Shown here piece after piece: positions 1-64,000 of a stretch of DNA of 64,000 nucleotides. The notes under the pieces were generated by a model that worked only from the letters and a program-made list of their open reading frames with translations, searched no databases and had not been told where the DNA came from. Origin of the DNA: Paenibacillus sp. FSL R7-0204. GTDB lineage: Bacteria > Bacillota > Bacilli > Paenibacillales > Paenibacillaceae. Position 1 is the stretch's first letter. Every line of letters starts with the position of its first letter. Location: assembly GCF_038002225.1 (NCBI RefSeq), contig NZ_JBBOCA010000001.1, positions 1,612,001 through 1,676,000 on the forward strand, given 5' to 3'. Made by a program: the position numbers and the translations under genes.

Positions 1-507
1 GTTCCGGGACGCGAGCAGCGGGTCTATGCCCGCCGTTATCTGTCGCGTTGGGGCAGCGGGCTGAGCTGGCAGCGGGATTCTGCCTACCGGTTCCTCCTGA
101 CCAAAAGCTTCGCCCGTGGTGATGTCTTCGGCATCGTCCTGCGGATGGCTGTGCTGGATCTGTTCCTGGTGTGGATGATGAAGGACAGCTATCTCGGCAG
201 CGGCATCTATGTATTCTTCCTCTTCCTGATGGGCATTCAGCTGACGGCGCTGCGCAAGCTGCACAGCGAATCGTTCTGGCTGACCGTCTACCCGTTGCCG
301 GAGGGCAGCAAGGGCAAGGGAACGATCCAGTTTGTATTCCGGGCCCATCTGGTCCTGGCGCTGCTGACCGGATTGCCGCTCCTGCTTCAGGCCGGGCAGC
401 GGCCGCTGGAAGTACTGGGCACCTTCGCCTGCGGATTCCTGTTGGCGTATCTGTTCAAGGTCAACTCCACCCGCAAGGAAGCCCGTGTGGATGAAGACGA
501 TCTGTAG
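1..507 (+). CDS. ecsB: ABC transporter permease, EcsB-like, C-terminal part
   Basis: The reading frame is open from the first base of the window to the TAG at 505-507, so this is the last 168 residues of a longer protein. The visible part has four hydrophobic segments (around codons 42-60, 65-85, 106-124 and 128-143), then a short charged tail ending in DEDDL. The segment before the first helix (YRFLLTKSFARGDVFG) resembles the region before the membrane helices of EcsB, the membrane subunit of the Ecs ABC exporter of Firmicutes (about 400 residues). In Bacillus, Ecs affects protein secretion and regulated membrane proteolysis. The ATPase partner EcsA would be expected upstream, outside the window. 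The family call rests on recalled similarity and the membrane layout. A generic multi-span permease is the alternative. Confidence 0.6.
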   Translation, partial: VPGREQRVYARRYLSRWGSGLSWQRDSAYRFLLTKSFARGDVFGIVLRMAVLDLFLVWMMKDSYLGSGIYVFFLFLMGIQLTALRKLHSESFWLTVYPLPEGSKGKGTIQFVFRAHLVLALLTGLPLLLQAGQRPLEVLGTFACGFLLAYLFKVNSTRKEARVDEDDL

Positions 508-536
508 TCACCCGCAAGCGGGTGTGCTTATAACAA

Positions 537-580
537 ATGGCCTCAGGCTCTCGCGGATGCGGAGTCTGAGGCCATTTTCA
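537..580 (+). terminator. Rho-independent terminator after the EcsB-like gene
   Basis: A perfect 10-bp stem (ATGGCCTCAG at 537-546 with CTGAGGCCAT at 566-575) closes a 19-nt loop and is followed by a short T-rich stretch. It lies 30 bases after the upstream stop codon. Confidence 0.75.
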
Positions 581-693
581 GAAGAAAAGAATGTATAAAA
601 GGGAATTCCCTCTTCATATCAGGTGGAGCAGGGAATGCTATAACACGTGGATCGGAGAGAGCACGCAGCTCCCTCCAGGGGACTCACTCCCTG

Positions 694-807
694 TTAGACA
701 AAGAGTGAACGGCTGATGATAACCAGCAGGATAAAGAGAACCAGAATGGCTCCAGTGCTTGTGAACCCGCCGCCGTATCCGTATCCGCCTCTAACTTCTT
801 CGCTCAT
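694..807 (-). CDS. Small YjcZ-family sporulation peptide, 37 aa
   Basis: A 37-codon frame on the minus strand starts at ATG 805-807, with AAAGGGGAATG just upstream as ribosome binding site, and ends at TAA (694-696). The peptide begins MSEEVRGGYGYGGGF, followed by one hydrophobic helix (ILVLFILLVIIS) and a short RSLFV tail. A Gly/Tyr-rich head with one membrane segment is the signature of the YjcZ family of tiny sporulation proteins, whose biochemical function is unknown. The gene is isolated between convergent terminators. It is too short for usual gene-finding cut-offs, but the binding site, composition and family match support it well. Confidence 0.85.
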   Translation of the reverse strand: MSEEVRGGYGYGGGFTSTGAILVLFILLVIISRSLFV

Positions 808-905
808 TGTTCATTCCCCTTTCGCGTGTGAGTTGTTGTACTTGAGTACATCGTATTGTATGTGCGGAGGGAAGAACGTGTATAGGCCAATGCCATAGCA
901 CCGGG

Positions 906-938
906 CAAAAAAAATCAGCCCCGGCCTTCCGGGGCTGA
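906..938 (-). terminator. Rho-independent terminator of the aminotransferase gene
   Basis: On the minus strand, a 10-bp stem (TCAGCCCCGG with CCGGGGCTGA, 915-938) is followed by eight T residues (907-914 read in reverse). It lies 24 bases downstream of the stop codon at 962. Confidence 0.9.
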
Positions 939-961
939 CAGAGGTATGCAAAGACGGATGA

Positions 962-2263
962 TCAGGCCTTCTCCAAATCACGGATGCCCGCATAGACCAG
1001 ATCGAACAGATCCTCCAGCTGATCCTCCTCAATACAGGAGAAGGCAATGCGCAGGTCGCTCTCGCCAAGGGCGATGGTTCCCAGGCCGTAGGTGTGAATC
1101 AGGTGGAGCCGCAGGTCTTCCGCAGATACAGTAAAGAGTTTCAGGCACATGAAGTACCCGGAGTTGAACGGATAATACGTCCATACATCATCGCCGTATT
1201 TACCGCTGTCCAGCAGCGCCTTCACTTTGTTAGCCCGGCCTTTCATGATCAGGAACTTCTCTTCCTTCTGGGCTGAGAATTCTGGTGCCTTCAACGCGCC
1301 CAGCACGAAGGTCTGCGACGGATGTGCGCCGCTGGAGATGGTGGCCCGGATAATGCCCAGGGTTTTTTGTTCCAGCGCAGCCAGCAGCTCCTTGTCCTCC
1401 GAAGCGTAGGTGATGAAGCCGACGCGGAAGCCCCAGACGAATTCTTCCTTGGTGGCACCGTCAATCTTGACCGCCAGCACGCGCGGATGCAGATTCGCCA
1501 GCTTGCCGAACAGGGATTCCTTGAGTGAATCCTCAAAAAAGAGTCCGAAATAAGCGTCGTCGCTGACTACTACTACATTAACGCCTGCTTCTGCAGCTTG
1601 CAGGATAGCGGCAACAATAGCCTCGCCTTCTGCAAGACCGGGCGTATATCCGGTTGGATTATTCGGGAAGTTAAGCAGGACGATGGCTTTGCCGCGGTCC
1701 TTCTGGGCCAGCAGGGCATCCAGCAGCCCTTCGCTGTTGAAGCTCATATCCTCCGTGAAGAGCGGGTAATTTACGGTTTCGGTCAGTCGGCGGATGCCGA
1801 AGGTCAGCTCGTAGTTCTCCCAGTTTTTGTCCGGATAAATGACGGCATCCCCTTGCTCTGCGAACAGATCGGCAACGATGCTAAGCCCGTGGGTCAGCGC
1901 ATTCGTGACGATTGGATTACTGAAAGACTTGCCTTCAAGCGACGGATTCTCACGCAGCATCTTCTCCCGCCAGACGGAGCGGAGCTCCGGCTTACCTGCT
2001 GGAGGCGCATAGCTGTACAGGTCTTTGGGATTGTAGGCGGAGAGCTTATCCTGGATTACGCCAAGGTGCATCGGCAACCCGTTCTCGGTAGCAATCCCGA
2101 TGGTGGCGTTATACTTTTTAGCATGAGCCGTTGCCTCTGCGGATTGGCTCAGAATCCCCTCTTTGGGAAAATAGATCGCTTTACCGAGACTCGAGAGCAT
2201 ATCGTATACATGTTCATTGCCTGCCTTGATGCTGTCATTCAATTGTCCAGCCAGTGGATTCAT
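962..2263 (-). CDS. PLP-dependent aminotransferase, class I/II
   Basis: A 433-residue fold-type I aminotransferase. Landmarks are the FPNNPTGY loop, the DDAYFGLF strand carrying the Asp that contacts the PLP ring nitrogen, and the probable PLP-binding lysine in KIDGATKEEF (about residue 272). Substrate specificity cannot be read from the sequence, but the enzyme should transfer an amino group between an amino acid and a 2-oxo acid in the cytoplasm. The start was placed at ATG 2261-2263 because GGAAGGATG lies 8 bases upstream. The ATG at 2272 and an extended start at 2308 have no well-spaced ribosome binding site. The gene is divergent from the AraC regulator at 2488, which could control it; this is inferred from arrangement only. 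Confidence 0.85.
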   Translation of the reverse strand: MNPLAGQLNDSIKAGNEHVYDMLSSLGKAIYFPKEGILSQSAEATAHAKKYNATIGIATENGLPMHLGVIQDKLSAYNPKDLYSYAPPAGKPELRSVWREKMLRENPSLEGKSFSNPIVTNALTHGLSIVADLFAEQGDAVIYPDKNWENYELTFGIRRLTETVNYPLFTEDMSFNSEGLLDALLAQKDRGKAIVLLNFPNNPTGYTPGLAEGEAIVAAILQAAEAGVNVVVVSDDAYFGLFFEDSLKESLFGKLANLHPRVLAVKIDGATKEEFVWGFRVGFITYASEDKELLAALEQKTLGIIRATISSGAHPSQTFVLGALKAPEFSAQKEEKFLIMKGRANKVKALLDSGKYGDDVWTYYPFNSGYFMCLKLFTVSAEDLRLHLIHTYGLGTIALGESDLRIAFSCIEEDQLEDLFDLVYAGIRDLEKA

Positions 2264-2487
2264 CAGTTTCATCCTTCCGGTATTCTTCTGGGATATATAC
2301 GTTAACATTGCCTAACATTATAACACCGTGGATTGCCGCCGTCACTTAGGAATGCTGCGTTTTCATAAATAGTTTTGGAATCGAAGCGGCGTCCCGTCCC
2401 CATGCGTAGCGCAGAAGATGTACAAACAGGAACCGGACAAGGTATTATGAAAAGTAAGCTTACGCTATACCTATAGGAGGGAATCAT

Positions 2488-3273
2488 ATGCTGCATGCAT
2501 CGCCATCCTCTTTTGTAATCCTCCCGGCCTTGGCGAAGATTGTCTGTGAACCGGGCTGGAAGTGGCAAAAAAGAGAGAAGCCGCTGCAAAATTACGATTT
2601 ATTCTACGTCTGGAGCGGGGAGGGCACGGTTGTGCGCGGAGGAGTGCCCTATCAGGTAGGGAAGGGAAGCTGCTTCCTGTTCCGCCCGGGGGATTATACC
2701 AGCGCCACACATAATCCGCAAAAGCCGCTTGTGCTTACATATATTCACTTCGATATTACCGAAGAGGTGACCGAGGTGCCGGCGTTCTACCATGAGCTGA
2801 GCGAGACGGTGGAATTCGAGCATCTGCTGGCCCGTTATGTCCGGCTGTTCCTGGTGCAGACCTATGCTGCCGAGGAAGAGGGCCGTCTGATTCTGAAGCA
2901 GCTCATGATTCATCTGCTGCGGCAGGATCAGGCTAGGCCGGTCGAGCGCCATGTCAGCAACCAGCTGGCGGAGGTGATCCACGAGGTCGCCAACTATGTC
3001 AGCCAGCATCCCGGGGCGGCGCACCGGGTAGAGGATCTGGCCGCCCGGGCGGGGCTGTCCCCGCGTTACTTCTCGATCAAGTTCAAGGAGATCACCGGCT
3101 CCTCGGTCCAGTCCTATGTGATCCGCGCACGGATCGAACGGGCGCAGCATCTGCTGCTGTATGCGGGCATGAATGTCACGGAGGTGGCGGATGCGCTCGG
3201 CTACCGGGACATCTTCTTTTTCAGCCGCCAATTCAAGCAGCATACCGGGAAAAGTCCTTCGGAGATCCGCTGA
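2488..3273 (+). CDS. AraC-family transcriptional regulator with cupin sensor domain
   Basis: A 261-residue regulator. The first 100 residues have the cupin-like pattern of the AraC ligand-binding domain (YVWSGEGTVV ... GSCFLFRPGDY). The last 100 contain two helix-turn-helix motifs, ending with the family signature ALGYRDIFFFSRQFKQHTGKSPSEIR. Members bind DNA as dimers and often control an adjacent catabolic or stress gene in response to a small molecule. The start ATG is preceded by TAGGAGGGAATCAT. It is divergent from the aminotransferase, with about 220 bases between the start codons. The ligand is unknown. Confidence 0.9.
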   Translation: MLHASPSSFVILPALAKIVCEPGWKWQKREKPLQNYDLFYVWSGEGTVVRGGVPYQVGKGSCFLFRPGDYTSATHNPQKPLVLTYIHFDITEEVTEVPAFYHELSETVEFEHLLARYVRLFLVQTYAAEEEGRLILKQLMIHLLRQDQARPVERHVSNQLAEVIHEVANYVSQHPGAAHRVEDLAARAGLSPRYFSIKFKEITGSSVQSYVIRARIERAQHLLLYAGMNVTEVADALGYRDIFFFSRQFKQHTGKSPSEIR

Positions 3274-3317
3274 AGCGGCGGGGGAGTATCGTGCTGATTG
3301 TAGTATAGGTACCTCGG

Positions 3318-3425
3318 GTGCTTGATGTGCCATGTGTGCTACGAGTGCTTGATGTGCCATGTGTGCTACGAGTGCTTGATGTGCCATGTGTGCTACGAGT
3401 GCTTGATGTGCTATGCGTGCCATAT
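3318..3425. repeat. 27-bp tandem repeat, about four copies
   Basis: Three exact copies of a 27-base unit (3318-3344, 3345-3371, 3372-3398; unit begins GTGCTTGATGTGCCAT) are followed by a decayed fourth copy and short GTGC/CATATG fragments to about 3425. Because 27 is a multiple of three, one plus-strand frame from 3322 stays open and would read as a Cys-rich nonapeptide repeat (CHVCYECLM). I see no ribosome binding site for it and treat the tract as non-coding. It lies between the AraC gene and gpmA. Confidence 0.85.
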
Positions 3426-3469
3426 ATGCCATATGTGCTATGCGGACCGTGAGGACCTTATTTTGCGAA

Positions 3470-3660
3470 AAAGGCACTTATTGCCCCCCGCTGCGGACTC
3501 AGAGGCCGTTATCTGACTGATTGGGGCTGAAATAGAGGCGTATGGGCTAACTTAAGAGCATCTGAGTCCGCTTGCCCTCCGTGATCTGGCAAAATAGCTG
3601 AAATAGCGGCTTCCCAGTCCGCAAGGCAGACCTAAAGTTGAAGCGGACACTGCGCTGTGA
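3470..3660. repeat. Intergenic element with repeated CGGACT/AGTCCG blocks
   Basis: The rest of the AraC-gpmA gap holds recurring GCGGACTCAG / CTGAGTCCGC / CAGTCCGC blocks in both orientations, mixed with GAAATAG-type words. Similar blocks occur at 60620-60830. I infer a dispersed intergenic repeat family rather than genes. No transposase, clear terminal repeats or target duplication is visible. Confidence 0.45.
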
Positions 3661-3710
3661 CAGAATAGAAGCAAGAGAAGCCAATCATACACGGGAGAAG
3701 GAGAAAGCTT

Positions 3711-4460
3711 ATGTACGAAATAGTCCTGATACGGCATGGAGAGAGTGAATACAACCGGCAGAATCTGTTTACGGGCTGGAGTGATCCTGATCTGACGGAG
3801 AAGGGTGTTGAAGAGGCGAAGAAGGCAGGAAAGCTGTTGAAGGATGCCGGATATACCTTCGATCTGGCGTTCGCCTCGGTGCTGAAGCGTTCGATCAAGA
3901 CGCTGAACTATGTGCTGGATGAGATGGACCTGCTGTGGATTCCGGTGCAGAAGTCGTGGAAGCTGAATGAGCGCCATTACGGTGCACTACAGGGCCTCAG
4001 CAAAAGTGAAACCGCCCTTAAATACGGTGAGGAGCAGCTCCATATCTGGCGGCGCAGCCTCTCGGTCCGCCCTCCGATGCTGGAGCCGGATGATCCGCGT
4101 TATGCCAGACATGATATCCGCTACAAGGAAGTGCGTCCGGGTGATATCCCGCGCGGCGAGAGCCTGGAGGATACCGTGCACCGGGTCGGAGATTTCTGGA
4201 CCAACCGGATTGTGCCGCTGATCCGCAAGAAGGAGCGGGTCCTGATCTCGGCGCACGGCAACACACTGCGGGCCCTGATCAAGTATATGGAGGATATCGA
4301 CGAGACCGCACTGCTGGATCTCAATATCCCGACCGGCGTTCCGCTGGTCTACAAGCTCGACGACGACGTGAAGCCGCTCAGCCGCTTCTATCTCGGCGAA
4401 CCGGAAGAGGTGCAGCAGAAAGCCCGCGAGGTGGCGAATCAGAGCAAGGTTACGGAGTAA
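3711..4460 (+). CDS. gpmA: 2,3-bisphosphoglycerate-dependent phosphoglycerate mutase
   Basis: A 249-residue histidine phosphatase-superfamily enzyme of the usual length for dPGM. It interconverts 3- and 2-phosphoglycerate in glycolysis. The phosphohistidine motif LIRHGESEYN lies at residues 7-16 (His9), NLFTGWSDPDLTEKG follows, and the second catalytic histidine lies in SAHGNTLRAL near residue 183. The start ATG has GGAGAAGGAGAAAG upstream. The gene is monocistronic, with a strong terminator immediately after it. Nothing unusual is visible. Confidence 0.95.
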   Translation: MYEIVLIRHGESEYNRQNLFTGWSDPDLTEKGVEEAKKAGKLLKDAGYTFDLAFASVLKRSIKTLNYVLDEMDLLWIPVQKSWKLNERHYGALQGLSKSETALKYGEEQLHIWRRSLSVRPPMLEPDDPRYARHDIRYKEVRPGDIPRGESLEDTVHRVGDFWTNRIVPLIRKKERVLISAHGNTLRALIKYMEDIDETALLDLNIPTGVPLVYKLDDDVKPLSRFYLGEPEEVQQKAREVANQSKVTE

Positions 4461-4500
4461 CCGGAGCGGCGCTGCGCCCGGCTTAGCGTAGATGATAATT

Positions 4501-4547
4501 AAGGGAGTATTCCAGCCAGTATATGGGGTTGGGATACTCCCTTTTTT
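4501..4547 (+). terminator. Rho-independent terminator after gpmA
   Basis: The stem AAGGGAGTAT (4501-4510) pairs with ATACTCCCTT and runs into six T residues at 4542-4547. From here to 4776 the DNA turns AT-rich and I see no gene in it. Confidence 0.9.
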
Positions 4548-4776
4548 GACATTTGTGTGACTAACGTTTGTTAATAAATAGGGTTAAGGGGCTAAAAAAT
4601 TACAATAGCCAGCAGCTAATGACACGTGTCTAAAGTAGTATCTTTTAATATATGTCATCATTCGACATCAATATACAAAAAAGAACAAAAATTATTATTG
4701 TTGAAATTATAGTAAAAGAATACTCTGTTTAAGTATGTAATTCAGATGGAAATTTATTTAATAGGAGGAAATTTTT

Positions 4777-7700
4777 TTGAAGAGGATAGCCATATTATTA
4801 TTAGTTTTATCTATCTTGACTGGTAATGTGAGCCAGATGTCTAGCTATGCTACTGCTAGCGGGGCTACTAAAGGTGGCGTTCTCACAGAGAATAAGCCAA
4901 CGCTCGAAACTGGTGATTTGATTTCTTCGGTATCGAAGGAAACTAAGGACGCAGTGGGTGAAATATTATCGTCGATGACAGTAACACAGGATACTTACAG
5001 TAAAAATATGAGAGGGAAATACATAGTCAGCTTGAAGGATAATTACCAGGTAAATGTATCTAGTGTAGTTTACAGTGTATATGAAGAGAAATACGAGTTA
5101 GGTCTCAAGAATAGTGCACTAGACTTGAGTCCCTTAGCAGAGATGAGAAAACAGCAATACGATCAAGATCTTGCGCAAAAAGTTAATTTATATCATGTGA
5201 AGGATCTGGAAAGTGCTAATGCTCTGTATATGGAGTTGCATCCCGAGGAAGTCAATCAGTTGCTTGCAAATCCAATGGTTGCTGCAGTAGAAGAAGATAA
5301 ACCAATACAAATTGCAGAACAGAGAACACTCACCAAGGTAGAAGAGCAGCCAATTAAGGAATCTTCACAAACCATTCCTTGGGGAATTCACTCGTCAGGT
5401 TCATATATAACCAGACAAGCAGTAGGTTCAAGTGATGGCCAGATCAAAGTGGCAGTCTTTGATACGGGAATATCTAACCATCCGGACCTGAATCTTGCTG
5501 GCGGGGTTAGTTATGTAGAATCTGCGGATAGTTATGAGGATGATAAGGGGCATGGAACACATATTGCAGGTACAATTGCCGCTTTGGATAATTCCTTCGG
5601 AGTAGTAGGTATGGCACCGAATGCTGAGCTATATGCAGTAAAGGTAGCCGACTCTTCTGGCGACGGATATACAAGCTCGGTTATTCAGGGTATTGAATGG
5701 GCGATCAATCATAAGATTAATATCATTAATATGAGTTTTGTATCTGCGCAGTATAGTGAAATGCTGCACAAAGCCATTCAGAAGGCGACATCCGCTGGTA
5801 TTATTATTGTTGCTGCAGCAGGAAATAACGGTTCCGGGGAAGACACCGTGCAATATCCCGCTAGATACCCTGAGGTTATTGCTGTCGGTGCGATAGAATC
5901 ATCACACCATCGTACGGACTTCTCAGCTACAGGCGATGAACTGGATATTGTAGCACCGGGTTTTGGAGTAATGAGTACAACAATGAATGGAGAGTATGGT
6001 GTTTCCTCGGGAACATCCAACGCCGCAGCGCATGTCACTGGTGCTGTTGCATTATTGTGGTCTCACCATCCATCGCTGAACGGGCAGGAAGTTATTGATA
6101 AGTTATATGAAGCGGCAACCCCGCTCGAAACATCACATGAAGCCGGTCACGGAATTGTTAATATTGCCAAAGCCGAAGGAGTTATTACAGGGTCAATTGC
6201 CCCATTATCGGAAGAAAATCTATCAGGACTTAATACGATCATGCCTTCTATTCCAGATAGTGAAATAGGAATAGCCTCTTACGACCCTAAGAATGACGGT
6301 GCCTCTATCCATCCTGGGGATTCGGTTACAGTCTCCCTAAAGCTGGAAGGAGATGAGCATGGGGAGAACCCCCATCAAAAGGTTGAGGTGGAAGTTACTT
6401 CTGCCTCCAATCCGCTTCAGGTCATTGCAAGTAAAACGATAACTGGAGTGGCACTGGATAAGGATATTCCCTACACTTGGCAGACTTCTTCATCCACGCC
6501 TACCGGTACGTATAAAATAAAATACAAATTTCCTGCCGTACCTTCAGGTTTATATGACTACCAGTTTACAGTTTATGTGACGGAAGCAGGTATAGGGCAA
6601 GATACTTTTGAACCTAATGATACCTTTATAACTGCAAAAAACGTATTTCCTAAAAATAGCTATATCTCTTACATTTCTTCAGCCAGTGATGTGGATTATT
6701 ACAAACTGACAGCTGAAGAGACAGGACAAATCCCTATCGGACTAACCATTCCATCTAAAGTTGACTATGAACTTGATATTTATACCGCGTCCGGACTTCC
6801 TGTATGGAGCTCTTCCAATGGCACTGGTGTGGCAGAGCATGTAGATTTACAAATTACCAAGAATCAAGTCTATTACCTTAAGGTTACTGGCTTCAGCGGC
6901 CAATTTAGCAGCTCACCGTATACGTTGACTTTGGGATCTATTGAGGCTCAACCGTTTGCAGTCCCTTCTGGTTTGAAAACGGCAGCCTATGCTAATAGCA
7001 TCAAGCTTACCTGGGATGCGATGCCTGAGGCAACACTCTATAAACTCCGGATTAACGGGGTGGATAAGGGTACCTCTAACGTCAACTCATATACTTTTTT
7101 AAACTTGGTGTCTTCACAGGGGTATCTCTTGGAAGTAGCCGCAGTTTATCCTAAAGGCAGCAGCGCCTATGCTTCGGTGCAGGCCTCAACTACCTTGCCG
7201 GAATTAATTGTGTATCAGCCGCAGGATGTAAACCAGGCCTCTCTCAGCACACAGCTGTTCAGCTTCAAACCGGCTACCACCGGAGTGTACCGGATTTTCA
7301 CTAGTCCGTATCAAGGTAACGGTTCTGTAGTGGATACGGAACTCTCTATATATAACAATTTGCAGCTGGGTAAGCAGCTTGCAGTGAATGATGATACGAA
7401 TGATACGGTCTTCTCAGAGATTCGAATCAGCCTAATTGGCGGACAGACTTACTATGTCAAAGTAAATGGTTTTGATACAACTGCTCTGCGTACTAGAGTT
7501 ACTGCAGATGTCATCAGCTCAAGCATTCCTTACATTCAGCAAGATCATCCTGTTGATATTAACGAACAGGCCGGGAACAGTAATGTATATGTCTTCGTTC
7601 CTGGAAATACTGGTAGATTCCGAATAAACACTAACCGTTACGGAGGAAGCGCTAGTTCAAAGGCTAACGATACGAATCTCTCTGTATATGCGAGTGTAGA

Positions 7701-10302
7701 GATGGAAGAACCTATCACCGGTGGTCATAACGATGATAAAGCAGACTCCGTGTTCTCGGAGGTGACTGTGAATCTCAGCGCTGGTGTTCCATACTATATT
7801 CGTGTAAATGAAGCAAATGGCGGTAAAACTTATGCACGGCTGCTGGTGACTTCAGCTGGACAAACTGCGTTTACCGTAGTGAAAAGCGGGACATCCATTG
7901 ATTTATCCAAGGCAAGCGGAGAGGAAGCCTATCTGCAGTTTACACCTGCATCTACAGGCAAATATCGTTTCTTTACTTCCAATTATCAGGCGACTTCGCA
8001 GTTAAATGATACTGAAATAGCCTTGTATTCTGATTCTGACTTAACAACATTGCTGAATGCTAATGATGATGCTACAGATTACAGGCCCTACGGAGAGCAT
8101 TTCTCTAAGCTAGAAATGACTCTAACTGCCGGCGTCACCTACTACGTTGCTGTAAGCAGCTTTGGTTCGGTAAATGGATTACAGACAAGGTTTACAGTCG
8201 AGAATATGGAACATAGCAGTCCGGGTACTGCAGCAAGTCTTCCATTTGGGGAGATGGTAACTACAGATTCACACGGTGCTCCGCTCGCAATTTCGTCTTT
8301 ATACGATACGGATTACTACAAAATAGATTTGACTGCCCCAGATCAGGTCAGCTTGTATCTATCTCAGGGTGATGGCACCATTGAGGATGCCTACGGGAAT
8401 ATCAGGGGATACTTCAGTGCCGATGGGCAGATGTCATTTGACCTGACTGCAGGAACATATTATCTGAAGGTTCAGAGTGGTTGGGAAGGCCCGGCTTGGG
8501 GTTTCTCCAAATTTGAGTATGAGCTATCAGCGGATATTAATGTTATTGAGTACACTAAGGGCGAAAGTGAGTTCTTGTCTACCTTACGTGCTCTGAAAGC
8601 AAGCGCAGTGAAAAGCTTCGATGCTACGCCTGGCAGTAAAGGTTCTGTTAAAGTCCAGTATAAAAATAAGGTGAATAATACTAACCTTAAAGTAGAGATT
8701 AGAACAGCCAATCTGGCAAATGGATTAAGTGTTTATGAATATACCACGGGAGGAAGTTTCAACAAGGATACACTAACCGATATTACCTGGAATGGATCGG
8801 TTGATTCTAAATCACCGGATAAATATTGGTATGCAAATTATACAGACTCAATTTCAGGAGCGCCTCAATACTGGGCAAAGGATGGTTACTATAAAATATT
8901 TGTATCACGGTTGGAAGGTAGCAAGAAAAAACAAACTCAGGAATTCCTGGTACAGGTAATTAATGATCCATTAAATGGATTGAATATTATTCCGCTGCCT
9001 CCAACTATTGAAAAAGGGAAAAAGATCACTTCAAAAACGAATACTTGTAAGGCATGTAAAAACTATTTTGAGCGTTATATTTTGCATCCCAATGATCATG
9101 GTTATGAATTGACGTATGGAACATGGTTTGCTGAAGTTTACGGGATGACAGGTATTCAGCAATTCTCTGCTGGCGCATTAGCTTTAGTTACTTGTAGTGA
9201 AGGTAATGCAAAAGAGCGATTACAATGTACCTTAAATAATATCGGGATGATACCGATATTGGGTGAAGGTGCTGATGCCATTAATGGCGTGATTTACTTT
9301 GTGAATGGCGATTATCTTGATGCTTTATTGTCGGCCGGAGCGGTCGTTCCGTTCATAGGGAATTTTGTAACAGCAGGAAAGAAAATATCATATACCGCGA
9401 CTAAACGTGTTGAACTTGTCTTTAAAATGAACCCTTGCGGGTGTGTTCCTGAAGGAACTGAGATCATTACAAAAGATGGGCCTAAGCCGATAGAAAAGGT
9501 TCAAATTGGCGATCTTGTATTAGCGAAGGATACAGAGACCGGCAAGCAAGACTATAAACCGGTTGTCAATTTATTTAGCAGAGAAAATACAGAGATTTAT
9601 AATCTTGGAGTTCAAGGTAAAACAGTTCAAAGCACAGGTAACCATCCATTCTGGGTGATAGGCAAAGGCTGGGTAACCGCTGATGAGTTAGCTCCAGGGG
9701 ATTTATTAGAGACGCAAACAGGCGATACAGTTGTTTTGGAGTCTGTTGCATTAAGTGATACTTTATCCAAGGTATATAATTTTGAGGTAGAAGAGTTCCA
9801 TACCTACTATCTCTCAGAGTTTGCTTTATTGACTCATAATTCAGCGGAAGCGTGCCAACTTTCTAATTATAGTAAAATTGTACCTAAAAGGTTAACAGCC
9901 AGAACCACGGGTGCGCAATCTACTATTCTGGCTGGAGAAATTACAAAGGCAACAGGATTAGCCAAGCCCTTCAATTGGGCGGCACATCACATTATACCTT
10001 ATAAGCCTTCAAATGATGTGGCTGTTAAATTGCATGCTATTATGAAGAAACATAATATTGATCTTAATTCATCGGCAAATGGAGTATTCTTGCCACCAGC
10101 TGGTAATAAAGCAGATGTATTAGTGATTGATGAATTTACAATTTCTACACACACAGGGTCACATGGTAAATACTATTATGATGATTTATACGACATGCTA
10201 AAGCCTGTTCAAAACGACTCCACTTTAGTATTAGAAGCTATAAACGAGATGAGAGAAAAACTGCTCACTGGTCAGTACAAACTATACAGAGCAAAGAAAT
10301 AG
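4777..10302 (+). CDS. Secreted polymorphic toxin: subtilase, PPC/FN3 stalk, Hint domain, AHH nuclease
   Basis: An 1841-residue secreted multidomain protein, initiated at TTG (4777) behind AGGAGG. A signal peptide (1-28) and an I9-like propeptide (60-180) precede a peptidase S8 domain (200-470) with Asp229, His259, oxyanion Asn350 and Ser414. The serine block reads SGTSNAAAHV, not the usual SGTSMAxPHV. Next come a PPC domain (605-725), an FN3 domain (728-805), three related PPC-like repeats (807-1140), another PPC domain (1145-1245) and a beta-rich segment. A hydrophobic pre-toxin region (1420-1553) leads to a Hint domain from Cys1556 to His1687-Asn1688, followed by Ser, with a GNHPFW block. 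The C-terminal 150 residues carry WAAHHIIPY (1734-1742), NGVFLPP and HTGSHGKYY, the pattern of AHH-type HNH/EndoVII nucleases. The architecture predicts proteolytic or Hint-driven release of a DNase/RNase. The immunity candidate lies 9 bases downstream. The domain calls are firm; the release mechanism is inferred. Confidence 0.88.
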   Translation: MKRIAILLLVLSILTGNVSQMSSYATASGATKGGVLTENKPTLETGDLISSVSKETKDAVGEILSSMTVTQDTYSKNMRGKYIVSLKDNYQVNVSSVVYSVYEEKYELGLKNSALDLSPLAEMRKQQYDQDLAQKVNLYHVKDLESANALYMELHPEEVNQLLANPMVAAVEEDKPIQIAEQRTLTKVEEQPIKESSQTIPWGIHSSGSYITRQAVGSSDGQIKVAVFDTGISNHPDLNLAGGVSYVESADSYEDDKGHGTHIAGTIAALDNSFGVVGMAPNAELYAVKVADSSGDGYTSSVIQGIEWAINHKINIINMSFVSAQYSEMLHKAIQKATSAGIIIVAAAGNNGSGEDTVQYPARYPEVIAVGAIESSHHRTDFSATGDELDIVAPGFGVMSTTMNGEYGVSSGTSNAAAHVTGAVALLWSHHPSLNGQEVIDKLYEAATPLETSHEAGHGIVNIAKAEGVITGSIAPLSEENLSGLNTIMPSIPDSEIGIASYDPKNDGASIHPGDSVTVSLKLEGDEHGENPHQKVEVEVTSASNPLQVIASKTITGVALDKDIPYTWQTSSSTPTGTYKIKYKFPAVPSGLYDYQFTVYVTEAGIGQDTFEPNDTFITAKNVFPKNSYISYISSASDVDYYKLTAEETGQIPIGLTIPSKVDYELDIYTASGLPVWSSSNGTGVAEHVDLQITKNQVYYLKVTGFSGQFSSSPYTLTLGSIEAQPFAVPSGLKTAAYANSIKLTWDAMPEATLYKLRINGVDKGTSNVNSYTFLNLVSSQGYLLEVAAVYPKGSSAYASVQASTTLPELIVYQPQDVNQASLSTQLFSFKPATTGVYRIFTSPYQGNGSVVDTELSIYNNLQLGKQLAVNDDTNDTVFSEIRISLIGGQTYYVKVNGFDTTALRTRVTADVISSSIPYIQQDHPVDINEQAGNSNVYVFVPGNTGRFRINTNRYGGSASSKANDTNLSVYASVEMEEPITGGHNDDKADSVFSEVTVNLSAGVPYYIRVNEANGGKTYARLLVTSAGQTAFTVVKSGTSIDLSKASGEEAYLQFTPASTGKYRFFTSNYQATSQLNDTEIALYSDSDLTTLLNANDDATDYRPYGEHFSKLEMTLTAGVTYYVAVSSFGSVNGLQTRFTVENMEHSSPGTAASLPFGEMVTTDSHGAPLAISSLYDTDYYKIDLTAPDQVSLYLSQGDGTIEDAYGNIRGYFSADGQMSFDLTAGTYYLKVQSGWEGPAWGFSKFEYELSADINVIEYTKGESEFLSTLRALKASAVKSFDATPGSKGSVKVQYKNKVNNTNLKVEIRTANLANGLSVYEYTTGGSFNKDTLTDITWNGSVDSKSPDKYWYANYTDSISGAPQYWAKDGYYKIFVSRLEGSKKKQTQEFLVQVINDPLNGLNIIPLPPTIEKGKKITSKTNTCKACKNYFERYILHPNDHGYELTYGTWFAEVYGMTGIQQFSAGALALVTCSEGNAKERLQCTLNNIGMIPILGEGADAINGVIYFVNGDYLDALLSAGAVVPFIGNFVTAGKKISYTATKRVELVFKMNPCGCVPEGTEIITKDGPKPIEKVQIGDLVLAKDTETGKQDYKPVVNLFSRENTEIYNLGVQGKTVQSTGNHPFWVIGKGWVTADELAPGDLLETQTGDTVVLESVALSDTLSKVYNFEVEEFHTYYLSEFALLTHNSAEACQLSNYSKIVPKRLTARTTGAQSTILAGEITKATGLAKPFNWAAHHIIPYKPSNDVAVKLHAIMKKHNIDLNSSANGVFLPPAGNKADVLVIDEFTISTHTGSHGKYYYDDLYDMLKPVQNDSTLVLEAINEMREKLLTGQYKLYRAKK

Positions 10303-10311
10303 GAGGATAAA

Positions 10312-11133
10312 ATGAAAGTATATAGAATGAGACGTGCAGAAAACTATTTAGATTTAACACTTGATAAATCAACTTCTTCAGAGCATCCGATTGAAACTGA
10401 CTTCACAGGTGAAACCAAATTATCATTTTGGACCCCCCCTATCATGTTTACAAATAAAAAAAAGAAGAAGAGTGACTTTCCTAGTTACTTAAATGGTAAG
10501 CCAGTAATATCAGCAAAGGCGAAGGATGTATTAGAAACTTATCTCGAAAAAGAAGTTGAATTTCTACCCTTGATTCACCCATCTTTAGAGTTCTCAATGA
10601 TTAATGTTACAAATATTATTGATTGCGTGGATTACAACAGATCTGTAATCAAATTAACTAGTAAAGGAACTTTCGCTGGATTTAACAAACTTGTTTTTGA
10701 CTTTTCCAAAATACCGGATAATACCTATATTTTTAAAATTAAAGAAACGGCTACCTTTTGTGAGTTCGTAACTGAAGCATTTAAAGATCTTGTAGAGCTC
10801 CACGGCCTTAAGGGCTTGGATTTCTCGGAGGTTTACGATTCAGCTTTTACTGCAGAAAAAGAAGAAGAACAGAAACAGAATTATCAAGCAGCCCTTGATT
10901 CTATTGAGCACAGCAAAGGGACTGAGTTTTCATATGATGAGGCTCGTATTCTTATGGAGCAGGGAAAAGCGGTTGCCAGCGGAAAATGGAGAATGCAACT
11001 AGATGAGAATGGGGAATTGTGGATAGCAGATCTGACTCCAGCTTTGGTGTATGACTGGGGACAGCCGATTTATATTCCTCCAGTGTTGATGCTGTTACAA
11101 TGGCACGAAGTAGAAAAGTACGATATTAAATAA
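10312..11133 (+). CDS. Probable immunity protein of the Imm11 (DUF1629) family
   Basis: A 273-residue soluble protein without a signal peptide. Its middle (KPVISAKAKDVLETYLEKEVEFLPL, then NVTNIIDCVDYNRS and a C-terminal VTEAFKDLVELHGLKGLDF) follows the Imm11/DUF1629 pattern seen in immunity proteins of polymorphic toxin loci. It starts 9 bases after the toxin stop with TAGGAGGATAAA as ribosome binding site, so it is almost certainly co-transcribed. The expected role is to bind and neutralise the AHH nuclease in the cytoplasm. A low-complexity KKKKK patch lies near residue 50. The family call is from recall; the immunity function is inferred from position. Confidence 0.75.
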   Translation: MKVYRMRRAENYLDLTLDKSTSSEHPIETDFTGETKLSFWTPPIMFTNKKKKKSDFPSYLNGKPVISAKAKDVLETYLEKEVEFLPLIHPSLEFSMINVTNIIDCVDYNRSVIKLTSKGTFAGFNKLVFDFSKIPDNTYIFKIKETATFCEFVTEAFKDLVELHGLKGLDFSEVYDSAFTAEKEEEQKQNYQAALDSIEHSKGTEFSYDEARILMEQGKAVASGKWRMQLDENGELWIADLTPALVYDWGQPIYIPPVLMLLQWHEVEKYDIK

Positions 11134-11152
11134 CAGATTCTGGAGGAATGAA

Positions 11153-14100
11153 ATGTACTCATTAAAGCGGCCCTTTACATTTATCATAAGTTTAATTCTT
11201 GTTTTTACACTTCTTATCCCCGGTATTGGAACAGGAACACCTTCGGCGGCAGCCGCTGAAGGTGTTCCTGTAACCGTACATCAACTCAAAGGCAGTCTCA
11301 ATGTTAACGGTATTTATTACGGGCCAGTAGAACTTGGGCTCACCATTCAGAATCCGGGCTCTGGCGTTTCTTCAACCCGCTATAGCTTGGACGATGGAGG
11401 ATCTTGGCTAACCTACAATCAACCGATCTCTTTCTCAGATAAAAAGGTATACCATATTCTTTATCAGTCCATTGGACTAAATAACAATAATGAAGCACCT
11501 AAAGAAGTTTCCTTCACCATAAAAAAAGATAATTTCCCTCCAGAGACATCTGTTTCAGTGAATGGAACGTTAGGACAAAATTCTTATTACAACAGCAATG
11601 TTACAGTTTCTCTTAATGCAACCGATGCGCATTCCGGGATACAATACTCTGAGTATAGTTTCAATGCGGGACAGACATGGATTAAGTACACCACTCCTTT
11701 TACTGTGGAAGGGCCTAGTACAATCATCTACTACCGTTCAACGGATGTTGACGGGAACGTGGAAAAAGCAAAAAAAACGAAGATCAGTGTGGATAAGGAG
11801 CCACCGTCTTCTCCTGACTTCAATATTAGTCCGGATGTGTGGAGTAACTCTTCGTTCACCGTTACTATAACAGATGGTATCGACAGTCAGAGTGGTACTT
11901 TAAAATCACAGTATCGTATAGGAAGCTCTGGCGAGTGGCTTGATTATACCCATCCTGTAGTGGTAAACGGGAATGGACTGATGAATATATATGCCAGGAC
12001 GCTGGACTATGCCGGAAACAGCAGTATGATAGCCGAACATACATTGCAGTTTGATAAAACATCTCCTACTGTGCCATTAGTTGGTCTTAGTACTTCCGAT
12101 TGGACTAATGAACCAGTCTATATCAATCTGGATGGTGGTACAGATGCTGAGAGTCAAGTTCGAGGTTACGATTATAAGGTAGGTACGGCTGCAGAGTGGA
12201 GTGAATATGTTAATTCATTTCCTGTCCGCAGCGAAGGACTTACCAAGGTGTATGCCCGGACGATTGACATGGCGGGGAATGTAAGTGCAACTGCAGAAGG
12301 CACTGTTAAGATCGATTTAACTCCGCCAGTTGCACCTGCGAATATTTTTAAAATTAATCAGTTTGGAACTTCAGCCCTGATTCGCTGGTCAGCAGGTTCA
12401 GACAGCCTATCAGGAGTGAGCGAATATGAAGTTTTGAACGGAGAAGAGTTGCTTGGAATCACCAAGGATCAGCAGATTAAGCTGGAAAATATTCGTCCGA
12501 ATGAGAAATACTCCATTACTGTAGTAACCATAGATAATGCTGGTAATGTTTCTGAAGAAACGATTCCACTGGTTTTCTTCACCAGTAGCATTGCGGTATC
12601 CGGATATCGTGATCATAACTTTGCTCTGAATAATCAGGGACAGGTCTGGGGCTGGGGCCTTAATAATAAAGGTCAACTGGGAGATGGTACTCTCGTAACC
12701 CGAAATATTGCAACACGAATCTCAGCACTCGATGGCTTCGCTATGATCTCATCCGGATTGACCCAGAATATTGGGCTGCGTGCTGATGGTACCGTGTGGA
12801 CCTGGGGACAAAGTAGCGCCGGTAGTAATGTATCCTTGCAGTCAGTAGCCGGACTTGATCATATCGTATCCATCTCCTCTGGTCTCGGACACTTCGTGGC
12901 CCTGAAAGAGGATGGAACGGTCTGGACCTGGGGGAATAATGGTTTTGGACAACTGGGTACGGGAACAATTAATAGTTCTGCTGTTCCTGTGCAAGTCAGC
13001 GGATTGAACTCGGTTGTCTCGATTGCTGGCGGATATTACAACACTATGGCACTGAAAGAGGATGGCACCGTTTGGATCTGGGGGGATGGCTCCAGAGGGA
13101 TTCTTGGATATAATCCAACTGCTGAATATAAGCAACTTATCCCTTTGCAGATTCAAGGGCTGGATCATATTATTCAAATTGATTTCTCCTATATGCACGG
13201 AGCCGCACTTAAGAAGGATGGAACTGTGTGGACCTGGGGATTTAATGCATACGGTCAGCTTGGAAATGGGTCCACTTATGATGCCTCGGGTCCGGCAAAG
13301 GTTCAGAATTTGAGTAATATTATCAAGATATCTTCCTCGTATGCTCATAATTTAGCATTAACTGGTGAAGGTAAGGTCTGGAGCTGGGGTGACAATGCCC
13401 AAGGTGAATTGGGTGACGGCACTATTGTTCAGAACAGACTGGTTCCTGTTCGTTCTGCACATCTGGATGGAATTGCTGATATTGAGGCTGCTGAGTTTTA
13501 CAGCTTTGCTGTCAAACTGGATGGCTCCATGTGGGCCTGGGGAGTTAATAGTGACGCTCAACTGGGAACAGGGAATCTGACTCTGCAGCGTACCCGTACT
13601 ATAGTAACTGGAATAGATTATCCGGTTGATATTCAAGTTCCAGTTACCCCTAATTTGACGAGTACAGGAAAAACGGCAACTACAGCTGTACTTTCTTGGA
13701 ACGAGGCTTCCGATAATCACGGTATCAAGGATTATCTGGTTTATCGAGGGTCAAATCTGATTCAGGCACTTCCTGTAGACGGTAACTCCATCGAGTCAGT
13801 GACAGGGTACACTGCTACAGGTCTTGCGCCTGGAACCACATATACCTTCTCGGTTAAGGCGAGGGATTATGCTAATAATGTTTCTGCCTCTAGTAATGTG
13901 GTGTCGGTAACGATGGAGGCTTCGGCTCCAATGGCTGTCTCCGCAGGTTCTGATCAAACTTATGCCTTGAAGAGTGATGGCTCTGTTTGGACCTGGGGGA
14001 ATAACTACCAAGGGCAATTAGGGAATGGGAAGGCAACTAGTTCTAATAAGGCGACCCAAACTGTGAACCTTTCTTCAATAGCTGCGATCTCGGCAGGCGG

Positions 14101-15361
14101 GTCTTACGGGTTAGCTCTTAAAAGCGATGGCTCTGTATGGGGCTGGGGAGATAATTCCTTGGGGCAGCTAGGATATCAGCCAATTCCTTACCAGCAGTAC
14201 CTGCCGACTAGGATTGAGAATTTCCAATCTGTAACCGCCATTTCGGCAGGTCAAACACACTCTCTGGCGCTCAAGAGCGACGGAACAGTGTGGGCATGGG
14301 GATCGAATTATTATGGTGAATTAGGGCTTGGAACTACAGGAAATAAATATGCTCCTACAAAGATCCCTTCACTAAGCGGGGTGAAAGCTATAAGTGCAGG
14401 TATGTTCTACAGTTTGGCTCTTAAGAATGACGGCAGTGTCTGGGCCTGGGGAATGAATATGAACGGACAATTAGGAAACGGTTCTACAACAGATTCAATG
14501 ATTCCGGTAAAAGTTAACTCATTGGTCAATGTGAGCAGTCTATCTGCTGGGTTCTACCATGCGCTTGCCCTAAAGACAGATGGAACCGTCTGGGCCTGGG
14601 GCAGCAATTCGTATGGGCAACTTGGGGATAGGACTTATACGGACCGTTCCAACCCTGTAAATGTAACTTCTATTAGCGGAATTACGCAAATTTCTGCAGG
14701 TATGTATCATAGCATTGCAAAGAAGGATTCGGCTCTCTACAGCTGGGGTTATAATGCCTCTGGACAATTAGGTAATAATAGCACTAGTCCTTCATCTTCT
14801 CCTGTTACTGTTTCAGCTCTAACAAATATTAAAGACATAGATGCGGGTGTAAGTCATAATGCAGCGATTGACGGAAACATAGTGAAGACTTGGGGAGGTA
14901 ACAGTAGCGGAGAATTAGGTAATGGAAGTTCTTATGATTCCAGAGTTCCAGTAACTGTTTTGGGGTTAACACCAAGTCAAACTACTTCTCTCAAGACTAT
15001 AACCAGCAGTACGCTTGTGACAAAAGATTTAATTGTAAGCGGAGAGGCCGGACAGAGTCTTTATAAAAACATAAAATTCCCTGAAGGGTTTGTGATGCCA
15101 GACCTCATTGCACCTACTGCTCCTGCCTATGTGAAAATGACTAAGAATACCGGTGCAATTGTTATGCAATGGGAAGAATCGAAAGATAACAGGGGTATCA
15201 AAGAATACTGGGTATTCATTAACGAAAAACTTGTGCTAAAAACTACTGCACATGAAGGAATTGAACTACAGCTTCCTGAAAATGAAGTTATCTCAATTAC
15301 GGTTATTGCTGTAGATGAGGCGGGAAATGTCTCGAAGCCCAGTATGCCTGTATCTCCTTAA
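11153..15361 (+). CDS. Secreted protein with two seven-bladed RCC1 propellers, OmpL47-like and FN3 domains
   Basis: A 1402-residue secreted protein. A signal peptide (1-35) is followed by about four OmpL47/Ig-like repeats with the pattern YSLDDGGSWLTY / YSFNAGQTWIKY (40-390), an FN3 domain (392-475), a first RCC1 array (about 479-822), an FN3 domain (826-922), a second RCC1 array (926-1272), a linker, and a C-terminal FN3 domain (1320-1400). I count seven W-x-W-G-type blade motifs in each array, so each could close as a seven-bladed propeller. The last two blades of the second array have YSWG and KTWG variants. RCC1 folds are binding platforms; bacterial secreted versions are poorly characterised. 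It starts 19 bases after the immunity candidate with TCTGGAGGAATGAA upstream, so it is probably in the same operon. The partner or ligand is unknown. Confidence 0.85.
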   Translation: MYSLKRPFTFIISLILVFTLLIPGIGTGTPSAAAAEGVPVTVHQLKGSLNVNGIYYGPVELGLTIQNPGSGVSSTRYSLDDGGSWLTYNQPISFSDKKVYHILYQSIGLNNNNEAPKEVSFTIKKDNFPPETSVSVNGTLGQNSYYNSNVTVSLNATDAHSGIQYSEYSFNAGQTWIKYTTPFTVEGPSTIIYYRSTDVDGNVEKAKKTKISVDKEPPSSPDFNISPDVWSNSSFTVTITDGIDSQSGTLKSQYRIGSSGEWLDYTHPVVVNGNGLMNIYARTLDYAGNSSMIAEHTLQFDKTSPTVPLVGLSTSDWTNEPVYINLDGGTDAESQVRGYDYKVGTAAEWSEYVNSFPVRSEGLTKVYARTIDMAGNVSATAEGTVKIDLTPPVAPANIFKINQFGTSALIRWSAGSDSLSGVSEYEVLNGEELLGITKDQQIKLENIRPNEKYSITVVTIDNAGNVSEETIPLVFFTSSIAVSGYRDHNFALNNQGQVWGWGLNNKGQLGDGTLVTRNIATRISALDGFAMISSGLTQNIGLRADGTVWTWGQSSAGSNVSLQSVAGLDHIVSISSGLGHFVALKEDGTVWTWGNNGFGQLGTGTINSSAVPVQVSGLNSVVSIAGGYYNTMALKEDGTVWIWGDGSRGILGYNPTAEYKQLIPLQIQGLDHIIQIDFSYMHGAALKKDGTVWTWGFNAYGQLGNGSTYDASGPAKVQNLSNIIKISSSYAHNLALTGEGKVWSWGDNAQGELGDGTIVQNRLVPVRSAHLDGIADIEAAEFYSFAVKLDGSMWAWGVNSDAQLGTGNLTLQRTRTIVTGIDYPVDIQVPVTPNLTSTGKTATTAVLSWNEASDNHGIKDYLVYRGSNLIQALPVDGNSIESVTGYTATGLAPGTTYTFSVKARDYANNVSASSNVVSVTMEASAPMAVSAGSDQTYALKSDGSVWTWGNNYQGQLGNGKATSSNKATQTVNLSSIAAISAGGSYGLALKSDGSVWGWGDNSLGQLGYQPIPYQQYLPTRIENFQSVTAISAGQTHSLALKSDGTVWAWGSNYYGELGLGTTGNKYAPTKIPSLSGVKAISAGMFYSLALKNDGSVWAWGMNMNGQLGNGSTTDSMIPVKVNSLVNVSSLSAGFYHALALKTDGTVWAWGSNSYGQLGDRTYTDRSNPVNVTSISGITQISAGMYHSIAKKDSALYSWGYNASGQLGNNSTSPSSSPVTVSALTNIKDIDAGVSHNAAIDGNIVKTWGGNSSGELGNGSSYDSRVPVTVLGLTPSQTTSLKTITSSTLVTKDLIVSGEAGQSLYKNIKFPEGFVMPDLIAPTAPAYVKMTKNTGAIVMQWEESKDNRGIKEYWVFINEKLVLKTTAHEGIELQLPENEVISITVIAVDEAGNVSKPSMPVSP

Positions 15362-15373
15362 CTACTACATGAA

Positions 15374-15400
15374 AAGGACCTTCAGATTATGAAGGTCCTT
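15374..15400 (+). terminator. Intercistronic hairpin between the RCC1 gene and the DsbA-like gene
   Basis: A perfect 10-bp stem (AAGGACCTTC with GAAGGTCCTT, 7-nt loop) lies 12 bases after the RCC1 stop and ends 3 bases before the AAAGGAG of the next gene. There is no T tract on the plus strand, so it may be an attenuator, an mRNA-processing or an mRNA-stability element rather than a full terminator. Confidence 0.5.
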
Positions 15401-15419
15401 CAAAAGGAGCAAAATCAGT

Positions 15420-16169
15420 TTGTCAAATAATGTGAATAAACGAAGAAAAGGTTCTAAGATAAACAGATCACTACTCATGGCTTCTGCTATTTTTGCAATC
15501 ATTTTGATTGGGTTAATATCGATTGTAGCCATAGATCATACATCAGGCCAGTCCTATTCAGTGGAAGAAATGCCTAACTATACTCAAATTAAAGGTGAAT
15601 ATCAGACAGAAGGGCTGAAGTATGAAAAACAACCTCATCTCGGTGACTCCAAGGCAAAAGTAAAGGTTGTTGAATTTGCCGATTTTAAATGTCCGGCCTG
15701 TAAAAAATGGAAAGAAATGAACATGCAACGATTTTTAAATGAGTTCATAGATACTGGAAAGGCTGAACTGTTCTTTATCAACTACGCCTTTATAGATCGT
15801 GACTCTATTCTTGCCGCGAGTGCGGGCGAAGCTATTGCTAAGCAGGATAACAATAAGTTCTGGGATTTTTATGACATTCTGTACAAACACCAAGGGGATG
15901 AAAGTAAGATATGGGCGACAGAATCTTTTTTGCTTGATTTAGTGAAAGAGAATATAAAGGATATTGATTATGATTTGTTTGAAAAAGACTTAAAGAGCCA
16001 TACCTATATGCTTGATGTAAAGGAGGATTACAAAACCGCAGGTCACTATGGAGTTAATGGTACACCGCAATTCATGGTAAACGGAGAATTATTGCCTGAT
16101 TCATCTTATGATGGTTTGGCTAATGCCATTAATAAACAATTGAAAGTCATATCGTCTTCACCGCAATGA
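15420..16169 (+). CDS. Membrane-anchored DsbA/BdbD-like thiol oxidoreductase
   Basis: A 249-residue protein starting at TTG with AAAGGAG 10 bases upstream. A basic head and one membrane segment (about 17-38) act as signal anchor. The rest is a thioredoxin fold with an inserted helical domain: the CPAC redox motif is at Cys91 and Cys94, and the cis-proline is in NGTPQFMVNG near residue 215. Such proteins form or shuffle disulfides outside the membrane. It follows the secreted toxin and RCC1 genes, so it may help fold one of them; the toxin has a CKAC and a CGC motif near its pre-toxin region. It overlaps the next gene by 4 bases (ATGA). Confidence 0.85.
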   Translation: MSNNVNKRRKGSKINRSLLMASAIFAIILIGLISIVAIDHTSGQSYSVEEMPNYTQIKGEYQTEGLKYEKQPHLGDSKAKVKVVEFADFKCPACKKWKEMNMQRFLNEFIDTGKAELFFINYAFIDRDSILAASAGEAIAKQDNNKFWDFYDILYKHQGDESKIWATESFLLDLVKENIKDIDYDLFEKDLKSHTYMLDVKEDYKTAGHYGVNGTPQFMVNGELLPDSSYDGLANAINKQLKVISSSPQ

Positions 16170-16690
16170 AAGGGGGAATAAAGTTGGAAACAGGGGTTGA
16201 AAAAGAACCACAAGTATATCCACCGCTACGCCCGTCAGGTCTCGGAGGCTGGCTGGTGCTGGTGCAGATCGGATTAATCGCAACATTAATTCAGGTATCG
16301 TATCAGCTGGTTAACTACAATATTCCAAGCTTCAGCCGGGAATATTGGGATCTTCTGGCATCCCCGCAAGGGAAAATGTATCATCCGCTCTGGGCGCCGG
16401 CCATTATATTTGAAGCCGCTGCGAACGGAGTGCTGCTATTGCTTACTATTTTTACTTTGGTTTTGTTTTATCAAAAAAAGGCACTTCTGCCGCGCATGAT
16501 GATTATCCTCTATTCCGTCAACCTGCTGATCGGGATCATTGATTATGTGCTCGTGATGAATATTCCTGTTGCCAGTGAGCTGGAGGATGGAAGCAGTATG
16601 CGTGATCTGATTAGGGCATTATTCACCTGTGCGATATGGACAGCTTACTTCCGGAAATCGGAGCGCGTAAGGTACACTTTTATCCGTTAA
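16166..16690 (+). CDS. DUF2569-family multi-span membrane protein
   Basis: A 174-residue membrane protein with four predicted helices. The start of the domain, SGLGGWLVLVQIGLI, matches the GGWLxLxxxGL signature of DUF2569, a family of unknown function. The ATG overlaps the stop of the DsbA-like gene. An alternative start is TTG at 16184, behind GAAAGGGGGAATAAAG. A C-terminal basic RKSERVRYTF tail follows the last helix. It probably belongs to the same transcript as the redox gene, and base composition returns toward the GC-rich average here. Confidence 0.75.
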   Translation: MKGGIKLETGVEKEPQVYPPLRPSGLGGWLVLVQIGLIATLIQVSYQLVNYNIPSFSREYWDLLASPQGKMYHPLWAPAIIFEAAANGVLLLLTIFTLVLFYQKKALLPRMMIILYSVNLLIGIIDYVLVMNIPVASELEDGSSMRDLIRALFTCAIWTAYFRKSERVRYTFIR

Positions 16691-16741
16691 AAAGGTCCGG
16701 TGAACGCAGGGTATGCGTCCACTCGGAAGCCTCATTACAGT

Positions 16742-16795
16742 CAAAAAAACCCCCGTCCAAGGTACACGGCTTCGTGTCCTTGGGCGGGGGTTATT
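16742..16795 (-). terminator. Strong terminator for psd, possibly bidirectional
   Basis: A long stem (CCCCCGTCCAAGG with CCTTGGGCGGGGG, one mismatch, plus ACAC/GTGT closing the loop) is flanked by seven A residues (16743-16749), giving a T tract when read on the minus strand. It sits 40 bases after the psd stop codon and also follows the DUF2569 gene on the other strand. Confidence 0.85.
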
Positions 16796-16836
16796 CTGTA
16801 GAGTAGCAGTGTTATGCAGACGGGAAACGCCTGGTG

Positions 16837-17634
16837 TCAGACCGGCCGCCGCATCTCACCCAGCAGCTCGCCCATCTTCACCTTCGTGTCCGGGGCCAGC
16901 CCGGGGCGCGGGGTGAAGGTGCCGCTCTCCATCAGCAGGACTACCGTGGAACCGAATTCGAAATAAGCCAGGTCGTCGCCGCGCTGCCATTCTTTGGCCG
17001 CCTCATCGGTGTAGCGGATACTGCTCACATTCATTGCGCCTACCTTGACCACGGCGGTCTCGCCGTAGCTGCCGGCTATATAAGTAATCAGCCGTTCGTT
17101 ACGGCTCAGGACACTCTTCATATGGCGCATGCCGAAATCATTCACGGGGTAAGCCCGTCCGCGGATATAATCGCTCTCCCTCAGCTGTCCGGTTAACGGG
17201 GAGTGAATCCGGTGATAATCGGTAGGGCTTAAGTAGAGGACGAAATAATAGCCTTTCTTGTACAGTTCGAGGTGTGGCGAGTGATTAAGCAAATCCTCCA
17301 GCGTATAATCCTGCCCCTTCACATTCATTATCGTGCCGCAGTTGATTTCGCCCATTGCCGTAATCATTGCGTCCACAGGACTGGCTACGGCATGCTCACC
17401 GCTGGCCACCGGACGCATTCCCGGCTTCAGGCGGCGGCTGAAGAATTCATTCAGTGTACGGTATTCTCCGGCAGCCTTCTCCGCCTCGGCGGCAGGAATC
17501 TGATAGGAACGAATAAATACCGGAATCATAAGGCGGCTGAGTCTGCTGTGGGATAAAGCCCCCATCAACCTGGAAAGCCATCTGTGCGAGGATAGCTCGG
17601 TCATCAGCCGCAGCAATTGTTTAACCATGCCCAT
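16837..17634 (-). CDS. psd: Phosphatidylserine decarboxylase proenzyme
   Basis: A 265-residue membrane-associated enzyme that converts phosphatidylserine to phosphatidylethanolamine. It is made as a proenzyme that cleaves itself within the GST motif. Here the motif is FEFGSTVVLL with Gly228-Ser229, which would leave a 37-residue alpha chain whose Ser229 becomes the pyruvoyl cofactor. Other landmarks are ASPVDAMI, the YFVLYLSPTDYHRIHSP block and NERLI. The length matches short bacterial Psd. The start ATG has GGAAGGGAGATGGGC upstream in the transcript. A separate phosphatidylserine synthase is not visible in this window. Confidence 0.93.
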   Translation of the reverse strand: MGMVKQLLRLMTELSSHRWLSRLMGALSHSRLSRLMIPVFIRSYQIPAAEAEKAAGEYRTLNEFFSRRLKPGMRPVASGEHAVASPVDAMITAMGEINCGTIMNVKGQDYTLEDLLNHSPHLELYKKGYYFVLYLSPTDYHRIHSPLTGQLRESDYIRGRAYPVNDFGMRHMKSVLSRNERLITYIAGSYGETAVVKVGAMNVSSIRYTDEAAKEWQRGDDLAYFEFGSTVVLLMESGTFTPRPGLAPDTKVKMGELLGEMRRPV

Positions 17635-17718
17635 CTCCCTTCCATCATGCAGCAGTGTTATCCCGTGCCAAGGGACTCCACCCGCTCTGCATTATATTGA
17701 CATAGAATAGGAGACAAA

Positions 17719-18816
17719 TCAATAAGAGTTCATTCTTAATGCTTCTTCGTACAGATATCTGGCATAGCCCATAGGCTGGCGGTAGCTGTCTTTCCATACC
17801 CCGCGCAGTCCGGCCTTCTGGAAGCCGTAACGCTGGTCGCGTCCGTTGCATTCAATGAAATACAGCTGTCCGTGCTTCGTGACACCGATGTCCAGACCGA
17901 TATCGGCCAGCCCCGGCAGACTCTTCTCCAGCTCACGGGCGATGGCGAGACTGAGGGAGAGGACGGACATACGGATTCTGGCTGCCTCTTCTCCAGGGAA
18001 TGCCTGCTCCAGGGCAAAAGAGGACTTCAGGGCTTCGCCCCCTCTGGCAATGTTTGAGACAAAGCCGCCGGGCGCAGCCAGCTTGGCGAACAGGCCGGTG
18101 ACCTGCCATGCTCCGCCCCAGCCCCGCTGTACCGTGACACGCAGGTCAAAGGGGCGTCCGTTAATCTCGGCCAGCGGAATCCGTTCCTGGACCAGATAGG
18201 GCACGGAAGAGAGGCGGGCGCGAAGGGCCCGGGGAATGGCGTCTGGGTTAATGACTCTGCTAACCTTGCGTCTTGAGCCAGAGAGAGAGTAGCTCCAGAG
18301 CCAGCGCCCTTCGCCGCTGCGGGTGAGCCGCATCACGCCGTTACCGACGCTGCCCCGGCAAGGCTTGAGAATCAGATCCGGGTAGCGGCTCATCATCTCC
18401 CTCAGGCCGGAAAGTCCGCTTGCTGTGACTGGCAGAACGGCTTGCAGTTCGCGGCTGCGCTCCAGCAGGCTGTGAATCTGATCCTTGCCGTAGCGGTTGC
18501 AGCTGTTATAGACCTGAATCCCCTGCCGCAGCAGGCGCTCGACGCCAGTGCTGGCGGGATCATAGATTGCCCGGTTGTGGATGACCTCCGGCGTAGGGAC
18601 AATCTGTCTGCGGTATCCTTGCGGCCCTTTCTTCATATAGACACTGCTGAAGCCGGACGCCACGTCGATGTCTGACAGCTTCACAAAGCAAGGGGTTAAT
18701 CCGTATGCGGCGGCGGCCTCTTCGTAGTTGGCCAGAGATTCCTGTCCGGTTTTTAACCGGGGAACGCCCCCGTGCATAGCGGCGTTTAGCAGTATCCCAA
18801 CGAGCTTTTGCCCCAT
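17719..18816 (-). CDS. YheC/YheD family endospore coat-associated protein
   Basis: A 365-residue ATP-grasp-like protein. The start was set at ATG 18814-18816 because ACAGGAGGAACGAAC lies directly upstream; a longer open frame to 19074 lacks any binding site and would overlap the divergent gene. Landmarks are MGQKLVGILL at the N terminus, YNSCNRYGKDQIHSLL, LILKPCRGSVGNGV (glycine-rich nucleotide loop) and FIECNGRDQRYGF near the end. Family members associate with the spore coat; the reaction is unknown. It lies head to head with the repeat-fibre gene, and both are probably sporulation genes. Confidence 0.88.
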   Translation of the reverse strand: MGQKLVGILLNAAMHGGVPRLKTGQESLANYEEAAAAYGLTPCFVKLSDIDVASGFSSVYMKKGPQGYRRQIVPTPEVIHNRAIYDPASTGVERLLRQGIQVYNSCNRYGKDQIHSLLERSRELQAVLPVTASGLSGLREMMSRYPDLILKPCRGSVGNGVMRLTRSGEGRWLWSYSLSGSRRKVSRVINPDAIPRALRARLSSVPYLVQERIPLAEINGRPFDLRVTVQRGWGGAWQVTGLFAKLAAPGGFVSNIARGGEALKSSFALEQAFPGEEAARIRMSVLSLSLAIARELEKSLPGLADIGLDIGVTKHGQLYFIECNGRDQRYGFQKAGLRGVWKDSYRQPMGYARYLYEEALRMNSY

Positions 18817-18990
18817 GTTCGTTCCTCCTGTTATCTTGAAGTACTTCCCGGCTGTTTTTATGTCTCCTGCCATTGTATGTATGTACGTGCCCGTAAGGGT
18901 TGGACGGATGCGCGGCGGCAGATGCCCTTTTTTGAAAGGAGAAGATTGGATGACGGGTAAGGAGAAGGGTGTCATCCGCCTATGCTTCTG

Positions 18991-18999
18991 CATATGATG
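18991..18999 (+). promoter_or_regulatory. Possible SigK-type -10 element ahead of the repeat-fibre gene
   Basis: CATATGATG lies 38 bases before the GTG start of the 1704-residue protein and resembles the SigK -10 consensus CATAnnnTA, with one mismatch. CATCCGCC sits just upstream, the reverse complement of the GGCGGATG block found ahead of two other operons in the window. Weak on its own. Confidence 0.35.
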
Positions 19000-19036
19000 C
19001 CTAGAAGATACATTAGATGGAAGGAGGAGACTGCTT

Positions 19037-22000
19037 GTGAAGGGTCCCAAACGAAAACAGCAGCGCAGTTCCAAGAGACCGCTCTATTACGTGGATAATC
19101 CCGATACGACTGAACTTAGCATGATAGACAGCAGTCCCAAAACACAAAAAAACCAGGAATTGGAATGGGTGGAAGCGGCAGAGGGGGAAGACCTTGCCCT
19201 GCAGGTGAGCGGGGTGGAGATGCTGGAAGTGACCGCGCCGCCCGAGCAGACTGTACCTGCACTGGAAGAGAAACAGGAAACCGTGACGGAAGAGGTGCGT
19301 GGACAGGAGGAACGTGCAGTTCTGCTTGAAGCTGAAGTAACGGCTCCCCCGGAAAAAGAACGTCTGCAGCCCGTATACACCGATGACCTGTCCGATGCCG
19401 CCGTCACCGGTGCCAAGATTGCTCCACGAACCATTGACGGGTCCAGACTAAAGCATGGCATCATCGGTACACCCTGGCTGCAGGACTATGCGGTGCAGAG
19501 CATCAACCTTGCGGACCGGGCGGTTACCTCCCCGAAGATAGCGCCGGAGTCTGTTACCGGTGAGCATCTGGCGGAGAGCAGTATCAGCGGGGGCAAGCTG
19601 CTGGATCACTCCATTGGCGGTGAGAAGCTGAAGGACGGCAGCGTGGGTCCCGAGAAGCTGGCAGACCGGATGATAAGCGGAGGACATATTGCCGATGGTG
19701 CCATCAGCAGCCGCCATCTCAGTGAGTTCATTATCACAGCGGAGCTGCTGGATGACGGGGCGGTGACCGGTGAGAAGATACTCAGCAGCAGCATTGACAG
19801 CCGCCATCTCAGCAACGGCAGTATTGACCGCTCTAAGCTGGCTGACGAAGCAGTGTCCGCTGACAAAATCGCCGATGGCGAGATCAGCGGCGTCAAGCTG
19901 GGGGATGCGGTGATCGAGAGCCGGCATGTGGGGGAAGGCGTCATTACCGCGAGGCATCTGGCCCCGGGCGCCATTGGCCGGGAACAGCTGGCGGCGCGCC
20001 TGATCGGCAAGGACCAGCTTCAACCCGGTATTATTGAGAGCGGGCATCTCGCAGATGGGGCTGCCGGGTCCCGGCAGATCGCGGCGAAGGCTGTCCGCAG
20101 CCAGCATATTAACCCGGAGAGCATCCATGCGGACCATATCGCCGAAGGTGAGGTTGGCAGCCGTCATCTGGCAGACCGCAGCATTTCTTTTGTGAAGCTG
20201 GCAGACGGCGCGGTAGGGACTACACAGCTGATTGAGCAGGCGGTCACCTCTTCCAAAATAGCGGATCAGAGCATTCTGGCCCATAAGCTGGCTGACGAAG
20301 CCGTGATGACGCGCCATATTGCGAAATCTGCAGTGCGCAGTGCGCAGATTGCCACGCAGGCTGTCACTTCGGCACATTTGCAGCGCGAGGCCGTGGATAA
20401 TTCTCATCTGGCCGCAGAATCTGTAGGCTCTGCCCAGCTGCAGGAGCATTCCGTCCTGACCGGCCATCTGGCCAAAGGGGCAGTTACGGAAGAACAACTG
20501 GGGTATGAATCCGTTACAGGAGAACATATTAGCCCCCAGAGTATTACCGCAGCCAAGCTGGCGGACGGCAGCATCATTACCGCCAAGCTGGCCATGGGCG
20601 CGGTCGGGAGTACGATTCTTGCAAAAGAAGCGGTCAGCGGTGAGCATATTGCAGTCTGCGCCGTGGAAGAGAAGCACCTGGCGGACGGCAGCATCAGCGG
20701 ACGGGTGCTGCAGGAGGAGGCAGTAGACGCTGGTCATCTGGCATCCGGCGCTATCGAACGCAGGCATCTGGGAGACAGCAGTGTGACTTCATCCGCGCTG
20801 CAATCCGGTTCAGTAACAGCAGATAAGCTGTCCTCCGGTGCCGTCAAGGAGGCCCATCTCACTGCGGCGATTGTGCAGCCGCATCATTTGGCCGACTATG
20901 CCGTCACTTCCCTGAAGCTATCGCCGGAGAGTGTCTCAACGGATAAGCTCGGTGATCTGGCCGTCACTTCCATTAAGCTGGCGGACGGCAGTGTGAGTGC
21001 AGAGAAGCTGGCAGCCTCAGCAGTGCAGAGCGAGCATCTGTCGGAAGGCGCAGTCGGCCCGGATTCGCTTAAGGATACCTCTGTGCAAGGCAGACATCTA
21101 GCAGCGGGCAGCGTGGGCGGTGCACATATCCGGCCGCTGTCGGTTGGCAACGGGCATCTTATTCCAAGCTCTGTCTCCTCAATCCAGATTCAGGATGGCA
21201 GCATCAGCGGCACGAAGCTGGCAGAGGGGGCGGTAGCCTCTCAACATCTCACCCCTGGCAGTGTGGGCGGAAGCCAGCTGGCTGAGGCCTCAGTGGAAGG
21301 GCGGCATCTCGCGGATGGCGGCATTAGCCTGGCGCATCTGGCGGAGGAGGTCCGCAGTGCGGACCTCCTGCCTGACGGGAGCATTGGTGCAGAGAAGCTG
21401 GCGGCAGGTGCGGTGGAATCGGTTCATTTGGCTGAAGCGAGTGTTCAGGGTGTTCATTTGGCGCAGGCAGCGGTGGAAGCCCGGCATATCGGTGCCGGAG
21501 AGATTACGCTGGCCCATCTGGCCAAGGAGACGCGCAGCGCGGATATTCTCCCGGATGGCAGCATCGCAGGCAGTAAGCTGGGAGCAGGGGCGGTCGGAGC
21601 CTTCCATCTGGCTGCGGGCAGTGTGTATGGCGGCCACCTGGCTGCGGATGCAGTAAGCAGCCGGCATATCCGCGCCGGCAGCATTCAGCTCAGTCATCTG
21701 GCTTCCGATACGCGGGGCGCGGACCTGCTGCCGGATGGCAGCATAGGTGGAAGCAAGCTGGCTGAAGGCGCAGTGGATTCGCAGCATCTTCAGCCGCAGA
21801 GCGTGGATGCAGAGCATCTTGCAGGCGGAGTGATTCAAGAGCGTCATTTAGGCTCAGGAATTATCCGGCTTACGCATCTGGCTGAGGAGACGAGAAGTGC
21901 GGAGCTGCTGCCGGATGGCAGCATAGGTGGAAGCAAGCTGGCCGAAGGCGCGGTGGATTCGCAGCATCTCCAGCCGCAGAGCGTGAACGGTGAGCATCTT

Positions 22001-24151
22001 GCCGGTAGAGCCATCCAGGAGCATCACTTGGGTTCAGGAATTATCCGGCTTACGCATCTCGCGGAGGAAACCAGAAGTGCGGAGCTGCTGCCGGATGGCA
22101 GCATAGGTGGAAGCAAGCTGGCTGAAGACGCAGTGGGTTCGCAGCATCTCCAGCCGCAGAGCGTGAACGCAGAGCATCTTGCCGGTAGAGCCATCCAAGA
22201 GCATCACTTGGGCTCTGGAATTATCCGGCTGGCGCATCTCGCGGAGGAAACCAGAAGTGCGGAGCTGCTGCCGGATGGCAGCATAGGTGGAAGCAAGCTG
22301 GTTGAAGGCGCAGTGAGTTCGCAGCATCTCCAGCCGCAGAGCGTGAACGCAGAGCATCTTGCAGGCGGAGTAATCCGGGATCGCCATTTGGGGCCGGGAG
22401 TTATCCGGCTGGCGCATCTCGCGGAGGAAACCAGAAGTGCGGAGCTGCTGCCGGATGGCAGTATTAGTGGAAGCAAGCTGGCCGCAGGTTCTGTAGGCTC
22501 TATCCATCTGGCTTCCGGCAGCATCTATGGAGGTCACCTGGCGCCTGAAGCTGTGGATAGCTGTCATATCCGTCCCGGCAGCATCAGCCTGGAGCATCTG
22601 GCGCAGGATGCCCGGACCGCTGAACTTTTGCAGGACGGCAGTATTACAGGGGGGAAGGTTGCTCCTCACAGCATTGGAACCAGTCATCTGGCGGAAGGCG
22701 CAGTGGGAAGCTCAGAGCTTCAAGATGAAGCCGTGGATGGTTCCAAAATCGCATCCTTTGCCATCCAGTCCCGGCATCTGGAAGAAGACAGCGTGCAGAG
22801 CTACCACATTGTTCAGAATGCAGTGAGCGGGGATCATCTGGCGCCTGATTCTGTGGATAGCAGCCATCTCCGTGCGGGCAGCATCCAGCGTGAGCATCTG
22901 GCAGAGGGCACGCTAACCTCCGAGCTGCTTGGAGAAGGCAGCATAGACGGCAGCAAGCTGGCGCCAGGAGCGGTGGGGCCAAATCATCTGGCTCCGGGCA
23001 GCATCTACGGAGGCCATCTGGCTCCCGGAATTGTTGACGGGCGCCATATCCGTCCCGGCAGCATCGGCCTGGAGCATCTGTCCGGGGATGCGCTGACCTC
23101 CGAGCTGCTCCCGGACCATAGTGTTACAGGAGAGAAGCTTGCTCTTCACAGTGTCGGCACCGGCCATCTGGCTGAAGGTGCGGTAGGCAGCACTGAGCTG
23201 CAGGATGAGGCGGTGAAGGCTGCCAAAATTGCTTCCTTTGCCGTTCAGTCCCGGCATCTGGAAGAAGACAGCATCCAGAGCCATCACATTGCTCAGGATG
23301 CAGTGAATGGAGATCATCTGGCTCCCTATTCAGTGGATAGCAGTCATCTCCGCGCGGGCAGCATCCAGCGTGAGCACCTGGCAGAGGGCACGCTAACCTC
23401 CGAGCTGCTCGGAGAAGGCAGCATAGACGGCAGCAAGCTGGCGCCAGGAGCGGTGGGGCCTAATCATCTCGCTCCGGGCAGCATCTACGGAGGCCATTTG
23501 TCTCCTGGAATTGTTGACGGGCGCCACATTCGTCCTGGCAGCATAGGCCTGGAGCATCTGGCTGGAGATGCACTGACCTCCGAGCTGCTCCCGGACCATA
23601 GTGTGAACGGAGCGAAGCTTGCGATTCACAGCGTAGGCACCGGACATCTGGCTGAAGGTGCGGTAGGAAGTTCTGAACTGCAGGATGAGGCGGTTAAGGC
23701 TTCGAACATCGCTCCCTTTGCCGTCCAGTCCCGGCATCTGGAAGAAGACAGCATCCAGAGCCATCATATTGCTCAGGGTGCAGTGAACGGGGATCATCTG
23801 GCTCCCGGATCAGTCAATGCGGAGCATCTGTCCTTCCATCCGGTGCAGAGTGTCGGGAACCGCGATGTTTTGCAGCAGTTCGGGATGACGGCGTTTATGT
23901 TCAATGGTGAGGCGGAGAGTGTAGAGGTGAGCGTTTCTTTTGACGAGAGCTTCGGTCATACCGGCTACGTGCTGGTTGCCATGGCTAACCAGCCGTACTT
24001 CCATGCTTCGCTGAAGAACAGAACGGGCGGAGGAGCGACGATTGAGGTGGTGCGGCTGCGTGAGACCCAGCATTTCTATGGCGTGCTGTCATGGATTGCG
24101 CTCGGCACTCCGCTGGTCAAACCTGCTGTGGAGCATCGTGCTTTTGATTGA
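19037..24151 (+). CDS. Giant decapeptide-repeat fibre protein with WIAG-like C-terminal domain
   Basis: A 1704-residue protein beginning at GTG behind AAGGAGGAGA. It has no signal peptide, which fits deposition from the mother cell. A charged head (1-116, Lys/Glu-rich) is followed by roughly 148 ten-residue repeats (about residues 117-1597) with the pattern [IV]-x-[SGA]-x-H/K-[LI]-A-x-G-[AS], for example VTGEHLAESS and IGGEKLKDGS. Such regular repeats with periodic aliphatic residues suggest a beta-helical, possibly trimeric, fibre like phage tail-fibre or surface-fibre stalks. The last 105 residues form a non-repetitive beta-rich cap containing GVLSWIALG, which I relate from memory to the WIAG-tail domain of Paenibacillus proteins. 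Four glycosylation-related genes follow. The likely role is a spore-surface or exosporium filament; this is inference. Confidence 0.75.
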   Translation: MKGPKRKQQRSSKRPLYYVDNPDTTELSMIDSSPKTQKNQELEWVEAAEGEDLALQVSGVEMLEVTAPPEQTVPALEEKQETVTEEVRGQEERAVLLEAEVTAPPEKERLQPVYTDDLSDAAVTGAKIAPRTIDGSRLKHGIIGTPWLQDYAVQSINLADRAVTSPKIAPESVTGEHLAESSISGGKLLDHSIGGEKLKDGSVGPEKLADRMISGGHIADGAISSRHLSEFIITAELLDDGAVTGEKILSSSIDSRHLSNGSIDRSKLADEAVSADKIADGEISGVKLGDAVIESRHVGEGVITARHLAPGAIGREQLAARLIGKDQLQPGIIESGHLADGAAGSRQIAAKAVRSQHINPESIHADHIAEGEVGSRHLADRSISFVKLADGAVGTTQLIEQAVTSSKIADQSILAHKLADEAVMTRHIAKSAVRSAQIATQAVTSAHLQREAVDNSHLAAESVGSAQLQEHSVLTGHLAKGAVTEEQLGYESVTGEHISPQSITAAKLADGSIITAKLAMGAVGSTILAKEAVSGEHIAVCAVEEKHLADGSISGRVLQEEAVDAGHLASGAIERRHLGDSSVTSSALQSGSVTADKLSSGAVKEAHLTAAIVQPHHLADYAVTSLKLSPESVSTDKLGDLAVTSIKLADGSVSAEKLAASAVQSEHLSEGAVGPDSLKDTSVQGRHLAAGSVGGAHIRPLSVGNGHLIPSSVSSIQIQDGSISGTKLAEGAVASQHLTPGSVGGSQLAEASVEGRHLADGGISLAHLAEEVRSADLLPDGSIGAEKLAAGAVESVHLAEASVQGVHLAQAAVEARHIGAGEITLAHLAKETRSADILPDGSIAGSKLGAGAVGAFHLAAGSVYGGHLAADAVSSRHIRAGSIQLSHLASDTRGADLLPDGSIGGSKLAEGAVDSQHLQPQSVDAEHLAGGVIQERHLGSGIIRLTHLAEETRSAELLPDGSIGGSKLAEGAVDSQHLQPQSVNGEHLAGRAIQEHHLGSGIIRLTHLAEETRSAELLPDGSIGGSKLAEDAVGSQHLQPQSVNAEHLAGRAIQEHHLGSGIIRLAHLAEETRSAELLPDGSIGGSKLVEGAVSSQHLQPQSVNAEHLAGGVIRDRHLGPGVIRLAHLAEETRSAELLPDGSISGSKLAAGSVGSIHLASGSIYGGHLAPEAVDSCHIRPGSISLEHLAQDARTAELLQDGSITGGKVAPHSIGTSHLAEGAVGSSELQDEAVDGSKIASFAIQSRHLEEDSVQSYHIVQNAVSGDHLAPDSVDSSHLRAGSIQREHLAEGTLTSELLGEGSIDGSKLAPGAVGPNHLAPGSIYGGHLAPGIVDGRHIRPGSIGLEHLSGDALTSELLPDHSVTGEKLALHSVGTGHLAEGAVGSTELQDEAVKAAKIASFAVQSRHLEEDSIQSHHIAQDAVNGDHLAPYSVDSSHLRAGSIQREHLAEGTLTSELLGEGSIDGSKLAPGAVGPNHLAPGSIYGGHLSPGIVDGRHIRPGSIGLEHLAGDALTSELLPDHSVNGAKLAIHSVGTGHLAEGAVGSSELQDEAVKASNIAPFAVQSRHLEEDSIQSHHIAQGAVNGDHLAPGSVNAEHLSFHPVQSVGNRDVLQQFGMTAFMFNGEAESVEVSVSFDESFGHTGYVLVAMANQPYFHASLKNRTGGGATIEVVRLRETQHFYGVLSWIALGTPLVKPAVEHRAFD
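21721..22620 (+). repeat. 180-bp tandem repeat inside the fibre gene, about five copies
   Basis: Blocks starting at 21721, 21901, 22081, 22261 and, partly, 22441 are nearly identical at DNA level and spaced by exactly 180 bases, equal to 60 residues or six decapeptides. Each opens with the words CGGATGGCAGCAT and GGAAGCAAGCTGG. Confidence 0.92.
22481..23830 (+). repeat. 480-bp tandem repeat inside the fibre gene, about 2.8 copies
   Basis: A second, longer period of exactly 480 bases (160 residues, sixteen decapeptides) links positions 22501/22981/23461, 22681/23161/23641 and 22621/23101/23581. Copies differ by scattered substitutions, many of them synonymous. Confidence 0.9.
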
Positions 24152-24240
24152 TCTGAGACTATTGTCGGGTAGTGGGATATGCGAATTCTCGTTGCTGCAA
24201 CATAAGCTCAGATCGTAGACAGGTTGGAATGTATATGAGG

Positions 24241-24267
24241 CGCAGCCGTTGGCTGCGTCTTTCTTTG
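24241..24267 (+). terminator. Rho-independent terminator after the fibre gene
   Basis: The stem CGCAGCC with GGCTGCG (3-nt loop, 24241-24257) is followed by TCTTTCTTT. It lies about 90 bases after the stop codon. The rest of the gap to 24496 has no gene that I can support. Confidence 0.8.
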
Positions 24268-24425
24268 GCATTTAATCCATACGTGGAAGCGATTGGATTT
24301 CATACAATTGCTGCTGAACGGAAGAGTTCCTGCTTCTGCATATGCCTCCTTGCCGGCTTATTGCCGGGTGGAAGCGCATAGCGGCATTTGTCCAATTATC
24401 TGCGCTCGGGGAGACACTTGCCGTT

Positions 24426-24452
24426 ACCGGGGGTGGCGGGATACATAGACTA
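24426..24452 (+). promoter_or_regulatory. Probable SigK-type promoter for the GT2 operon
   Basis: ACC (24426-24428) and CATAGACTA (24444-24452) are separated by 15 bases and match the SigK pattern (-35 AC, -10 CATAnnnTA). The first glycosyltransferase starts 44 bases downstream. Late mother-cell transcription would fit a spore-surface glycosylation role. Confidence 0.55.
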
Positions 24453-24496
24453 TGGTGTAACCCTCAGCCCGGGAGCAGCCCTGTGAAGGAAGGTGG

Positions 24497-25348
24497 ATGA
24501 GCATGAAAAGAAAAGGAACATCTGCCCGCCGCACGGGGCGGCGGGCAACCCGGACAGCACGGCGGCCGGTAGCACGGCCGGTACGGCCTGCTATACCGCC
24601 GCCTGCGGTGAATCATCCGCAGCCTGAGGTGTCGGTCATTATTCCGGCCATGAATGAGGCGGCGACGATTGCCGCGGTAATCGCCGGAGCCAGAGGCGTT
24701 CATCCCCGCTGTGAGGTTATTGTGATTGTTAACGGTTCTGCGGATCAGACCGCAGAGATTGCGCGCTCCTGCGGCGCGAACGTAATTGTGTATGAACAGC
24801 CGCTCGGGCATGATGTCGGGCGAAGCGTAGGCGCTGCGGCGGCGAAGGGAACGGTTCTGTTGTTCACGGATGGGGATCTGGTAATCCCCGCCTCGCAGCT
24901 GCGTCCCTTCGTGACCGCAGTCAGCGGCGGAGCGGATCTGGCACTGAATGATTATTCCGGTCCGGTCCGCAGCAAAGTTCCGCATCCGGTGGTGTTATCC
25001 AAGCATGTGCTGAATCTTCTGCTCGGAAGATCTGAGCTGAAGGGCTGCTCCTTGACCGCTGTCCCTCATGCGATTAGCCGCAGGGCGCTGGATGTCCTGG
25101 GCAGCGGCCTGCTGTCGAGACCGCCGCTCGCACATGCGCAGGCAGTGCTGGAGGGCCTGGTTGTGACGGCGGTGCATAATGTGCCTGTTGGCAGGATGAA
25201 CGCAGTCCGCCGGAAGCACAGCGGCAGCGATCCTTTGCAGGAGGCTATCCTCAGAGACCACCTGGATGCTGTAGCCCTGGTGCTGGAGCGCAAGGGCGGC
25301 CGGGCAGGCTTCGGGGACGGCACCCGGCGAAGGGAGATGGTGAGATGA
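24497..25348 (+). CDS. Family 2 glycosyltransferase with Arg-rich N-terminal tail
   Basis: A 283-residue GT-A fold enzyme. The first 40 residues are strongly basic and Arg/Pro-rich. The catalytic part begins with EVSVIIPAMNEA (nucleotide-sugar binding strand), has EVIVIVNGSADQTAEIA and the metal-binding LLFTDGDLVI (DxD-like). HDVGRSVGAAAAKG and LTAVPHAISRRALD are also shared with the next gene, showing the two are paralogues. No membrane segment is predicted, so it should act in the cytoplasm, here presumably in the mother cell. AAGGAAGGTGG precedes the ATG, and an in-frame ATG lies at 24503. It overlaps the next gene by 4 bases. The sugar donor is unknown. Confidence 0.85.
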   Translation: MSMKRKGTSARRTGRRATRTARRPVARPVRPAIPPPAVNHPQPEVSVIIPAMNEAATIAAVIAGARGVHPRCEVIVIVNGSADQTAEIARSCGANVIVYEQPLGHDVGRSVGAAAAKGTVLLFTDGDLVIPASQLRPFVTAVSGGADLALNDYSGPVRSKVPHPVVLSKHVLNLLLGRSELKGCSLTAVPHAISRRALDVLGSGLLSRPPLAHAQAVLEGLVVTAVHNVPVGRMNAVRRKHSGSDPLQEAILRDHLDAVALVLERKGGRAGFGDGTRRREMVR

Positions 25349-26337
25349 TGGAAGAGCGGGAAGTATCCGTCAGCGGCCGGTCTTCAGCAGGGCGTACTGC
25401 CCCCGGAAGCAGCGGCTCTAAAGGCCGCACCGCCGGACGCGGCACCGCAGTGCGCAGAGGCGCGGCCAAGCAGCGGCCTGCGCAGCGCCGCAGCAAGCCT
25501 GCGGGGGCTGGGCTGGGCCTCTCCCGCTCCAAGCGGAAGCCCGCTTCCGGGCGGCGGGTCCTGCCGCTGCTGGCACCAAAGGGCTCGCTGTCGGTGATTA
25601 TCTCGGCCCGGAATGAGGAGCAGACGTTGCCGAAGCTGCTGGAGCAGGTGGAACGCCTGAAGCCGCAGGAGATTATCGTGGTGCTGAACGGCTGCAGCGA
25701 CCGCAGTTTTCAGCGGACCCGGTTATGCGCTCAGGCGAGCATAGTGTACATTCCGGAATCTGCCGGACATGATGTAGGGCGTTCCCTGGGTGCCAAGCTC
25801 AGCCGGGGAGATATCCTGTTGTTTCTGGATGGCGATATGGTAATCTCCGCCGGGCAGCTGTCTTCCTTTGTGGCTGCGGTGGACCGGGGGGTGGATGTGG
25901 CGCTCAACGACCTTGATCCGCTTCTGCCACCCTTCGGGCTAAGTGATGCGGTTACCCGCTGCAAGCTCTACCTGAATCAGGTTCTGGGCCGCCCGGATCT
26001 TGGAGCAAGCTCCATGACAGCCGTTCCGCATGCCTTATCCCGCCGGGCGCTGGAGAGAATCGGCTACCGGGAGCTGATGGTGCCGCCTCGGGCGCTGGCG
26101 CTCTCCATTATGGGCCGCCTGCGGGTAGAGAAGGCCGGAGGGGTGAATGTGATTAAGCAGAACCGGCTGCGCCAGGGCAACACGGGAGCCGGGAATGCCA
26201 TGGAGCAGCTGATTGCCGGTGATCATGCGGAAGCTCTGGTCTGCGTGATTGCCCGCCAGCAGAGCAGCGGACAGCTCTCGGCCGAGAACCTGCTGGAGCA
26301 CCGCCGGCAGATTGCCGCCTGGAGGAACGCGCTATGA
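25345..26337 (+). CDS. Family 2 glycosyltransferase with basic Ser/Gly/Arg-rich N-terminal tail
   Basis: A 330-residue paralogue of the preceding enzyme. It has a longer disordered head of about 75 residues rich in Arg, Lys, Gly and Ser, then the GT-A core: SLSVIISARNEEQTLPKLL, EIIVVLNGCSDRSF, HDVGRSLGAKLSRGDILLFLDGDMVI (DxD) and MTAVPHALSRRALERIG. Start and stop codons overlap both neighbours (ATGA), so the three transferases should be translationally coupled. The basic head is about twice as long as that of the upstream enzyme. The acceptor is unknown; a repeat-rich protein or glycan on the spore surface is the natural guess. Confidence 0.85.
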   Translation: MMEEREVSVSGRSSAGRTAPGSSGSKGRTAGRGTAVRRGAAKQRPAQRRSKPAGAGLGLSRSKRKPASGRRVLPLLAPKGSLSVIISARNEEQTLPKLLEQVERLKPQEIIVVLNGCSDRSFQRTRLCAQASIVYIPESAGHDVGRSLGAKLSRGDILLFLDGDMVISAGQLSSFVAAVDRGVDVALNDLDPLLPPFGLSDAVTRCKLYLNQVLGRPDLGASSMTAVPHALSRRALERIGYRELMVPPRALALSIMGRLRVEKAGGVNVIKQNRLRQGNTGAGNAMEQLIAGDHAEALVCVIARQQSSGQLSAENLLEHRRQIAAWRNAL

Positions 26338-27071
26338 CAATGACGAGCATTATTATTCCTACGTATAACAGGCTCGGGCTGCTGCGCTCCTGCGTCGAAT
26401 CGATCAGAGCGCATACCCGGTCCGCCTATGAGATTATTGTAGTGGACAATGCCTCGGATGATGGTACCGAAGCCTACTGCCGCGCCAGCAAGCTGAAGTT
26501 CATCTCCCTCCCGGAGAACCGCGGTTTTCCGCTGGCCTGCAATATCGGGCTGCAGCTGGCTGCGGGGGAGGAACTGCTGCTGCTGAACAATGACGTTATT
26601 GTGTCGCAAGGCTGGCTGGATAATCTGAAGAGCGCCTTGTACAGTGCCCCTGATATAGGAATTGTCGGACCGTTGACGAATTATGCCAGCGGGCGGCAGC
26701 AGGTACAGACCGGCTATACGGATATTGCAGGCTTCCATGCGGAAGCGCTCCGGGCCAATATTCCTGATGCAGCGAAGTGGCAGGAGACCCGAAGGCTTGT
26801 AGGTCTGTGCTTTTTATTCAAAAGACAGCTTATGGACGCGATCGGCCTGCTCGATGAACGCTTCTCGCCGGGCCATTATGAGGATGACGATTACTGCTAC
26901 CGCGCCCGGCTGCAGGGATACCGGCTGCTGATTACCGGAGATTGCCTGGTTCATCATGAAGGCAGCGCCAGCTTCAAGGAGGTCTATTCCGCCTCATTGC
27001 AGGAGCTGGTGGAGCGCAACCGCAGGATTTTTATGGAGAAATGGCAAGTGGACCCCGCGCAGTTCATCTGA
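26334..27071 (+). CDS. Family 2 glycosyltransferase (rhamnosyltransferase-like)
   Basis: A 245-residue GT2 enzyme without the basic tail of its two upstream neighbours. It begins SIIIPTYNRLGLLRSCVESI, has EIIVVDNASDDGTEAYC, the LLNNDVIV metal-site motif in place of DxD, GPLTNYASGRQ and SPGHYEDDDYCYRARLQGYR. The NND motif and the late EDDDYCYR block are common in rhamnosyl- and related transferases, but the donor cannot be assigned. The start overlaps the previous stop by 4 bases, completing a three-enzyme operon. Confidence 0.88.
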   Translation: MTMTSIIIPTYNRLGLLRSCVESIRAHTRSAYEIIVVDNASDDGTEAYCRASKLKFISLPENRGFPLACNIGLQLAAGEELLLLNNDVIVSQGWLDNLKSALYSAPDIGIVGPLTNYASGRQQVQTGYTDIAGFHAEALRANIPDAAKWQETRRLVGLCFLFKRQLMDAIGLLDERFSPGHYEDDDYCYRARLQGYRLLITGDCLVHHEGSASFKEVYSASLQELVERNRRIFMEKWQVDPAQFI

Positions 27072-27118
27072 GGCCGCTGGCCGAAGGCTAAAGACGTAGA
27101 GAAAGAGGAGGAACGTAA

Positions 27119-27850
27119 GTGAAAGGAGTCATACTGGCAGGCGGAACAGGAACAAGGCTATACCCGCTCACCCGGCTGATGAACAAACATTTGCTTCCGG
27201 TCGGCAAATACCCTATGGTGTGCTACGGGATTGAGCGGCTGCGCCAGGGGGGGATCACCGATATTCTCCTGGTCATCAGCAAACAGTCCGCAGGACAGTA
27301 CACTGACTTTTTGGGCAGCGGCGCGGAGTTCGGCGTCTCCCTGACTTACAAAATCCAGGAAGCGGCAGGCGGCATCGCGGAAGCGCTGGAGCTGGCGGAA
27401 GGATTCATCCTGCCGGGAGAACGGTTTGTCGTGCTGCTGGGGGATAATTTGTTCATGGATAGTCTGGAGCCTTACGTGAAGAGTTATCTGCAGCAGCCAG
27501 CGGGGACCGCGAAGGTGCTCCTGAAGCCTGTTGAGGATGCGCGCAGATACGGGGTTCCGGTGTTTGACAGCGCCGATGCTTCCCTGATTGCTTACATTGA
27601 AGAGAAGCCGGAGCAGCCGAAGACGAAATTCTGTGTTACAGGCATATATATGTACGATGAAGCAGTATTTGATATCATCCGCCGTATTTCGCCTTCCAGA
27701 AGGGGCGAGCTGGAGATTACCGATGTGAACAACCTGTATGCCGTAGAGCGCAAGCTGAGCTATGATGTGCTGCAAGGCTGGTGGAGCGACGCGGGAACCT
27801 TCCAGTCTCTGCGCGAAGCCGGAGATAAGCTGAGAGATACGCTGCCCTGA
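27119..27850 (+). CDS. Sugar-1-phosphate nucleotidyltransferase (RmlA-like)
   Basis: A 243-residue cytoplasmic enzyme that should join a sugar-1-phosphate to an NTP. The N-terminal signature GGTGTRLYPLTRLMNKHLLPVGKYPM and the LLGDN strand are those of glucose-1-phosphate thymidylyltransferases. IEEKPEQPKT and VTGIYMYD follow. It is about 50 residues shorter than classical RmlA, lacking the C-terminal extension, as seen in many RmlA-like stand-alone enzymes. It starts at GTG behind GAGGAGGAACGTAA, 47 bases after the GT2 operon. It probably supplies an activated sugar to the neighbouring transferases. No rmlB or rmlC lies next to it. Confidence 0.85.
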   Translation: MKGVILAGGTGTRLYPLTRLMNKHLLPVGKYPMVCYGIERLRQGGITDILLVISKQSAGQYTDFLGSGAEFGVSLTYKIQEAAGGIAEALELAEGFILPGERFVVLLGDNLFMDSLEPYVKSYLQQPAGTAKVLLKPVEDARRYGVPVFDSADASLIAYIEEKPEQPKTKFCVTGIYMYDEAVFDIIRRISPSRRGELEITDVNNLYAVERKLSYDVLQGWWSDAGTFQSLREAGDKLRDTLP

Positions 27851-27867
27851 GGGGCGGCGTTTTTTTG
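27839..27867 (+). terminator. Terminator overlapping the nucleotidyltransferase stop codon
   Basis: CGCTGCCC (27840-27847) pairs with GGGGCGGCG through one wobble around the TGA stop codon and is followed by seven T residues to 27867. Confidence 0.8.
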
Positions 27868-27899
27868 GTAGGTGAGGGGATTATAGAGGGCGGCTGAGA

Positions 27900-28265
27900 G
27901 GGAAAGGAGAGCGGGTGAGGGGGAAGAGTAGTTGGTCTACATAGGAAGAGGATGGGGATTGAAGGAAACTTAAGAGGTCAAAAGTAACTAAAGGGATAAA
28001 TCCCGTAGAATTCACCGGAAGTGGGCTGGGAGCCGGAATGAAGTGTACAAATGCACCTGAATCCGGCGAAAGTTGGCGTTGGACGGAAATGAGGAGCACT
28101 AATACCCCTGAATCCCACCGTAAGCGGGCGCAGGGGCCAAAAGTCGGCGAAACTCCCCCGGCGGGCTGTGCTTCCATTTCAGCATGCAGTCCTGGGCATA
28201 TAGTCTCTAGTATGCAGCCATTAACTTATCGTCCGCAGCTTATCGTCCGCAGCTTATCGTCCCAG
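27900..28265. repeat. Intergenic repeats: degenerate 60-bp pair and three 14-bp units
   Basis: This 420-base gap holds no supportable gene. Two degenerate copies of a roughly 60-base element (about 28030-28085 and 28086-28140, both with CACCTGAATCC- or CCCCTGAATCC-like cores) are followed by three tandem 14-bp units, CTTATCGTCCGCAG, at 28225-28265. The third unit is shortened. Confidence 0.6.
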
Positions 28266-28291
28266 CTGGGCAGCCACCCAACTCATCACCA

Positions 28292-28816
28292 TCAGCTACT
28301 GGCTGGCCGAGCAATTCTCCACCAGAACAAATCCTCGGTTTCCCGGTACAGCTCCGCACCCAGGTGCTGCAGGACACGGTGGGAGGCGAAGTTATCCTTC
28401 TCGGTATCTGCAATGACCCAGCGTGCGCCGGGATGGCTGAAGATCCAGGCGGTGATCTGCCGCAGCGCTTCTGTGGCATAGCCCTGGCCCCAGTATCTCT
28501 CGTCCAGGACATAACCAACGATGACCTCCCCTTGCTCGTTCGGGGGGCCTTTGAGAATCAGGAAGCCGATGAGCTGCTGCTGCTCCCGGTGGATGATGGC
28601 CCACATGGTCAGCCAACAGTAGTTCTCTTCATCCTGTAGTACCTTCGCATGCCTGACCCGCAGCGCATAGCGCATCTCTTCATCGTCCAGCAGGGTGGTG
28701 GTGCTCGTCACATTCAAGCCCAGCGCCTGCTCCAGCTCCGAATAATTCTCCAGGGATAAAGCAAGCTCGGCAGCATTCAATGGCCGGAGCCTCAGGTGGT
28801 TGTCCGTATATGTCAT
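28292..28816 (-). CDS. GNAT acetyltransferase, RimJ/RimL type
   Basis: A 174-residue acetyl-CoA-dependent N-acetyltransferase. The acetyl-CoA binding region reads VGYVLDERYWGQGYATEALRQI (Q/R-x-x-G-x-G/A motif), preceded by IGFLILKGPPNEQGEVIVGY and followed by EKDNFASHRVLQHLGAE, the usual RimJ/RimL C-terminal pattern. The start at 28814-28816 is preceded on the minus strand by AGGAGTAGATCGATTTTC. It is transcribed away from the following operon. The substrate is unknown; ribosomal protein or small-molecule amine are both possible. Confidence 0.85.
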   Translation of the reverse strand: MTYTDNHLRLRPLNAAELALSLENYSELEQALGLNVTSTTTLLDDEEMRYALRVRHAKVLQDEENYCWLTMWAIIHREQQQLIGFLILKGPPNEQGEVIVGYVLDERYWGQGYATEALRQITAWIFSHPGARWVIADTEKDNFASHRVLQHLGAELYRETEDLFWWRIARPASS

Positions 28817-28865
28817 GAAAATCGATCTACTCCTTTATTCTAGTATACATATAATAAAGAACATT

Positions 28866-28997
28866 ATGACTAAGAAACAAACTCATGATCTGCTGAAGCA
28901 CGGACTAATAGTCCGAATTGTTGGCTTTGCCAGTGAAGCAAAGAATGAATCCTCCTTGTATATGTTGATCAAACGATTGATGATGTCCTTTAAGTAA
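28866..28997 (+). CDS. Possible 43-residue small protein, doubtful
   Basis: ATG at 28866 opens a 43-codon frame (starting MTKKQTHDLLKHGL, ending SSLYMLIKRLMMSFK). It is basic and partly amphipathic, lying in AT-rich DNA between the GNAT gene and the ubiA operon. There is no good ribosome binding site (TAAAGAACATT) and I recognise no family, so it may not be translated. Confidence 0.2.
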   Translation: MTKKQTHDLLKHGLIVRIVGFASEAKNESSLYMLIKRLMMSFK

Positions 28998-29101
28998 TGG
29001 AATGCGCATGAATGACACGACCAGGAAAATTGTGTTATGTTAATCAGAAGTGAAATCAGAAATCTTCAAAATATAGAACCCGAGATATAAGGAGGCCCCT
29101 T

Positions 29102-29998
29102 TTGCAACCCCAATCTAATATCAGTATAAACAGACGGATTTTTTGGCTTTTAATTAAGCAAATGAGGCCTAAACAATGGACAAAGAATTTGCTTATTTTT
29201 GCCGCGCCATTGTTTTCTTTTGAAGTAGTAACTACTGCCGATATTTTTTACACTTTTTCAGGTTTCCTGCTCCTATGTTTTATATCAGGTTGCGTATACA
29301 TCGTTAATGATTACATCGATATTGAATCTGATCAGAATCATCCTGTAAAACGGAATCGTCCCATGGCTTCAGGAGAATTGAACCCCGGTATTGCCTTAAT
29401 CTTTGGGGCCCTTATTGTTATATTGTCTTTGTCCCTAGCGTATGTATTAAATCCGTTGTTTTCTCTTTTGCTAGTTTTCTATTTTTGTATAAATGTTGCT
29501 TACTCGTTACGTCTTAAAAATGTTGTTATCATTGATATCATGATTATTGCAGCGGGCTTTGTATTACGGGCAATTGCTGGCGGACTTGTTATTCATGTTC
29601 CCTTTACGCCCTGGTTTTTATTATGCACTATGCTGCTTTCTCTTTTTCTCGCAATTGGGAAAAGAAGACATGAGCTTTTTTTGCTTGGAAATGAAAAGGC
29701 TGCACATCGTAAAGTGCTAGAGAATTATTCTTTTGAACTATTAGATCAATTAAGCAGTATTGTAACAACAGCTACGATAATTAGCTATTCATTGTTTACA
29801 TTTACATCTGGACGAACTATACAATTAATGTGGACCATACCTTTGGTTATTTACGGTGTCTTCAGATATTTATATTTGATCCATATAGAAAATAAAGGCG
29901 GAGCCCCGGATAAAGTATTATTTGAGGATAAGCACATCCTGATTACAGTTGTCCTCTATGTAGTCAGTGTAATTTTAATTTTATATTATTTTGAATAG
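29102..29998 (+). CDS. UbiA-family polyprenyl-phosphate phosphoribosyltransferase (DPPR synthase-like)
   Basis: A 298-residue integral membrane prenyltransferase. Its first Asp-rich motif, NDYIDIESDQNHPVKRNRP, and second region, YSLRLKNVVIIDIMIIAAG followed by RAIAGG, match the subgroup that transfers phosphoribose from PRPP to a polyprenyl phosphate (Rv3806c/DPPR synthase of mycobacteria), rather than quinone-forming UbiA/MenA. RPKQWTKNLLIF at the N terminus also fits. It starts at TTG 29102 behind AAGGAGGCCCCTT. The DNA is AT-rich, unlike the flanks. It heads a five-gene operon with tight spacing. The expected product is a polyprenyl-phospho-ribose 5-phosphate on the inner membrane face, which the next gene could dephosphorylate. 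Confidence 0.85.
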   Translation: MQPQSNISINRRIFWLLIKQMRPKQWTKNLLIFAAPLFSFEVVTTADIFYTFSGFLLLCFISGCVYIVNDYIDIESDQNHPVKRNRPMASGELNPGIALIFGALIVILSLSLAYVLNPLFSLLLVFYFCINVAYSLRLKNVVIIDIMIIAAGFVLRAIAGGLVIHVPFTPWFLLCTMLLSLFLAIGKRRHELFLLGNEKAAHRKVLENYSFELLDQLSSIVTTATIISYSLFTFTSGRTIQLMWTIPLVIYGVFRYLYLIHIENKGGAPDKVLFEDKHILITVVLYVVSVILILYYFE

Positions 29999-30015
29999 GC
30001 TGAAGGGGAATCTAA

Positions 30016-30648
30016 ATGTATCTGAAGCTCGCCTTATTTGATATTGACAAGACGATTATTGATAAAGATTCTATGTTTTCATTCTTGTTTTATGGACTAA
30101 GAAAGACCCCCACTTCTTTCCATATGTTCATTCTTGCCGGATTATATGCTGTTCTTTATCGGTTGAATTGTATATCTGCTGAAGTTGCTAAAAGTGCCTT
30201 TTTTAGTTTTATGAAATATATGAATGATAATGATCTTAAGCACTTTTTCAATACCAAACTTAAACCTCACATTTATAGACAAGCCTTAGAGGAGATTCGC
30301 CTTAGGAAACGGGAAGGTTATCATATACTTCTGGTTACAGCGTCCCCAATTGCCTACATGAAATATTTTGAAGAGCTAAATGAAGTGGATGGTGTAATTG
30401 GAACAGAGCTTTTGTTTGAGAAGGGACATTATACAGGTACTATCCAGGGGAATAACTGTAAAGGTGAAGAAAAGGTAGTGCGCATAAAGGGTTATTTAAA
30501 AGAGAAGAAGATTACAGTAGATTACAATAATTCATGTGCGTATTCTGATTCCTTATCCGACATGCCAATGCTTAATCTGGTGAAACAAAGATATATAATT
30601 AACTCTAATAATGCAGCGGGTTGTGAGGTATTGAAATGGAGCAACTGA
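30016..30648 (+). CDS. HAD-IB phosphatase, candidate polyprenyl-phosphoribose phosphatase
   Basis: A 210-residue HAD-superfamily phosphatase with motif I LFDIDKTIID (nucleophile and general-acid Asp), motif II LLVTASP, a lysine near GNNCKGEEK and motif III YSDSLSDMPML. This layout is subfamily IB, like SerB. It lies 17 bases after the UbiA gene and overlaps the next by 13 bases. HAD domains fused to or beside DPPR-synthase-like UbiA proteins are known in other bacteria and are thought to remove the 5-phosphate of the lipid-linked ribose. That role is inferred from position. A general phosphoserine-type phosphatase is the alternative. Confidence 0.8.
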   Translation: MYLKLALFDIDKTIIDKDSMFSFLFYGLRKTPTSFHMFILAGLYAVLYRLNCISAEVAKSAFFSFMKYMNDNDLKHFFNTKLKPHIYRQALEEIRLRKREGYHILLVTASPIAYMKYFEELNEVDGVIGTELLFEKGHYTGTIQGNNCKGEEKVVRIKGYLKEKKITVDYNNSCAYSDSLSDMPMLNLVKQRYIINSNNAAGCEVLKWSN

Positions 30649-30974
30649 CAAAGGTGAAAAAGGGGTCTATCGGAAAATGGTTTATGATTATTTCAGCCTT
30701 TTTGACAGCAACTGGACAGTTATTTTGGAAATGGGGTCATAGCAATATCATTTATATGGCCCTAGGCTTTGTATGTTACGGAATTGGGGCATTTTTTATG
30801 ATAAGCTCATTTAAATTTTTGAAACTATCTGTGGCTTATCCCCTCATGTGTACAAGTTACATTATCGCTCTGGTTTATGGCGGGTTATTTCTTGGGGAAC
30901 CCATTACGTTGAAGAAATTGGTGGCTGTTACTCTTCTAGGGATAGGAGTGAGCGTAACCACCTATGAAAAATGA
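30636..30974 (+). CDS. SMR/ArnE-like small membrane protein, flippase half 1
   Basis: A 112-residue protein with four membrane helices and the EamA/SMR pattern: TGQLFWKWG in helix 1, LSVAYPLMCTSYIIAL at helix 3, and LFLGEPITLKKLVAVTLLGIGV at helix 4. The closest functional model I know is ArnE/ArnF, which form a heterodimer that flips undecaprenyl-phosphate-aminoarabinose. It overlaps both neighbours and is followed at once by a second SMR-type gene, as arnE and arnF are. Confidence 0.78.
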   Translation: MEQLTKVKKGSIGKWFMIISAFLTATGQLFWKWGHSNIIYMALGFVCYGIGAFFMISSFKFLKLSVAYPLMCTSYIIALVYGGLFLGEPITLKKLVAVTLLGIGVSVTTYEK

Positions 30975-31284
30975 ACAATTCTTATATTTGCTTCTTGTAA
31001 TTATGACGATATTGGGTTCTTTAGGGAGTGTCTTTTTTAAAAGTTTTACTGAGAAAAAACAATTTTATCTCCTGTTTTTTGGATTTTTTTTATATGGAGG
31101 CGGTGCTTTGCTCAATATTTATTTGCTGAGAAGACTGCCTTATACTTTAGTAGTTCCAGCGAATTCCCTTACTTTTTTGTGGACAATAATATTAGCAAAA
31201 GTCTTTTTTAAGGAAACTATAGGTATTATGAAAATATCAGGTTTTATTTTCATAATTTCGGGTCTTTTTTTACTGGTAAACTAA
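30964..31284 (+). CDS. SMR/ArnF-like small membrane protein, flippase half 2
   Basis: A 106-residue protein with four membrane helices, overlapping the preceding SMR gene by 11 bases. Helix 1 has LGSLGSVFFKSF, helix 3 LPYTLVVPANSLTFLWTIILAKVFFKE and helix 4 ISGFIFIISGLFLLVN. It is diverged from its neighbour, which suggests an obligate heterodimer of opposite orientation. Within the operon the natural substrate would be the polyprenyl-phospho-sugar made by the first two genes; this is inference. Confidence 0.72.
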   Translation: MKNEQFLYLLLVIMTILGSLGSVFFKSFTEKKQFYLLFFGFFLYGGGALLNIYLLRRLPYTLVVPANSLTFLWTIILAKVFFKETIGIMKISGFIFIISGLFLLVN

Positions 31285-31314
31285 AAATGAATAAATGAAA
31301 GATTGGAGATTATT

Positions 31315-32613
31315 ATGTCGTTTTATACTTATTATTTCAAGGATAAAAAGGATAACTATATAGCAGCAGCAGTAGGGCTTGTTTTATTCTTGGGTTATCT
31401 GCTTATTAACATGCCTTACATTCAGTACATCAAAGAGAACGCTGATATGCTATCTGTCTTCAATCCATTCTACGGTGCTCCATTTTCTTTAAACTTGTTT
31501 AACTTTGACCCCTCAGTGGAATATGGCAGCCTTACTTCATCTATCATTCATCCACTATATAATTTTCTTACAGCTCCGCTTAACTATTTATCAGTTCATT
31601 CTGTTGGTAATTTGTTTTTTCTTTTGCTGCAGTCCATATTGAATGCATTGGGCACTGCTATTCTTTTTTTCATTATGCGCAAGAGCGGATCATCTCGGGG
31701 GATTTCGGCTTTTTTCTCAATTCTTTTTGGTGTATGTTCTTATACATTGTTTTCTTCATTAATCCCAGATTCGTATCCCTACGCTCAACTAATTATGATT
31801 TTATCTGCTGCATACCTATATAAATCTCGTGATTTATCTTCATTCCCAGTTATTCCGGGAGCATTATTGATTTTGCTGAATTTTGGGATTACCTCCACAA
31901 ATTTAATTACATTTACTGGTGCCTTATTTGTAAGCATATATAATTCTAGCTATAGGATGGAGACGTTGAAACGTTTTTTGAGGATCATGATTTTTTCATT
32001 ACTTTTGCTCATATTCTTTACGGGGTTACAATACGCCCTATTTTCTGGGAAAACATGGGTTTCGAATGTCGGAGGAGGCCTATCGAATGGTGCCTTTGGT
32101 TATATATCCCCTTTTTCACTTGCTCATCATTCTGAATTATTTCATATGTTAGTGGTCAACCCGGTTCTTACGCCAGAAATTTCATTAATAGATCCGAAAA
32201 TTGTTGCCTTTGCCTCGAATATCAGTGCACCTCATCCAATCTACGTACAATTTGCAGGCTTCGGGATAACTGTTCTGGCTATACTGGGGTTCATCCGAGG
32301 TATTCGTAATCGAGAAGTTTGGTCATTGATGATTTATCCCCTTTTTGCAATTTTCTTGCATATAGTCATTGGTTTTGGTCTTGCGGCATACAAATACGAT
32401 CTGTATTTATACGCGGGACATTATCTATTTGCAATCTTCCTTCTTGCCAGTTTTTTTGTAAGGACAGTAACGAATGTTAAGCTAAAAAAAGTGTGTTCTT
32501 CCTTTATCATCTTGTTGATTATTGTGACAATGGCTAACAATATAGTTAAGCATTATTCAACGTTAGATTACATTAAGTCATCATATATCAAGCTTGAGAA
32601 TCAATCAGATTAA
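31315..32613 (+). CDS. Multi-span membrane protein, GT-C-like glycosyltransferase candidate
   Basis: A 432-residue membrane protein with about eleven hydrophobic segments. The start was placed at ATG 31315 because TTGGAGA precedes it; an upstream TTG at 31303 lies inside that binding site. The first external loop (residues about 35-80) contains NPFYGAPFSLNLFNFDPSVEYG, with acidic and aromatic residues of the kind that line GT-C active sites, and SLIPDSYPYAQL follows later. I do not recognise a named family. Position at the end of the lipid-linked sugar operon suggests it transfers the flipped sugar on the outside. An unrelated membrane protein is possible. Confidence 0.6.
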   Translation: MSFYTYYFKDKKDNYIAAAVGLVLFLGYLLINMPYIQYIKENADMLSVFNPFYGAPFSLNLFNFDPSVEYGSLTSSIIHPLYNFLTAPLNYLSVHSVGNLFFLLLQSILNALGTAILFFIMRKSGSSRGISAFFSILFGVCSYTLFSSLIPDSYPYAQLIMILSAAYLYKSRDLSSFPVIPGALLILLNFGITSTNLITFTGALFVSIYNSSYRMETLKRFLRIMIFSLLLLIFFTGLQYALFSGKTWVSNVGGGLSNGAFGYISPFSLAHHSELFHMLVVNPVLTPEISLIDPKIVAFASNISAPHPIYVQFAGFGITVLAILGFIRGIRNREVWSLMIYPLFAIFLHIVIGFGLAAYKYDLYLYAGHYLFAIFLLASFFVRTVTNVKLKKVCSSFIILLIIVTMANNIVKHYSTLDYIKSSYIKLENQSD

Positions 32614-32645
32614 TGGATACAAGAGTGAATGCCGGATGTTCAATA

Positions 32646-32695
32646 AAAATAAAGCCGCGAGTCTCTTATAGAGAGAATTGCGGCTTTATTTTTTT
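32646..32695 (+). terminator. Rho-independent terminator of the ubiA operon
   Basis: AAATAAAGCCGC (32648-32659) pairs with GCGGCTTTATTT, followed by more T residues. The loop contains a further small CTCT/AGAG hairpin. This marks the end of the five-gene operon. Confidence 0.9.
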
Positions 32696-32813
32696 GGTGA
32701 TCACCATAATAAGATATTGCACTCGCTTGGGTATAATTGCTTCCTGACTTCCTTCTATTAGCTTGAATATCTATGTCTTTCAAAATTAAAGTTTTACTAA
32801 TTGATGTTGCGGC

Positions 32814-32841
32814 ACCGTCAAGGCGGATGCCGCATATGCTG
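32814..32841 (+). promoter_or_regulatory. Possible SigK-type promoter for the small-protein operon
   Basis: ACC (32814-32816) and CATATGCTG (32833-32841) are 16 bases apart, close to SigK consensus. GGCGGATGC precedes the -10-like element directly, as also seen near 42187. The first small gene starts 26 bases on. Confidence 0.45.
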
Positions 32842-32867
32842 TAGCAGGGCGTTTGAGCAAAGGAGAC

Positions 32868-33161
32868 ATGAAGGTGCAGAGTAAAATTACAAAAGTCCTG
32901 CAGCACATGGCCCATACGCACGAACAAATGGCACGGATTCTCGACGCCGAACGCCACGTAGCCGTCCGTATGTCGCAAATAGTTCACGATCTGCCGGATG
33001 CGGACCCTGATTTCGGCGGATTCAGTGGGCTGGTGGAAAGCTCAGGTCAAGTCAACAAAAACATCATTGCTTACCTCAATGCACTTGCCGATCTCGAAGA
33101 GGCGATGGCTGAGGGAGTGGGCAGGGTCATCAAGGAATTAAACGGTCAGGAAGAAGAGTAA
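32868..33161 (+). CDS. Small helical protein A of a three-gene paralogous set
   Basis: A 97-residue, mostly helical, soluble protein of unknown function. AAAGGAG lies just upstream of ATG 32868. A GTG six bases further on (32874) has better spacing, so the exact start is uncertain, and an upstream TTG at 32853 has no binding site. The core, HTHEQMARILDAERHVAVRM, is echoed in the next two genes (IAMILEAKAVEAEKV and LAAILESIAEVTGQS). It ends with an acidic tail (NGQEEE). Its position inside a sporulation-glycan locus and behind a SigK-like site suggests a spore-layer role, but nothing in the sequence names one. Confidence 0.7.
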   Translation: MKVQSKITKVLQHMAHTHEQMARILDAERHVAVRMSQIVHDLPDADPDFGGFSGLVESSGQVNKNIIAYLNALADLEEAMAEGVGRVIKELNGQEEE

Positions 33162-33194
33162 GGATAACGTGTAACCTGAGCAAGGAGGCGGAGG

Positions 33195-33530
33195 ATGAGC
33201 AGAGAAAAGGCATATCTGCAAATGCTGGAGTCGACCGCTGCCATCCAGTGGAACATCGCGATGATTCTCGAGGCCAAAGCGGTGGAAGCGGAAAAAGTGA
33301 AGCAGTGGACCCATCATCACATCCACGCTAGAGCATTCGACTCCCACGAAGACCAGCTGAAGGAATCCATCTCTATTCACGAGGTAATCGTGGAAATGGT
33401 AGAGGGGCTGACGAAGCTGGAGAACGGGCTGTACAGCAACCTGAAGGCGGTGCTGGGCAGCGGGGAAGACGAGGGCGGCGATTTCGGCGGGGATGGCGAG
33501 GGCTTCAGCTTCGGGGACGACAGCAAATGA
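33195..33530 (+). CDS. Small helical protein B with acidic Gly-rich tail
   Basis: A 111-residue protein with the same helical core as its neighbours (AAIQWNIAMILEAKAVEAEKV) and a second helix pair after a His-rich turn (THHHIHARAF). The last 25 residues are Gly/Asp/Glu-rich (SGEDEGGDFGGDGEGFSFGDD), giving a highly acidic tail that could pair with the Arg-rich protein two genes downstream. AAGGAGGCGGAGG precedes the ATG. The stop overlaps the next start by 4 bases. I recognise no named family. Confidence 0.72.
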   Translation: MSREKAYLQMLESTAAIQWNIAMILEAKAVEAEKVKQWTHHHIHARAFDSHEDQLKESISIHEVIVEMVEGLTKLENGLYSNLKAVLGSGEDEGGDFGGDGEGFSFGDDSK

Positions 33531-33814
33531 GCGGCGGGCTGCTCTCCGAACATGCCGTCAAGCTGGAGATGATCCGCTCGATCGCCCGCAGCCAGGCAGC
33601 GCTCGCAGCCATCCTCGAGAGTATTGCTGAAGTGACGGGGCAATCGGAGCTGACAGCCCGCAAGCTGAGCGACAATATCAGGATCCTTAGCGGGTACCAG
33701 AGTTCAATGTGCCGGATGATTTCCGGTATTTCACTGCATGAGCCCAAAGAAGGAGTGCCTGCAGCCCCCTGGCTGAGCAAGGTCTGCTCAGAGGGGACCG
33801 CCAGGAGTAGATGA
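33527..33814 (+). CDS. Small helical protein C
   Basis: A 95-residue helical protein, third of the related set (IARSQAALAAILESIAEVTGQS). It overlaps the previous stop (ATGA) and lies 19 bases before the basic protein gene. The C-terminal 30 residues (LHEPKEGVPAAPWLSKVCSEG) are not shared with A or B. No signal peptide or membrane segment. Function unknown; probably acts together with A and B, since the three are transcribed and apparently translated together. Confidence 0.7.
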   Translation: MSGGLLSEHAVKLEMIRSIARSQAALAAILESIAEVTGQSELTARKLSDNIRILSGYQSSMCRMISGISLHEPKEGVPAAPWLSKVCSEGTARSR

Positions 33815-33833
33815 AGTACAGGAGGCGTAGAAG

Positions 33834-34238
33834 ATGAAGAGAAAGAGACTGGGCAAACTTGGTTCCACGGGCAAGGGCCGTAGACGCAGACCGCTGCTGT
33901 CGCGGAAGACACGGATACGCAAAGGTCCCGGACGCAAATCCCGCAAGGGTCTGCTCGGCAAGCCGGGGAAGAAATCCCTGCAGCTGCGCAGAAAAAGAAG
34001 ACTACGCAGACGGCTGCTCCGCAGATCCCGCATTGTGAAGCCACCGGTGCAGGTCATCCCGGTTATCGAGCCCCCTCCCCAGCCGCAGGTGATTCCGCTC
34101 CCCCCGGAGCTGGGCGTCCCGCCGGAGCTGCCGCCGGGAGACGCCTATCAGCAGGGCTACACCGAAGCATACAACGTGGGGTTCGACGCCGGTTTCGCCA
34201 AGGGCTTCGAGGACGGGCATAAGCTGGAGCTTGGCTGA
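33834..34238 (+). CDS. Arg/Lys-rich protein with C-terminal GYxxGF repeat
   Basis: A 134-residue protein of three parts. Residues 1-65 are extremely basic (runs such as RRKRRLRRRLLRRSR). A Pro-rich hinge follows (VIEPPPQPQVIPLPPELG). The last 35 residues carry a regular YQQGYTEAYNVGFDAGFAKGF repeat with a four-residue period of aromatic plus Gly. The same GYxxGY/GYxxGR pattern opens the two CgeB-like transferases at 42.2 and 43.4 kb. AGGAGGCGTAGAAG precedes the ATG. The basic half would bind an acidic polymer such as DNA, teichoic acid or the acidic tail of protein B; this is inference. A ribosomal-protein-like chance resemblance is unlikely given context. Confidence 0.72.
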   Translation: MKRKRLGKLGSTGKGRRRRPLLSRKTRIRKGPGRKSRKGLLGKPGKKSLQLRRKRRLRRRLLRRSRIVKPPVQVIPVIEPPPQPQVIPLPPELGVPPELPPGDAYQQGYTEAYNVGFDAGFAKGFEDGHKLELG

Positions 34239-34278
34239 CAGATGCCGCAGGCACAGCAGCGTGCAGGCCGATACAGCG

Positions 34279-34315
34279 GCTACAGGGGCCGGCGCATTAT
34301 GCGCCGCCCCTATAG
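34279..34315 (+). terminator. Long hairpin after the small-protein operon
   Basis: GCTACAGGGGCCGGCGC pairs with GCGCCGCCCCTATAGC around an ATTAT loop with two mismatches. No T tract follows, so the terminator call is tentative. Confidence 0.5.
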
Positions 34316-34430
34316 CACATGGGGAACTTTGGGATAGGGCGGGCTCTCGGAATTTCCGGCCGGATATGGTAGACTTCTTAACAGAATCTTTACCGGGTTC
34401 ACTATTCAGGCAGGAAAGCGGGGAACGTAC

Positions 34431-34958
34431 ATGATGGGGAATGAGATACGAAGAGCGCGGAGTGAGGAGATCCAGGAGATCATGCATCTGATTGCCAAAT
34501 GTGTACAAGTTATGCAGTCAGGCGGAAGCGATCAATGGGATGAAGGGTACCCTAACAGGGAAGTCATTAGTGAAGATATCGCTAAGGGAACCTTGTTTGT
34601 CTGCCTGGAGCATGAGGCGATCGCCGGAATTCTTGTGCTGGATGAGAACCAGGCGGAGCAATATGCAGGGATCGAATGGGAACAGCAGCAGGGGCCTCAT
34701 CTGATTATGCACCGGCTTGCGGTACATCCCGAGATTCAGGGCAAAGGGATTGCCCGGCGGCTGATCGCCTTTGCCGAGGAATTCGCCCGCAGCAGCGCAT
34801 ACAGAAGCATCCGGCTCGATACATATGCGAAGAATGACAGGGCACTTAAGCTGTATCCTTCACTCGGGTATTTGCAGAGAGGCGAGATTCGTTTTCCCGG
34901 CCGTACCGCTGCTTTTCCGGTGTTTGAGAAGGCGCTGACAGAGAATATGGAGAGCTAA
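34431..34958 (+). CDS. GNAT N-acetyltransferase
   Basis: A 175-residue acetyltransferase. The substrate half contains MQSGGSDQWDEGYPNRE. The acetyl-CoA site reads LIMHRLAVHPEIQGKGIARRLIAF (R-x-x-G-K-G-I-A), and KNDRALKLYPSLGYLQRGE is the usual C-terminal strand-helix. Two successive ATGs stand at the start; the first is used here, with weak GCGGGGAACGTAC upstream. The substrate is unknown. It is a single gene between the small-protein operon and the riboswitch. Confidence 0.85.
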   Translation: MMGNEIRRARSEEIQEIMHLIAKCVQVMQSGGSDQWDEGYPNREVISEDIAKGTLFVCLEHEAIAGILVLDENQAEQYAGIEWEQQQGPHLIMHRLAVHPEIQGKGIARRLIAFAEEFARSSAYRSIRLDTYAKNDRALKLYPSLGYLQRGEIRFPGRTAAFPVFEKALTENMES

Positions 34959-35072
34959 TTTATATTCAAGTAAGGTAACATGACATTTCAAACTGATTTT
35001 TAAGTGCTAAAATGTTAAATCTTACTCTTTCCTCATTTAATCAGATAATTGTGTTAACTTTAATTACTCTTA

Positions 35073-35102
35073 TTGACAGAAAAGCTGTCTTTCAATTATG
35101 AT
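35073..35102 (+). promoter_or_regulatory. SigA-type promoter of the riboswitch-controlled gene
   Basis: A perfect -35 TTGACA (35073-35078) and a TATGAT -10 (35097-35102) are spaced by 18 bases. Transcription would begin near 35109, about 23 bases before the riboswitch aptamer. Confidence 0.8.
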
Positions 35103-35131
35103 GGGATTATTCATAAGCAATGGAATAGTCC

Positions 35132-35218
35132 TTTTCGTATATCCTTAATAATTGGTTTAAGGGTCTCTACCGGGAACCGTAAATTTCTGGCTACGAAAAT
35201 ATGCTGAGGCATATTTTT
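35132..35218 (+). promoter_or_regulatory. Purine riboswitch, guanine class, with intrinsic terminator
   Basis: The aptamer spans 35132-35199. P1 is TTTTCGTA paired with TACGAAAA, P2 is CCTTAA/TTAAGG, and the conserved GGTCTCTACCGGGAACCGTAAA core forms J2/3 and P3 (35161-35183). The specificity base before the P1 3' strand is C (35191), which predicts guanine rather than adenine. A terminator-like hairpin, AAAATATGC-TGAG-GCATATTTT, follows at 35196-35217. Its 5' arm shares the four A residues 35196-35199 with P1, so ligand-stabilised P1 and the full terminator compete. Confidence 0.9.
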
Positions 35219-35274
35219 GTGGCCTTTTTGTGTTACAGAACAGCCGGACATCACAAGACTAGGGGGAGAAGACA

Positions 35275-36612
35275 ATGGCGAATATCCTGATCAAGCATGC
35301 GGAGATTATTACGATGAACAAGCAGGAGGACATTATATACGGTGATATCCGCATCAAGGCTGATCTGATTGTGGAGATTGGCACCGGCCTTGAAGTGAAG
35401 GGGGAGGAGCTTGTCATCGACGCCAAGAACCGGACGGTTATCCCCGGCTTCATCCAGACACATATTCATCTCTCCCAGACGCTGTTTCGCGGCAAAGGGG
35501 ATGATCTGGAGCTGATGGACTGGCTGCGCAAGCGGATCTGGCCGCTGGAGGCAGCGCATGACGAGGAGTCACTGTACTATTCTGCCATGCTCGGCATTGG
35601 GGAATTAATCACCAGCGGCACAACGACCATCGTGGATATGGAGACGGTACATCATACGGATTATGCCTTCCAGGCGATTGCGAAGAGCGGTATACGCGCC
35701 TTGTCAGGGAAGGTCATGATGGACCGGAAGAACCCCGATGCACCGGCGGCCTTGCAGGAAGAGACGGCAGCTTCGCTGCAGGAGAGTGTGGATCTGCTGG
35801 AGAAATGGAACGGATATGCGAACGGCCGGATTCAGTATGCTTTTTCCCCGCGGTTTGTTATTTCTTGTACGGAGCCGCTGCTGCGGGAGGTGCAGAGCCT
35901 CTCGGCCCGTTACGGGGTGAAGGTGCATACCCATGCTTCCGAGAATCTGGGTGAGATCGAGCTTGTACAGGCGATGACCGGTATGCGCAATGTCGTCTAT
36001 CTGGATCACCTGGGGCTGGCTAACGAACGTCTGATTCTGGCTCACTGTGTCTGGCTGGATGAGCAGGAGAAGCGGATTCTGCGGGACCGAGGGGTTCATG
36101 TCAGCCACTGCCCGGGTTCGAACCTCAAGCTGGCCTCAGGCATCGCCGATACACCGGGCATGCTTCATGACCATATTCATCTCAGCTTGGGTGCAGACGG
36201 CGCGCCCTGCAACAATAATCTGGATATGTTCAACGAGATGCGTCTGGCGGCAGTCATCCAAAAGCCCGCGCATGGCCCGACTACGATGGATGCCCGGAGT
36301 GTCTTTCGGATGGCGACCATCGGGGGCGCGAAGGCGGTCGGGATGGAGGATCAGATCGGCAGCATCGAGGTCGGCAAGAAGGCGGATCTGGCCATTCTTA
36401 ATCTCTATAATTTTCACACCTTCCCCTCTTATGATGTGGACCCGATCTCGCGGATCGTCTACTCGGCCACCCGTGCCGATGTGGAGACAACGATTGTGGA
36501 TGGTGAGATTCTCATGCACACCGGGCGGCTGAAGACCATTGACAAGGAAGTCGTGCTTCAAGAAGCGAACCGTTCCATTAAAAGACTGCTGGTGAACACC
36601 CCGTTGGGGTAG
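35275..36612 (+). CDS. Amidohydrolase, probable guanine (or related purine) deaminase
   Basis: A 445-residue metal-dependent amidohydrolase of the subtype that includes guanine deaminases, S-adenosylhomocysteine/5'-deoxyadenosine deaminases and TrzA/AtzA enzymes. Metal ligands are visible in GFIQTHIHLSQTL (HxH, about 62-64), the strand VKVHTHASENLGE (His and Glu), ILAHCVWL, and LGADGAPCNNNLDMF (Asp). The hydrophobic N-terminal beta part and C-terminal KKADLAILNL are typical. GAAGACAATG with GGGGGA upstream sets the start. A guanine-class riboswitch lies 57 bases upstream, so guanine or 8-oxoguanine is the favoured substrate over adenosine derivatives; this assignment is inference from regulation. 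Confidence 0.85.
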   Translation: MANILIKHAEIITMNKQEDIIYGDIRIKADLIVEIGTGLEVKGEELVIDAKNRTVIPGFIQTHIHLSQTLFRGKGDDLELMDWLRKRIWPLEAAHDEESLYYSAMLGIGELITSGTTTIVDMETVHHTDYAFQAIAKSGIRALSGKVMMDRKNPDAPAALQEETAASLQESVDLLEKWNGYANGRIQYAFSPRFVISCTEPLLREVQSLSARYGVKVHTHASENLGEIELVQAMTGMRNVVYLDHLGLANERLILAHCVWLDEQEKRILRDRGVHVSHCPGSNLKLASGIADTPGMLHDHIHLSLGADGAPCNNNLDMFNEMRLAAVIQKPAHGPTTMDARSVFRMATIGGAKAVGMEDQIGSIEVGKKADLAILNLYNFHTFPSYDVDPISRIVYSATRADVETTIVDGEILMHTGRLKTIDKEVVLQEANRSIKRLLVNTPLG

Positions 36613-36664
36613 CCACCGGGGAATCTCAATTCGTAGCCACTCTCCAGTCAAGCTATATACTATG

Positions 36665-36700
36665 CAGGGGACTCTGGTCCTCTGTTTTGTTTTGTTTCCT
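36665..36700 (+). terminator. Terminator after the amidohydrolase
   Basis: AGGGGAC pairs with GTCCTCT through one G-T wobble around a TCTG loop, followed by GTTTTGTTTTG. It lies about 55 bases after the stop. Confidence 0.75.
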
Positions 36701-36914
36701 TTTTATACGAAAATAAACGTAGGCTTTAGCAATAAATAAGAGAATGTTGTAAAATAGGCAGGATTTTTAAAGCGGCGATTCACATGACAACGCCGGCTGC
36801 CGGAAAGCTCCCTTATTCACTTGGGGCAGGCTGGATGATGGATGAGTGAAGTTTTTACTAGAAAAAGTGAACCCTCCGTCCACTCTTGAGGTCAAATATA
36901 ATGAGGTGAAACGA

Positions 36915-37484
36915 TTGGAACTGGATGGACTGGAGCAGGCGGAGGCGATCAATGAAGAGCAGCTGCGGCAGATCATGAAGCTTTATGGGGAAGATGTATG
37001 GAATTATATTTATTTTCTGACCAAAAACAGTGATCAGACGGATGAGCTCACGCAGGAGGTGTTCATCAAATGCTATTACCGAATCAGCACCTACCGGGGA
37101 GCTTCTTCGCTCAAAACCTGGCTGTTCACGATTGCCCGCAATACGGTATTTTCCTACCGCAAATCGCGATTTTTCCGCTCCGGGCTGTGGGGAGAAATGC
37201 AACCATTACCCACTGAGGATGAGGGGCGGCAGGGTTCTGCGGGACAGGCGGCTGTTACTCGTTCGGCGGAGATGGAATATCTCGGCGACCGGCAGGTACA
37301 TGAAATCTGGCGTCTGATTATGAGCCTTCCGGATAAGCTGCGTGAGGTGCTGGTGCTTGATCTCAAGGCAGAACTGTCGGTCCGCGAAATCGCTGAGCTG
37401 ATCCGGATATCGCCGGGCACTGTCAAATCGAGACTGTACCGTGCACGTCATAAAATCCAGGACAAACTGAGGGGGATGGAGTAA
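36915..37484 (+). CDS. ECF-type RNA polymerase sigma factor
   Basis: A 189-residue group 4 sigma factor. Region 2 contains DVWNYIYFLTKNSDQTDELTQEVFIKCYY and TWLFTIARNTVFSYRKS. Region 4 contains LPDKLREVLVLDLKAELSVREIAELIRISPGTVKSRLYRARHKIQDKL. The start was set at TTG 36915 because TGAGGTGAAACGA lies just upstream. An open frame to GTG 36846 adds 23 residues without a binding site. The stop (TAA) overlaps the start of the next gene by one base, the usual sigma/anti-sigma coupling. The target genes are unknown, and no matching promoter was traced. Confidence 0.9.
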   Translation: MELDGLEQAEAINEEQLRQIMKLYGEDVWNYIYFLTKNSDQTDELTQEVFIKCYYRISTYRGASSLKTWLFTIARNTVFSYRKSRFFRSGLWGEMQPLPTEDEGRQGSAGQAAVTRSAEMEYLGDRQVHEIWRLIMSLPDKLREVLVLDLKAELSVREIAELIRISPGTVKSRLYRARHKIQDKLRGME

Positions 37485-38719
37485 TGGATAAGCGTGAACG
37501 GGAGCCGCAGTGGTATGAGCTGGCCCGCAAGGGCCCGTTTCCGGAAATGAAATTTACGGATAAAGCTGCCGGGAGGGTAGCCCGGCGGATTGGAATGGAC
37601 GGTTCCTCACTGAACCAGGTACTGCCATCCGGCCAGAGGCGCAGGGTAATCCGCATGTGGATGCTCTCCACAGCCGTGGTCCTCCTTCTTTTATTGTTGG
37701 GAGCCGGGGCATTGGTTTTGGGAGGCGATGGGGTTGGACGTTCCGGCGAATTTAATCCGTTGGAGGTAAGCGGAGCAGGAATTATCGAACCGCCGAAAGC
37801 GGGACAGGCTGATCTGTCAGATGCGGGTCTCAAGCGGACCGCTGTGCAGTTGATGCAGGAGCAGCTTGGGAAAAGGTACCCCAATGCCGGTGTGGAGCGG
37901 CAGAAGGAAGGGGAGGATGATATCGCAACGGTCCTTTTTGAGGAAGGGGATTACTCAGCCAGGGTCTGGATCAACACAACAACGGGTAAAGTGATACGGT
38001 TGGTCATGGATGGTATCTACAAACCTGAGAATATTGACTCCGAGTTCATTGATGAAGCCATGGATCAGCTTCGGAATGCCGGTTACAAAGGGGAATTCAC
38101 GGTCACCGGCCTAAAGCATTTCGCCCACTACGGAACAAACGATGATGAGCAAGACCTACAGACCGATGACTTACTTATGGGGAATGAAGGGCAGATTGAT
38201 TATGAGAACGGCGCTTACCGCAGCTCGACCTTCAGAATGGACGAAGATAATGTGAGTGTGGAAGTGAAGCAGGCGGGTCTTAAGGCGATAAAGCTGCTTA
38301 GAGAACAGGGCACGGAGCATCTATACTCTATTAAGCGCACTGTGTCGCCGACACGGGATGTACTTGTTCTGACTTATGGAGAGAGTGAACGTATGGCCAC
38401 TACGGTGATTATGGACTACGCTACGCAAGGTATTATACAAGTAGAAGACAATATGCTTTTTGATGAAAATTCATTCAATTCCGCCGATCCCAACACGAAT
38501 TTGCTGAATATGGATAAGGTCAAGCTTCAGCTTTCTGCTGCTGCGATCGCCGATGAAATGTTTGGCATCCGGCTGGAGGATTATACATTCGTCAAAGAGA
38601 TGTCGGGCATAGGTACGATTGCCTTCAATAGCCCGGACGGAGAAACTGTGATTACTGGTTCGTATAATCGAGCTGGAGTTTTTTACATGATGCAGCAGAC
38701 ACCTGCCACTGCAGAATGA
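37484..38719 (+). CDS. Membrane-anchored anti-sigma-like protein
   Basis: A 411-residue protein with a short cytoplasmic head (about 1-55), one membrane helix (LSTAVVLLLLLLGAGALVLGG, about 62-83) and a large external domain. The external part has two related beta-rich halves (ATVLFEEGDYSARVWINTTTG and MATTVIMDYATQGIIQVED) that look like PepSY-type modules. Coupling to the ECF sigma gene and this topology support an anti-sigma or sigma-regulating role. I do not see a zinc-binding HxxxCxxC motif in the head, so it is not a classical ZAS domain. Confidence 0.75.
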   Translation: MDKREREPQWYELARKGPFPEMKFTDKAAGRVARRIGMDGSSLNQVLPSGQRRRVIRMWMLSTAVVLLLLLLGAGALVLGGDGVGRSGEFNPLEVSGAGIIEPPKAGQADLSDAGLKRTAVQLMQEQLGKRYPNAGVERQKEGEDDIATVLFEEGDYSARVWINTTTGKVIRLVMDGIYKPENIDSEFIDEAMDQLRNAGYKGEFTVTGLKHFAHYGTNDDEQDLQTDDLLMGNEGQIDYENGAYRSSTFRMDEDNVSVEVKQAGLKAIKLLREQGTEHLYSIKRTVSPTRDVLVLTYGESERMATTVIMDYATQGIIQVEDNMLFDENSFNSADPNTNLLNMDKVKLQLSAAAIADEMFGIRLEDYTFVKEMSGIGTIAFNSPDGETVITGSYNRAGVFYMMQQTPATAE

Positions 38720-38744
38720 TCTATCCTTCTTGTATGAGTTGAAC

Positions 38745-38778
38745 AGGACGCGCGCCACGCAAAGGCGGCGTCCTTTTA
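38745..38778 (+). terminator. Terminator after the anti-sigma gene
   Basis: GGACGCGCGCC and GGCGGCGTCC form an imperfect GC-rich stem followed by TTTTAC. Confidence 0.7.
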
Positions 38779-38799
38779 CATTTAATAGAAACCCCAGTT

Positions 38800-38828
38800 T
38801 TGATAACTATTTCAAGTATTGTTATACT
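38800..38828 (+). promoter_or_regulatory. SigA-type promoter of the LtaS-like gene
   Basis: TTGATA (38800-38805) and TATACT (38823-38828) are spaced by 17 bases. The gene starts 83 bases downstream. Confidence 0.7.
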
Positions 38829-38911
38829 AGAGAAATATGATCTTTTACAAAGAAATGCAATATAGTTTACACAGACTTTGAATAAAGAGAGTATGAGGGG
38901 ATCGAATTATT

Positions 38912-40828
38912 ATGAACGATAAGAATCCTGCGTCCGTGCATTTTCATTTCTATATGATAGCGGGACTGATCTGGCTGAAGCTGCTGCTGCTGAGAGGGCT
39001 GTTCTTTGACCGGATTGCCTGGGAATGGATTGCTGCGGATATCGCTCCGGTGCTGCTGATTTTGGGGGTGCTGGCCGTTATTACGCCCGGGAGGATGAGA
39101 AAGGCTGTCTTCTGGGGCTTCAACTGCCTATTTTCACTGCTGCTGTTCGGGGCCAGTGTGTACTTCAACCACTTCGGCTCGGTGCCGACCTATCTGGCGC
39201 TCTATGAACTGCATCAGGTATTTCAGGTCAAAGAGAGCGTGGAATCCACGATTGAGATGATTGATTATCTGTTTTTGGCCGATCTGATGATTATGTTTAG
39301 CTATTTGCTCTTCCGCAGATGGAAGAATGGCCCCATACAGCAGCAGCGTGACAGTCAGCCTTCACGCAGAGCCCGGAGAGTCTATCTGGTGGTGCTGCTG
39401 GTGGCTATTATCGGCGGCGGCTCGCTGTCCGCTTATTCCATAGATTCTGCCCGGGGAATCACCAACGAGCTGGTCCAGGCGGAAAGCGCCGGATTCCTGA
39501 ATTATGAGGTGGTGGCAGCGATCAAAGCCCAAGAGGATAACGGCCTCATCGGGACCGGAGATATTCATGAAACCATAGCCAAGGTGCAGGAATTGGAGGC
39601 TACTTATCCCTATAAGGATAAGGATAAGGATAAGGATATTGCCGGCGGACTGCCGGAATATTTCGGATTGCAAAAGGGCAAGAATGTGATCGTCCTCCAA
39701 CTGGAGGCTTTTCAGAATTTCCCGCTGCATCAGTCGCTGGATGGGCAAGAACTGACGCCGGTGATGAATGGTCTGGCTGATGAAGGCTTCTATTTCCCGC
39801 ATGTCTTCCAGCAGGTCGGCCCGGGCAATACCTCGGATGCGGAATTCATCAGCAACACCTCTGTTTATCCGATTGCAACCCTTGCGATGTCAACAGGCTT
39901 TGGAGACCGGGAACTGCCGGGCCTGCCGCGTCTGCTGCGGGATAAGGGCTATGAAGCTTACACTTTTCATGTGAACAAGGTGGGCTTCTGGAACCGCAAT
40001 GAGCTGTATCCGGCACTTGGCTTCAACGGTTATTATGATAAAGGTTACTTTGAGAATGACCATTTCAATTCCTTCGGCGCTTCTGATGAGCAGTTGTATG
40101 CTACCGCTGTGGAGAAGCTGGCTAAGCTGCAGAAGAAGGGTACGCCTTTTTATGCGCAGCTCGTGACCGCCTCCAGCCATCATCCGTTCAAGGTGCCGGA
40201 CAGCTTCCGGAGAATCCAGATGCCGGATAAGCTCCAGGATACAATGCTTGGAGATTATCTGACTGCGGTGAATTATACGGATTATGCGATAGGTACGCTG
40301 ATTGAGGGAATGAAGCGGCAGGGCATGTGGGAGAATACGGTACTTGTGCTGTACGGCGACCATTTCGGCTTGCAGCCGAAGGATGTCCCGGAGGAGCAGG
40401 TGGAGGAAGCGCTCGGAATCAAGTATGATAACCGGATTAGCCGGTTCAACATTCCATTCATTATTCATGCACCCGGTATGGAGCAGGGACAGGTTGTGGA
40501 GCAAACCGGTGGACAGCTGGATGTGCTTCCTACCGTGGCTAATCTGCTGGGGGTATCGCTGAAGGAAGAAGGGTTCACGGCGTTCGGGCATGATCTGCTG
40601 AATATTGACCATAATGTGGTAGGGATGCGGTATTATTTGCCAACAGGCTCTTTCTTTAATAATGAGGTTATGTTCGTGCCTGGCAAAAGCTTCGCGGACG
40701 GAGAGGCCATCTCGCTGGATACGCATGAGCCGGTGGTGGATTTCAGTAAGTATCAGAGCGATTATGACTATATCCTGAAGTTGATGGGCTACTCAGATGA
40801 ATATGTGAAGCTGCTTCCGCAGCGTTAG
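38912..40828 (+). CDS. LtaS-family glycerophosphotransferase (lipoteichoic acid synthase-like)
   Basis: A 638-residue membrane enzyme. Five N-terminal helices (to about residue 165) are followed by a linker and an extracellular sulfatase-fold domain. The nucleophile is the Thr in GPGNTSDAEF (Thr307), and the metal-binding NVIVLQLEAFQ strand, FHVNKVGFWNRN and VLYGDHFGL are present. Such enzymes polymerise or prime glycerol-phosphate chains from phosphatidylglycerol on the outer face of the membrane. LtaS paralogues in Bacillus include sporulation- and stress-linked versions, and the type cannot be told apart here. The linker contains a (KD)4 run encoded by four AAGGAT hexamers at 39614-39637. 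It is monocistronic behind its own promoter. Confidence 0.92.
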   Translation: MNDKNPASVHFHFYMIAGLIWLKLLLLRGLFFDRIAWEWIAADIAPVLLILGVLAVITPGRMRKAVFWGFNCLFSLLLFGASVYFNHFGSVPTYLALYELHQVFQVKESVESTIEMIDYLFLADLMIMFSYLLFRRWKNGPIQQQRDSQPSRRARRVYLVVLLVAIIGGGSLSAYSIDSARGITNELVQAESAGFLNYEVVAAIKAQEDNGLIGTGDIHETIAKVQELEATYPYKDKDKDKDIAGGLPEYFGLQKGKNVIVLQLEAFQNFPLHQSLDGQELTPVMNGLADEGFYFPHVFQQVGPGNTSDAEFISNTSVYPIATLAMSTGFGDRELPGLPRLLRDKGYEAYTFHVNKVGFWNRNELYPALGFNGYYDKGYFENDHFNSFGASDEQLYATAVEKLAKLQKKGTPFYAQLVTASSHHPFKVPDSFRRIQMPDKLQDTMLGDYLTAVNYTDYAIGTLIEGMKRQGMWENTVLVLYGDHFGLQPKDVPEEQVEEALGIKYDNRISRFNIPFIIHAPGMEQGQVVEQTGGQLDVLPTVANLLGVSLKEEGFTAFGHDLLNIDHNVVGMRYYLPTGSFFNNEVMFVPGKSFADGEAISLDTHEPVVDFSKYQSDYDYILKLMGYSDEYVKLLPQR

Positions 40829-40954
40829 GAGAACTTATGATAAAGTGTCAAACCCTTAATTGACCCCTAGCGGATTATAGAATACAATGTGTTTGGAACT
40901 TTAGTAAAAGAGTGGAAATGGCTTGATACAGCCTCATCCTACAAGGGGGCCGCT

Positions 40955-41128
40955 ATGGGGAATGACGAATACAAGGATAAGATCGAACAGGCAAGACAGG
41001 AACTGAACAAACTGGCCTTGGAGTACGGGATGCAGGATGTCCGGGTGCTCCGCCAATCGGTGAAGCTGGATGCGCTCCTGAATGAATACAGCGATTGCAA
41101 TACGGAGAAGGATGACCAGCTTTATTAG
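40955..41128 (+). CDS. Spo0E-like aspartyl-phosphate phosphatase
   Basis: A 57-residue protein made of two helices. It carries the Spo0E signature SVKLDALLNEY near the C terminus (family S-Q-x-L-D). Such proteins dephosphorylate Spo0A-phosphate and delay sporulation. The start was set at ATG 40955, with AAGGGGG upstream. A longer frame from 40889 has no binding site. The canonical Gln of the SQELD motif is Val here (SVKLD), a common variation. A strong terminator follows. Confidence 0.85.
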   Translation: MGNDEYKDKIEQARQELNKLALEYGMQDVRVLRQSVKLDALLNEYSDCNTEKDDQLY

Positions 41129-41156
41129 AGAAATACAGAGCAGCTATGCCAATTCA

Positions 41157-41198
41157 AAAGACATCTCGGGCGTTCAACGCCTTGAGGTGTCTTTTTTA
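41157..41198 (+). terminator. Convergent terminator between the Spo0E-like gene and the ATPase gene
   Basis: AAAAGACATCTC pairs with GAGGTGTCTTTT (one wobble), with an inner GGCGTTCAACGCC hairpin and a T tract after it. The A-rich 5' flank gives a T tract on the other strand too, so it may serve both genes. Confidence 0.88.
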
Positions 41199-41222
41199 AA
41201 ATTGATATGTTTTGTGGTTATT

Positions 41223-41987
41223 TTAGTTTTCGCCCAGCAGCTCGCGGAGTATCTTCTCCCGGTTGGTCATGAAGGCGCGGGTGACCGTGTAATGAGCCGT
41301 ATCTTCAAGCGCAACAGGCGTAATACTCTCTCCCTCCAGCAGAAGGATATCCGCACCCGGATAGGACATCAGAATCGGGGAGTGGGTGGCGATGATGAAC
41401 TGGGAATTCTGCTCCGCCAGCTCATGCATCCGCGCCAGCAGTGACATCTGCCGCAGGGGAGACAAAGCGGCTTCGGGCTCGTCCAGAATATAGATGCCCT
41501 GTCCGCCGAAGCGGTGAACGAACGTGGAGAAGAAGGATTCTCCATGCGACTGCTCATGCAGCGAGCTTCCTCCATAGGAGGATTTAATGGGTCTTCCCGC
41601 CTCGGGGTCCTCATCCAGCTCATCGATGTAAGTAGCCACATTGTAGTAACTCTCCGCACGCAGGAAAAATCCGTCCCTCGGCCGCTTCACCCCTTTGGCA
41701 ATCCGCAAATATTCATAGAGACTGGAATGCGAGGCACGGGTATTAAACGAGAAATTCAGCGTCCCGCCTTCCGGATTGAACCCCCAGGCAGCAGCAATTC
41801 CCTCCAGCAAGGTAGACTTCCCGCTACCGTTCTCCCCTACAAGAAAAGTAACCTGCTTCTGAAAAGCAAGCCGGTCCAGGGTGCGTACCACTGGAAGATT
41901 AAAAGGATAGCTTCCAAAGGAAGGGACCGCATCGCGCAGCAGCTCGACATGGCGCAGATACAGCATAGGACCATAGATTGAACTCAT
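41223..41987 (-). CDS. AAA/ABC-type ATPase (AAA_21-like)
   Basis: A 254-residue stand-alone ATPase of the RecF/SMC-like ABC class. Walker A is FLVGENGSGKST, Walker B ILDEPEAALSP and the H-loop FIIATHSPILM. The signature motif region is replaced by HGESFFSTFVHRF, as in AAA_21 proteins. There is no membrane domain, so it is probably not a transporter subunit. GAGGAGG lies 9 bases upstream of the ATG. The gene is alone on the minus strand; its function and partner are unknown. Confidence 0.85.
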   Translation of the reverse strand: MSSIYGPMLYLRHVELLRDAVPSFGSYPFNLPVVRTLDRLAFQKQVTFLVGENGSGKSTLLEGIAAAWGFNPEGGTLNFSFNTRASHSSLYEYLRIAKGVKRPRDGFFLRAESYYNVATYIDELDEDPEAGRPIKSSYGGSSLHEQSHGESFFSTFVHRFGGQGIYILDEPEAALSPLRQMSLLARMHELAEQNSQFIIATHSPILMSYPGADILLLEGESITPVALEDTAHYTVTRAFMTNREKILRELLGEN

Positions 41988-42203
41988 ATCTTCGTGCCTC
42001 CTCGAAAGGTGATGCCTCTAATTGTAGATGATTCCCGTCGAACCCGCAAAGTACTTGAATAGGCTTCGGAGTAGACCCTGCCTCTGCATGGACAAGAGTG
42101 GATGGATTCTGCAGAGGTTCGGGCCAAGCGGGCGAAAGACGGGGGGCATATGCCAATTTCGCCGCGACACAGACAGATGTCCATGAGGCGGATGCTGACT
42201 CCG

Positions 42204-42212
42204 CATATAGTA
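42204..42212 (+). promoter_or_regulatory. Possible SigK-type -10 element ahead of the CgeB-like genes
   Basis: CATATAGTA matches the SigK -10 pattern CATAnnnTA exactly. GGCGGATGC-TGACT-CCG lies directly upstream and resembles the block ahead of the small-protein operon at 32822-32832. No clear -35 AC is seen at the right distance. Confidence 0.45.
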
Positions 42213-42241
42213 CTACTGTCTTGAGAATCTAACGGGGCAGG

Positions 42242-43339
42242 GTGAAGGCCGTGAAAACAAAAAAGAGAGGCGGGCTTCCACGGGATTACCGGGATGGTTA
42301 TCTGCAAGGGTACCATCTCGGCCTGTGCGAAGCCGTGAAGCGCCTGAATACTCCTGAAGTGGGGGAAGGTCAGCCGTTAAAACTGATGTATGTTCCCCAG
42401 GGGTTTCAGGCTATCGATACGGGAGTCGCAGAAGCGCTGCGGCTGCTGGTAAGCGAGCTGATCATCTGTTCTCCGGAAACTATGCTGGAGGTGGCAGCTC
42501 GCGAATTGCCTGAGGCGGTGCTGGTGATGAACGGGCTGCATGTATTTCCGGAGAATCATCTGGAACAAATTACGGCAATACGGCAGCTGGGTATTCCGGC
42601 GGCGATCTGGTTTGTGGATGATCCTTATTTCACCGAGGACACATCCGTCATCTGCCGGCATTATGATTATGTATTCACGCATGAGCTGGGCTGTGTGGAA
42701 TTCTACCGTTCGCTGGGGACGGCGTCTGTGCACTACCTTCCGTTGTGCGTCAACCCCCAGATGTTCTATCCGCGCCACACCGGACCGCAATATCACTATG
42801 ATGTCGTGTTCATTGGCAATGCCTTCCGTAACCGTACGGAGCTGTTCGATGAACTGGTCCCCTTCCTGCGGGGGAAGAAGGTGCTAATCGCCGGGGGGTT
42901 CTGGGAGCGGCTGGCCCATTTCGAGGAGCTGTCTCCGTACATCAGAGAGGGCTTCATCCCGCCGGAGGAGACCGCCAATTATTACAGCGGCGCGAAGCTG
43001 GTCATCAATATCCACCGGCCCTGGGAAGGAGGGATGGACAACCGGAATACGTTCCAGCTTCCATCCCTCTCCATTAATCCCAGGACCTATGAGATCAGCG
43101 CCTGCGGGACGATGCAGCTGACCGATATCCGGCAGGATCTGGATATCCACTACAAGCCGGGCCGGGATCTGGAGACCTTCGCTTCCGCCGATGAGCTGAA
43201 GCGCAAAATTGATTATTACCTGAAGCACGAGAAGGAGCGCCGCGGGTATGCGCTGCGGGCACTGCAGACCACGCTGCGCCGGCATACCTTTACTTCGCGT
43301 CTGCCTCATTTACTGGGTGTTCTTACTTCAAGAGCGTGA
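42242..43339 (+). CDS. CgeB-like spore maturation glycosyltransferase, copy 1
   Basis: A 365-residue GT-B type glycosyltransferase of the CgeB/DUF3880 group. Key blocks are AIWFVDDPYFTEDTSVICRHYDYVFTHE, VHYLPLCVNPQMFYP, YDVVFIGNAFRNRTELF, YYSGAKLVINIHRPWEG and INPRTYEISACGTMQLTD (donor-binding C-terminal half). CgeB of Bacillus is needed for the outermost spore layer. A short DYRDGYLQGYHLGL motif at residues 15-30 echoes the GYxxGF repeat of the basic protein at 33.8 kb. Start: GTG 42242, or GTG 42251 with a slightly better binding site. It lies 32 bases before its paralogue. The substrate is unknown. Confidence 0.85.
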   Translation: MKAVKTKKRGGLPRDYRDGYLQGYHLGLCEAVKRLNTPEVGEGQPLKLMYVPQGFQAIDTGVAEALRLLVSELIICSPETMLEVAARELPEAVLVMNGLHVFPENHLEQITAIRQLGIPAAIWFVDDPYFTEDTSVICRHYDYVFTHELGCVEFYRSLGTASVHYLPLCVNPQMFYPRHTGPQYHYDVVFIGNAFRNRTELFDELVPFLRGKKVLIAGGFWERLAHFEELSPYIREGFIPPEETANYYSGAKLVINIHRPWEGGMDNRNTFQLPSLSINPRTYEISACGTMQLTDIRQDLDIHYKPGRDLETFASADELKRKIDYYLKHEKERRGYALRALQTTLRRHTFTSRLPHLLGVLTSRA

Positions 43340-43371
43340 ATTTCATTATGGATTAAAAGGAGCGAATACTC

Positions 43372-44505
43372 ATGAACAATGAATTTATTATGCCTGCCCC
43401 GCCATTGCCGAGAACCCCTGCGGAGGAAGAGAAGCTGCGGGGACGCCTGACCGGCTTCAAAGGCGGTTATGACGAAGGCTATCTGCGGGGACGGCTGGCT
43501 GTGCTGGACGGACGCCCGGAGGAGCCGCAGCCGGTAAGGAATATCCATGTGATGTACGTGGCTTCAGGCAAGGGATACCCGTATTCTCCGCTGGATGATG
43601 CTGTGCTCTTCGCTCTGCAGCGGCAGACGGTCCAGGTTACGATTACCGATGTGCGCCAGAATCTGGTGGAGCTGGCTGCTGCCCAGCGTCCTGATCTCGT
43701 GCTGGTGCTGGATGGCCTGGATTTGCCGCTGGAGCAGGTGGCTATTCTGCGCGGCCAGGGCATCAAGACCGCAATCTGGCTGACCGACGATCCGTATTAC
43801 ACGGATTTCACAATGAAGATTGTGGCTCACTATGATTATGTATTCACACTGGAGCGTAATTGCGTAGAGATCTACCGCGGCCTTGGCTGCACGGAGGTCC
43901 ACTATCTGCCTTTTGCTGCGCACCGCGAGCATTACCGTCCGACTACCGGACGGTCGCCGGTCAGCCGGGATGTCAGCTTCATCGGGTCCGCTTACTGGAA
44001 CCGGATTAATTTCTTCCGCGATATTATGCCGGAGCTGATGAGCTACAACACGGTCATTAACGGAATCTGGTGGGACCGGTTGCCGGAAGCTCCGCTCTAT
44101 GGCGACCGGATTGAGATCGGCAAGTGGATGTCCCCCCAGGAGACGGCTGTAACTTACAGCGGCTCTAAGATTGTGATCAACCTTCACCGTTCGCATATCG
44201 ACGATGCCGTCAACAATAACACGCTGTATATTCCGGCCGTATCGCCGAATCCGCGTACGTTCGAGATTGCTGCCAGCGGCACGCTGCAGCTCTGCGATGC
44301 CCGTGACGATCTCGGCTCCTTCTACAAGGTGGGCGAAGAGATCGACACCTACTCCAGCCCCCGCGAGCTGTTGGACAAAATCCAGTACTATCTGACGCAC
44401 GAGGAAGAGCGCCGGGAGATGTCCCTCCGCGCCTTCGAACGGACGCTGAGGGATCACACCTACGCCAGACGTCTGAGTCAGCTGCTCACTATTATTTACG
44501 GGTAA
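43372..44505 (+). CDS. CgeB-like spore maturation glycosyltransferase, copy 2
   Basis: A 377-residue paralogue of the preceding gene with the same block order: AIWLTDDPYYTDFTMKIVAHYDYVFTLE, VHYLPFAAHREHY, DVSFIGSAYWNRINFF, TYSGSKIVINLHRSH, and SPNPRTFEIAASGTLQLCD. The N-terminal motif is FKGGYDEGYLRGR. The start is clear, with AAAAGGAGCGAATACTC upstream. Two adjacent diverged copies suggest sequential additions to one glycan, or different acceptors. Confidence 0.87.
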   Translation: MNNEFIMPAPPLPRTPAEEEKLRGRLTGFKGGYDEGYLRGRLAVLDGRPEEPQPVRNIHVMYVASGKGYPYSPLDDAVLFALQRQTVQVTITDVRQNLVELAAAQRPDLVLVLDGLDLPLEQVAILRGQGIKTAIWLTDDPYYTDFTMKIVAHYDYVFTLERNCVEIYRGLGCTEVHYLPFAAHREHYRPTTGRSPVSRDVSFIGSAYWNRINFFRDIMPELMSYNTVINGIWWDRLPEAPLYGDRIEIGKWMSPQETAVTYSGSKIVINLHRSHIDDAVNNNTLYIPAVSPNPRTFEIAASGTLQLCDARDDLGSFYKVGEEIDTYSSPRELLDKIQYYLTHEEERREMSLRAFERTLRDHTYARRLSQLLTIIYG

Positions 44506-44701
44506 GCCAGCAGGGCAATCGTAGAACAGGCTGTCAGCAAAATGTGCGTATCACAGGGGACAGGTGTCGTGCCGGCATCTGTGCCCCCTCAATATACTGG
44601 AGTACCGGGCAGAGATGTTAGCCTGTCAGCTAATATACCCGTCCCAAGCAGGAGCACTGCTGAGTGATAGCAGATTGTGTGCATTCAAAATTAGGAGGTG
44701 A

Positions 44702-46240
44702 ATGGCTGCTCCACAGCCCTTCGCAGGGGAGCGCCGAGACACCATGGCCGACAAAGCGACGATCGTCCTCTTTTCCCATGTCTCCAACACGCGCAGTATT
44801 ACGGGTGCGGAGAAGCTGCTGTTATTCTTCAGCCGGGAGCTGTCTCCTTACTTCAATTGTATCCTCGTAGCTCCGCAGGACGGGAAGCTGACACAGCTGG
44901 CCCGGAGCTACGGCCTTCAGGTCCGGCTGATGTCTATTCCGCTGGTCTATGGAGTGTATACCCCTTATGCCGGTCTTCCGGCAGATATCCGCAAGCTGCA
45001 GGAGGGCCGGGAGTATCACGAGCTGACGCACTGGCTTGCGGAGCTCCGTCCGTCGTTCGTGATCACCAGCACCTGTGTGCATGCCCTGCCGCCAATCGCG
45101 GCGAAGTCACTGGGCATACCGGTGATCTGGAAGATCTCGGAGACCATTACAGACAACGAGTTCACCCCGGTCAGCGTAGAGCTGATCCACAACCACAGCG
45201 ATGAGATTCTGGCGATTTCACAGACAGCGGCAGCGTGCTTCCAGGGGGAGATCCGCGATAGTAAGGTGACCCAGCTGCCTCCGTCATGGAGTGACGCGGA
45301 TTTGATGTTCGAGGCTTGGAGCAAGCTGCGCGGTGAACGGCGGAGTGAGCTGAAGATTGCCCCGGGGGAACCGCTGATCGGCTATGTCTCTTCCTTCATT
45401 AATAAGGAGAAGGGGCTGGAACATTTCGTCAAGATGGCGGTTCTGGTGCATGAGCAGCATCCGGCTGCCCGCTACCTCGTAGTGGGGACGCCCGGGGATA
45501 AAAGCTACTATGAGCGCTGTGTCCGCAAGGTGAAGCTGGAGGGACTGACCTCACGCTTCCGGTTCGTCGGATATGAAGAATGTCTGCCGGCCGCTTACTG
45601 CGCGATGGATCTGCTCGTTGTCCCCAGCCTGATCCGGGAAGGCTTCGGCATGACGGCCCTGGAGGGCTATGCCTTCAGCAAGCCGGTCGTCGCTTATGAT
45701 TCCGGCGGCCTGCGGGAAATCCTGAACGCCGCAGGCTGCGGCGAGCTGCTCGTGCCAGTGGGAGACATCGATGCGCTGGCAGCGCGGGTGAACGCACTGC
45801 TGGCCGACCAGGCGATGGCGGCCGGCATTGGCGCGCAGGCGCGGGAGTACATCCAGGCCGCCTACGGCCCGGCTGCTTACCGCGCCCGGCTGCAAGGCTT
45901 AGCGGAGAGGTGGCATCTCCGCTACTGCCTCCAGCCGCCGGAGCTCAGCGGCGGCTTGGAAGCCCTGCCCGCAGCTGCGCCGGCGGGCGGGAAGAGCGCC
46001 CCCGCGGCAGAGCCGCCGCGGGGCAAGACCGGGCGCCGCGCCGCACGGCTGCGGGCCGCGAAGCTGCGGCGCGGCAGGCTGCGCCGCGCCAAGTCCCGGA
46101 GCGGCGCGGCGGGAAAGAGCCCGCGCCGCAAGAAGCGCGCGGCAGGCTCCGCGCGCAGGCGGGCCAGCGGCGGCGGCAAGAAGCGCCGCGCGGGCCATGC
46201 CGGAAGCCGCCGGAGCAAGCGGCGGCGTAAGGCATCCTGA
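44702..46240 (+). CDS. Family 4 glycosyltransferase with a long Arg/Lys/Ala-rich C-terminal tail
   Basis: A 512-residue protein. Residues about 15-405 form a GT4 enzyme: VSNTRSITGAEKLLLFF, SSFINKEKGLEHFVKMA, LVVPSLIREGFGMTALEGYAFSKPVVAYDSGG (E-x7-E donor site). The last 110 residues are low-complexity and very basic (runs of RRA, KRR and GKK), unusual for the family, and the tail DNA is the most GC-rich stretch of the window. AGGAGGTGA lies close before ATG 44702; an internal ATG at 44744 lacks a binding site. The tail matches the theme of basic extensions on the 24.5 and 25.3 kb enzymes and the 33.8 kb protein, perhaps a tether to an acidic spore matrix (inference). Confidence 0.85.
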   Translation: MAAPQPFAGERRDTMADKATIVLFSHVSNTRSITGAEKLLLFFSRELSPYFNCILVAPQDGKLTQLARSYGLQVRLMSIPLVYGVYTPYAGLPADIRKLQEGREYHELTHWLAELRPSFVITSTCVHALPPIAAKSLGIPVIWKISETITDNEFTPVSVELIHNHSDEILAISQTAAACFQGEIRDSKVTQLPPSWSDADLMFEAWSKLRGERRSELKIAPGEPLIGYVSSFINKEKGLEHFVKMAVLVHEQHPAARYLVVGTPGDKSYYERCVRKVKLEGLTSRFRFVGYEECLPAAYCAMDLLVVPSLIREGFGMTALEGYAFSKPVVAYDSGGLREILNAAGCGELLVPVGDIDALAARVNALLADQAMAAGIGAQAREYIQAAYGPAAYRARLQGLAERWHLRYCLQPPELSGGLEALPAAAPAGGKSAPAAEPPRGKTGRRAARLRAAKLRRGRLRRAKSRSGAAGKSPRRKKRAAGSARRRASGGGKKRRAGHAGSRRSKRRRKAS

Positions 46241-46291
46241 GCAGCCTGCCCGGTTCCTGGGGGCAGGCCATAATCAAAGGGGAGTGAACCC

Positions 46292-47386
46292 ATGAAGATC
46301 ATGACGATTTTGGGCACACGGCCTGAGATCATCCGCCTAAGTGTCATCATTCCGCTGCTGGACCGGTATGCGGATCGGCATGTGCTGGTGCATACGGGAC
46401 AGAATTTCACGGCCAGCCTGAGCGGGGTATTCTTCGCCGAACTGGGACTTCGCGCACCGGACTACGTGCTGCAGGATAAGCAGGCCGGACTCGGGGGCCA
46501 GCTGGCCGCAATGTTCGGCAGCCTGGAGAGTATTCTGCTCCAGGAGCGGCCGGACCGCGTGTTGCTGCTGGGTGATACCAACAGTGCGCTGTGTGCCATT
46601 CTGGCCGAGCGGATGGGCATCCCTGTGGTGCATATGGAAGCAGGCAACCGTTGTTACGATCTGAAAGTGCCGGAGGAGAAAAACCGCCGTGTCATAGATG
46701 CCGTCTCCACCATAAATATGCCGTATACCCAGCAGAGTAAAAGACATCTGCTCAGCGAAGGGTTCCCCAGCCAGCGTATCGTGTTAACCGGCAATCCCAT
46801 CCATGAGGTGATTACGCATTACGAAGAGCAGATCGCAGCCAGTGACATCCTGTCCCGGCTGAAGCTTGAAGCCGGCCGGTATCTGCTGGTGACCGCCCAC
46901 CGGGCCGAGAATGTCGATGATCCGGAGTCGCTGCTCCAGATTATGTCCGGGCTGAACCTGGTGGCTGAGCAGTTGGGGCTCCGCCTGATCTGCAGCATCC
47001 ATCCCCGTACACGCTCCAAGCTTACGGAGCAGTTCCCGCTGAGGATGAACCCGCTGGTGGAGTTTCACGAACCCTTCGGATTTTTCGACTTTGTTCATCT
47101 GGAACGTTATGCCCTGTGCGCCATTACCGACAGCGGCACCGTTCAAGAAGAATGTTGCCTGATGGGAGTACCTACGGTGACCATACGCCGGACAACAGAA
47201 CGCCCGGAGACCGTCGATTGCGGAAGTAATGTAGTGTCGGGGGTAGAACAGAACAGCATTCTGCGCTGCACCGTGCTGATGACGTCACTTAAGCCCGATT
47301 GGGAGGCGCCGGAAGGGTATCTTGCCCAAGGTGTCTCGGTAAAGGTAGTTAAATTTCTGCTTGGAGGGAACCTGCATGTTCAATAA
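46292..47386 (+). CDS. UDP-N-acetylglucosamine 2-epimerase family enzyme
   Basis: A 364-residue WecB/CapG-like epimerase: ILGTRPEIIRLSVII, VLVHTGQNF, LLGDTNSAL, VVHMEAGNRCYDLKVPEEKNRRVID, NPIHEVI, AHRAENVD, ITDSGTVQEECCLMGVP. It acts in the cytoplasm at C2 of a UDP-HexNAc. The two following genes encode a 4,6-dehydratase and an RmlD-like reductase. This trio is the arrangement for UDP-L-FucNAc or UDP-L-QuiNAc synthesis, where the 2-epimerase acts last. AAGGGGAGTGAACCC precedes the ATG. A simple ManNAc role is the alternative. Confidence 0.9.
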   Translation: MKIMTILGTRPEIIRLSVIIPLLDRYADRHVLVHTGQNFTASLSGVFFAELGLRAPDYVLQDKQAGLGGQLAAMFGSLESILLQERPDRVLLLGDTNSALCAILAERMGIPVVHMEAGNRCYDLKVPEEKNRRVIDAVSTINMPYTQQSKRHLLSEGFPSQRIVLTGNPIHEVITHYEEQIAASDILSRLKLEAGRYLLVTAHRAENVDDPESLLQIMSGLNLVAEQLGLRLICSIHPRTRSKLTEQFPLRMNPLVEFHEPFGFFDFVHLERYALCAITDSGTVQEECCLMGVPTVTIRRTTERPETVDCGSNVVSGVEQNSILRCTVLMTSLKPDWEAPEGYLAQGVSVKVVKFLLGGNLHVQ

Positions 47387-48362
47387 TAAACGGATTCTGG
47401 TTACAGGCGGTACCGGTTCCTGGGGGCATGAGCTGATCCGGCAGCTGCTGCCGCAGCATCCCAAAGAAATCATCGTATTCTCCCGCAGTGAGTCTGCACA
47501 GGTAGCCATGAGCCGTGAATTTGAAGATCAGCGTCTCAGCTTCATCATCGGCGATATCCGTGACAAGGATGCGCTGGTGGCTGCCTGCCGCGGTGTGGAT
47601 TATGTCTTCCATCTGGCTGCACTCAAGCATGTACCTGTCTGCGAAGACCAGCCGTACGAGGCACTCAAGACGAATGTGGTCGGCACACAAAATGTCATTG
47701 AAGCGGCGATTGCCAACAATGTGGAGAAGGCGATCTACATCTCTACCGACAAGGCAGCTAATCCGTCGAACTTCTATGGCATGACCAAGGCCATCGGCGA
47801 GAAGCTGTTCGTCTATGCCAATCTGATCGGCTCAGGTACCAAGTTTGTTACCGTGCGCGGAGGCAATGTGCTGGGGACGAACGGCAGTGTGGTCCACCTG
47901 TTCATGAAGCAGATCAAGGACAAGGGACAGGTAAAGATTACAGACATGAACATGACCCGGTTCTTTTTCACCCTGCGCGATGCCATTACCCTGCTGTTCA
48001 AGGCTTCCGGTGTCAGTATCGGCGGCGAAATCTTCGTCATGACCATGCCGACCTGCCGGATCGTGGATTTGGCCGATGTGCTGATCGAAGCTTCCGGGCG
48101 GACGGATGTCAGTATGATTGAGACCGGCATCCGCCCGGGTGAGAAAATCCATGAGATCCTGATGAGCGATTTTGAGAGCCTGACTACGGTGGTCTACGAT
48201 GAGCAGTACCTGGTTATTCTGCCTACGCTCGATATGCCGGAGCTGAAGGAGCATTACCGTCATTACCCCCATGTGTCCTTCAGCAGCTTCAGCTCGGAGA
48301 ATCATCTGATGGAGCAGGCTGAAATCAAGGATATTCTGATCCGGGGAGGGTTCCTCCAGTGA
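47376..48362 (+). CDS. UDP-GlcNAc 4,6-dehydratase/5-epimerase (CapE/FnlA-like)
   Basis: A 328-residue extended SDR enzyme. ILVTGGTGSWGHELIR is the nucleotide loop, FHLAALKHVPVCEDQP and TNVVGTQNVIEAA are family blocks, and ISTDKAANPSNFYGMTKAIGEK holds the YxxxK catalytic pair. RPGEKIHEILMS is the soluble CapE/FlaA1-like signature. It should convert UDP-GlcNAc to a UDP-4-keto-6-deoxy-L-sugar. The start ATG 47376 has TTGGAGGGAACCTGC before it and overlaps the epimerase end by 11 bases. It overlaps the reductase by 4 bases. Confidence 0.9.
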   Translation: MFNNKRILVTGGTGSWGHELIRQLLPQHPKEIIVFSRSESAQVAMSREFEDQRLSFIIGDIRDKDALVAACRGVDYVFHLAALKHVPVCEDQPYEALKTNVVGTQNVIEAAIANNVEKAIYISTDKAANPSNFYGMTKAIGEKLFVYANLIGSGTKFVTVRGGNVLGTNGSVVHLFMKQIKDKGQVKITDMNMTRFFFTLRDAITLLFKASGVSIGGEIFVMTMPTCRIVDLADVLIEASGRTDVSMIETGIRPGEKIHEILMSDFESLTTVVYDEQYLVILPTLDMPELKEHYRHYPHVSFSSFSSENHLMEQAEIKDILIRGGFLQ

Positions 48363-49198
48363 AGCTCCTTATTCTCGGCGGAAATGGTATGGCAGGTCAT
48401 ATGCTGGCGGAGTATTTTCGCCGTCAGGGCAAGCACCACATCTTCCATACAACCCGGGATAAGAAGGATCTTGGAGGGTTGTATGTAGACGCTGACGACA
48501 TTGCCGGTGTAGAAAAGCTGGTTGAAATCGTCTCCCCCCATTGCATTATTAATGCGATGGGGGTACTCAATCAATTCGCCGAACGGGACCGGATCGGCGC
48601 GTATCATGTCAACGGATTCCTGCCTCACCGCCTGCGGCGGGCAGCGGACCAGATTCATGCCCGGCTCATCCACATCAGCTCCGACTGCGTGTTCGAAGGA
48701 ACACGCGGCGGATACACCGAGGAGGATGCCGCAGATGGAACCTCGGTCTACGCCCTCACCAAGAGTCTTGGAGAAGTGCGTGATCCCGGACATCTTACGA
48801 TCCGTACCTCCATTATCGGGCCCGAGATCCGTTCCGGCGGAATCGGCCTCATGGAATGGTTCCTGGCCCAGCAGGGCCGGGTAACCGGATATGAATGTGT
48901 GATGTGGAATGGAGTCACTACCCTGGAGCTGGCCAAAGCCATTGACTCCTTGCTGGACTCGGATCTCTCCGGGCTGATTCATCTGGCCCACCCGCAGCCC
49001 GTAAGCAAATATCAGCTGCTGCAGATGATGCAGACCGCATTTCATAAAGAGGATGTTGAGATCATTCCGCAGCAGACGCCGGTTCAGGACCGGACGCTGA
49101 TCAGCACGAGAAGCGATGTTACGATTGAGCTGCCGTCCTATCCCCGGATGCTTAGCGAGCTTGCCGACTTTATGCGCAGCTCAGAGCTGCCGACATGA
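48359..49198 (+). CDS. RmlD-like NDP-sugar 4-ketoreductase
   Basis: A 279-residue reductase of the dTDP-4-dehydrorhamnose reductase type: LLILGGNGMAGHMLAEYF, INAMGVLNQFAERD, HISSDCVFEGTRGGY and YALTKSLGE (YxxxK). It starts at GTG overlapping the dehydratase stop and has GGGGAGGGTTCC upstream. In the three-gene set it would reduce the 4-keto intermediate. Being RmlD-sized, without the C-terminal cupin half of CapF/WbjC (about 370 residues), it favours the WbvR-type route to UDP-L-RhaNAc/QuiNAc over the FucNAc route. That choice is inference. Confidence 0.85.
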   Translation: MKLLILGGNGMAGHMLAEYFRRQGKHHIFHTTRDKKDLGGLYVDADDIAGVEKLVEIVSPHCIINAMGVLNQFAERDRIGAYHVNGFLPHRLRRAADQIHARLIHISSDCVFEGTRGGYTEEDAADGTSVYALTKSLGEVRDPGHLTIRTSIIGPEIRSGGIGLMEWFLAQQGRVTGYECVMWNGVTTLELAKAIDSLLDSDLSGLIHLAHPQPVSKYQLLQMMQTAFHKEDVEIIPQQTPVQDRTLISTRSDVTIELPSYPRMLSELADFMRSSELPT

Positions 49199-50193
49199 GC
49201 GGGCGGCGGCGTCTCCTTATTACCGGAGCTTCCGGCTTTACCGGCAGGCATGCCGTGGCCTATTTTACCGCCGGAGGAGCGGAGGTGACTGCTGTAGTCC
49301 GCCGCAAGCCAGAAGCGGAATTGTTCCCGGAGGGTGTTCAGCAGTATGTCTGCGACCTGGGGGACCGTGGGGCTGTAACGGCAATGATTGGAGCGGTGAA
49401 GCCGGATCAGGTGCTGCACCTGGCAGGCAAGAATTCGGTCCCGGAGTCCTGGCAGGACCCGCTGCTCTACATGGAAACCAATGTAATGGCTACTCTATAT
49501 TTGCTTGAGGCGCTGCGTGTCCAGCCGGCCAGCCGTATTCTGGTGGCCGGCTCCCGGCTTAAGTACAGACCGGGTGCGGCAGACCCGCCTCACCCCTACA
49601 GCCTCAGTAAGACGCTGGAAGAGCTGGTATCGCTGGCCTGGGGAACGCTGTTCGCACAGCCGGTACTGATGGCGGAGCCCTCGAACCTGATTGGGCCTGG
49701 TCCGTCTACCGGCTTCTGTTCCCTGCTGGCACAGCATATTGTGCGCAGTGAAGCAGCCGCCGTAGCCGGATCGGCTGCTCCTGCTGCCTTTCGGCTCTCC
49801 TCGCGCCATGCGCTGCGTGACTTTCTGGATGTGCGTGATGCGGTCAGGGCGTATGGCTTCATTCTGGATTCGGGAGAGACCGGCAGGATCTACCGCATTG
49901 ATTCCGGGACAGAGCGGGAATTGGGAGAGATTGCAGCGAAGCTGCTGGCTCATGCTGCGGCTCCGGTAAGGGTGGACTGGGGCCCGCAGGAGGAGGACAG
50001 CCGGGGCAATCCCTCCCTGTCATCTGCCGTTCCGGCGAAGCCTCCATTTGAATCTGCTGATACTAAGGGAACGCCTGAAGAATCGGGGGACTATGCTGCT
50101 ATTTCCGGCTGGAAGCCGGAGATTGCGCTGGACCGTTCACTGGCAGATATTATCCGCTATACAAGAGCCGGTAAGGAAGGAAGGTTGTTATGA
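49195..50193 (+). CDS. NAD-dependent epimerase/dehydratase (SDR, Rmd/GMD-like)
   Basis: A 332-residue extended SDR: LLITGASGFTGRHAVAYF, VLHLAGKNSVPESWQDPLLYMETNV, HPYSLSKTLEELV (YxxxK), EPSNLIGPGPSTGFCSLLAQHI and SRHALRDFLDVRDAVRAY. These blocks resemble GDP-6-deoxy-4-keto-mannose reductase and related GMD-like enzymes. An insert of about 25 residues before the C terminus (VDWGPQEEDSRGNPS...) looks disordered. The start overlaps the previous stop (ATGA) and the end overlaps the next gene. The sugar is unknown. Confidence 0.82.
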   Translation: MSGRRRLLITGASGFTGRHAVAYFTAGGAEVTAVVRRKPEAELFPEGVQQYVCDLGDRGAVTAMIGAVKPDQVLHLAGKNSVPESWQDPLLYMETNVMATLYLLEALRVQPASRILVAGSRLKYRPGAADPPHPYSLSKTLEELVSLAWGTLFAQPVLMAEPSNLIGPGPSTGFCSLLAQHIVRSEAAAVAGSAAPAAFRLSSRHALRDFLDVRDAVRAYGFILDSGETGRIYRIDSGTERELGEIAAKLLAHAAAPVRVDWGPQEEDSRGNPSLSSAVPAKPPFESADTKGTPEESGDYAAISGWKPEIALDRSLADIIRYTRAGKEGRLL

Positions 50194-50906
50194 AGCCCAG
50201 AGTATCCGTAGTTATTCCTTTTTACAACTGCCCTTATATTGAGCAGGCGCTGCAGAGCGCTATGAGCCAATCCTGGCAGCCTTATGAGATTATCGTAGTG
50301 GATGACGGTTCAACCCTGCATGCAGAGCGGATTACCCCTTATCTGCCCTATATTCACTATCTGGGCAAGGCCAACGGCGGCACCGCTTCGGCACTTAACC
50401 ACGGTATTGCGCATGCCACGGGAGATTATGTAGTCTGGCTCAGCTCGGATGATATGTTCTATCGTGACAAGATCAATAATCAGGTTCTGTTCATGGAACA
50501 GAACCGTTTGCTGATCTCGTACACCAACTTCAACTACATTAACGGAAACTCGCAGGCTATGGAGCTGAATGCTGCGGCCGTATTCCCGAACCAGCTTGAA
50601 TATCTGCGCTGCTTCCTGTACGGCAATCCCATCAACGGCTGTACGGTAATGTTCAAGCGGGAGATCTTCGGAGCCATCGGGATGTTCGATGAAGCACTGC
50701 CGTATACCCATGATTATGATCTATGGTACCGGGCAATTCTGAACGGTTATGCACCGGTGATGCTGAACCAGTCCTTGACGGCCTACCGCCGGCATGAGGG
50801 AATGGGCACGCTCAGACACTACGATGTCATTATGGCTGAAGCTGCAGCAACCAGTGCCCGTTATCAAGCTCCGTTAAGTGCCCTGATTGCCTCCATGGGC
50901 GGCTAG
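50190..50906 (+). CDS. Family 2 glycosyltransferase
   Basis: A 238-residue GT2 enzyme: RVSVVIPFYNCPYIEQALQSAMSQSW, EIIVVDDGSTLHAERI, NGGTASALNHGIAHATGDYVVWLSSDDMFY (DD metal site) and LPYTHDYDLWYRAILNG. It is closely related to the enzyme at 51578 (both share SVVIPFYNCPY and DDGSTLH), so the two probably arose by duplication around the intervening methyltransferase. GGAAGGAAGGTTGTT precedes the ATG, and the gene overlaps the SDR by 4 bases. Confidence 0.88.
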   Translation: MKPRVSVVIPFYNCPYIEQALQSAMSQSWQPYEIIVVDDGSTLHAERITPYLPYIHYLGKANGGTASALNHGIAHATGDYVVWLSSDDMFYRDKINNQVLFMEQNRLLISYTNFNYINGNSQAMELNAAAVFPNQLEYLRCFLYGNPINGCTVMFKREIFGAIGMFDEALPYTHDYDLWYRAILNGYAPVMLNQSLTAYRRHEGMGTLRHYDVIMAEAAATSARYQAPLSALIASMGG

Positions 50907-50977
50907 CTGCCGGAGCGCACAGCCGGCACTGCAGCACAGTCCAAGGTCAGGCAATTAACGCTTAGGAGGGAGAGCAT

Positions 50978-51553
50978 ATGTACCGGGAAATCGAAGTGAA
51001 AGACTTCCTGCCGGTCCTGCTGGAGCAGCTGAAATTCTCTGAGAGTATACTGGATATCGGCAGCGGTACCGGTACGCTGCTGGAGCGGTATGAAGCCGCT
51101 GTGGTGCTGGGGCTGGATATCCACAGGCCTTATCTGCTGCACCGCAAATACAAGGCTCCCCATATCATTCCGGTTCATGCCGATGCCGGTCATATCGATA
51201 AGCTGTTCCTGCCGGGAACCTTCTCTGCGGTCACTCTGATCGATTCGCTGGAGCATTTCTCGATGAGTGAAGGCATGGAGCTGCTGCGTAAGGCAGAGCT
51301 CATCGCTGCGAACCGTGTCGTCGTATTTACACCGCGGGGCTTCTTCCCGCAGGAGGGGAAGGACCATTTTAATCTGCATGGAGAGTATTACCAGAAACAC
51401 TGGAGCGGCTGGGAGCCTGAGGACTTTCTGAAGCTGGGCTACGCCGTGACTGTACTGAAGGGCTTTCACCATGCGGAGAATCCTTCATTCCGGGAAGCCT
51501 TCGGTGAGAATCACGCTCCGCTGGACGCCCTGCTCGCCTGCAAGACCGTATAA
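50978..51553 (+). CDS. Class I SAM-dependent methyltransferase
   Basis: A 191-residue methyltransferase with the SAM-binding motif SILDIGSGTGTLLERY, an acidic strand end VVLGLDIHRPY, and FSAVTLIDSLEHFSMSEGMELL. FFPQEGKDHFNLHGEYYQKHWSGWEPEDF resembles sugar or small-glycan methyltransferases in polysaccharide clusters. GGAGGGAGAGCAT sets the start. It lies between two paralogous GT2 genes and so probably methylates the glycan or a nucleotide sugar of this locus; this is inferred. Confidence 0.85.
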   Translation: MYREIEVKDFLPVLLEQLKFSESILDIGSGTGTLLERYEAAVVLGLDIHRPYLLHRKYKAPHIIPVHADAGHIDKLFLPGTFSAVTLIDSLEHFSMSEGMELLRKAELIAANRVVVFTPRGFFPQEGKDHFNLHGEYYQKHWSGWEPEDFLKLGYAVTVLKGFHHAENPSFREAFGENHAPLDALLACKTV

Positions 51554-51577
51554 ATGACTCAGGGAGGAGGCCGGGGC

Positions 51578-52300
51578 ATGAATCAGAAGACCAAGGTCTC
51601 GGTGGTAATTCCGTTCTATAATTGTCCCTACGTACATCTGGCGGTTGAAAGCGTGCTGGCCCAGAGCTACACGGATATTGAGCTGATCGTGGTGGATGAC
51701 GGTTCAACGCTCCATACGGAGAAGCTTGACGCCTATAGAAGCCGGATTGTATATGTCCGCAAGACCAACGGGGGGACCGGATCGGCCCTCAATAAGGGAA
51801 TCGAGGTGGCAAGCGGAGCTTATTTTGCCTGGTTAAGCGCGGATGATCTGTTCCACCCCGATAAAATCAGGCGGCAGATAGAAGCCATCCGCAGCTCGGG
51901 CACCTCCTTCAATCATACGGCTTACTACTATATTAATGAGCACGGGCAGCGGTTCTCCGATATTGTCCGGATGCCGGCCTTGCACAGGGCGGAACTCATA
52001 CAGACCATGATGTCCGGCTGTCCGGTGAACGGCAGCACGGTGCTGTTTGATATGGAGATCCTCTCCAGGGTCGGCAGATTTAATGAGAACCTCCTGTATA
52101 CACAGGATTATGATATGTGGCTGCGGATTCTGCCTCATTATGAGTGGTCTTATATAGAAGAGCCGCTGCTGGATTACCGCGTTCATGATGAGATGGGCTC
52201 GGTCCTGCACGGCGAAGCGCAGAACCGGGAAATTGCCCATGTGCAGTTCAGGCACAGGGGTAAATTGACGGAGCTGCTGAGAAAGGAGAGAAGGAATTGA
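51578..52300 (+). CDS. Family 2 glycosyltransferase, paralogue of the 50.2 kb enzyme
   Basis: A 240-residue GT2 enzyme: KVSVVIPFYNCPYVHLAVESVLAQSY, LIVVDDGSTLHTEKL, NGGTGSALNKGIEVASGAYFAWLSADDLFHPDKI and LLYTQDYDMWLRILPHYEW. The start was moved to ATG 51578, which follows AGGGAGGAGGCCGGGGC; the upstream ATG at 51554 has no binding site. It overlaps the next gene by 4 bases through a TTGA junction. Confidence 0.87.
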   Translation: MNQKTKVSVVIPFYNCPYVHLAVESVLAQSYTDIELIVVDDGSTLHTEKLDAYRSRIVYVRKTNGGTGSALNKGIEVASGAYFAWLSADDLFHPDKIRRQIEAIRSSGTSFNHTAYYYINEHGQRFSDIVRMPALHRAELIQTMMSGCPVNGSTVLFDMEILSRVGRFNENLLYTQDYDMWLRILPHYEWSYIEEPLLDYRVHDEMGSVLHGEAQNREIAHVQFRHRGKLTELLRKERRN

Positions 52301-53340
52301 GACTAACCTTTCCGGTTCTGACCTTATCCAGAGGCGGTGCGCAGCGGATGATAGCGGAGCTTGCGAACGCCCTGACTTTAATAGGGCATGAGGTTGTTGT
52401 TCTTATGCCCAGCCTAGGTGTTGTGGAATATGAGATGAAATGTCCGATTATCCCAGTGCCCGCCCCGGCCCTTACAGAAGATCATTTCCCTTACGGGGAT
52501 GTCATTATCTCCAATTATTATACAACCGTTCCGGTTGCCGAACGGGCCAGCCGTCAGGGCAAAGGACTGCATATCCGGCTGGCCTTATGCTATGAGCCGA
52601 ATTTCCTGCCGGATAATAATCAGTCGTTCGCCTCCTATGGCATTACCCGCAACCTGCTTGTACTGTCGCGCTGGCAGCAGGAGGTCATACGGATCAATCA
52701 TGGTATTAAAGGGAGAATTGTTCCGGTCGGTGTTGACCCGGATTTCCATAATAGGCATTTTCGCGACAATCCGGGCAAGCCGCTGATCGTCTCGGCTATT
52801 ATGCGGCGCCCAGAAGGCGGATTCTCCGGCCACCGGGAACAGGAATACCTGATTCAACAGCTTGATATGGTCAAGCGGCTTCATCCTGAGGTGGAGATCT
52901 ATATCATGACTCCCCCTGCTGAATATGCCGCTTCAAGGAGTCTGCAGGCCTTACTTAACTCCGGGCGCTATCAACTGCGGACACCCGGGAATGACGATGA
53001 ACTGGCTTATCATTACAATGAGACAGATATTTTTGTCAGCGCAAGTACCAATGATGCCGGTTCGTTGCCGGGGCTGGAAGCGATGCGCTGCGGTGCTGCT
53101 CTGGTTACCGTCTATTCAGGAGGGAATCTCGAATACTGTGCACACAGGCAGAATTGCCTGATGTCGTATCGTCATGAGCAACGTCTTGCTGCGGATATTG
53201 TGACGCTCATTAACGACGGGGAGCTTCGCCGGCGTCTGGCCGCAAGGGGAGAGCAGGATTCCCTGGAGTTTACCTGGGAGAGAAGCGTGCAGATTTTCCA
53301 GGCTGAGCTGTTTGAGATGGTGTCCAGACAAGGTACGTGA
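52297..53340 (+). CDS. Family 4 (GT-B) glycosyltransferase
   Basis: A 347-residue GT-B enzyme starting at TTG inside the previous stop, with GGAGAGAAGGAA upstream. The acceptor half begins LTFPVLTLSRGGAQRMIAELANAL, and the donor half has IFVSASTNDAGSLPGLEAMRCGAALVTVYSGG, with the Glu of the E-x7-E motif in LPGLEAMR. AYHYNETD and EFTWERSVQIF complete the pattern. It ends the long glycan operon on the plus strand, before a shared terminator. Confidence 0.87.
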   Translation: MRLTFPVLTLSRGGAQRMIAELANALTLIGHEVVVLMPSLGVVEYEMKCPIIPVPAPALTEDHFPYGDVIISNYYTTVPVAERASRQGKGLHIRLALCYEPNFLPDNNQSFASYGITRNLLVLSRWQQEVIRINHGIKGRIVPVGVDPDFHNRHFRDNPGKPLIVSAIMRRPEGGFSGHREQEYLIQQLDMVKRLHPEVEIYIMTPPAEYAASRSLQALLNSGRYQLRTPGNDDELAYHYNETDIFVSASTNDAGSLPGLEAMRCGAALVTVYSGGNLEYCAHRQNCLMSYRHEQRLAADIVTLINDGELRRRLAARGEQDSLEFTWERSVQIFQAELFEMVSRQGT

Positions 53341-53365
53341 TGCCTTCGGGCAGAGTGCCGAATAC

Positions 53366-53411
53366 AAAAAACCTTTAACCCTGGCTGGCGCTGGGGTTGA
53401 AGGTTTTTTTG
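53366..53411. terminator. Bidirectional terminator between convergent glycosyltransferase genes
   Basis: AACCTTTAACCCTGGC pairs with GCTGGGGTTGAAGGTT through small mismatches. Six A residues precede it and seven T residues follow, so it can work on both strands. Confidence 0.9.
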
Positions 53412-53444
53412 CCGGAAGACAGGGGGATATGAAGCTTGCAATAG

Positions 53445-54515
53445 TTAGAAGATCGAGAAGGAATTCATCATCTCGCGGAAGGAATGTGCATACTGATCGA
53501 ATCCGAAATGCGTAACCATATGCTGACGGCCCTGATAGCAGATGGCTTCGCGCAGCGGGATATTATTCATCAGATCCAGTCCTTCGTTCACGGCAGCCTC
53601 CACATTGCCCAGCGGATAGAATTTGCCCGTAATATTATGGGTGATGAAGGATCTGACCCCGTCGGAATCCGTGCTGAGTACAGGACAGGAGCAGCAGACA
53701 GCCTCAGCTACGGCATATCCGAAGCCTTCTGTGACCGAGCTGGACAGCAGGAAGCCTCCTGAAGCGGCAATCGATGAATAGCAGACAGGCATCGTCTGGT
53801 TAGGCATATTCGTGAACACATTCAGCCGGTCATTCAGGCCAAGAGCATGCAGCTCTTCATTGAATGCCGCCTTCTGGTCATCGGAGGCCAAGCCCGGATC
53901 ATGGAACATCCAGAGATGCAGGTTAGGTTTTGCTTTGCGGATATGGTGGGCAATCTTCAGGTACTCGCTCCAGTTCTTGTTGGGTTCCAGCCTCCCTACC
54001 CAGGCTATGACAGGATCAACGGGCGCCTCGGCGGGGATATAGCGGAATCCTTGTACATCCACAAGGTTCGGAATAACATAGCGCTGGAGCCAGGGGCAGA
54101 TCTCGATAAACAGCTCCAGTAAATGATCGGTGGGGGGAATCAGCACGGCATTGCAGAAGGATTGCAGATAAGGCACGGAATCTATGATCACATTACGGGC
54201 TTCGCTTCGTGTTCCCAGACCCTGGGACTCGTAGATCAGGATGCCGCCATACCCCAGCCGGCGCAGACGTTCCAGCAGCAGGTAATCGGAGGTTACGATA
54301 ATGGCGTCATAATGATTGGCATTCAGTATAGCCCTGATATCTTCATCCTGTGAAGTGATAAATACCGGGAAGCTTACACTATTGTGAGTGCCGGACCCCG
54401 GCATGAGATAGAGCACATGGCATTCGATGCCGTTCTTTTGAAGACTCTCACACCGCAGCCTGTTCAGGGTCTCCACCCCGCCGCTTGGTATATAAAACGT
54501 AAATAGAATTTTCAA
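53445..54515 (-). CDS. Family 4 (GT-B) glycosyltransferase
   Basis: A 356-residue GT4 enzyme on the minus strand, convergent with the long operon. It begins MKILFTFYIPSGGVETLNRLR at TTG 54513-54515, with CAGGAGGGGTAAGC upstream; the open frame to 54554 has no binding site. Landmarks are IIVTSDYLLLERL, AWVGRLEPNKNWSEYLKIA and LLSSSVTEGFGYAVAEAVCCSCPVLSTDSDG (E-x7-E). Donor and acceptor are unknown. Confidence 0.88.
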   Translation of the reverse strand: MKILFTFYIPSGGVETLNRLRCESLQKNGIECHVLYLMPGSGTHNSVSFPVFITSQDEDIRAILNANHYDAIIVTSDYLLLERLRRLGYGGILIYESQGLGTRSEARNVIIDSVPYLQSFCNAVLIPPTDHLLELFIEICPWLQRYVIPNLVDVQGFRYIPAEAPVDPVIAWVGRLEPNKNWSEYLKIAHHIRKAKPNLHLWMFHDPGLASDDQKAAFNEELHALGLNDRLNVFTNMPNQTMPVCYSSIAASGGFLLSSSVTEGFGYAVAEAVCCSCPVLSTDSDGVRSFITHNITGKFYPLGNVEAAVNEGLDLMNNIPLREAICYQGRQHMVTHFGFDQYAHSFREMMNSFSIF

Positions 54516-54706
54516 GCTTACCCCTCCTGATCTGGACTGCCTGCGGAGAAACACAGTCTGCTGTTATATAAGATACGCCGGATTTCTCTTACACGTGACT
54601 GTGGGGGGCGGCATTACCAAATCCTTTCTGGATAGCCCGGCAGCGGAGGAGCCATGCTAAGTCTTGTTACGCTGTACTACATTATTATGTGAAGGGAGAT
54701 GTAGGA

Positions 54707-55450
54707 ATGTTGCGATCGAAATTCGGCTTGTCCCTGACTGCAGCATTGCTGCTCGGCGCCATGAGTATAACCGGCTGCGGTGCCGGCCATTCGGCTGATG
54801 GCGGCAATATGCAGACGAAAGGTGTACGCGGGACAGACGGGCGAATCCACGTGAACTCCACACGGGACATGAAGCGTGACGATGACTTCGGCAGCATGGA
54901 GATGAGCAAGGAATTGGCTGACCGTGTAGCGGCCATGCCGGAAGTCCGTTCGGCTAACGTTATTATGGTTGGCCGAAGCGCTTATGTTGCTGTAATGCTG
55001 GAGGACGCTTCGAGCGGGGTTCACACGAAGAGTACCATCCGCGAGAAAGCTACCGGAAGAGGAACTGCTGCGGGTGTTCCCGGAATGACGGGAACAGGCG
55101 GCTCCATGGCCGGCATTCCAGGGAGTCTGACAGGCACCGGAACCGTTGGCGGTACAGGCATGGCGGCTCCTGAAGATTATCCGGGAAACGGTAATAACGG
55201 GATTATGTCCAGAAGCAAGATGGGGGATGATACAGACACACTTCCCGGGGAAATCAAGAATAAAATTGCCGCAGAGGTTAAAAAAGGCAACACATACGTC
55301 GGAAATGTGTATGTCTCGGCGAACCCGGATTTCGTGGAGCGGGCCGATTATTATGCCCGGGAATTCCGTGCAGGGCACCCGCTCAGAGGCTTCGCGAATG
55401 AATTCCGCATTATGGCGGAACGGATTTTCCCTGCGCGCAGCGGACAGTAA
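54707..55450 (+). CDS. YhcN/YlaJ family sporulation lipoprotein
   Basis: A 247-residue lipoprotein. The signal peptide ends in a lipobox, LGAMSITGC, so Cys is the lipidated residue. KELADRVAAMPEVRSANVIMVGRSAYVAVML and VKKGNTYVGNVYVSANPDFVERADYYAREF are the family blocks. A Gly/Thr/Met-rich insert (about residues 115-175, GMTGTGGSMAGIPG) is unusual. The start at ATG 54707 follows GGGAGATGTAGGA; an ATG at 54689 gives six extra residues before the basic signal-peptide head. Family members are lipoproteins of the spore inner membrane that influence germination. Confidence 0.88.
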   Translation: MLRSKFGLSLTAALLLGAMSITGCGAGHSADGGNMQTKGVRGTDGRIHVNSTRDMKRDDDFGSMEMSKELADRVAAMPEVRSANVIMVGRSAYVAVMLEDASSGVHTKSTIREKATGRGTAAGVPGMTGTGGSMAGIPGSLTGTGTVGGTGMAAPEDYPGNGNNGIMSRSKMGDDTDTLPGEIKNKIAAEVKKGNTYVGNVYVSANPDFVERADYYAREFRAGHPLRGFANEFRIMAERIFPARSGQ

Positions 55451-55557
55451 GCAGCGTACTGCATAGTGCCTTGAATGAAGATAGTATTCCAGAGGGATAT
55501 GAGGCTTATTCAAATGACCGGCACAGGGCGGGCAAACAGTGAATGAAGACAGATGCA

Positions 55558-55607
55558 AACAATGCAGCCACCGCACCCGGAAAGCCGGGTGAAAGGGCTG
55601 CATTGTT
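55558..55607. terminator. Hairpin between the sporulation lipoprotein and nagA
   Basis: AACAATGCAGCC pairs exactly with GGCTGCATTGTT, with a second CACCCGG/CCGGGTG stem in the loop. The T tract is weak on both strands, but the position between convergent genes supports a shared terminator. Confidence 0.7.
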
Positions 55608-55647
55608 GTGTTAATAGGGATATGAAGCTGTGTATAACTGTCTGGAT

Positions 55648-56841
55648 CTAGGCCTGAAGCTTGCGTCCGCCGATCCATACTCCGCGCAGATTCAGGTCTT
55701 GATCCAGCTGCAGGATATCGCCGCGCTTCCCTGCTTCAAGCGTTCCAATAGACCGCTGCATGCCGAGCGACAGCGCCGGATTAAGGCTGGCAGCCTGTGA
55801 GGCTTCCAGCAGGCTTAGACCGACCGCCTGAACCAGATAACGGAACCCGCTAATCATCGTTAGTGTGCTGCCGGCCAGTGCTTCAGGATGCTCCTTCAGC
55901 GTGGCTATGCCGTCCTTGACAATCACAGGCAGATCACCGATGGCATATTCTCCGTCGCTGAGTCCGGTTGCTGACATGGCATCTGTGATCAGCAGCAGAT
56001 TATGATTGTTTTTGAGCCGGGTAATGAGGCTGATGGCTGCCGGATGGACATGGATACCGTCAGCAATGACCTCGGCTCTGATCCGGGGATCGAACAGCAC
56101 GGCACCGGCCGTTCCCGGCTTGCGGTGATGCAGTGGCGTCATGGCATTAAACATGTGCACCGCCTGGTTCAGTCCGGCATCGGCAGCGGTAATCACCTGC
56201 TCGAATGTAGCATCTGTGTGGCCGAGCGCGGCGGTAATGCCATGCTTGCGCAGCCAATGGACAGCTTCCAGGGCAGCTTCACGCTCCGGAGCCAGGGTGA
56301 CCTGACGGATCATTCCCGGATACTTGTACTCCCATTCCTCCAGCCATTCTATATTAGCCGGAACAATGTGCTCAGGATTCTGCGCTCCAGGCCATCTTAC
56401 GCTGATGAACGGTCCCTCCAGATGTACACCTGCCAGCCTTGCATAAGGCATGCCGCCTTCACGGGAACGATAAGCATCCACCTCAGCCAGCACCTGATCG
56501 ATGTCTGCCTTGGCAGCCGTCATGGTTGTAGCAAGCATAGAGGTCGTCCCGTGTGAGGCATGGAACCGTGTGATGGTGTCAAGAGCATCTGCATCGCTGT
56601 ACATGAAGTCATGTCCGGCTCCGCCGTGCACATGCACATCAACGAATCCGGGGATCAGCAGACCTTGCGGCTCCCGGGTGACTGTCTGCCAGCTCTCATA
56701 GGCTGCGGGCAGCCAAGCGGCTTCTCCTGCATATTGAATCAAGCCTTCTGCTACGGCAAGTACACCCTGTTCTATGATTCCATCAGGAGTGAGCACCTTG
56801 CCGAACAATAATTCTCCGCTCATACCGTTTATTTCAACCAT
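55648..56841 (-). CDS. nagA: N-acetylglucosamine-6-phosphate deacetylase
   Basis: A 397-residue amidohydrolase that removes acetate from GlcNAc-6-phosphate. FVDVHVHGGAGHDFMYSD carries the HxH metal site, VHLEGPFISVRWPGAQNPEHI the Glu ligand, AALGHTDATFEQ and AVHMFNAMTPLHHRKPG the substrate-site histidines, and LITDAMSATGLSDGEY the catalytic Asp. The length is normal for NagA. It overlaps the end of nagB by 13 bases on the minus strand, and the rpiR-nagB-nagA order indicates one operon for use of amino sugars. Confidence 0.95.
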   Translation of the reverse strand: MVEINGMSGELLFGKVLTPDGIIEQGVLAVAEGLIQYAGEAAWLPAAYESWQTVTREPQGLLIPGFVDVHVHGGAGHDFMYSDADALDTITRFHASHGTTSMLATTMTAAKADIDQVLAEVDAYRSREGGMPYARLAGVHLEGPFISVRWPGAQNPEHIVPANIEWLEEWEYKYPGMIRQVTLAPEREAALEAVHWLRKHGITAALGHTDATFEQVITAADAGLNQAVHMFNAMTPLHHRKPGTAGAVLFDPRIRAEVIADGIHVHPAAISLITRLKNNHNLLLITDAMSATGLSDGEYAIGDLPVIVKDGIATLKEHPEALAGSTLTMISGFRYLVQAVGLSLLEASQAASLNPALSLGMQRSIGTLEAGKRGDILQLDQDLNLRGVWIGGRKLQA

Positions 56842-57557
56842 TTGGCGGCACCTTCATCCAGCAGGACGACCACATTCGGATGGCTCTGCAGCAGCGAAGC
56901 AGGGCACTGGGTAGTGATAGGGCCCTCCAGCGCATTTTTAACCGCTTCAGCCTTTTCTTCCCCGCGCACAAGCAGTACAATCTGCTTCGCCTTGAGAATG
57001 CCGCCGATGCCCATCGTTACCGCCTGACGCGGCACATCCTCTACACGGTCGAAGAAGCGGGCATTGGCTTCGAGGGTCTCTTCCAGCAGATCTACCACAT
57101 GCGTTCCGCTGCTCAGGCTGGCATCCGGCTCGTTGAAGCCGATATGGCCGTTGCTGCCGATGCCGAGGATCTGCAGATCCACCGGACCGTTATCCTCCAG
57201 CAGCTTGTCATACGCACGGCATTCGGCCGCAAGATCGGGAGCATTTCCGTTAGGCACATGGGTGCGGGCCAGGTCGATATCGATATGATTGAACAGATGC
57301 TCATTCATGAAGCTCCGGTAGCTCTGCGGATGATCCACAGGCAGTCCGACATATTCGTCCAGGTTATAGGATGAGGCTTTGGCGAAGCTGACATTGCCCT
57401 TGCGGTGCATCTCCACCAGCTTCTCGTACACCCCGACAGGGGAGCTTCCGGTAGCCAGACCGAGAACGGCTCTGGGATTGCTCTGCAGCAGACTGGCGAT
57501 CAGGTTAGCTCCTGTGGCTGCGAAATCTTCTTCATGCTGAAATTTCAAAATATTCAT
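56829..57557 (-). CDS. nagB: Glucosamine-6-phosphate deaminase
   Basis: A 242-residue isomerase/deaminase that makes fructose-6-phosphate and ammonia from glucosamine-6-phosphate. LGLATGSSPVGVYEKLVEMH, YNLDEYVGLPVDHPQSYRSFMNEHLF (catalytic Asp), ILGIGSNGHIGFNEP (catalytic His) and VTMGIGGILKAKQIVLL are all present. It is the short NagB type typical of Firmicutes, lacking the allosteric C-terminal extension. GGGGAGGTCAAATCTA lies before the ATG, which overlaps the regulator stop by one base (TAATG). Confidence 0.95.
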   Translation of the reverse strand: MNILKFQHEEDFAATGANLIASLLQSNPRAVLGLATGSSPVGVYEKLVEMHRKGNVSFAKASSYNLDEYVGLPVDHPQSYRSFMNEHLFNHIDIDLARTHVPNGNAPDLAAECRAYDKLLEDNGPVDLQILGIGSNGHIGFNEPDASLSSGTHVVDLLEETLEANARFFDRVEDVPRQAVTMGIGGILKAKQIVLLVRGEEKAEAVKNALEGPITTQCPASLLQSHPNVVVLLDEGAAKWLK

Positions 57558-58435
57558 TAGATTTGACCTCCCCGTTTATGACGGTAATGTTGGACGTTCC
57601 GATAAGATTGCTCAAGCCTTGGGATGAAATCCCCGAACCGGGTACTGACCATGCCGGTGAACAGAATATCGATAATATGCAGCTGTGCGATCCGTGACGC
57701 CATATCACCGCGCCGCATGCCCTGCTCAAGAGACGAGGAGAACAACGGAATATCAGCGAGTGTAGCCAGAGTACTGCTTCCGTAGGAGGTTAACGACACC
57801 GTAGCTGCGCCGCTTGCGGCTGCACAGGTTAAGGCATCCACCGTCTCCGGGGTCTCCCCCGAATAAGAGACTGCGAACGCCACATCGCCGGAAGAGAGTG
57901 AGGATGCGGAAGTAATCTGCATATGGGAATCGGCAAAAGCGGTGCAGTTCACGCCGATGCGGATCAGCTTCTGATAGAAATCCTGGGCTACGATGGATGA
58001 GGTGGCCATCCCGTACAGATCGACCCGGCGCGCCCGGCACAGCAGATCAATGACCTGCTGCAGCCGGCCCAGATCGAGCAGCGAGGTGGTGTCCCGGATC
58101 GAGGCCAGATGGTTGGCCTGCATGGCCTCTACAATGAATTGCAGCGGATTGCCGGCCACGATGTCCTGATAAGAGGAGCTGCCGGTCTCCGGCGAGCCGT
58201 CGCTATGCGCCAGCTCAGCTGCCAGCTTGAGCTTGAAATCGGGATAACCCTTGAAGTGCAGCGCTTTGCAGAACCGCGTAATCGTTGCCGTGCTGATGCC
58301 GCATTCCTCCGCCAGCTCCGTGATGCCCATGTGGACAATTTCCCCGGGCGAGGCCAGAATGCGCTCAGCCAGCTTGCGTTCCATTTGCGACAGCTTGGGC
58401 TTGTCATGCTCCAGAGCATGCAGAATGGGAGACAA
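57557..58435 (-). CDS. MurR/RpiR-family transcriptional regulator of the nag genes
   Basis: A 292-residue regulator with an N-terminal HTH_6 domain (MGITELAEECGISTATITRFCKALHFKGYPDFKLKL) and a C-terminal SIS domain (LLCRARRVDLYGMATSSIVAQDF, FAVSYSGETPETV) that binds sugar phosphates. It starts at TTG 58433-58435 behind AAGAAGGTGAGTGC and is the first gene of the rpiR-nagB-nagA operon. Two matching inverted repeats (58553-58597) upstream are likely operators, so it is probably autoregulated. Confidence 0.9.
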   Translation of the reverse strand: MSPILHALEHDKPKLSQMERKLAERILASPGEIVHMGITELAEECGISTATITRFCKALHFKGYPDFKLKLAAELAHSDGSPETGSSSYQDIVAGNPLQFIVEAMQANHLASIRDTTSLLDLGRLQQVIDLLCRARRVDLYGMATSSIVAQDFYQKLIRIGVNCTAFADSHMQITSASSLSSGDVAFAVSYSGETPETVDALTCAAASGAATVSLTSYGSSTLATLADIPLFSSSLEQGMRRGDMASRIAQLHIIDILFTGMVSTRFGDFIPRLEQSYRNVQHYRHKRGGQI

Positions 58436-58552
58436 GCACTCACCTTCTTTTCTATAGATTCAGATTCATGTAGCTTTCTCTACTTATCGAATGAAAATGT
58501 AGAAATGGACATGCGGAAATGGACAGGTTAAATTTTAGCCTAAACCGATTTT

Positions 58553-58597
58553 GAAATTATTTTCACAAAAACTACGATAATCAAGAAAATTATTTTC
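58553..58597. promoter_or_regulatory. Two inverted-repeat operator candidates for the RpiR regulator
   Basis: GAAATTATTTTC (58553-58564) and GAAAATTATTTTC (58585-58597) are near-identical palindromes whose centres are about 32 bases apart, close to three helical turns. They lie about 120-160 bases upstream of the regulator start, in a short AT-rich block that otherwise holds no gene. Confidence 0.6.
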
Positions 58598-58709
58598 ATA
58601 ATTAGGATAAAACAAATTGCGGAAGGTTGCAATAGGCAGTTTCGGCCTATCTATTTCTGCTTCATGCATGGGCGGGGGGGAATACAGCCAACCCATTGGC
58701 AGGAGATAC

Positions 58710-58760
58710 AAAAAGCTGCAATCTGCGTGTTTGAGGGCACACGCACAGATTGCAGCTTTT
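58710..58760 (-). terminator. Terminator of efeU
   Basis: AAAAGCTGCAATCTGCGTG and CACGCACAGATTGCAGCTTTT form a long stem with one bulge around a short loop. It sits 17 bases after the efeU stop and can act on both strands. Confidence 0.9.
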
Positions 58761-58776
58761 ACATAAATTAGTATGT

Positions 58777-60594
58777 TTACTTAGTGATCCCGTTTGCGGC
58801 CTTCGTTCTGTTGGCAGTCCGTCTGCCGCGTAGCAGCTCCCATAAGATGAAGAAGAGGATCAGCAGTTGCGGGATGGTAGTCTCCCAGGTCGGATATATG
58901 CCAAGCCAGCCGATGGAAGGCAGACTGTGCCCGTTATGGGCGGGCAGCTTGCCGGCGATCTGCAAGGCGTGAAGGCTCTCACCTAGGAATCGGAAAACCA
59001 GATAGTAGATCAGCACTGTAGCAGCGCGGAAGAAGGCAGCAACCGGCAATTTGGCACTCAGTACAATTATGGCATAGCCGAGGATGATTAGGACCGCCAG
59101 GGCACTGCCAATCCCGAGCAGCAGCTGAGAGGTATCAATGGCCGGTGCCATGCCTGCGTAGAAAATCGTAGTCTCGGCCCCTTCGCGCAAAATGGCCAGC
59201 GCAGCGATGAAGAACAGGTACCACAGATTGCCTTTGGCGAGGGCGCCCTGCATCTGGCGGTCCACATATTTATTCCAGGCTGCCGTGCTGGATTTCCCAT
59301 GCAGCCAGCGGCCGACGGTGAGCATCATGACCACGGCGACGAGGCCGGTGATGCCTTCGATCAGCTCGCGCGCGCCGCCGGAGGCGGCTTGGGAGAGGGA
59401 ATAGGTCAGCAATACGGCGAGGCCGATGCTTGCAGCCAGACCTGCTGCCGCGCCGGACCAGACCCAGCGGCGGGCCGCCGGTACTGCTTCGCGGCGCAGA
59501 TAGGCAAGCAGGGCGGCGAGTACAAGAATCGCCTCCAGCCCCTCGCGCAGCAGAATGAGTGCCGCATCCCATGCGGTATAAGTCTTTTCCCCGGCCAGTG
59601 GCGTCAGCTCAGAGAGCATCGTGTCCATAAGCGATAGCGCTTGGTCCAGCTTCGGAGGGCTGGAGAGCAGATAACCGGTGACGGCGGTGCTCTCGTTCTC
59701 AATGCTGGCATAGACCTTGGGGGAGGCCAGCTGGACCTGGCCTTCGGCCGAAGGCCAGGCAGCAATGAACTGTTCCATTATATCAGCGGCTGCTGCGCTG
59801 TCGCCGGCCTGGGCGGCGGCGGAAGCCTGCTTCAGATAGCTGATCAGCCCTTCAATGGAAGCCGGCTCCGCTGGCGCGCCACCGGTATCGACGGCTTTGC
59901 CTTCGCTGTAGCCGGACAGCAGCGTCACCAGCGCTTCCGCTTCCGCCTGCGCGGCCTCTCCGCGGACCGGCTCTGCCTGCAGCGCAATGCGCAGCAGGCT
60001 CATCTTCGTCTCCAGCAAGCCGTAGACGGCGGGATTGTCCGACCGGATGCCGCGTTCCGCCGGCTTCCAGCCGTTGACCACGGCGCGGTAGGCTTCCGCC
60101 GCCGCGGCCCAGTCGGCGCTGCGCGCCGCATCCCGCGTGCGCTCCGCCGCGGGCAGCAGCTTCGCCGCCGCTGCGCGGCCGGCGGCGCCCGTGTTACCGC
60201 TGCCTTCGCCTGCGGCGGCGGTAACATAAGCGTCCACGCTGCGGGCGAGCGTGGACAGGGCCGCCTTGGCGGGCGCTCCGCCGCCACCCGCCAGGGCTTC
60301 CGCCGCAGCGGCCAGCGCGGCGTCCACCTCAGCAGCCGGACCGGCGAGTGCCGGGTCCGGCTTGCTCCTGTTCGCGCTGCGCCACAGCGCCGCGAACGAT
60401 TCAACATCGGCCGCCGCCGCCTCCCAGCGGCTCTGGCCGGCCTCGACCAGCGCGCTGCCTACAGGCGGCAGCAGCTCATCCAGCGGCGCGCCTGACGCAG
60501 AAGCCGGCGCGCCGGGCAGCAGTACAAGCAGGCAGAGGAACAGCAGCGCCGCCCTGATCTGCCGCCATGGACTCTGTGTAACCGTGATCATCAT
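58777..60594 (-). CDS. efeU: Ferrous iron permease EfeU (FTR1 family) with large extracellular domain
   Basis: A 605-residue iron permease. A signal peptide (to about residue 32) is followed by a roughly 310-residue Ala-rich helical extracellular domain, then seven membrane helices. The two iron-binding REGxE-type motifs are ALILLREGLEAILVLAAL and LAILREGAETTIFYAG. In the Efe system EfeU moves iron across the membrane after EfeB and EfeO act outside. The start was set at ATG 60594, which has GAAGGGA 9 bases upstream; ATG 60603 and TTG 60612 are alternatives. A 480-base gap with an unusual repeat separates it from efeB, so co-transcription with efeOB is uncertain. Confidence 0.9.
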   Translation of the reverse strand: MMITVTQSPWRQIRAALLFLCLLVLLPGAPASASGAPLDELLPPVGSALVEAGQSRWEAAAADVESFAALWRSANRSKPDPALAGPAAEVDAALAAAAEALAGGGGAPAKAALSTLARSVDAYVTAAAGEGSGNTGAAGRAAAAKLLPAAERTRDAARSADWAAAAEAYRAVVNGWKPAERGIRSDNPAVYGLLETKMSLLRIALQAEPVRGEAAQAEAEALVTLLSGYSEGKAVDTGGAPAEPASIEGLISYLKQASAAAQAGDSAAAADIMEQFIAAWPSAEGQVQLASPKVYASIENESTAVTGYLLSSPPKLDQALSLMDTMLSELTPLAGEKTYTAWDAALILLREGLEAILVLAALLAYLRREAVPAARRWVWSGAAAGLAASIGLAVLLTYSLSQAASGGARELIEGITGLVAVVMMLTVGRWLHGKSSTAAWNKYVDRQMQGALAKGNLWYLFFIAALAILREGAETTIFYAGMAPAIDTSQLLLGIGSALAVLIILGYAIIVLSAKLPVAAFFRAATVLIYYLVFRFLGESLHALQIAGKLPAHNGHSLPSIGWLGIYPTWETTIPQLLILFFILWELLRGRRTANRTKAANGITK

Positions 60595-60619
60595 CGGGAT
60601 CATTCCCTTCAAGTTTAGC

Positions 60620-60835
60620 GAGGAGGGGTCACTTGCAACGGACTCAGCTGCGCTTATTTTAGTAATATTAACGTTTCTGCAAGTTGAACGGACTCAGTGG
60701 AGCTTATGTACAAATAATTGGGAGGAAAACGCCCGCCGTAGCGGAAATAAGCGCCGTGCAGTCCGCTCAAGTAGCTGAATATGCTCGAAAAGAGAACATA
60801 AAGGCCTCTCAGTCCCCAACGATCAGCTACCTGTC
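60620..60835. repeat. Intergenic element with CGGACTCAG blocks, related to the one near 3.5 kb
   Basis: Two direct copies of a block with ACGGACTCAG-(C/T)-G-(C/G)-GCTTAT (about 60639-60657 and 60689-60708) are followed by inverted GCAGTCCGCTC and CTCAGTCC. The same words occur upstream of gpmA. No gene seen. Confidence 0.5.
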
Positions 60836-60842
60836 GTTCTCT

Positions 60843-61027
60843 CCGGTCCACCGAAACGCCGCAGCACCGGTGCCCGAAACGCCGCAACTCCGGTCCACCG
60901 AAACGCCGCAGCTCCGGTGCCGGAAACGCCGCAGCACCGGTGCCCGAATCGCCGCAGCACCGGTCCACCGAATCGCCGCAGTTCCGGTGCCCGAAACGCC
61001 GCAGCTCTGGTCCACCGAATCGCCGCT
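60843..61027. repeat. Tandem GC-rich repeat of alternating 24- and 23-bp units
   Basis: Eight units run from 60843. Type A (24 bp) starts CCGGTCCACCGAA and type B (23 bp) starts CCGGTGCCCGAA, both ending CGCCGCAGC. The order is A-B-A-B-B-A-B-A. Open frames on both strands through this tract are a by-product of the repeats. It lies between efeB and efeU. Confidence 0.9.
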
Positions 61028-61094
61028 GCGCTTCCCGCCTCAGAATCCTCATCGCTCCTGCTTCCTTAGCATCATCCGTCACAGCCTGGGCTTT

Positions 61095-62441
61095 TCAACC
61101 CTCGAGCAGTAATTCCCCGATATAACCGCCTTCCCGGACACCGGGGAAGCAGGCGAAGACGGCACTGCCAGTATGAACCATATACTCATTCAGCCGGTCA
61201 TTTTTGGAGAGGCGCTGCTGGATGCTGACGAACTGCTTCATCAGATCCCTTTGGAAGCTGATGAACACCAGACCGGCATCAAGCTGCCCCGTCTTGAGAT
61301 CCATGCCGCTGGAATAGGAGTAGGAGCGGCGCAGCATTTGGACTGAGCCGTCTCCGTGGGCGAGAGCGGAATGGGAGTCCGGCGGGATGAGCGGCTTGCC
61401 GGCGGCATCCGCTGCTGCCAGGTTTAACTCAGCGAATTCATCCCCGGCTCCAATCGGTGCACCGCTCTGCCGGTGCCGTCCGAAGGTGGCCTCCTGATCG
61501 CTCAGCGAGGAGCGGTCCCAGACCTCAATACGGAACCGTACGCGCCGCACCGCAAGATACGTGCCTCCGTTCATCCAGCCCGGGCCATCGGCACTGCCGC
61601 TCCAGACGATATTTCGCATCTGCGCGTCATCGGTGACGTCCGGATTCCCCGTGCCGTCCTTGAAGCCAAGCAGATTACGCGGGGTGCCGCCTGACGGATC
61701 GGCGCTGCCGCTGCGCTGGAAGCCTTCCTGGGTCCAGCGCAGCACCGCCGTACCCCGGGCGATGCGGGCCAGATTGCGGATGGCATGGAACGCCACCTGC
61801 ATATCGTCCGCACAGGCCTGGACACAGAGATCGCCGCCGCACCACTGCGGCTCCAGGCTGTCTCCAGGGAAGGCCGGAAGCTCAGTGAAGGAGGCGGGCC
61901 GCTTCCCGGACAGCCCGAACCGGCTGTCGAACAGGGCCGGACCTGCCCCGAAGGTAAGGGTGCACTTAGAAGGGGTGAGGCCATCCGCCTCGCCGGTGTC
62001 GGTAGGCGGGAGATTGGGCTTGTCGTTCGCCGTGCCGATCATCGTACCTGAGGTCAGGGCAGCGGCGGCGGCAGTCCAGTCCTCCAGCAGTTTTTTTAGA
62101 TCACTGACCTTGGTAGTCGTCACATCAAATGAAGCGAAGCACAGAAAATTCTGCGCAGGGGTAAGAACCCCCGCCTGGTGCTTGCCGTAGAAGGGGATCG
62201 TATCCGCCTGTTCTTCATTCTGCCCGAAGGCGGCGGCCGGGACCGCCCGTTCTGCTGCCTGGCGTGCCGCCATAATGCCGCCCACACCGCCTCCGCCCAG
62301 CAGCAGCCCGAGCCCTGAGGCACCGGTCAGCCGCAGCATATCGCGGCGGCTGAATTTGGTGTTGAACAGCTTGGTCTCCGGTGCAGGAATCCCGTGATCC
62401 GCGTCAGCCTTATTCCGGGAATTCTTATCTTTCTTATTCAT
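61095..62441 (-). CDS. efeB: Dyp-type peroxidase/deferrochelatase EfeB, Tat-exported
   Basis: A 448-residue haem peroxidase. The N terminus carries a twin-arginine signal, KFSRRDMLRLTGASGLGLLLGG, so it is exported folded. Landmarks are LGFKDGTGNPDV (the GxxDG motif with catalytic Asp), the proximal-His region of HSALAHGDGSVQMLRRSYSY, and LVFISFQRDLMKQFVSIQQ. EfeB oxidises ferrous iron or releases iron from haem outside the cell. ATG 62439-62441 follows GGGAGTGTGACGAT; the extended frame to 62495 overlaps efeO and is not used. The gene starts 4 bases after efeO ends. Confidence 0.92.
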   Translation of the reverse strand: MNKKDKNSRNKADADHGIPAPETKLFNTKFSRRDMLRLTGASGLGLLLGGGGVGGIMAARQAAERAVPAAAFGQNEEQADTIPFYGKHQAGVLTPAQNFLCFASFDVTTTKVSDLKKLLEDWTAAAAALTSGTMIGTANDKPNLPPTDTGEADGLTPSKCTLTFGAGPALFDSRFGLSGKRPASFTELPAFPGDSLEPQWCGGDLCVQACADDMQVAFHAIRNLARIARGTAVLRWTQEGFQRSGSADPSGGTPRNLLGFKDGTGNPDVTDDAQMRNIVWSGSADGPGWMNGGTYLAVRRVRFRIEVWDRSSLSDQEATFGRHRQSGAPIGAGDEFAELNLAAADAAGKPLIPPDSHSALAHGDGSVQMLRRSYSYSSGMDLKTGQLDAGLVFISFQRDLMKQFVSIQQRLSKNDRLNEYMVHTGSAVFACFPGVREGGYIGELLLEG

Positions 62442-62445
62442 ATCG

Positions 62446-63351
62446 TCACACTCCCAGAATCGTTCCCATGTTGGATAGCGGCTCAGCCAAGGCATCGAGG
62501 TTCTGGCTTAACCTGCGGACCTCCTCCGGTTTGAGCGTTTCGTAAGAGACGTAGCCCTCCCCCGATTTGAACGGCGCCAGCTCATTCAATAAGGCGGTGA
62601 ACCGCTCGCCGATGGTTTGCTCAAGGGTCGGGTCTTTTTTGGCCAGCTCCGGCTTCAGCAGCTCATAGATCTTTTGGGCCCCCTCCACATTCGCCACAAA
62701 ATCATACAAATCCGTATGGGAATAACGCTCCTCTTCCCCCGTTACTTTGGAGGAGGAGACCTCATTCAGCAGCTCAACAGCCCCGGTAACGAGCAGATTG
62801 GCATCGATCCCGGCCGTCTCCACCTTGGCGCGCAGCAGCTGCGCATCCTTCAGCAGGCGGTCCGCGACATCCGTCATGCCCTCCGTTGTATTGTTCTGCC
62901 AGAGAGCCTGTTCAATCTTATGGAAGCCGCGCCAGTCCGCAGCATCTACATCATTCTCACGGGCATCAATGTTCGGGTCCAGATCCCCAAGCGCTTCAGC
63001 GATCGGCTCGATCCGCTCATAATGCATGCGTGCCGGAGCATACAGCGCCTTGGCTTCATCCAGCTTGCCCGCCTTGACAGCATCCGTGAAGCCCTCGGTC
63101 TGCTTAACGAACGCATCGCATTGTTCAATGACGTATTTGCGGTATTCGTCGATGGCAGTGGTGAAATCTGCGTTCGTTTCACCTCCGGCCTTCGCTACAC
63201 TTTCTGTCCCGCTACCAGCCTGGGCTGCAGCATTATTTCCCGAATCATTGCTTTTATTACCACTGTTATTACTATTGTCCTTGCCCGCACATCCGGCGAA
63301 CAGGAGGGACGCTGCAAGCAGACCCGCAGGTACTGCATAACCTATTTTCAT
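62446..63351 (-). CDS. efeO: EfeO-like iron-binding lipoprotein (M75/imelysin-type)
   Basis: A 301-residue lipoprotein with lipobox LLFAGC after a short signal peptide and a Ser/Asn/Gly-rich linker. The M75 HxxE motif is present as FHKIEQALWQ. Other blocks are YRKYVIEQCDAFVKQTEGF, YAPARMHYERIEPIAEALGDLDPNIDARE and YSHTDLYDFVANVEGAQKIYELL. EfeO passes iron to EfeU. It lacks the N-terminal cupredoxin domain of longer EfeO proteins. It is the first gene of the efe set and lies behind Fur-like boxes. Confidence 0.92.
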   Translation of the reverse strand: MKIGYAVPAGLLAASLLFAGCAGKDNSNNSGNKSNDSGNNAAAQAGSGTESVAKAGGETNADFTTAIDEYRKYVIEQCDAFVKQTEGFTDAVKAGKLDEAKALYAPARMHYERIEPIAEALGDLDPNIDARENDVDAADWRGFHKIEQALWQNNTTEGMTDVADRLLKDAQLLRAKVETAGIDANLLVTGAVELLNEVSSSKVTGEEERYSHTDLYDFVANVEGAQKIYELLKPELAKKDPTLEQTIGERFTALLNELAPFKSGEGYVSYETLKPEEVRRLSQNLDALAEPLSNMGTILGV

Positions 63352-63376
63352 CCGGTGGATACCCCTTTTCGCTCAT

Positions 63377-63461
63377 GAAAATGATAATCGTTATCAATTA
63401 TGGACTTATCATAATTCCACATCTATTAGCTGTCAATAAAAATGTGATAATTATCATATCC
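63377..63461. promoter_or_regulatory. Fur-like boxes upstream of efeO
   Basis: AATGATAATCGTTATCAATT (63380-63399) matches the Fur box GATAATGATAATCATTATC closely in its 7-1-7 core. A second palindrome, TGATAATTATCA (63445-63456), lies about 60 bases further upstream of efeO. Iron repression of the efe operon is the natural reading. Confidence 0.8.
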
Positions 63462-63473
63462 ATGCAGAATCGC

Positions 63474-63503
63474 AAAAAAAGCCTTCCGACAAACGGAAGA
63501 CGC
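63474..63503 (-). terminator. Terminator of the LacI-type regulator gene
   Basis: On the minus strand, CTTCCG-TTTGT-CGGAAG is followed by GC and seven T residues. It lies about 90 bases after the stop codon at 63588. Confidence 0.88.
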
Positions 63504-63587
63504 AGATCATATCTATATTCCTGCACAAAATGCAACTCTCTACTCATACCAACGGCCCAAATCATAGCTCAACCGCCTGATCTGTGA

Positions 63588-64000
63588 CTACACCGTAGAC
63601 CGCTCAATAATCCGGTAGTCCAGCTTGCGGTAGACCGGTTCGGGATGCTCCGAGTGAATCTGCTCATGGATAATGCGGAAGGCGGCGGCCCCCATCTCAT
63701 ACAGGTGGTTATCCATGGTGGTGATCTGAAGCAGCCGGCCGATCGGCTGGTTGTCGAAGCCCATAACTGCGAGGTCATGGGGGATGCTAAGGCCGGCTCT
63801 GCGCGCTTCAATAATCAGCCCGGCAGCTACATGGTCTCCCGTAATAATCATGGCTTCCGGCCGCTGTGGCATCTTCAGCAGGGACTGTGCAACGGCAGCG
63901 CCGTCTTCCTCCGTTGTACAGTCATAGATCATCCATTCCTCTTCAAAAGCCAGCTTATGCTCAGCAATGAATTCGCGGTAAGCAGCCTGACGGATCACGG
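63588..64000 (-). CDS. LacI/GalR-family regulator, C-terminal part
   Basis: The last 137 codons of a gene that continues beyond the window edge. The visible part is the second half of a periplasmic-binding-protein-like effector domain: PEAMIITGDHVAAGLIIEARRAGLSIPHDLAVMGFDNQPIGRLLQITTMDNHLYEMGAAAF is the usual LacI block, with the effector-contacting MGFDNQ strand. The DNA-binding helix-turn-helix lies outside. Effector and target genes cannot be told from here. Confidence 0.88.
   Translation of the reverse strand, partial: VIRQAAYREFIAEHKLAFEEEWMIYDCTTEEDGAAVAQSLLKMPQRPEAMIITGDHVAAGLIIEARRAGLSIPHDLAVMGFDNQPIGRLLQITTMDNHLYEMGAAAFRIIHEQIHSEHPEPVYRKLDYRIIERSTV

What the first reader, a model, noticed from the sequence alone, without database searches (positions are those of the whole stretch)
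29102..32613. Candidate lipid-linked pentose pathway in a spore former
Five tightly packed AT-rich genes give a logical chain: DPPR synthase-like UbiA (phosphoribose onto polyprenyl phosphate), HAD phosphatase, two SMR/ArnE-F-like half-flippases, and a GT-C-like membrane protein. This resembles the start of the mycobacterial decaprenyl-phosphoarabinose route joined to an Arn-like flippase. No DprE1/DprE2-type epimerase is seen, so the product may be a ribofuranosyl lipid. It sits inside a spore-glycan region, so ribosylation of a surface glycan or teichoic acid is a testable idea.
Basis: partly seen in the sequence, partly recalled or inferred. Interest (0 to 1): 0.78.

Follow-up and report, generated by a model that had tools for sequence, protein, structure and literature searches.

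The report
Ribose-lipid glycosylation cassette in Paenibacillus
Five adjacent genes in a spore-forming bacterium look like a complete kit for putting ribose on a membrane lipid, flipping it outside and attaching it to a surface molecule; the same general kind of pathway was described in 2024, but this version uses different flippase and transferase parts and seems to have arrived in this genome by a recent insertion.

Summary
In detail: five packed genes form one AT-rich unit. The UbiA-like protein is a PRPP-type polyprenyl-phosphate phosphoribosyltransferase: it passes NCBI's cut-off, its best solved relative is Rv3806c, it keeps most PRPP-contact residues, and it stands apart from the genome's five haem/quinone-type UbiA paralogues. 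The fifth protein (DUF6080) has a confident GT-C model. In an even draw of the family, 65 of 245 genomes carry the enzyme; 52 of those 65 loci have DUF6080 nearby and 42 the full set in this order. One of the 65 genomes has a strong DprE1 match and it lacks DUF6080, so ribofuranose is likelier than arabinose.

Closest known kind: the 2024 three-component pentofuranose system of Citrobacter (PMC11127046). Differences: separate HAD phosphatase, SMR pair instead of MATE, and a GT-C with no detected sequence kin among solved structures. The spore-glycan link is not supported: here the cassette is a ~4 kb insertion (35% versus 53% GC) between genes that relatives keep close together without it, and its neighbours differ elsewhere. 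The acceptor is unknown and no step is shown biochemically. A new variant of a known kind.

The parts
29102..29998 (+). Polyprenyl-phosphate phosphoribosyltransferase (UbiA superfamily, Rv3806c type), 298 aa, TTG start
   Evidence: NCBIfam NF008977 264.9 bits over cut-off 234; PDB 8j8j E 1e-43; R22 K28 Y66 N69 D73 K83 R86 Y134 K139 match PRPP-contact residues of Rv3806c; tree
30016..30648 (+). HAD-IB phosphatase, presumed 5-phosphatase of the phosphoribosyl lipid, 210 aa
   Evidence: PF12710 E 6.7e-35; TIGR01490 131.1 bits over cut-off 98.3; DxD, VTAS, GEEK and SDSLSD stretches read in the sequence (motif meaning recalled); in 43 of 64 fetched family-sample loci, DUF212 instead in 10
30636..30974 (+). 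SMR/EamA half-transporter 1, presumed flippase subunit, 112 aa
   Evidence: EamA 32.1 bits over cut-off 28.2; ArnF model 27.5 bits, below cut-off 99; conserved order
30964..31284 (+). SMR/EamA half-transporter 2, presumed flippase subunit, 106 aa
   Evidence: EamA 38.3 bits over cut-off 28.2; ArnE model 29.2 bits, below cut-off 92; 22% identical to SMR1, E 2e-6
31315..32613 (+). GT-C glycosyltransferase of family DUF6080 (PF19558), presumed ribofuranosyltransferase, 432 aa
32645..32693 (+). Terminator-like hairpin, 22-nt arms 91% complementary, 5-nt loop, T-rich tail
   Evidence: inverted repeat I1; the consensus terminator scan did not list it
28775..32809 (.). Inserted stretch without counterpart in close relatives; left edge uncertain (28770-28816 in 9 of 11 relatives compared)
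   Evidence: the closest relative has about 257 bp between the same flanks

Best explanation
A self-contained extracytoplasmic pentofuranosylation cassette. (1) The UbiA-type enzyme moves 5-phosphoribose from PRPP onto a polyprenyl phosphate (undecaprenyl phosphate expected). (2) The HAD protein removes the 5-phosphate, giving polyprenyl-phospho-ribofuranose. (3) The SMR pair flips this lipid to the outer leaflet. (4) The DUF6080 GT-C transfers ribofuranose, probably alpha-linked if it inverts, onto a surface glycan or protein that is not encoded in the cassette. Nothing is shown biochemically. Step 1 is strongly supported by homology and residues, step 4's fold by modelling; steps 2 and 3 rest on family and conserved neighbourhood; ribose rather than another pentose rests on the missing DprE1; the acceptor is unknown. 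In this genome the cassette was probably acquired recently by insertion.
For: UbiA passes two curated phosphoribosyltransferase models, NF008977 264.9 vs 234 and NF008978 228.3 vs 207 bits, and matches Rv3806c (8j8j, E 1e-43). Of 12 residues that contact PRPP or Mg in Rv3806c (PMC10994848, section 10 read), nine (R22, K28, Y70, N73, D77, K87, R90, Y138, K143) are identical in 36 of 36 rows of this type including the window, while none of the genome's five other UbiA proteins has K28, Y70 or K87; those five are a haem O synthase, two MqnP/UbiA-like and two MenA-like proteins and lie apart with 100/99 support. Order UbiA-HAD-SMR1-SMR2-GTC in 41 of 64 fetched loci of an even family draw, plus the window; GT-C in the locus in 51 of 64. 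HAD and DUF212 (divergent PAP2) were never found together: 43 with HAD, 10 with DUF212, 0 with both, 11 with neither, as expected of interchangeable phosphatases. GT-C fold: pLDDT 92.7; matches to ALG12, PMT, PglB, AftB, ArnT. No DprE1 match in own genome at 1e-10. A Lactococcus plasmid has 533-aa protein - UbiA - HAD - GtrA, the same logic with another small membrane family.
Against: No biochemistry. HAD is missing in 8 of 51 GT-C-bearing fetched loci, and 10 of 10 genomes with HAD-less cassettes had no HAD relative elsewhere at E <= 1e-6, so it is replaceable or dispensable. Three loci have UbiA and GT-C without SMR genes nearby. ArnE/ArnF models stay far below cut-off. The third phosphoribosyltransferase model, NF008976, is not met (180.1 vs 474). 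The HAD is only weakly like the phosphatase half of a fused Sinorhizobium protein (20% identity, E 0.011). Rv3806c Q135, which contacts ribose, is Asn here, as in 32 of 36 rows. An SDR epimerase elsewhere in the genome was not looked for.
Confidence: 0.7

Rival explanations
1. The lipid is epimerised by an unlinked enzyme, so the transferred sugar is arabinofuranose or xylofuranose and not ribofuranose.
For: Other lineages have UbiA with DprE1/DprE2-type genes: Lentibacillus L050 (domains), Cloacimonadota L064 (same clusters), the Paenibacillaceae genome G433 (L156) and, by annotation, a Flammeovirgaceae plasmid. An SDR epimerase is linked to xylofuranose in Citrobacter O2, and its GT-C also took a xylose donor (PMC11127046, sections 9 and 12 read).
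Against: Of 65 family genomes with UbiA, one (G433) has a strong DprE1 match (1041 bits) and it lacks DUF6080; 18 others show 42.8-66.2 bits at 24-34% identity, most over the FAD-binding part alone, though one in a DUF6080 carrier (G478) spans residues 47-444. Own genome: no match at 1e-10, 27.7 bits over a partial stretch with another query. No epimerase gene lies in the cassette.
Confidence: 0.2
2. Spore-surface ribosylation: the cassette is part of the surrounding spore-glycan gene region.
For: The window has a YheC/D-type ATP-grasp gene, GT2 genes and a sugar nucleotidyltransferase upstream and DUF3880-containing glycosyltransferases downstream. That these are spore genes is recalled, not tested.
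Against: Close relatives keep the flanks near each other without the cassette. In 124 loci (44 named, 80 unnamed, partly the same genomes) none of the four small genes just downstream nor the upstream GNAT gene was found near the enzyme at 1e-8; a nucleotidyltransferase-like gene recurs in 6 loci, all without DUF6080, plus a GT2 hit in L037 and a weak GNAT hit in L142.
Confidence: 0.08
3. A quinone or other prenyltransferase operon with incidental membrane genes.
For: UbiA superfamily membership; one source names relatives 4-hydroxybenzoate polyprenyltransferase.
Against: Quinone and haem models score 48.7 bits or less, far below their cut-offs; the genome has five other UbiA genes of haem and quinone type; residues and tree.
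Confidence: 0.02

Closest known systems
Three-component pentofuranose system of Citrobacter youngae O1/O2 (ORF15 PRP-PPPRS, ORF14 MATE, ORF12 GT136; PMC11127046; outline, sections 7, 9, 12 and passages read)
   Same: PRPP-derived polyprenyl-phospho-ribofuranose made by a UbiA-type enzyme with a HAD phosphatase, a flippase and a GT-C, encoded together
   Different: Here HAD and UbiA are separate genes, the presumed flippase is an SMR pair and not MATE, the GT-C is DUF6080 without the C-terminal binding module (432 aa), and the host is Gram-positive
Mycobacterial decaprenyl-phospho-arabinose route (Rv3806c, Rv3807c, DprE1/DprE2, Rv3789, Emb/Aft; as told in PMC11127046)
   Same: First enzyme homologous with conserved PRPP-contact residues; GT-C acceptor step
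   Different: No DprE1 found; HAD phosphatase instead of the unrelated Rv3807c; EamA/SMR pair
CsbB/GtcA/YfhO three-component glycosylation of teichoic acids (PMC7389260, PMC8035078; search listing only)
   Same: Lipid-linked sugar, small flippase, GT-C, Gram-positive envelope
   Different: Donor here is made from PRPP by a UbiA-type enzyme and not from a nucleotide sugar by a GT2 enzyme (the latter recalled)
ArnE/ArnF/ArnT of lipid A modification (recalled)
   Same: Paired small half-flippase and GT-C using a polyprenyl-phospho-pentose
   Different: ArnE/F model cut-offs not met; different sugar synthesis

Membership tests
Polyprenyl-phosphate phosphoribosyltransferase (Rv3806c type) | Curated model cut-off | tested here: met
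   NF008977 264.9 vs 234 and NF008978 228.3 vs 207 bits met; the third model NF008976 180.1 vs 474 not met. Control: NF008977 found a match in 1 of 14 named genomes (Corynebacterium glutamicum), below cut-off
Polyprenyl-phosphate phosphoribosyltransferase (Rv3806c type) | PRPP and Mg contact residues of Rv3806c | tested here: met
   9 of 12 named residues invariant in 36 of 36 rows; K208 also kept in the window (29 of 36); Q135 is Asn and Y157 is Phe in the window
Polyprenyl-phosphate phosphoribosyltransferase (Rv3806c type) | Not in a quinone or haem branch | tested here: met
   Five paralogues separate with 100/99 support; long branches, so the inner order is unsure
Polyprenyl-phosphate phosphoribosyltransferase (Rv3806c type) | Transfers phosphoribose to polyprenyl phosphate | not testable with these tools
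   Needs an enzyme assay
Three-component pentofuranose glycosylation system | Synthase, phosphatase, flippase and GT-C encoded together | tested here: met
   Window and 41 of 64 fetched family-sample loci
Three-component pentofuranose glycosylation system | HAD phosphoribose phosphatase related to the PRP domain | tested here: inconclusive
   HAD-IB family met; similarity to a fused PRP-type half only E 0.011, to the Lactococcus HAD E 5e-17
Three-component pentofuranose glycosylation system | MATE-family flippase, as in the prototype | tested here: not met
   EamA/SMR pair instead; the paper itself mentions an SMR-family transporter in mycobacteria
GT-C glycosyltransferase | GT-C fold | tested here: met
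GT136 | Sequence kinship to ORF12 | tested here: inconclusive
   Profile against a Sinorhizobium 658-aa protein, presumed GT136 from context only: probability 0.3%; ORF12 itself was not available
ArnE/ArnF | Curated model cut-offs | tested here: not met
   27.5 vs 99 and 29.2 vs 92 bits
Mycobacterial-type arabinosylation | DprE1/DprE2 epimerase | tested here: not met
   No DprE1 match in own genome at 1e-10; DprE2 not searched genome-wide

The most novel reading that the evidence does not exclude
DUF6080 founds a new family of extracytoplasmic ribofuranosyltransferases, and the cassette is a horizontally moving ribosylation module that re-decorates a Paenibacillaceae surface polymer, altering the cell surface (for example phage receptors) in the way that seroconverting glucosylation cassettes do in enterics.
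Probability: 0.4. Interest if true: 0.6.

Novelty: new variant of a known kind. Interest (0 to 1): 0.47.

Why it matters
It would extend PRPP-dependent, lipid-linked ribofuranosylation to a widespread Gram-positive lineage with a different flippase and a different GT-C, and suggests that phosphatase, flippase and transferase parts are exchanged around one conserved enzyme. No paper in the searched library names DUF6080, so one knockout with sugar analysis could give that family a function. Ribofuranose on a Paenibacillus surface polymer is a direct, cheap prediction.

Tried and rejected
Quinone or haem UbiA: rejected by models, residues and tree. Spore linkage: not supported by neighbourhood. 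DprE1-based arabinose: no strong DprE1 with any DUF6080 cassette among the 65 genomes; in the 100-genome genus set 2 matches at 22% identity, both in genomes without the enzyme at 1e-25. DUF6080 by sequence against solved structures: none at E <= 10 with a profile; one irrelevant weak hit with the single sequence. Profile comparison with other neighbours of the enzyme: weak C-terminal similarity to the Lactococcus 533-aa protein (70% probability, 107 columns) and to L138 833-2464 (55%), none to the L037 609-aa protein. PF19558 across the phylum: 2 of 299 genomes at 1e-8 (own and G164, whose locus L121 has the five genes), 0 of 14 controls; the model sees mainly the C-terminus, so this undercounts. 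Family NF006088 (HAD-UbiA fusion): only the UbiA half matches in own genome, below cut-off; in 14 controls 10 have a match, 0 over cut-off. Promoter scan: 10 found against 16.1 expected, uninformative. Insertion ends: no convincing direct repeat. Literature: searches (0 papers; 0; 4; 15 of 65 listed; 8; 3; 12 of 34 listed) showed, by title and start of abstract, no paper on this cassette in Paenibacillus; the library is open-licence only. Phages: one 6.6-kb record with a 33% identical enzyme, not followed.
Full report
What is there. Five + strand genes lie at 29102-32613: a UbiA-type protein (298 aa), a HAD-IB phosphatase (210 aa), two EamA/SMR proteins (112 and 106 aa) and a DUF6080 membrane protein. 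Gaps are 30 nt or less or slight overlaps, and a strong hairpin with a T-rich tail follows at 32645-32693. The DUF6080 gene most likely starts at ATG 31315. The stretch is 35% GC against 53% for the rest of the window.

What the first enzyme is. The UbiA protein passes two curated models for decaprenyl-phosphate phosphoribosyltransferase (264.9 vs 234 and 228.3 vs 207 bits) and fails a third (180.1 vs 474), while haem and quinone models stay at 48.7 bits or less. Its only solved relatives at E <= 0.001 are the two Rv3806c sequences. Twelve residues that PMC10994848 (section 10 read) places in contact with PRPP or Mg were compared in an alignment of 41 rows: R22, K28, Y70, N73, D77, K87, R90, Y138 and K143 are identical in all 36 rows of this type including the window; K208 in 29; Q135 is Asn in 32; Y157 is Phe in 35. 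None of the five other UbiA proteins of this genome has K28, Y70 or K87. Those five are a haem O synthase, two MqnP/UbiA-like and two MenA-like proteins, and a maximum-likelihood tree separates them with 100/99 support; several branches are long, so I use the tree only for that split.

How conserved the set is. A search of 100 genomes of the genus found the enzyme in 20 at E <= 1e-25; 17 of the 20 have the DUF6080 gene close by. Of 44 named loci from public genomes, 38 carry DUF6080: 34 titled Paenibacillus, two Saccharibacillus, one Paenibacillaceae and one Bacilli bin. In an even draw of 245 genomes of the family, 65 carry the enzyme at 1e-20, in 14 of 19 genera. I fetched all 64 loci other than the window. 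Orders by tblastn: UbiA-HAD-SMR1-SMR2-GTC 41, UbiA-SMR1-SMR2-GTC 5, UbiA-GTC 3, UbiA-HAD-SMR2-GTC 1, HAD-GTC-SMR-UbiA 1 (L163, where only one SMR gene was called), no GTC 13. So DUF6080 lies near the enzyme in 51 of 64, or 52 of 65 with the window.

What the partners do. In the same 64 loci HAD occurs in 43 and DUF212, a divergent PAP2 protein, in 10, never both; 11 have neither. The loci are related, so the Fisher value of 2e-6 overstates the case, but the pattern is that of alternative phosphatases, and PMC11127046 notes that the 5-phosphatase differs between systems. Ten genomes with HAD-less cassettes have no other HAD relative at E <= 1e-6, so another phosphatase must serve there or the step is dispensable. 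Other places show other combinations: 533-aa protein - UbiA - HAD - GtrA on a Lactococcus plasmid, a fused HAD-UbiA protein beside an oxidoreductase and a 658-aa protein in Sinorhizobium, and UbiA - PHP - LPG_synthase_TM in a haloarchaeon. That the SMR pair is the flippase is inference; ArnE/ArnF cut-offs are not met and three loci lack nearby SMR genes.

Which pentose. DprE1/DprE2-type genes sit beside the enzyme in Lentibacillus, a Cloacimonadota bin, a Flammeovirgaceae plasmid (annotation) and one Paenibacillaceae genome, G433. A search of all 65 enzyme-bearing family genomes with the G433 DprE1 found G433 itself (1041 bits) and 18 weak matches (42.8-66.2 bits, 24-34% identity, most over the FAD-binding part). 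One of these, in G478, which carries DUF6080, spans residues 47-444 at 24%. The window's genome has none at 1e-10. So the lipid is probably left as ribofuranose. A single-gene SDR epimerase such as Citrobacter ORF13 was not searched for genome-wide.

Where it sits. The downstream flank from 32810 is 93-96% identical over about 3 kb to six genus relatives in which the enzyme was not found. Upstream homology ends at 28770-28816 in 9 of 11 relatives compared, at 28684 in L202 and 27868 in L198; the closest relative has about 257 bp where the window has about 4.0 kb. In other genomes the cassette is close to its surroundings in composition (mean GC 0.472 inside, 0.494 outside, 65 GT-C-bearing loci of the 80 fetched; exception L166, 0.29 against 0.49), so its low GC here points to recent arrival from an AT-rich source. 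No mobile gene or clear repeat marks the ends. Neighbours elsewhere are different (aminotransferase, pyridine nucleotide-disulphide oxidoreductase and others), and of ten window flank proteins searched against 124 loci only a nucleotidyltransferase-like gene (6 loci, all without DUF6080), a GT2 (L037) and a weak GNAT (L142) were found. Position in a spore-gene region is therefore no evidence for a spore function.

Comparison with known systems. PMC11127046 (outline, sections 7, 9, 12 and passages read) demonstrates the same logic in Citrobacter youngae: HAD-fused phosphoribosyltransferase, MATE flippase (its activity not shown directly), GT136 GT-C, alpha-ribofuranose side chains; it says that candidate systems exist in Gram-positive bacteria, including Bacillus, without known structures. 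Its main text does not contain the word Paenibacillus; its supplement was not read. The present set works like that system and differs in its parts, so I call it a new variant of a known kind.

Confidence by step (my own estimates): phosphoribosyl transfer 0.93; GT-C transferase 0.9; HAD as phosphatase 0.8; SMR pair as flippase 0.7; ribose as the transferred sugar 0.75; acceptor unknown.

Noticed in passing
window 4777-10302 and 10312-11133: A 1841-aa protein with subtilase, pretoxin-HINT and AHH nuclease domains, followed by an Imm11-family gene: looks like a polymorphic toxin with its immunity protein.
   Followed up: no
window 19037-24151: A 1704-aa ORF without any Pfam match at 0.001; coding status not checked.
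   Followed up: no
window 11153-15361: A 1402-aa protein with 11 RCC1 stretches plus fibronectin type III domains.
   Followed up: no
window 27990-28130 and L186 10-418: Short stretch matched several times in tandem (about 51-bp steps) in a relative between the nucleotidyltransferase and GNAT genes; copy number seems to vary.
   Followed up: no
L136, L138, L140, L141, L151, L157, L162, L164, L165, L167: Enzyme loci with a DUF212 (divergent PAP2) gene and without HAD and DUF6080; DUF212 may be the phosphoribosyl-lipid phosphatase in a second type of system.
   Followed up: partly
L156 (G433): The only locus of the family sample with DprE1-DprE2 next to the enzyme: a likely arabinofuranosyl lipid pathway in a Bacillota.
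   Followed up: partly
L210 (Lactococcus plasmid pLLF27D): 533-aa protein, phosphoribosyltransferase, HAD phosphatase and GtrA gene inside a polysaccharide gene cluster on a plasmid typed as mobilizable.
   Followed up: partly
L166 (G495): A second very AT-rich cassette (29% GC inside, 49% outside), suggesting repeated transfer.
   Followed up: no
L159, L160, L153, L056: Copies that look damaged or duplicated: a stop inside the enzyme match in G480 (L159) and G572 (L160), two HAD pieces and a short SMR frame in L153, a split HAD match in L056.
   Followed up: no
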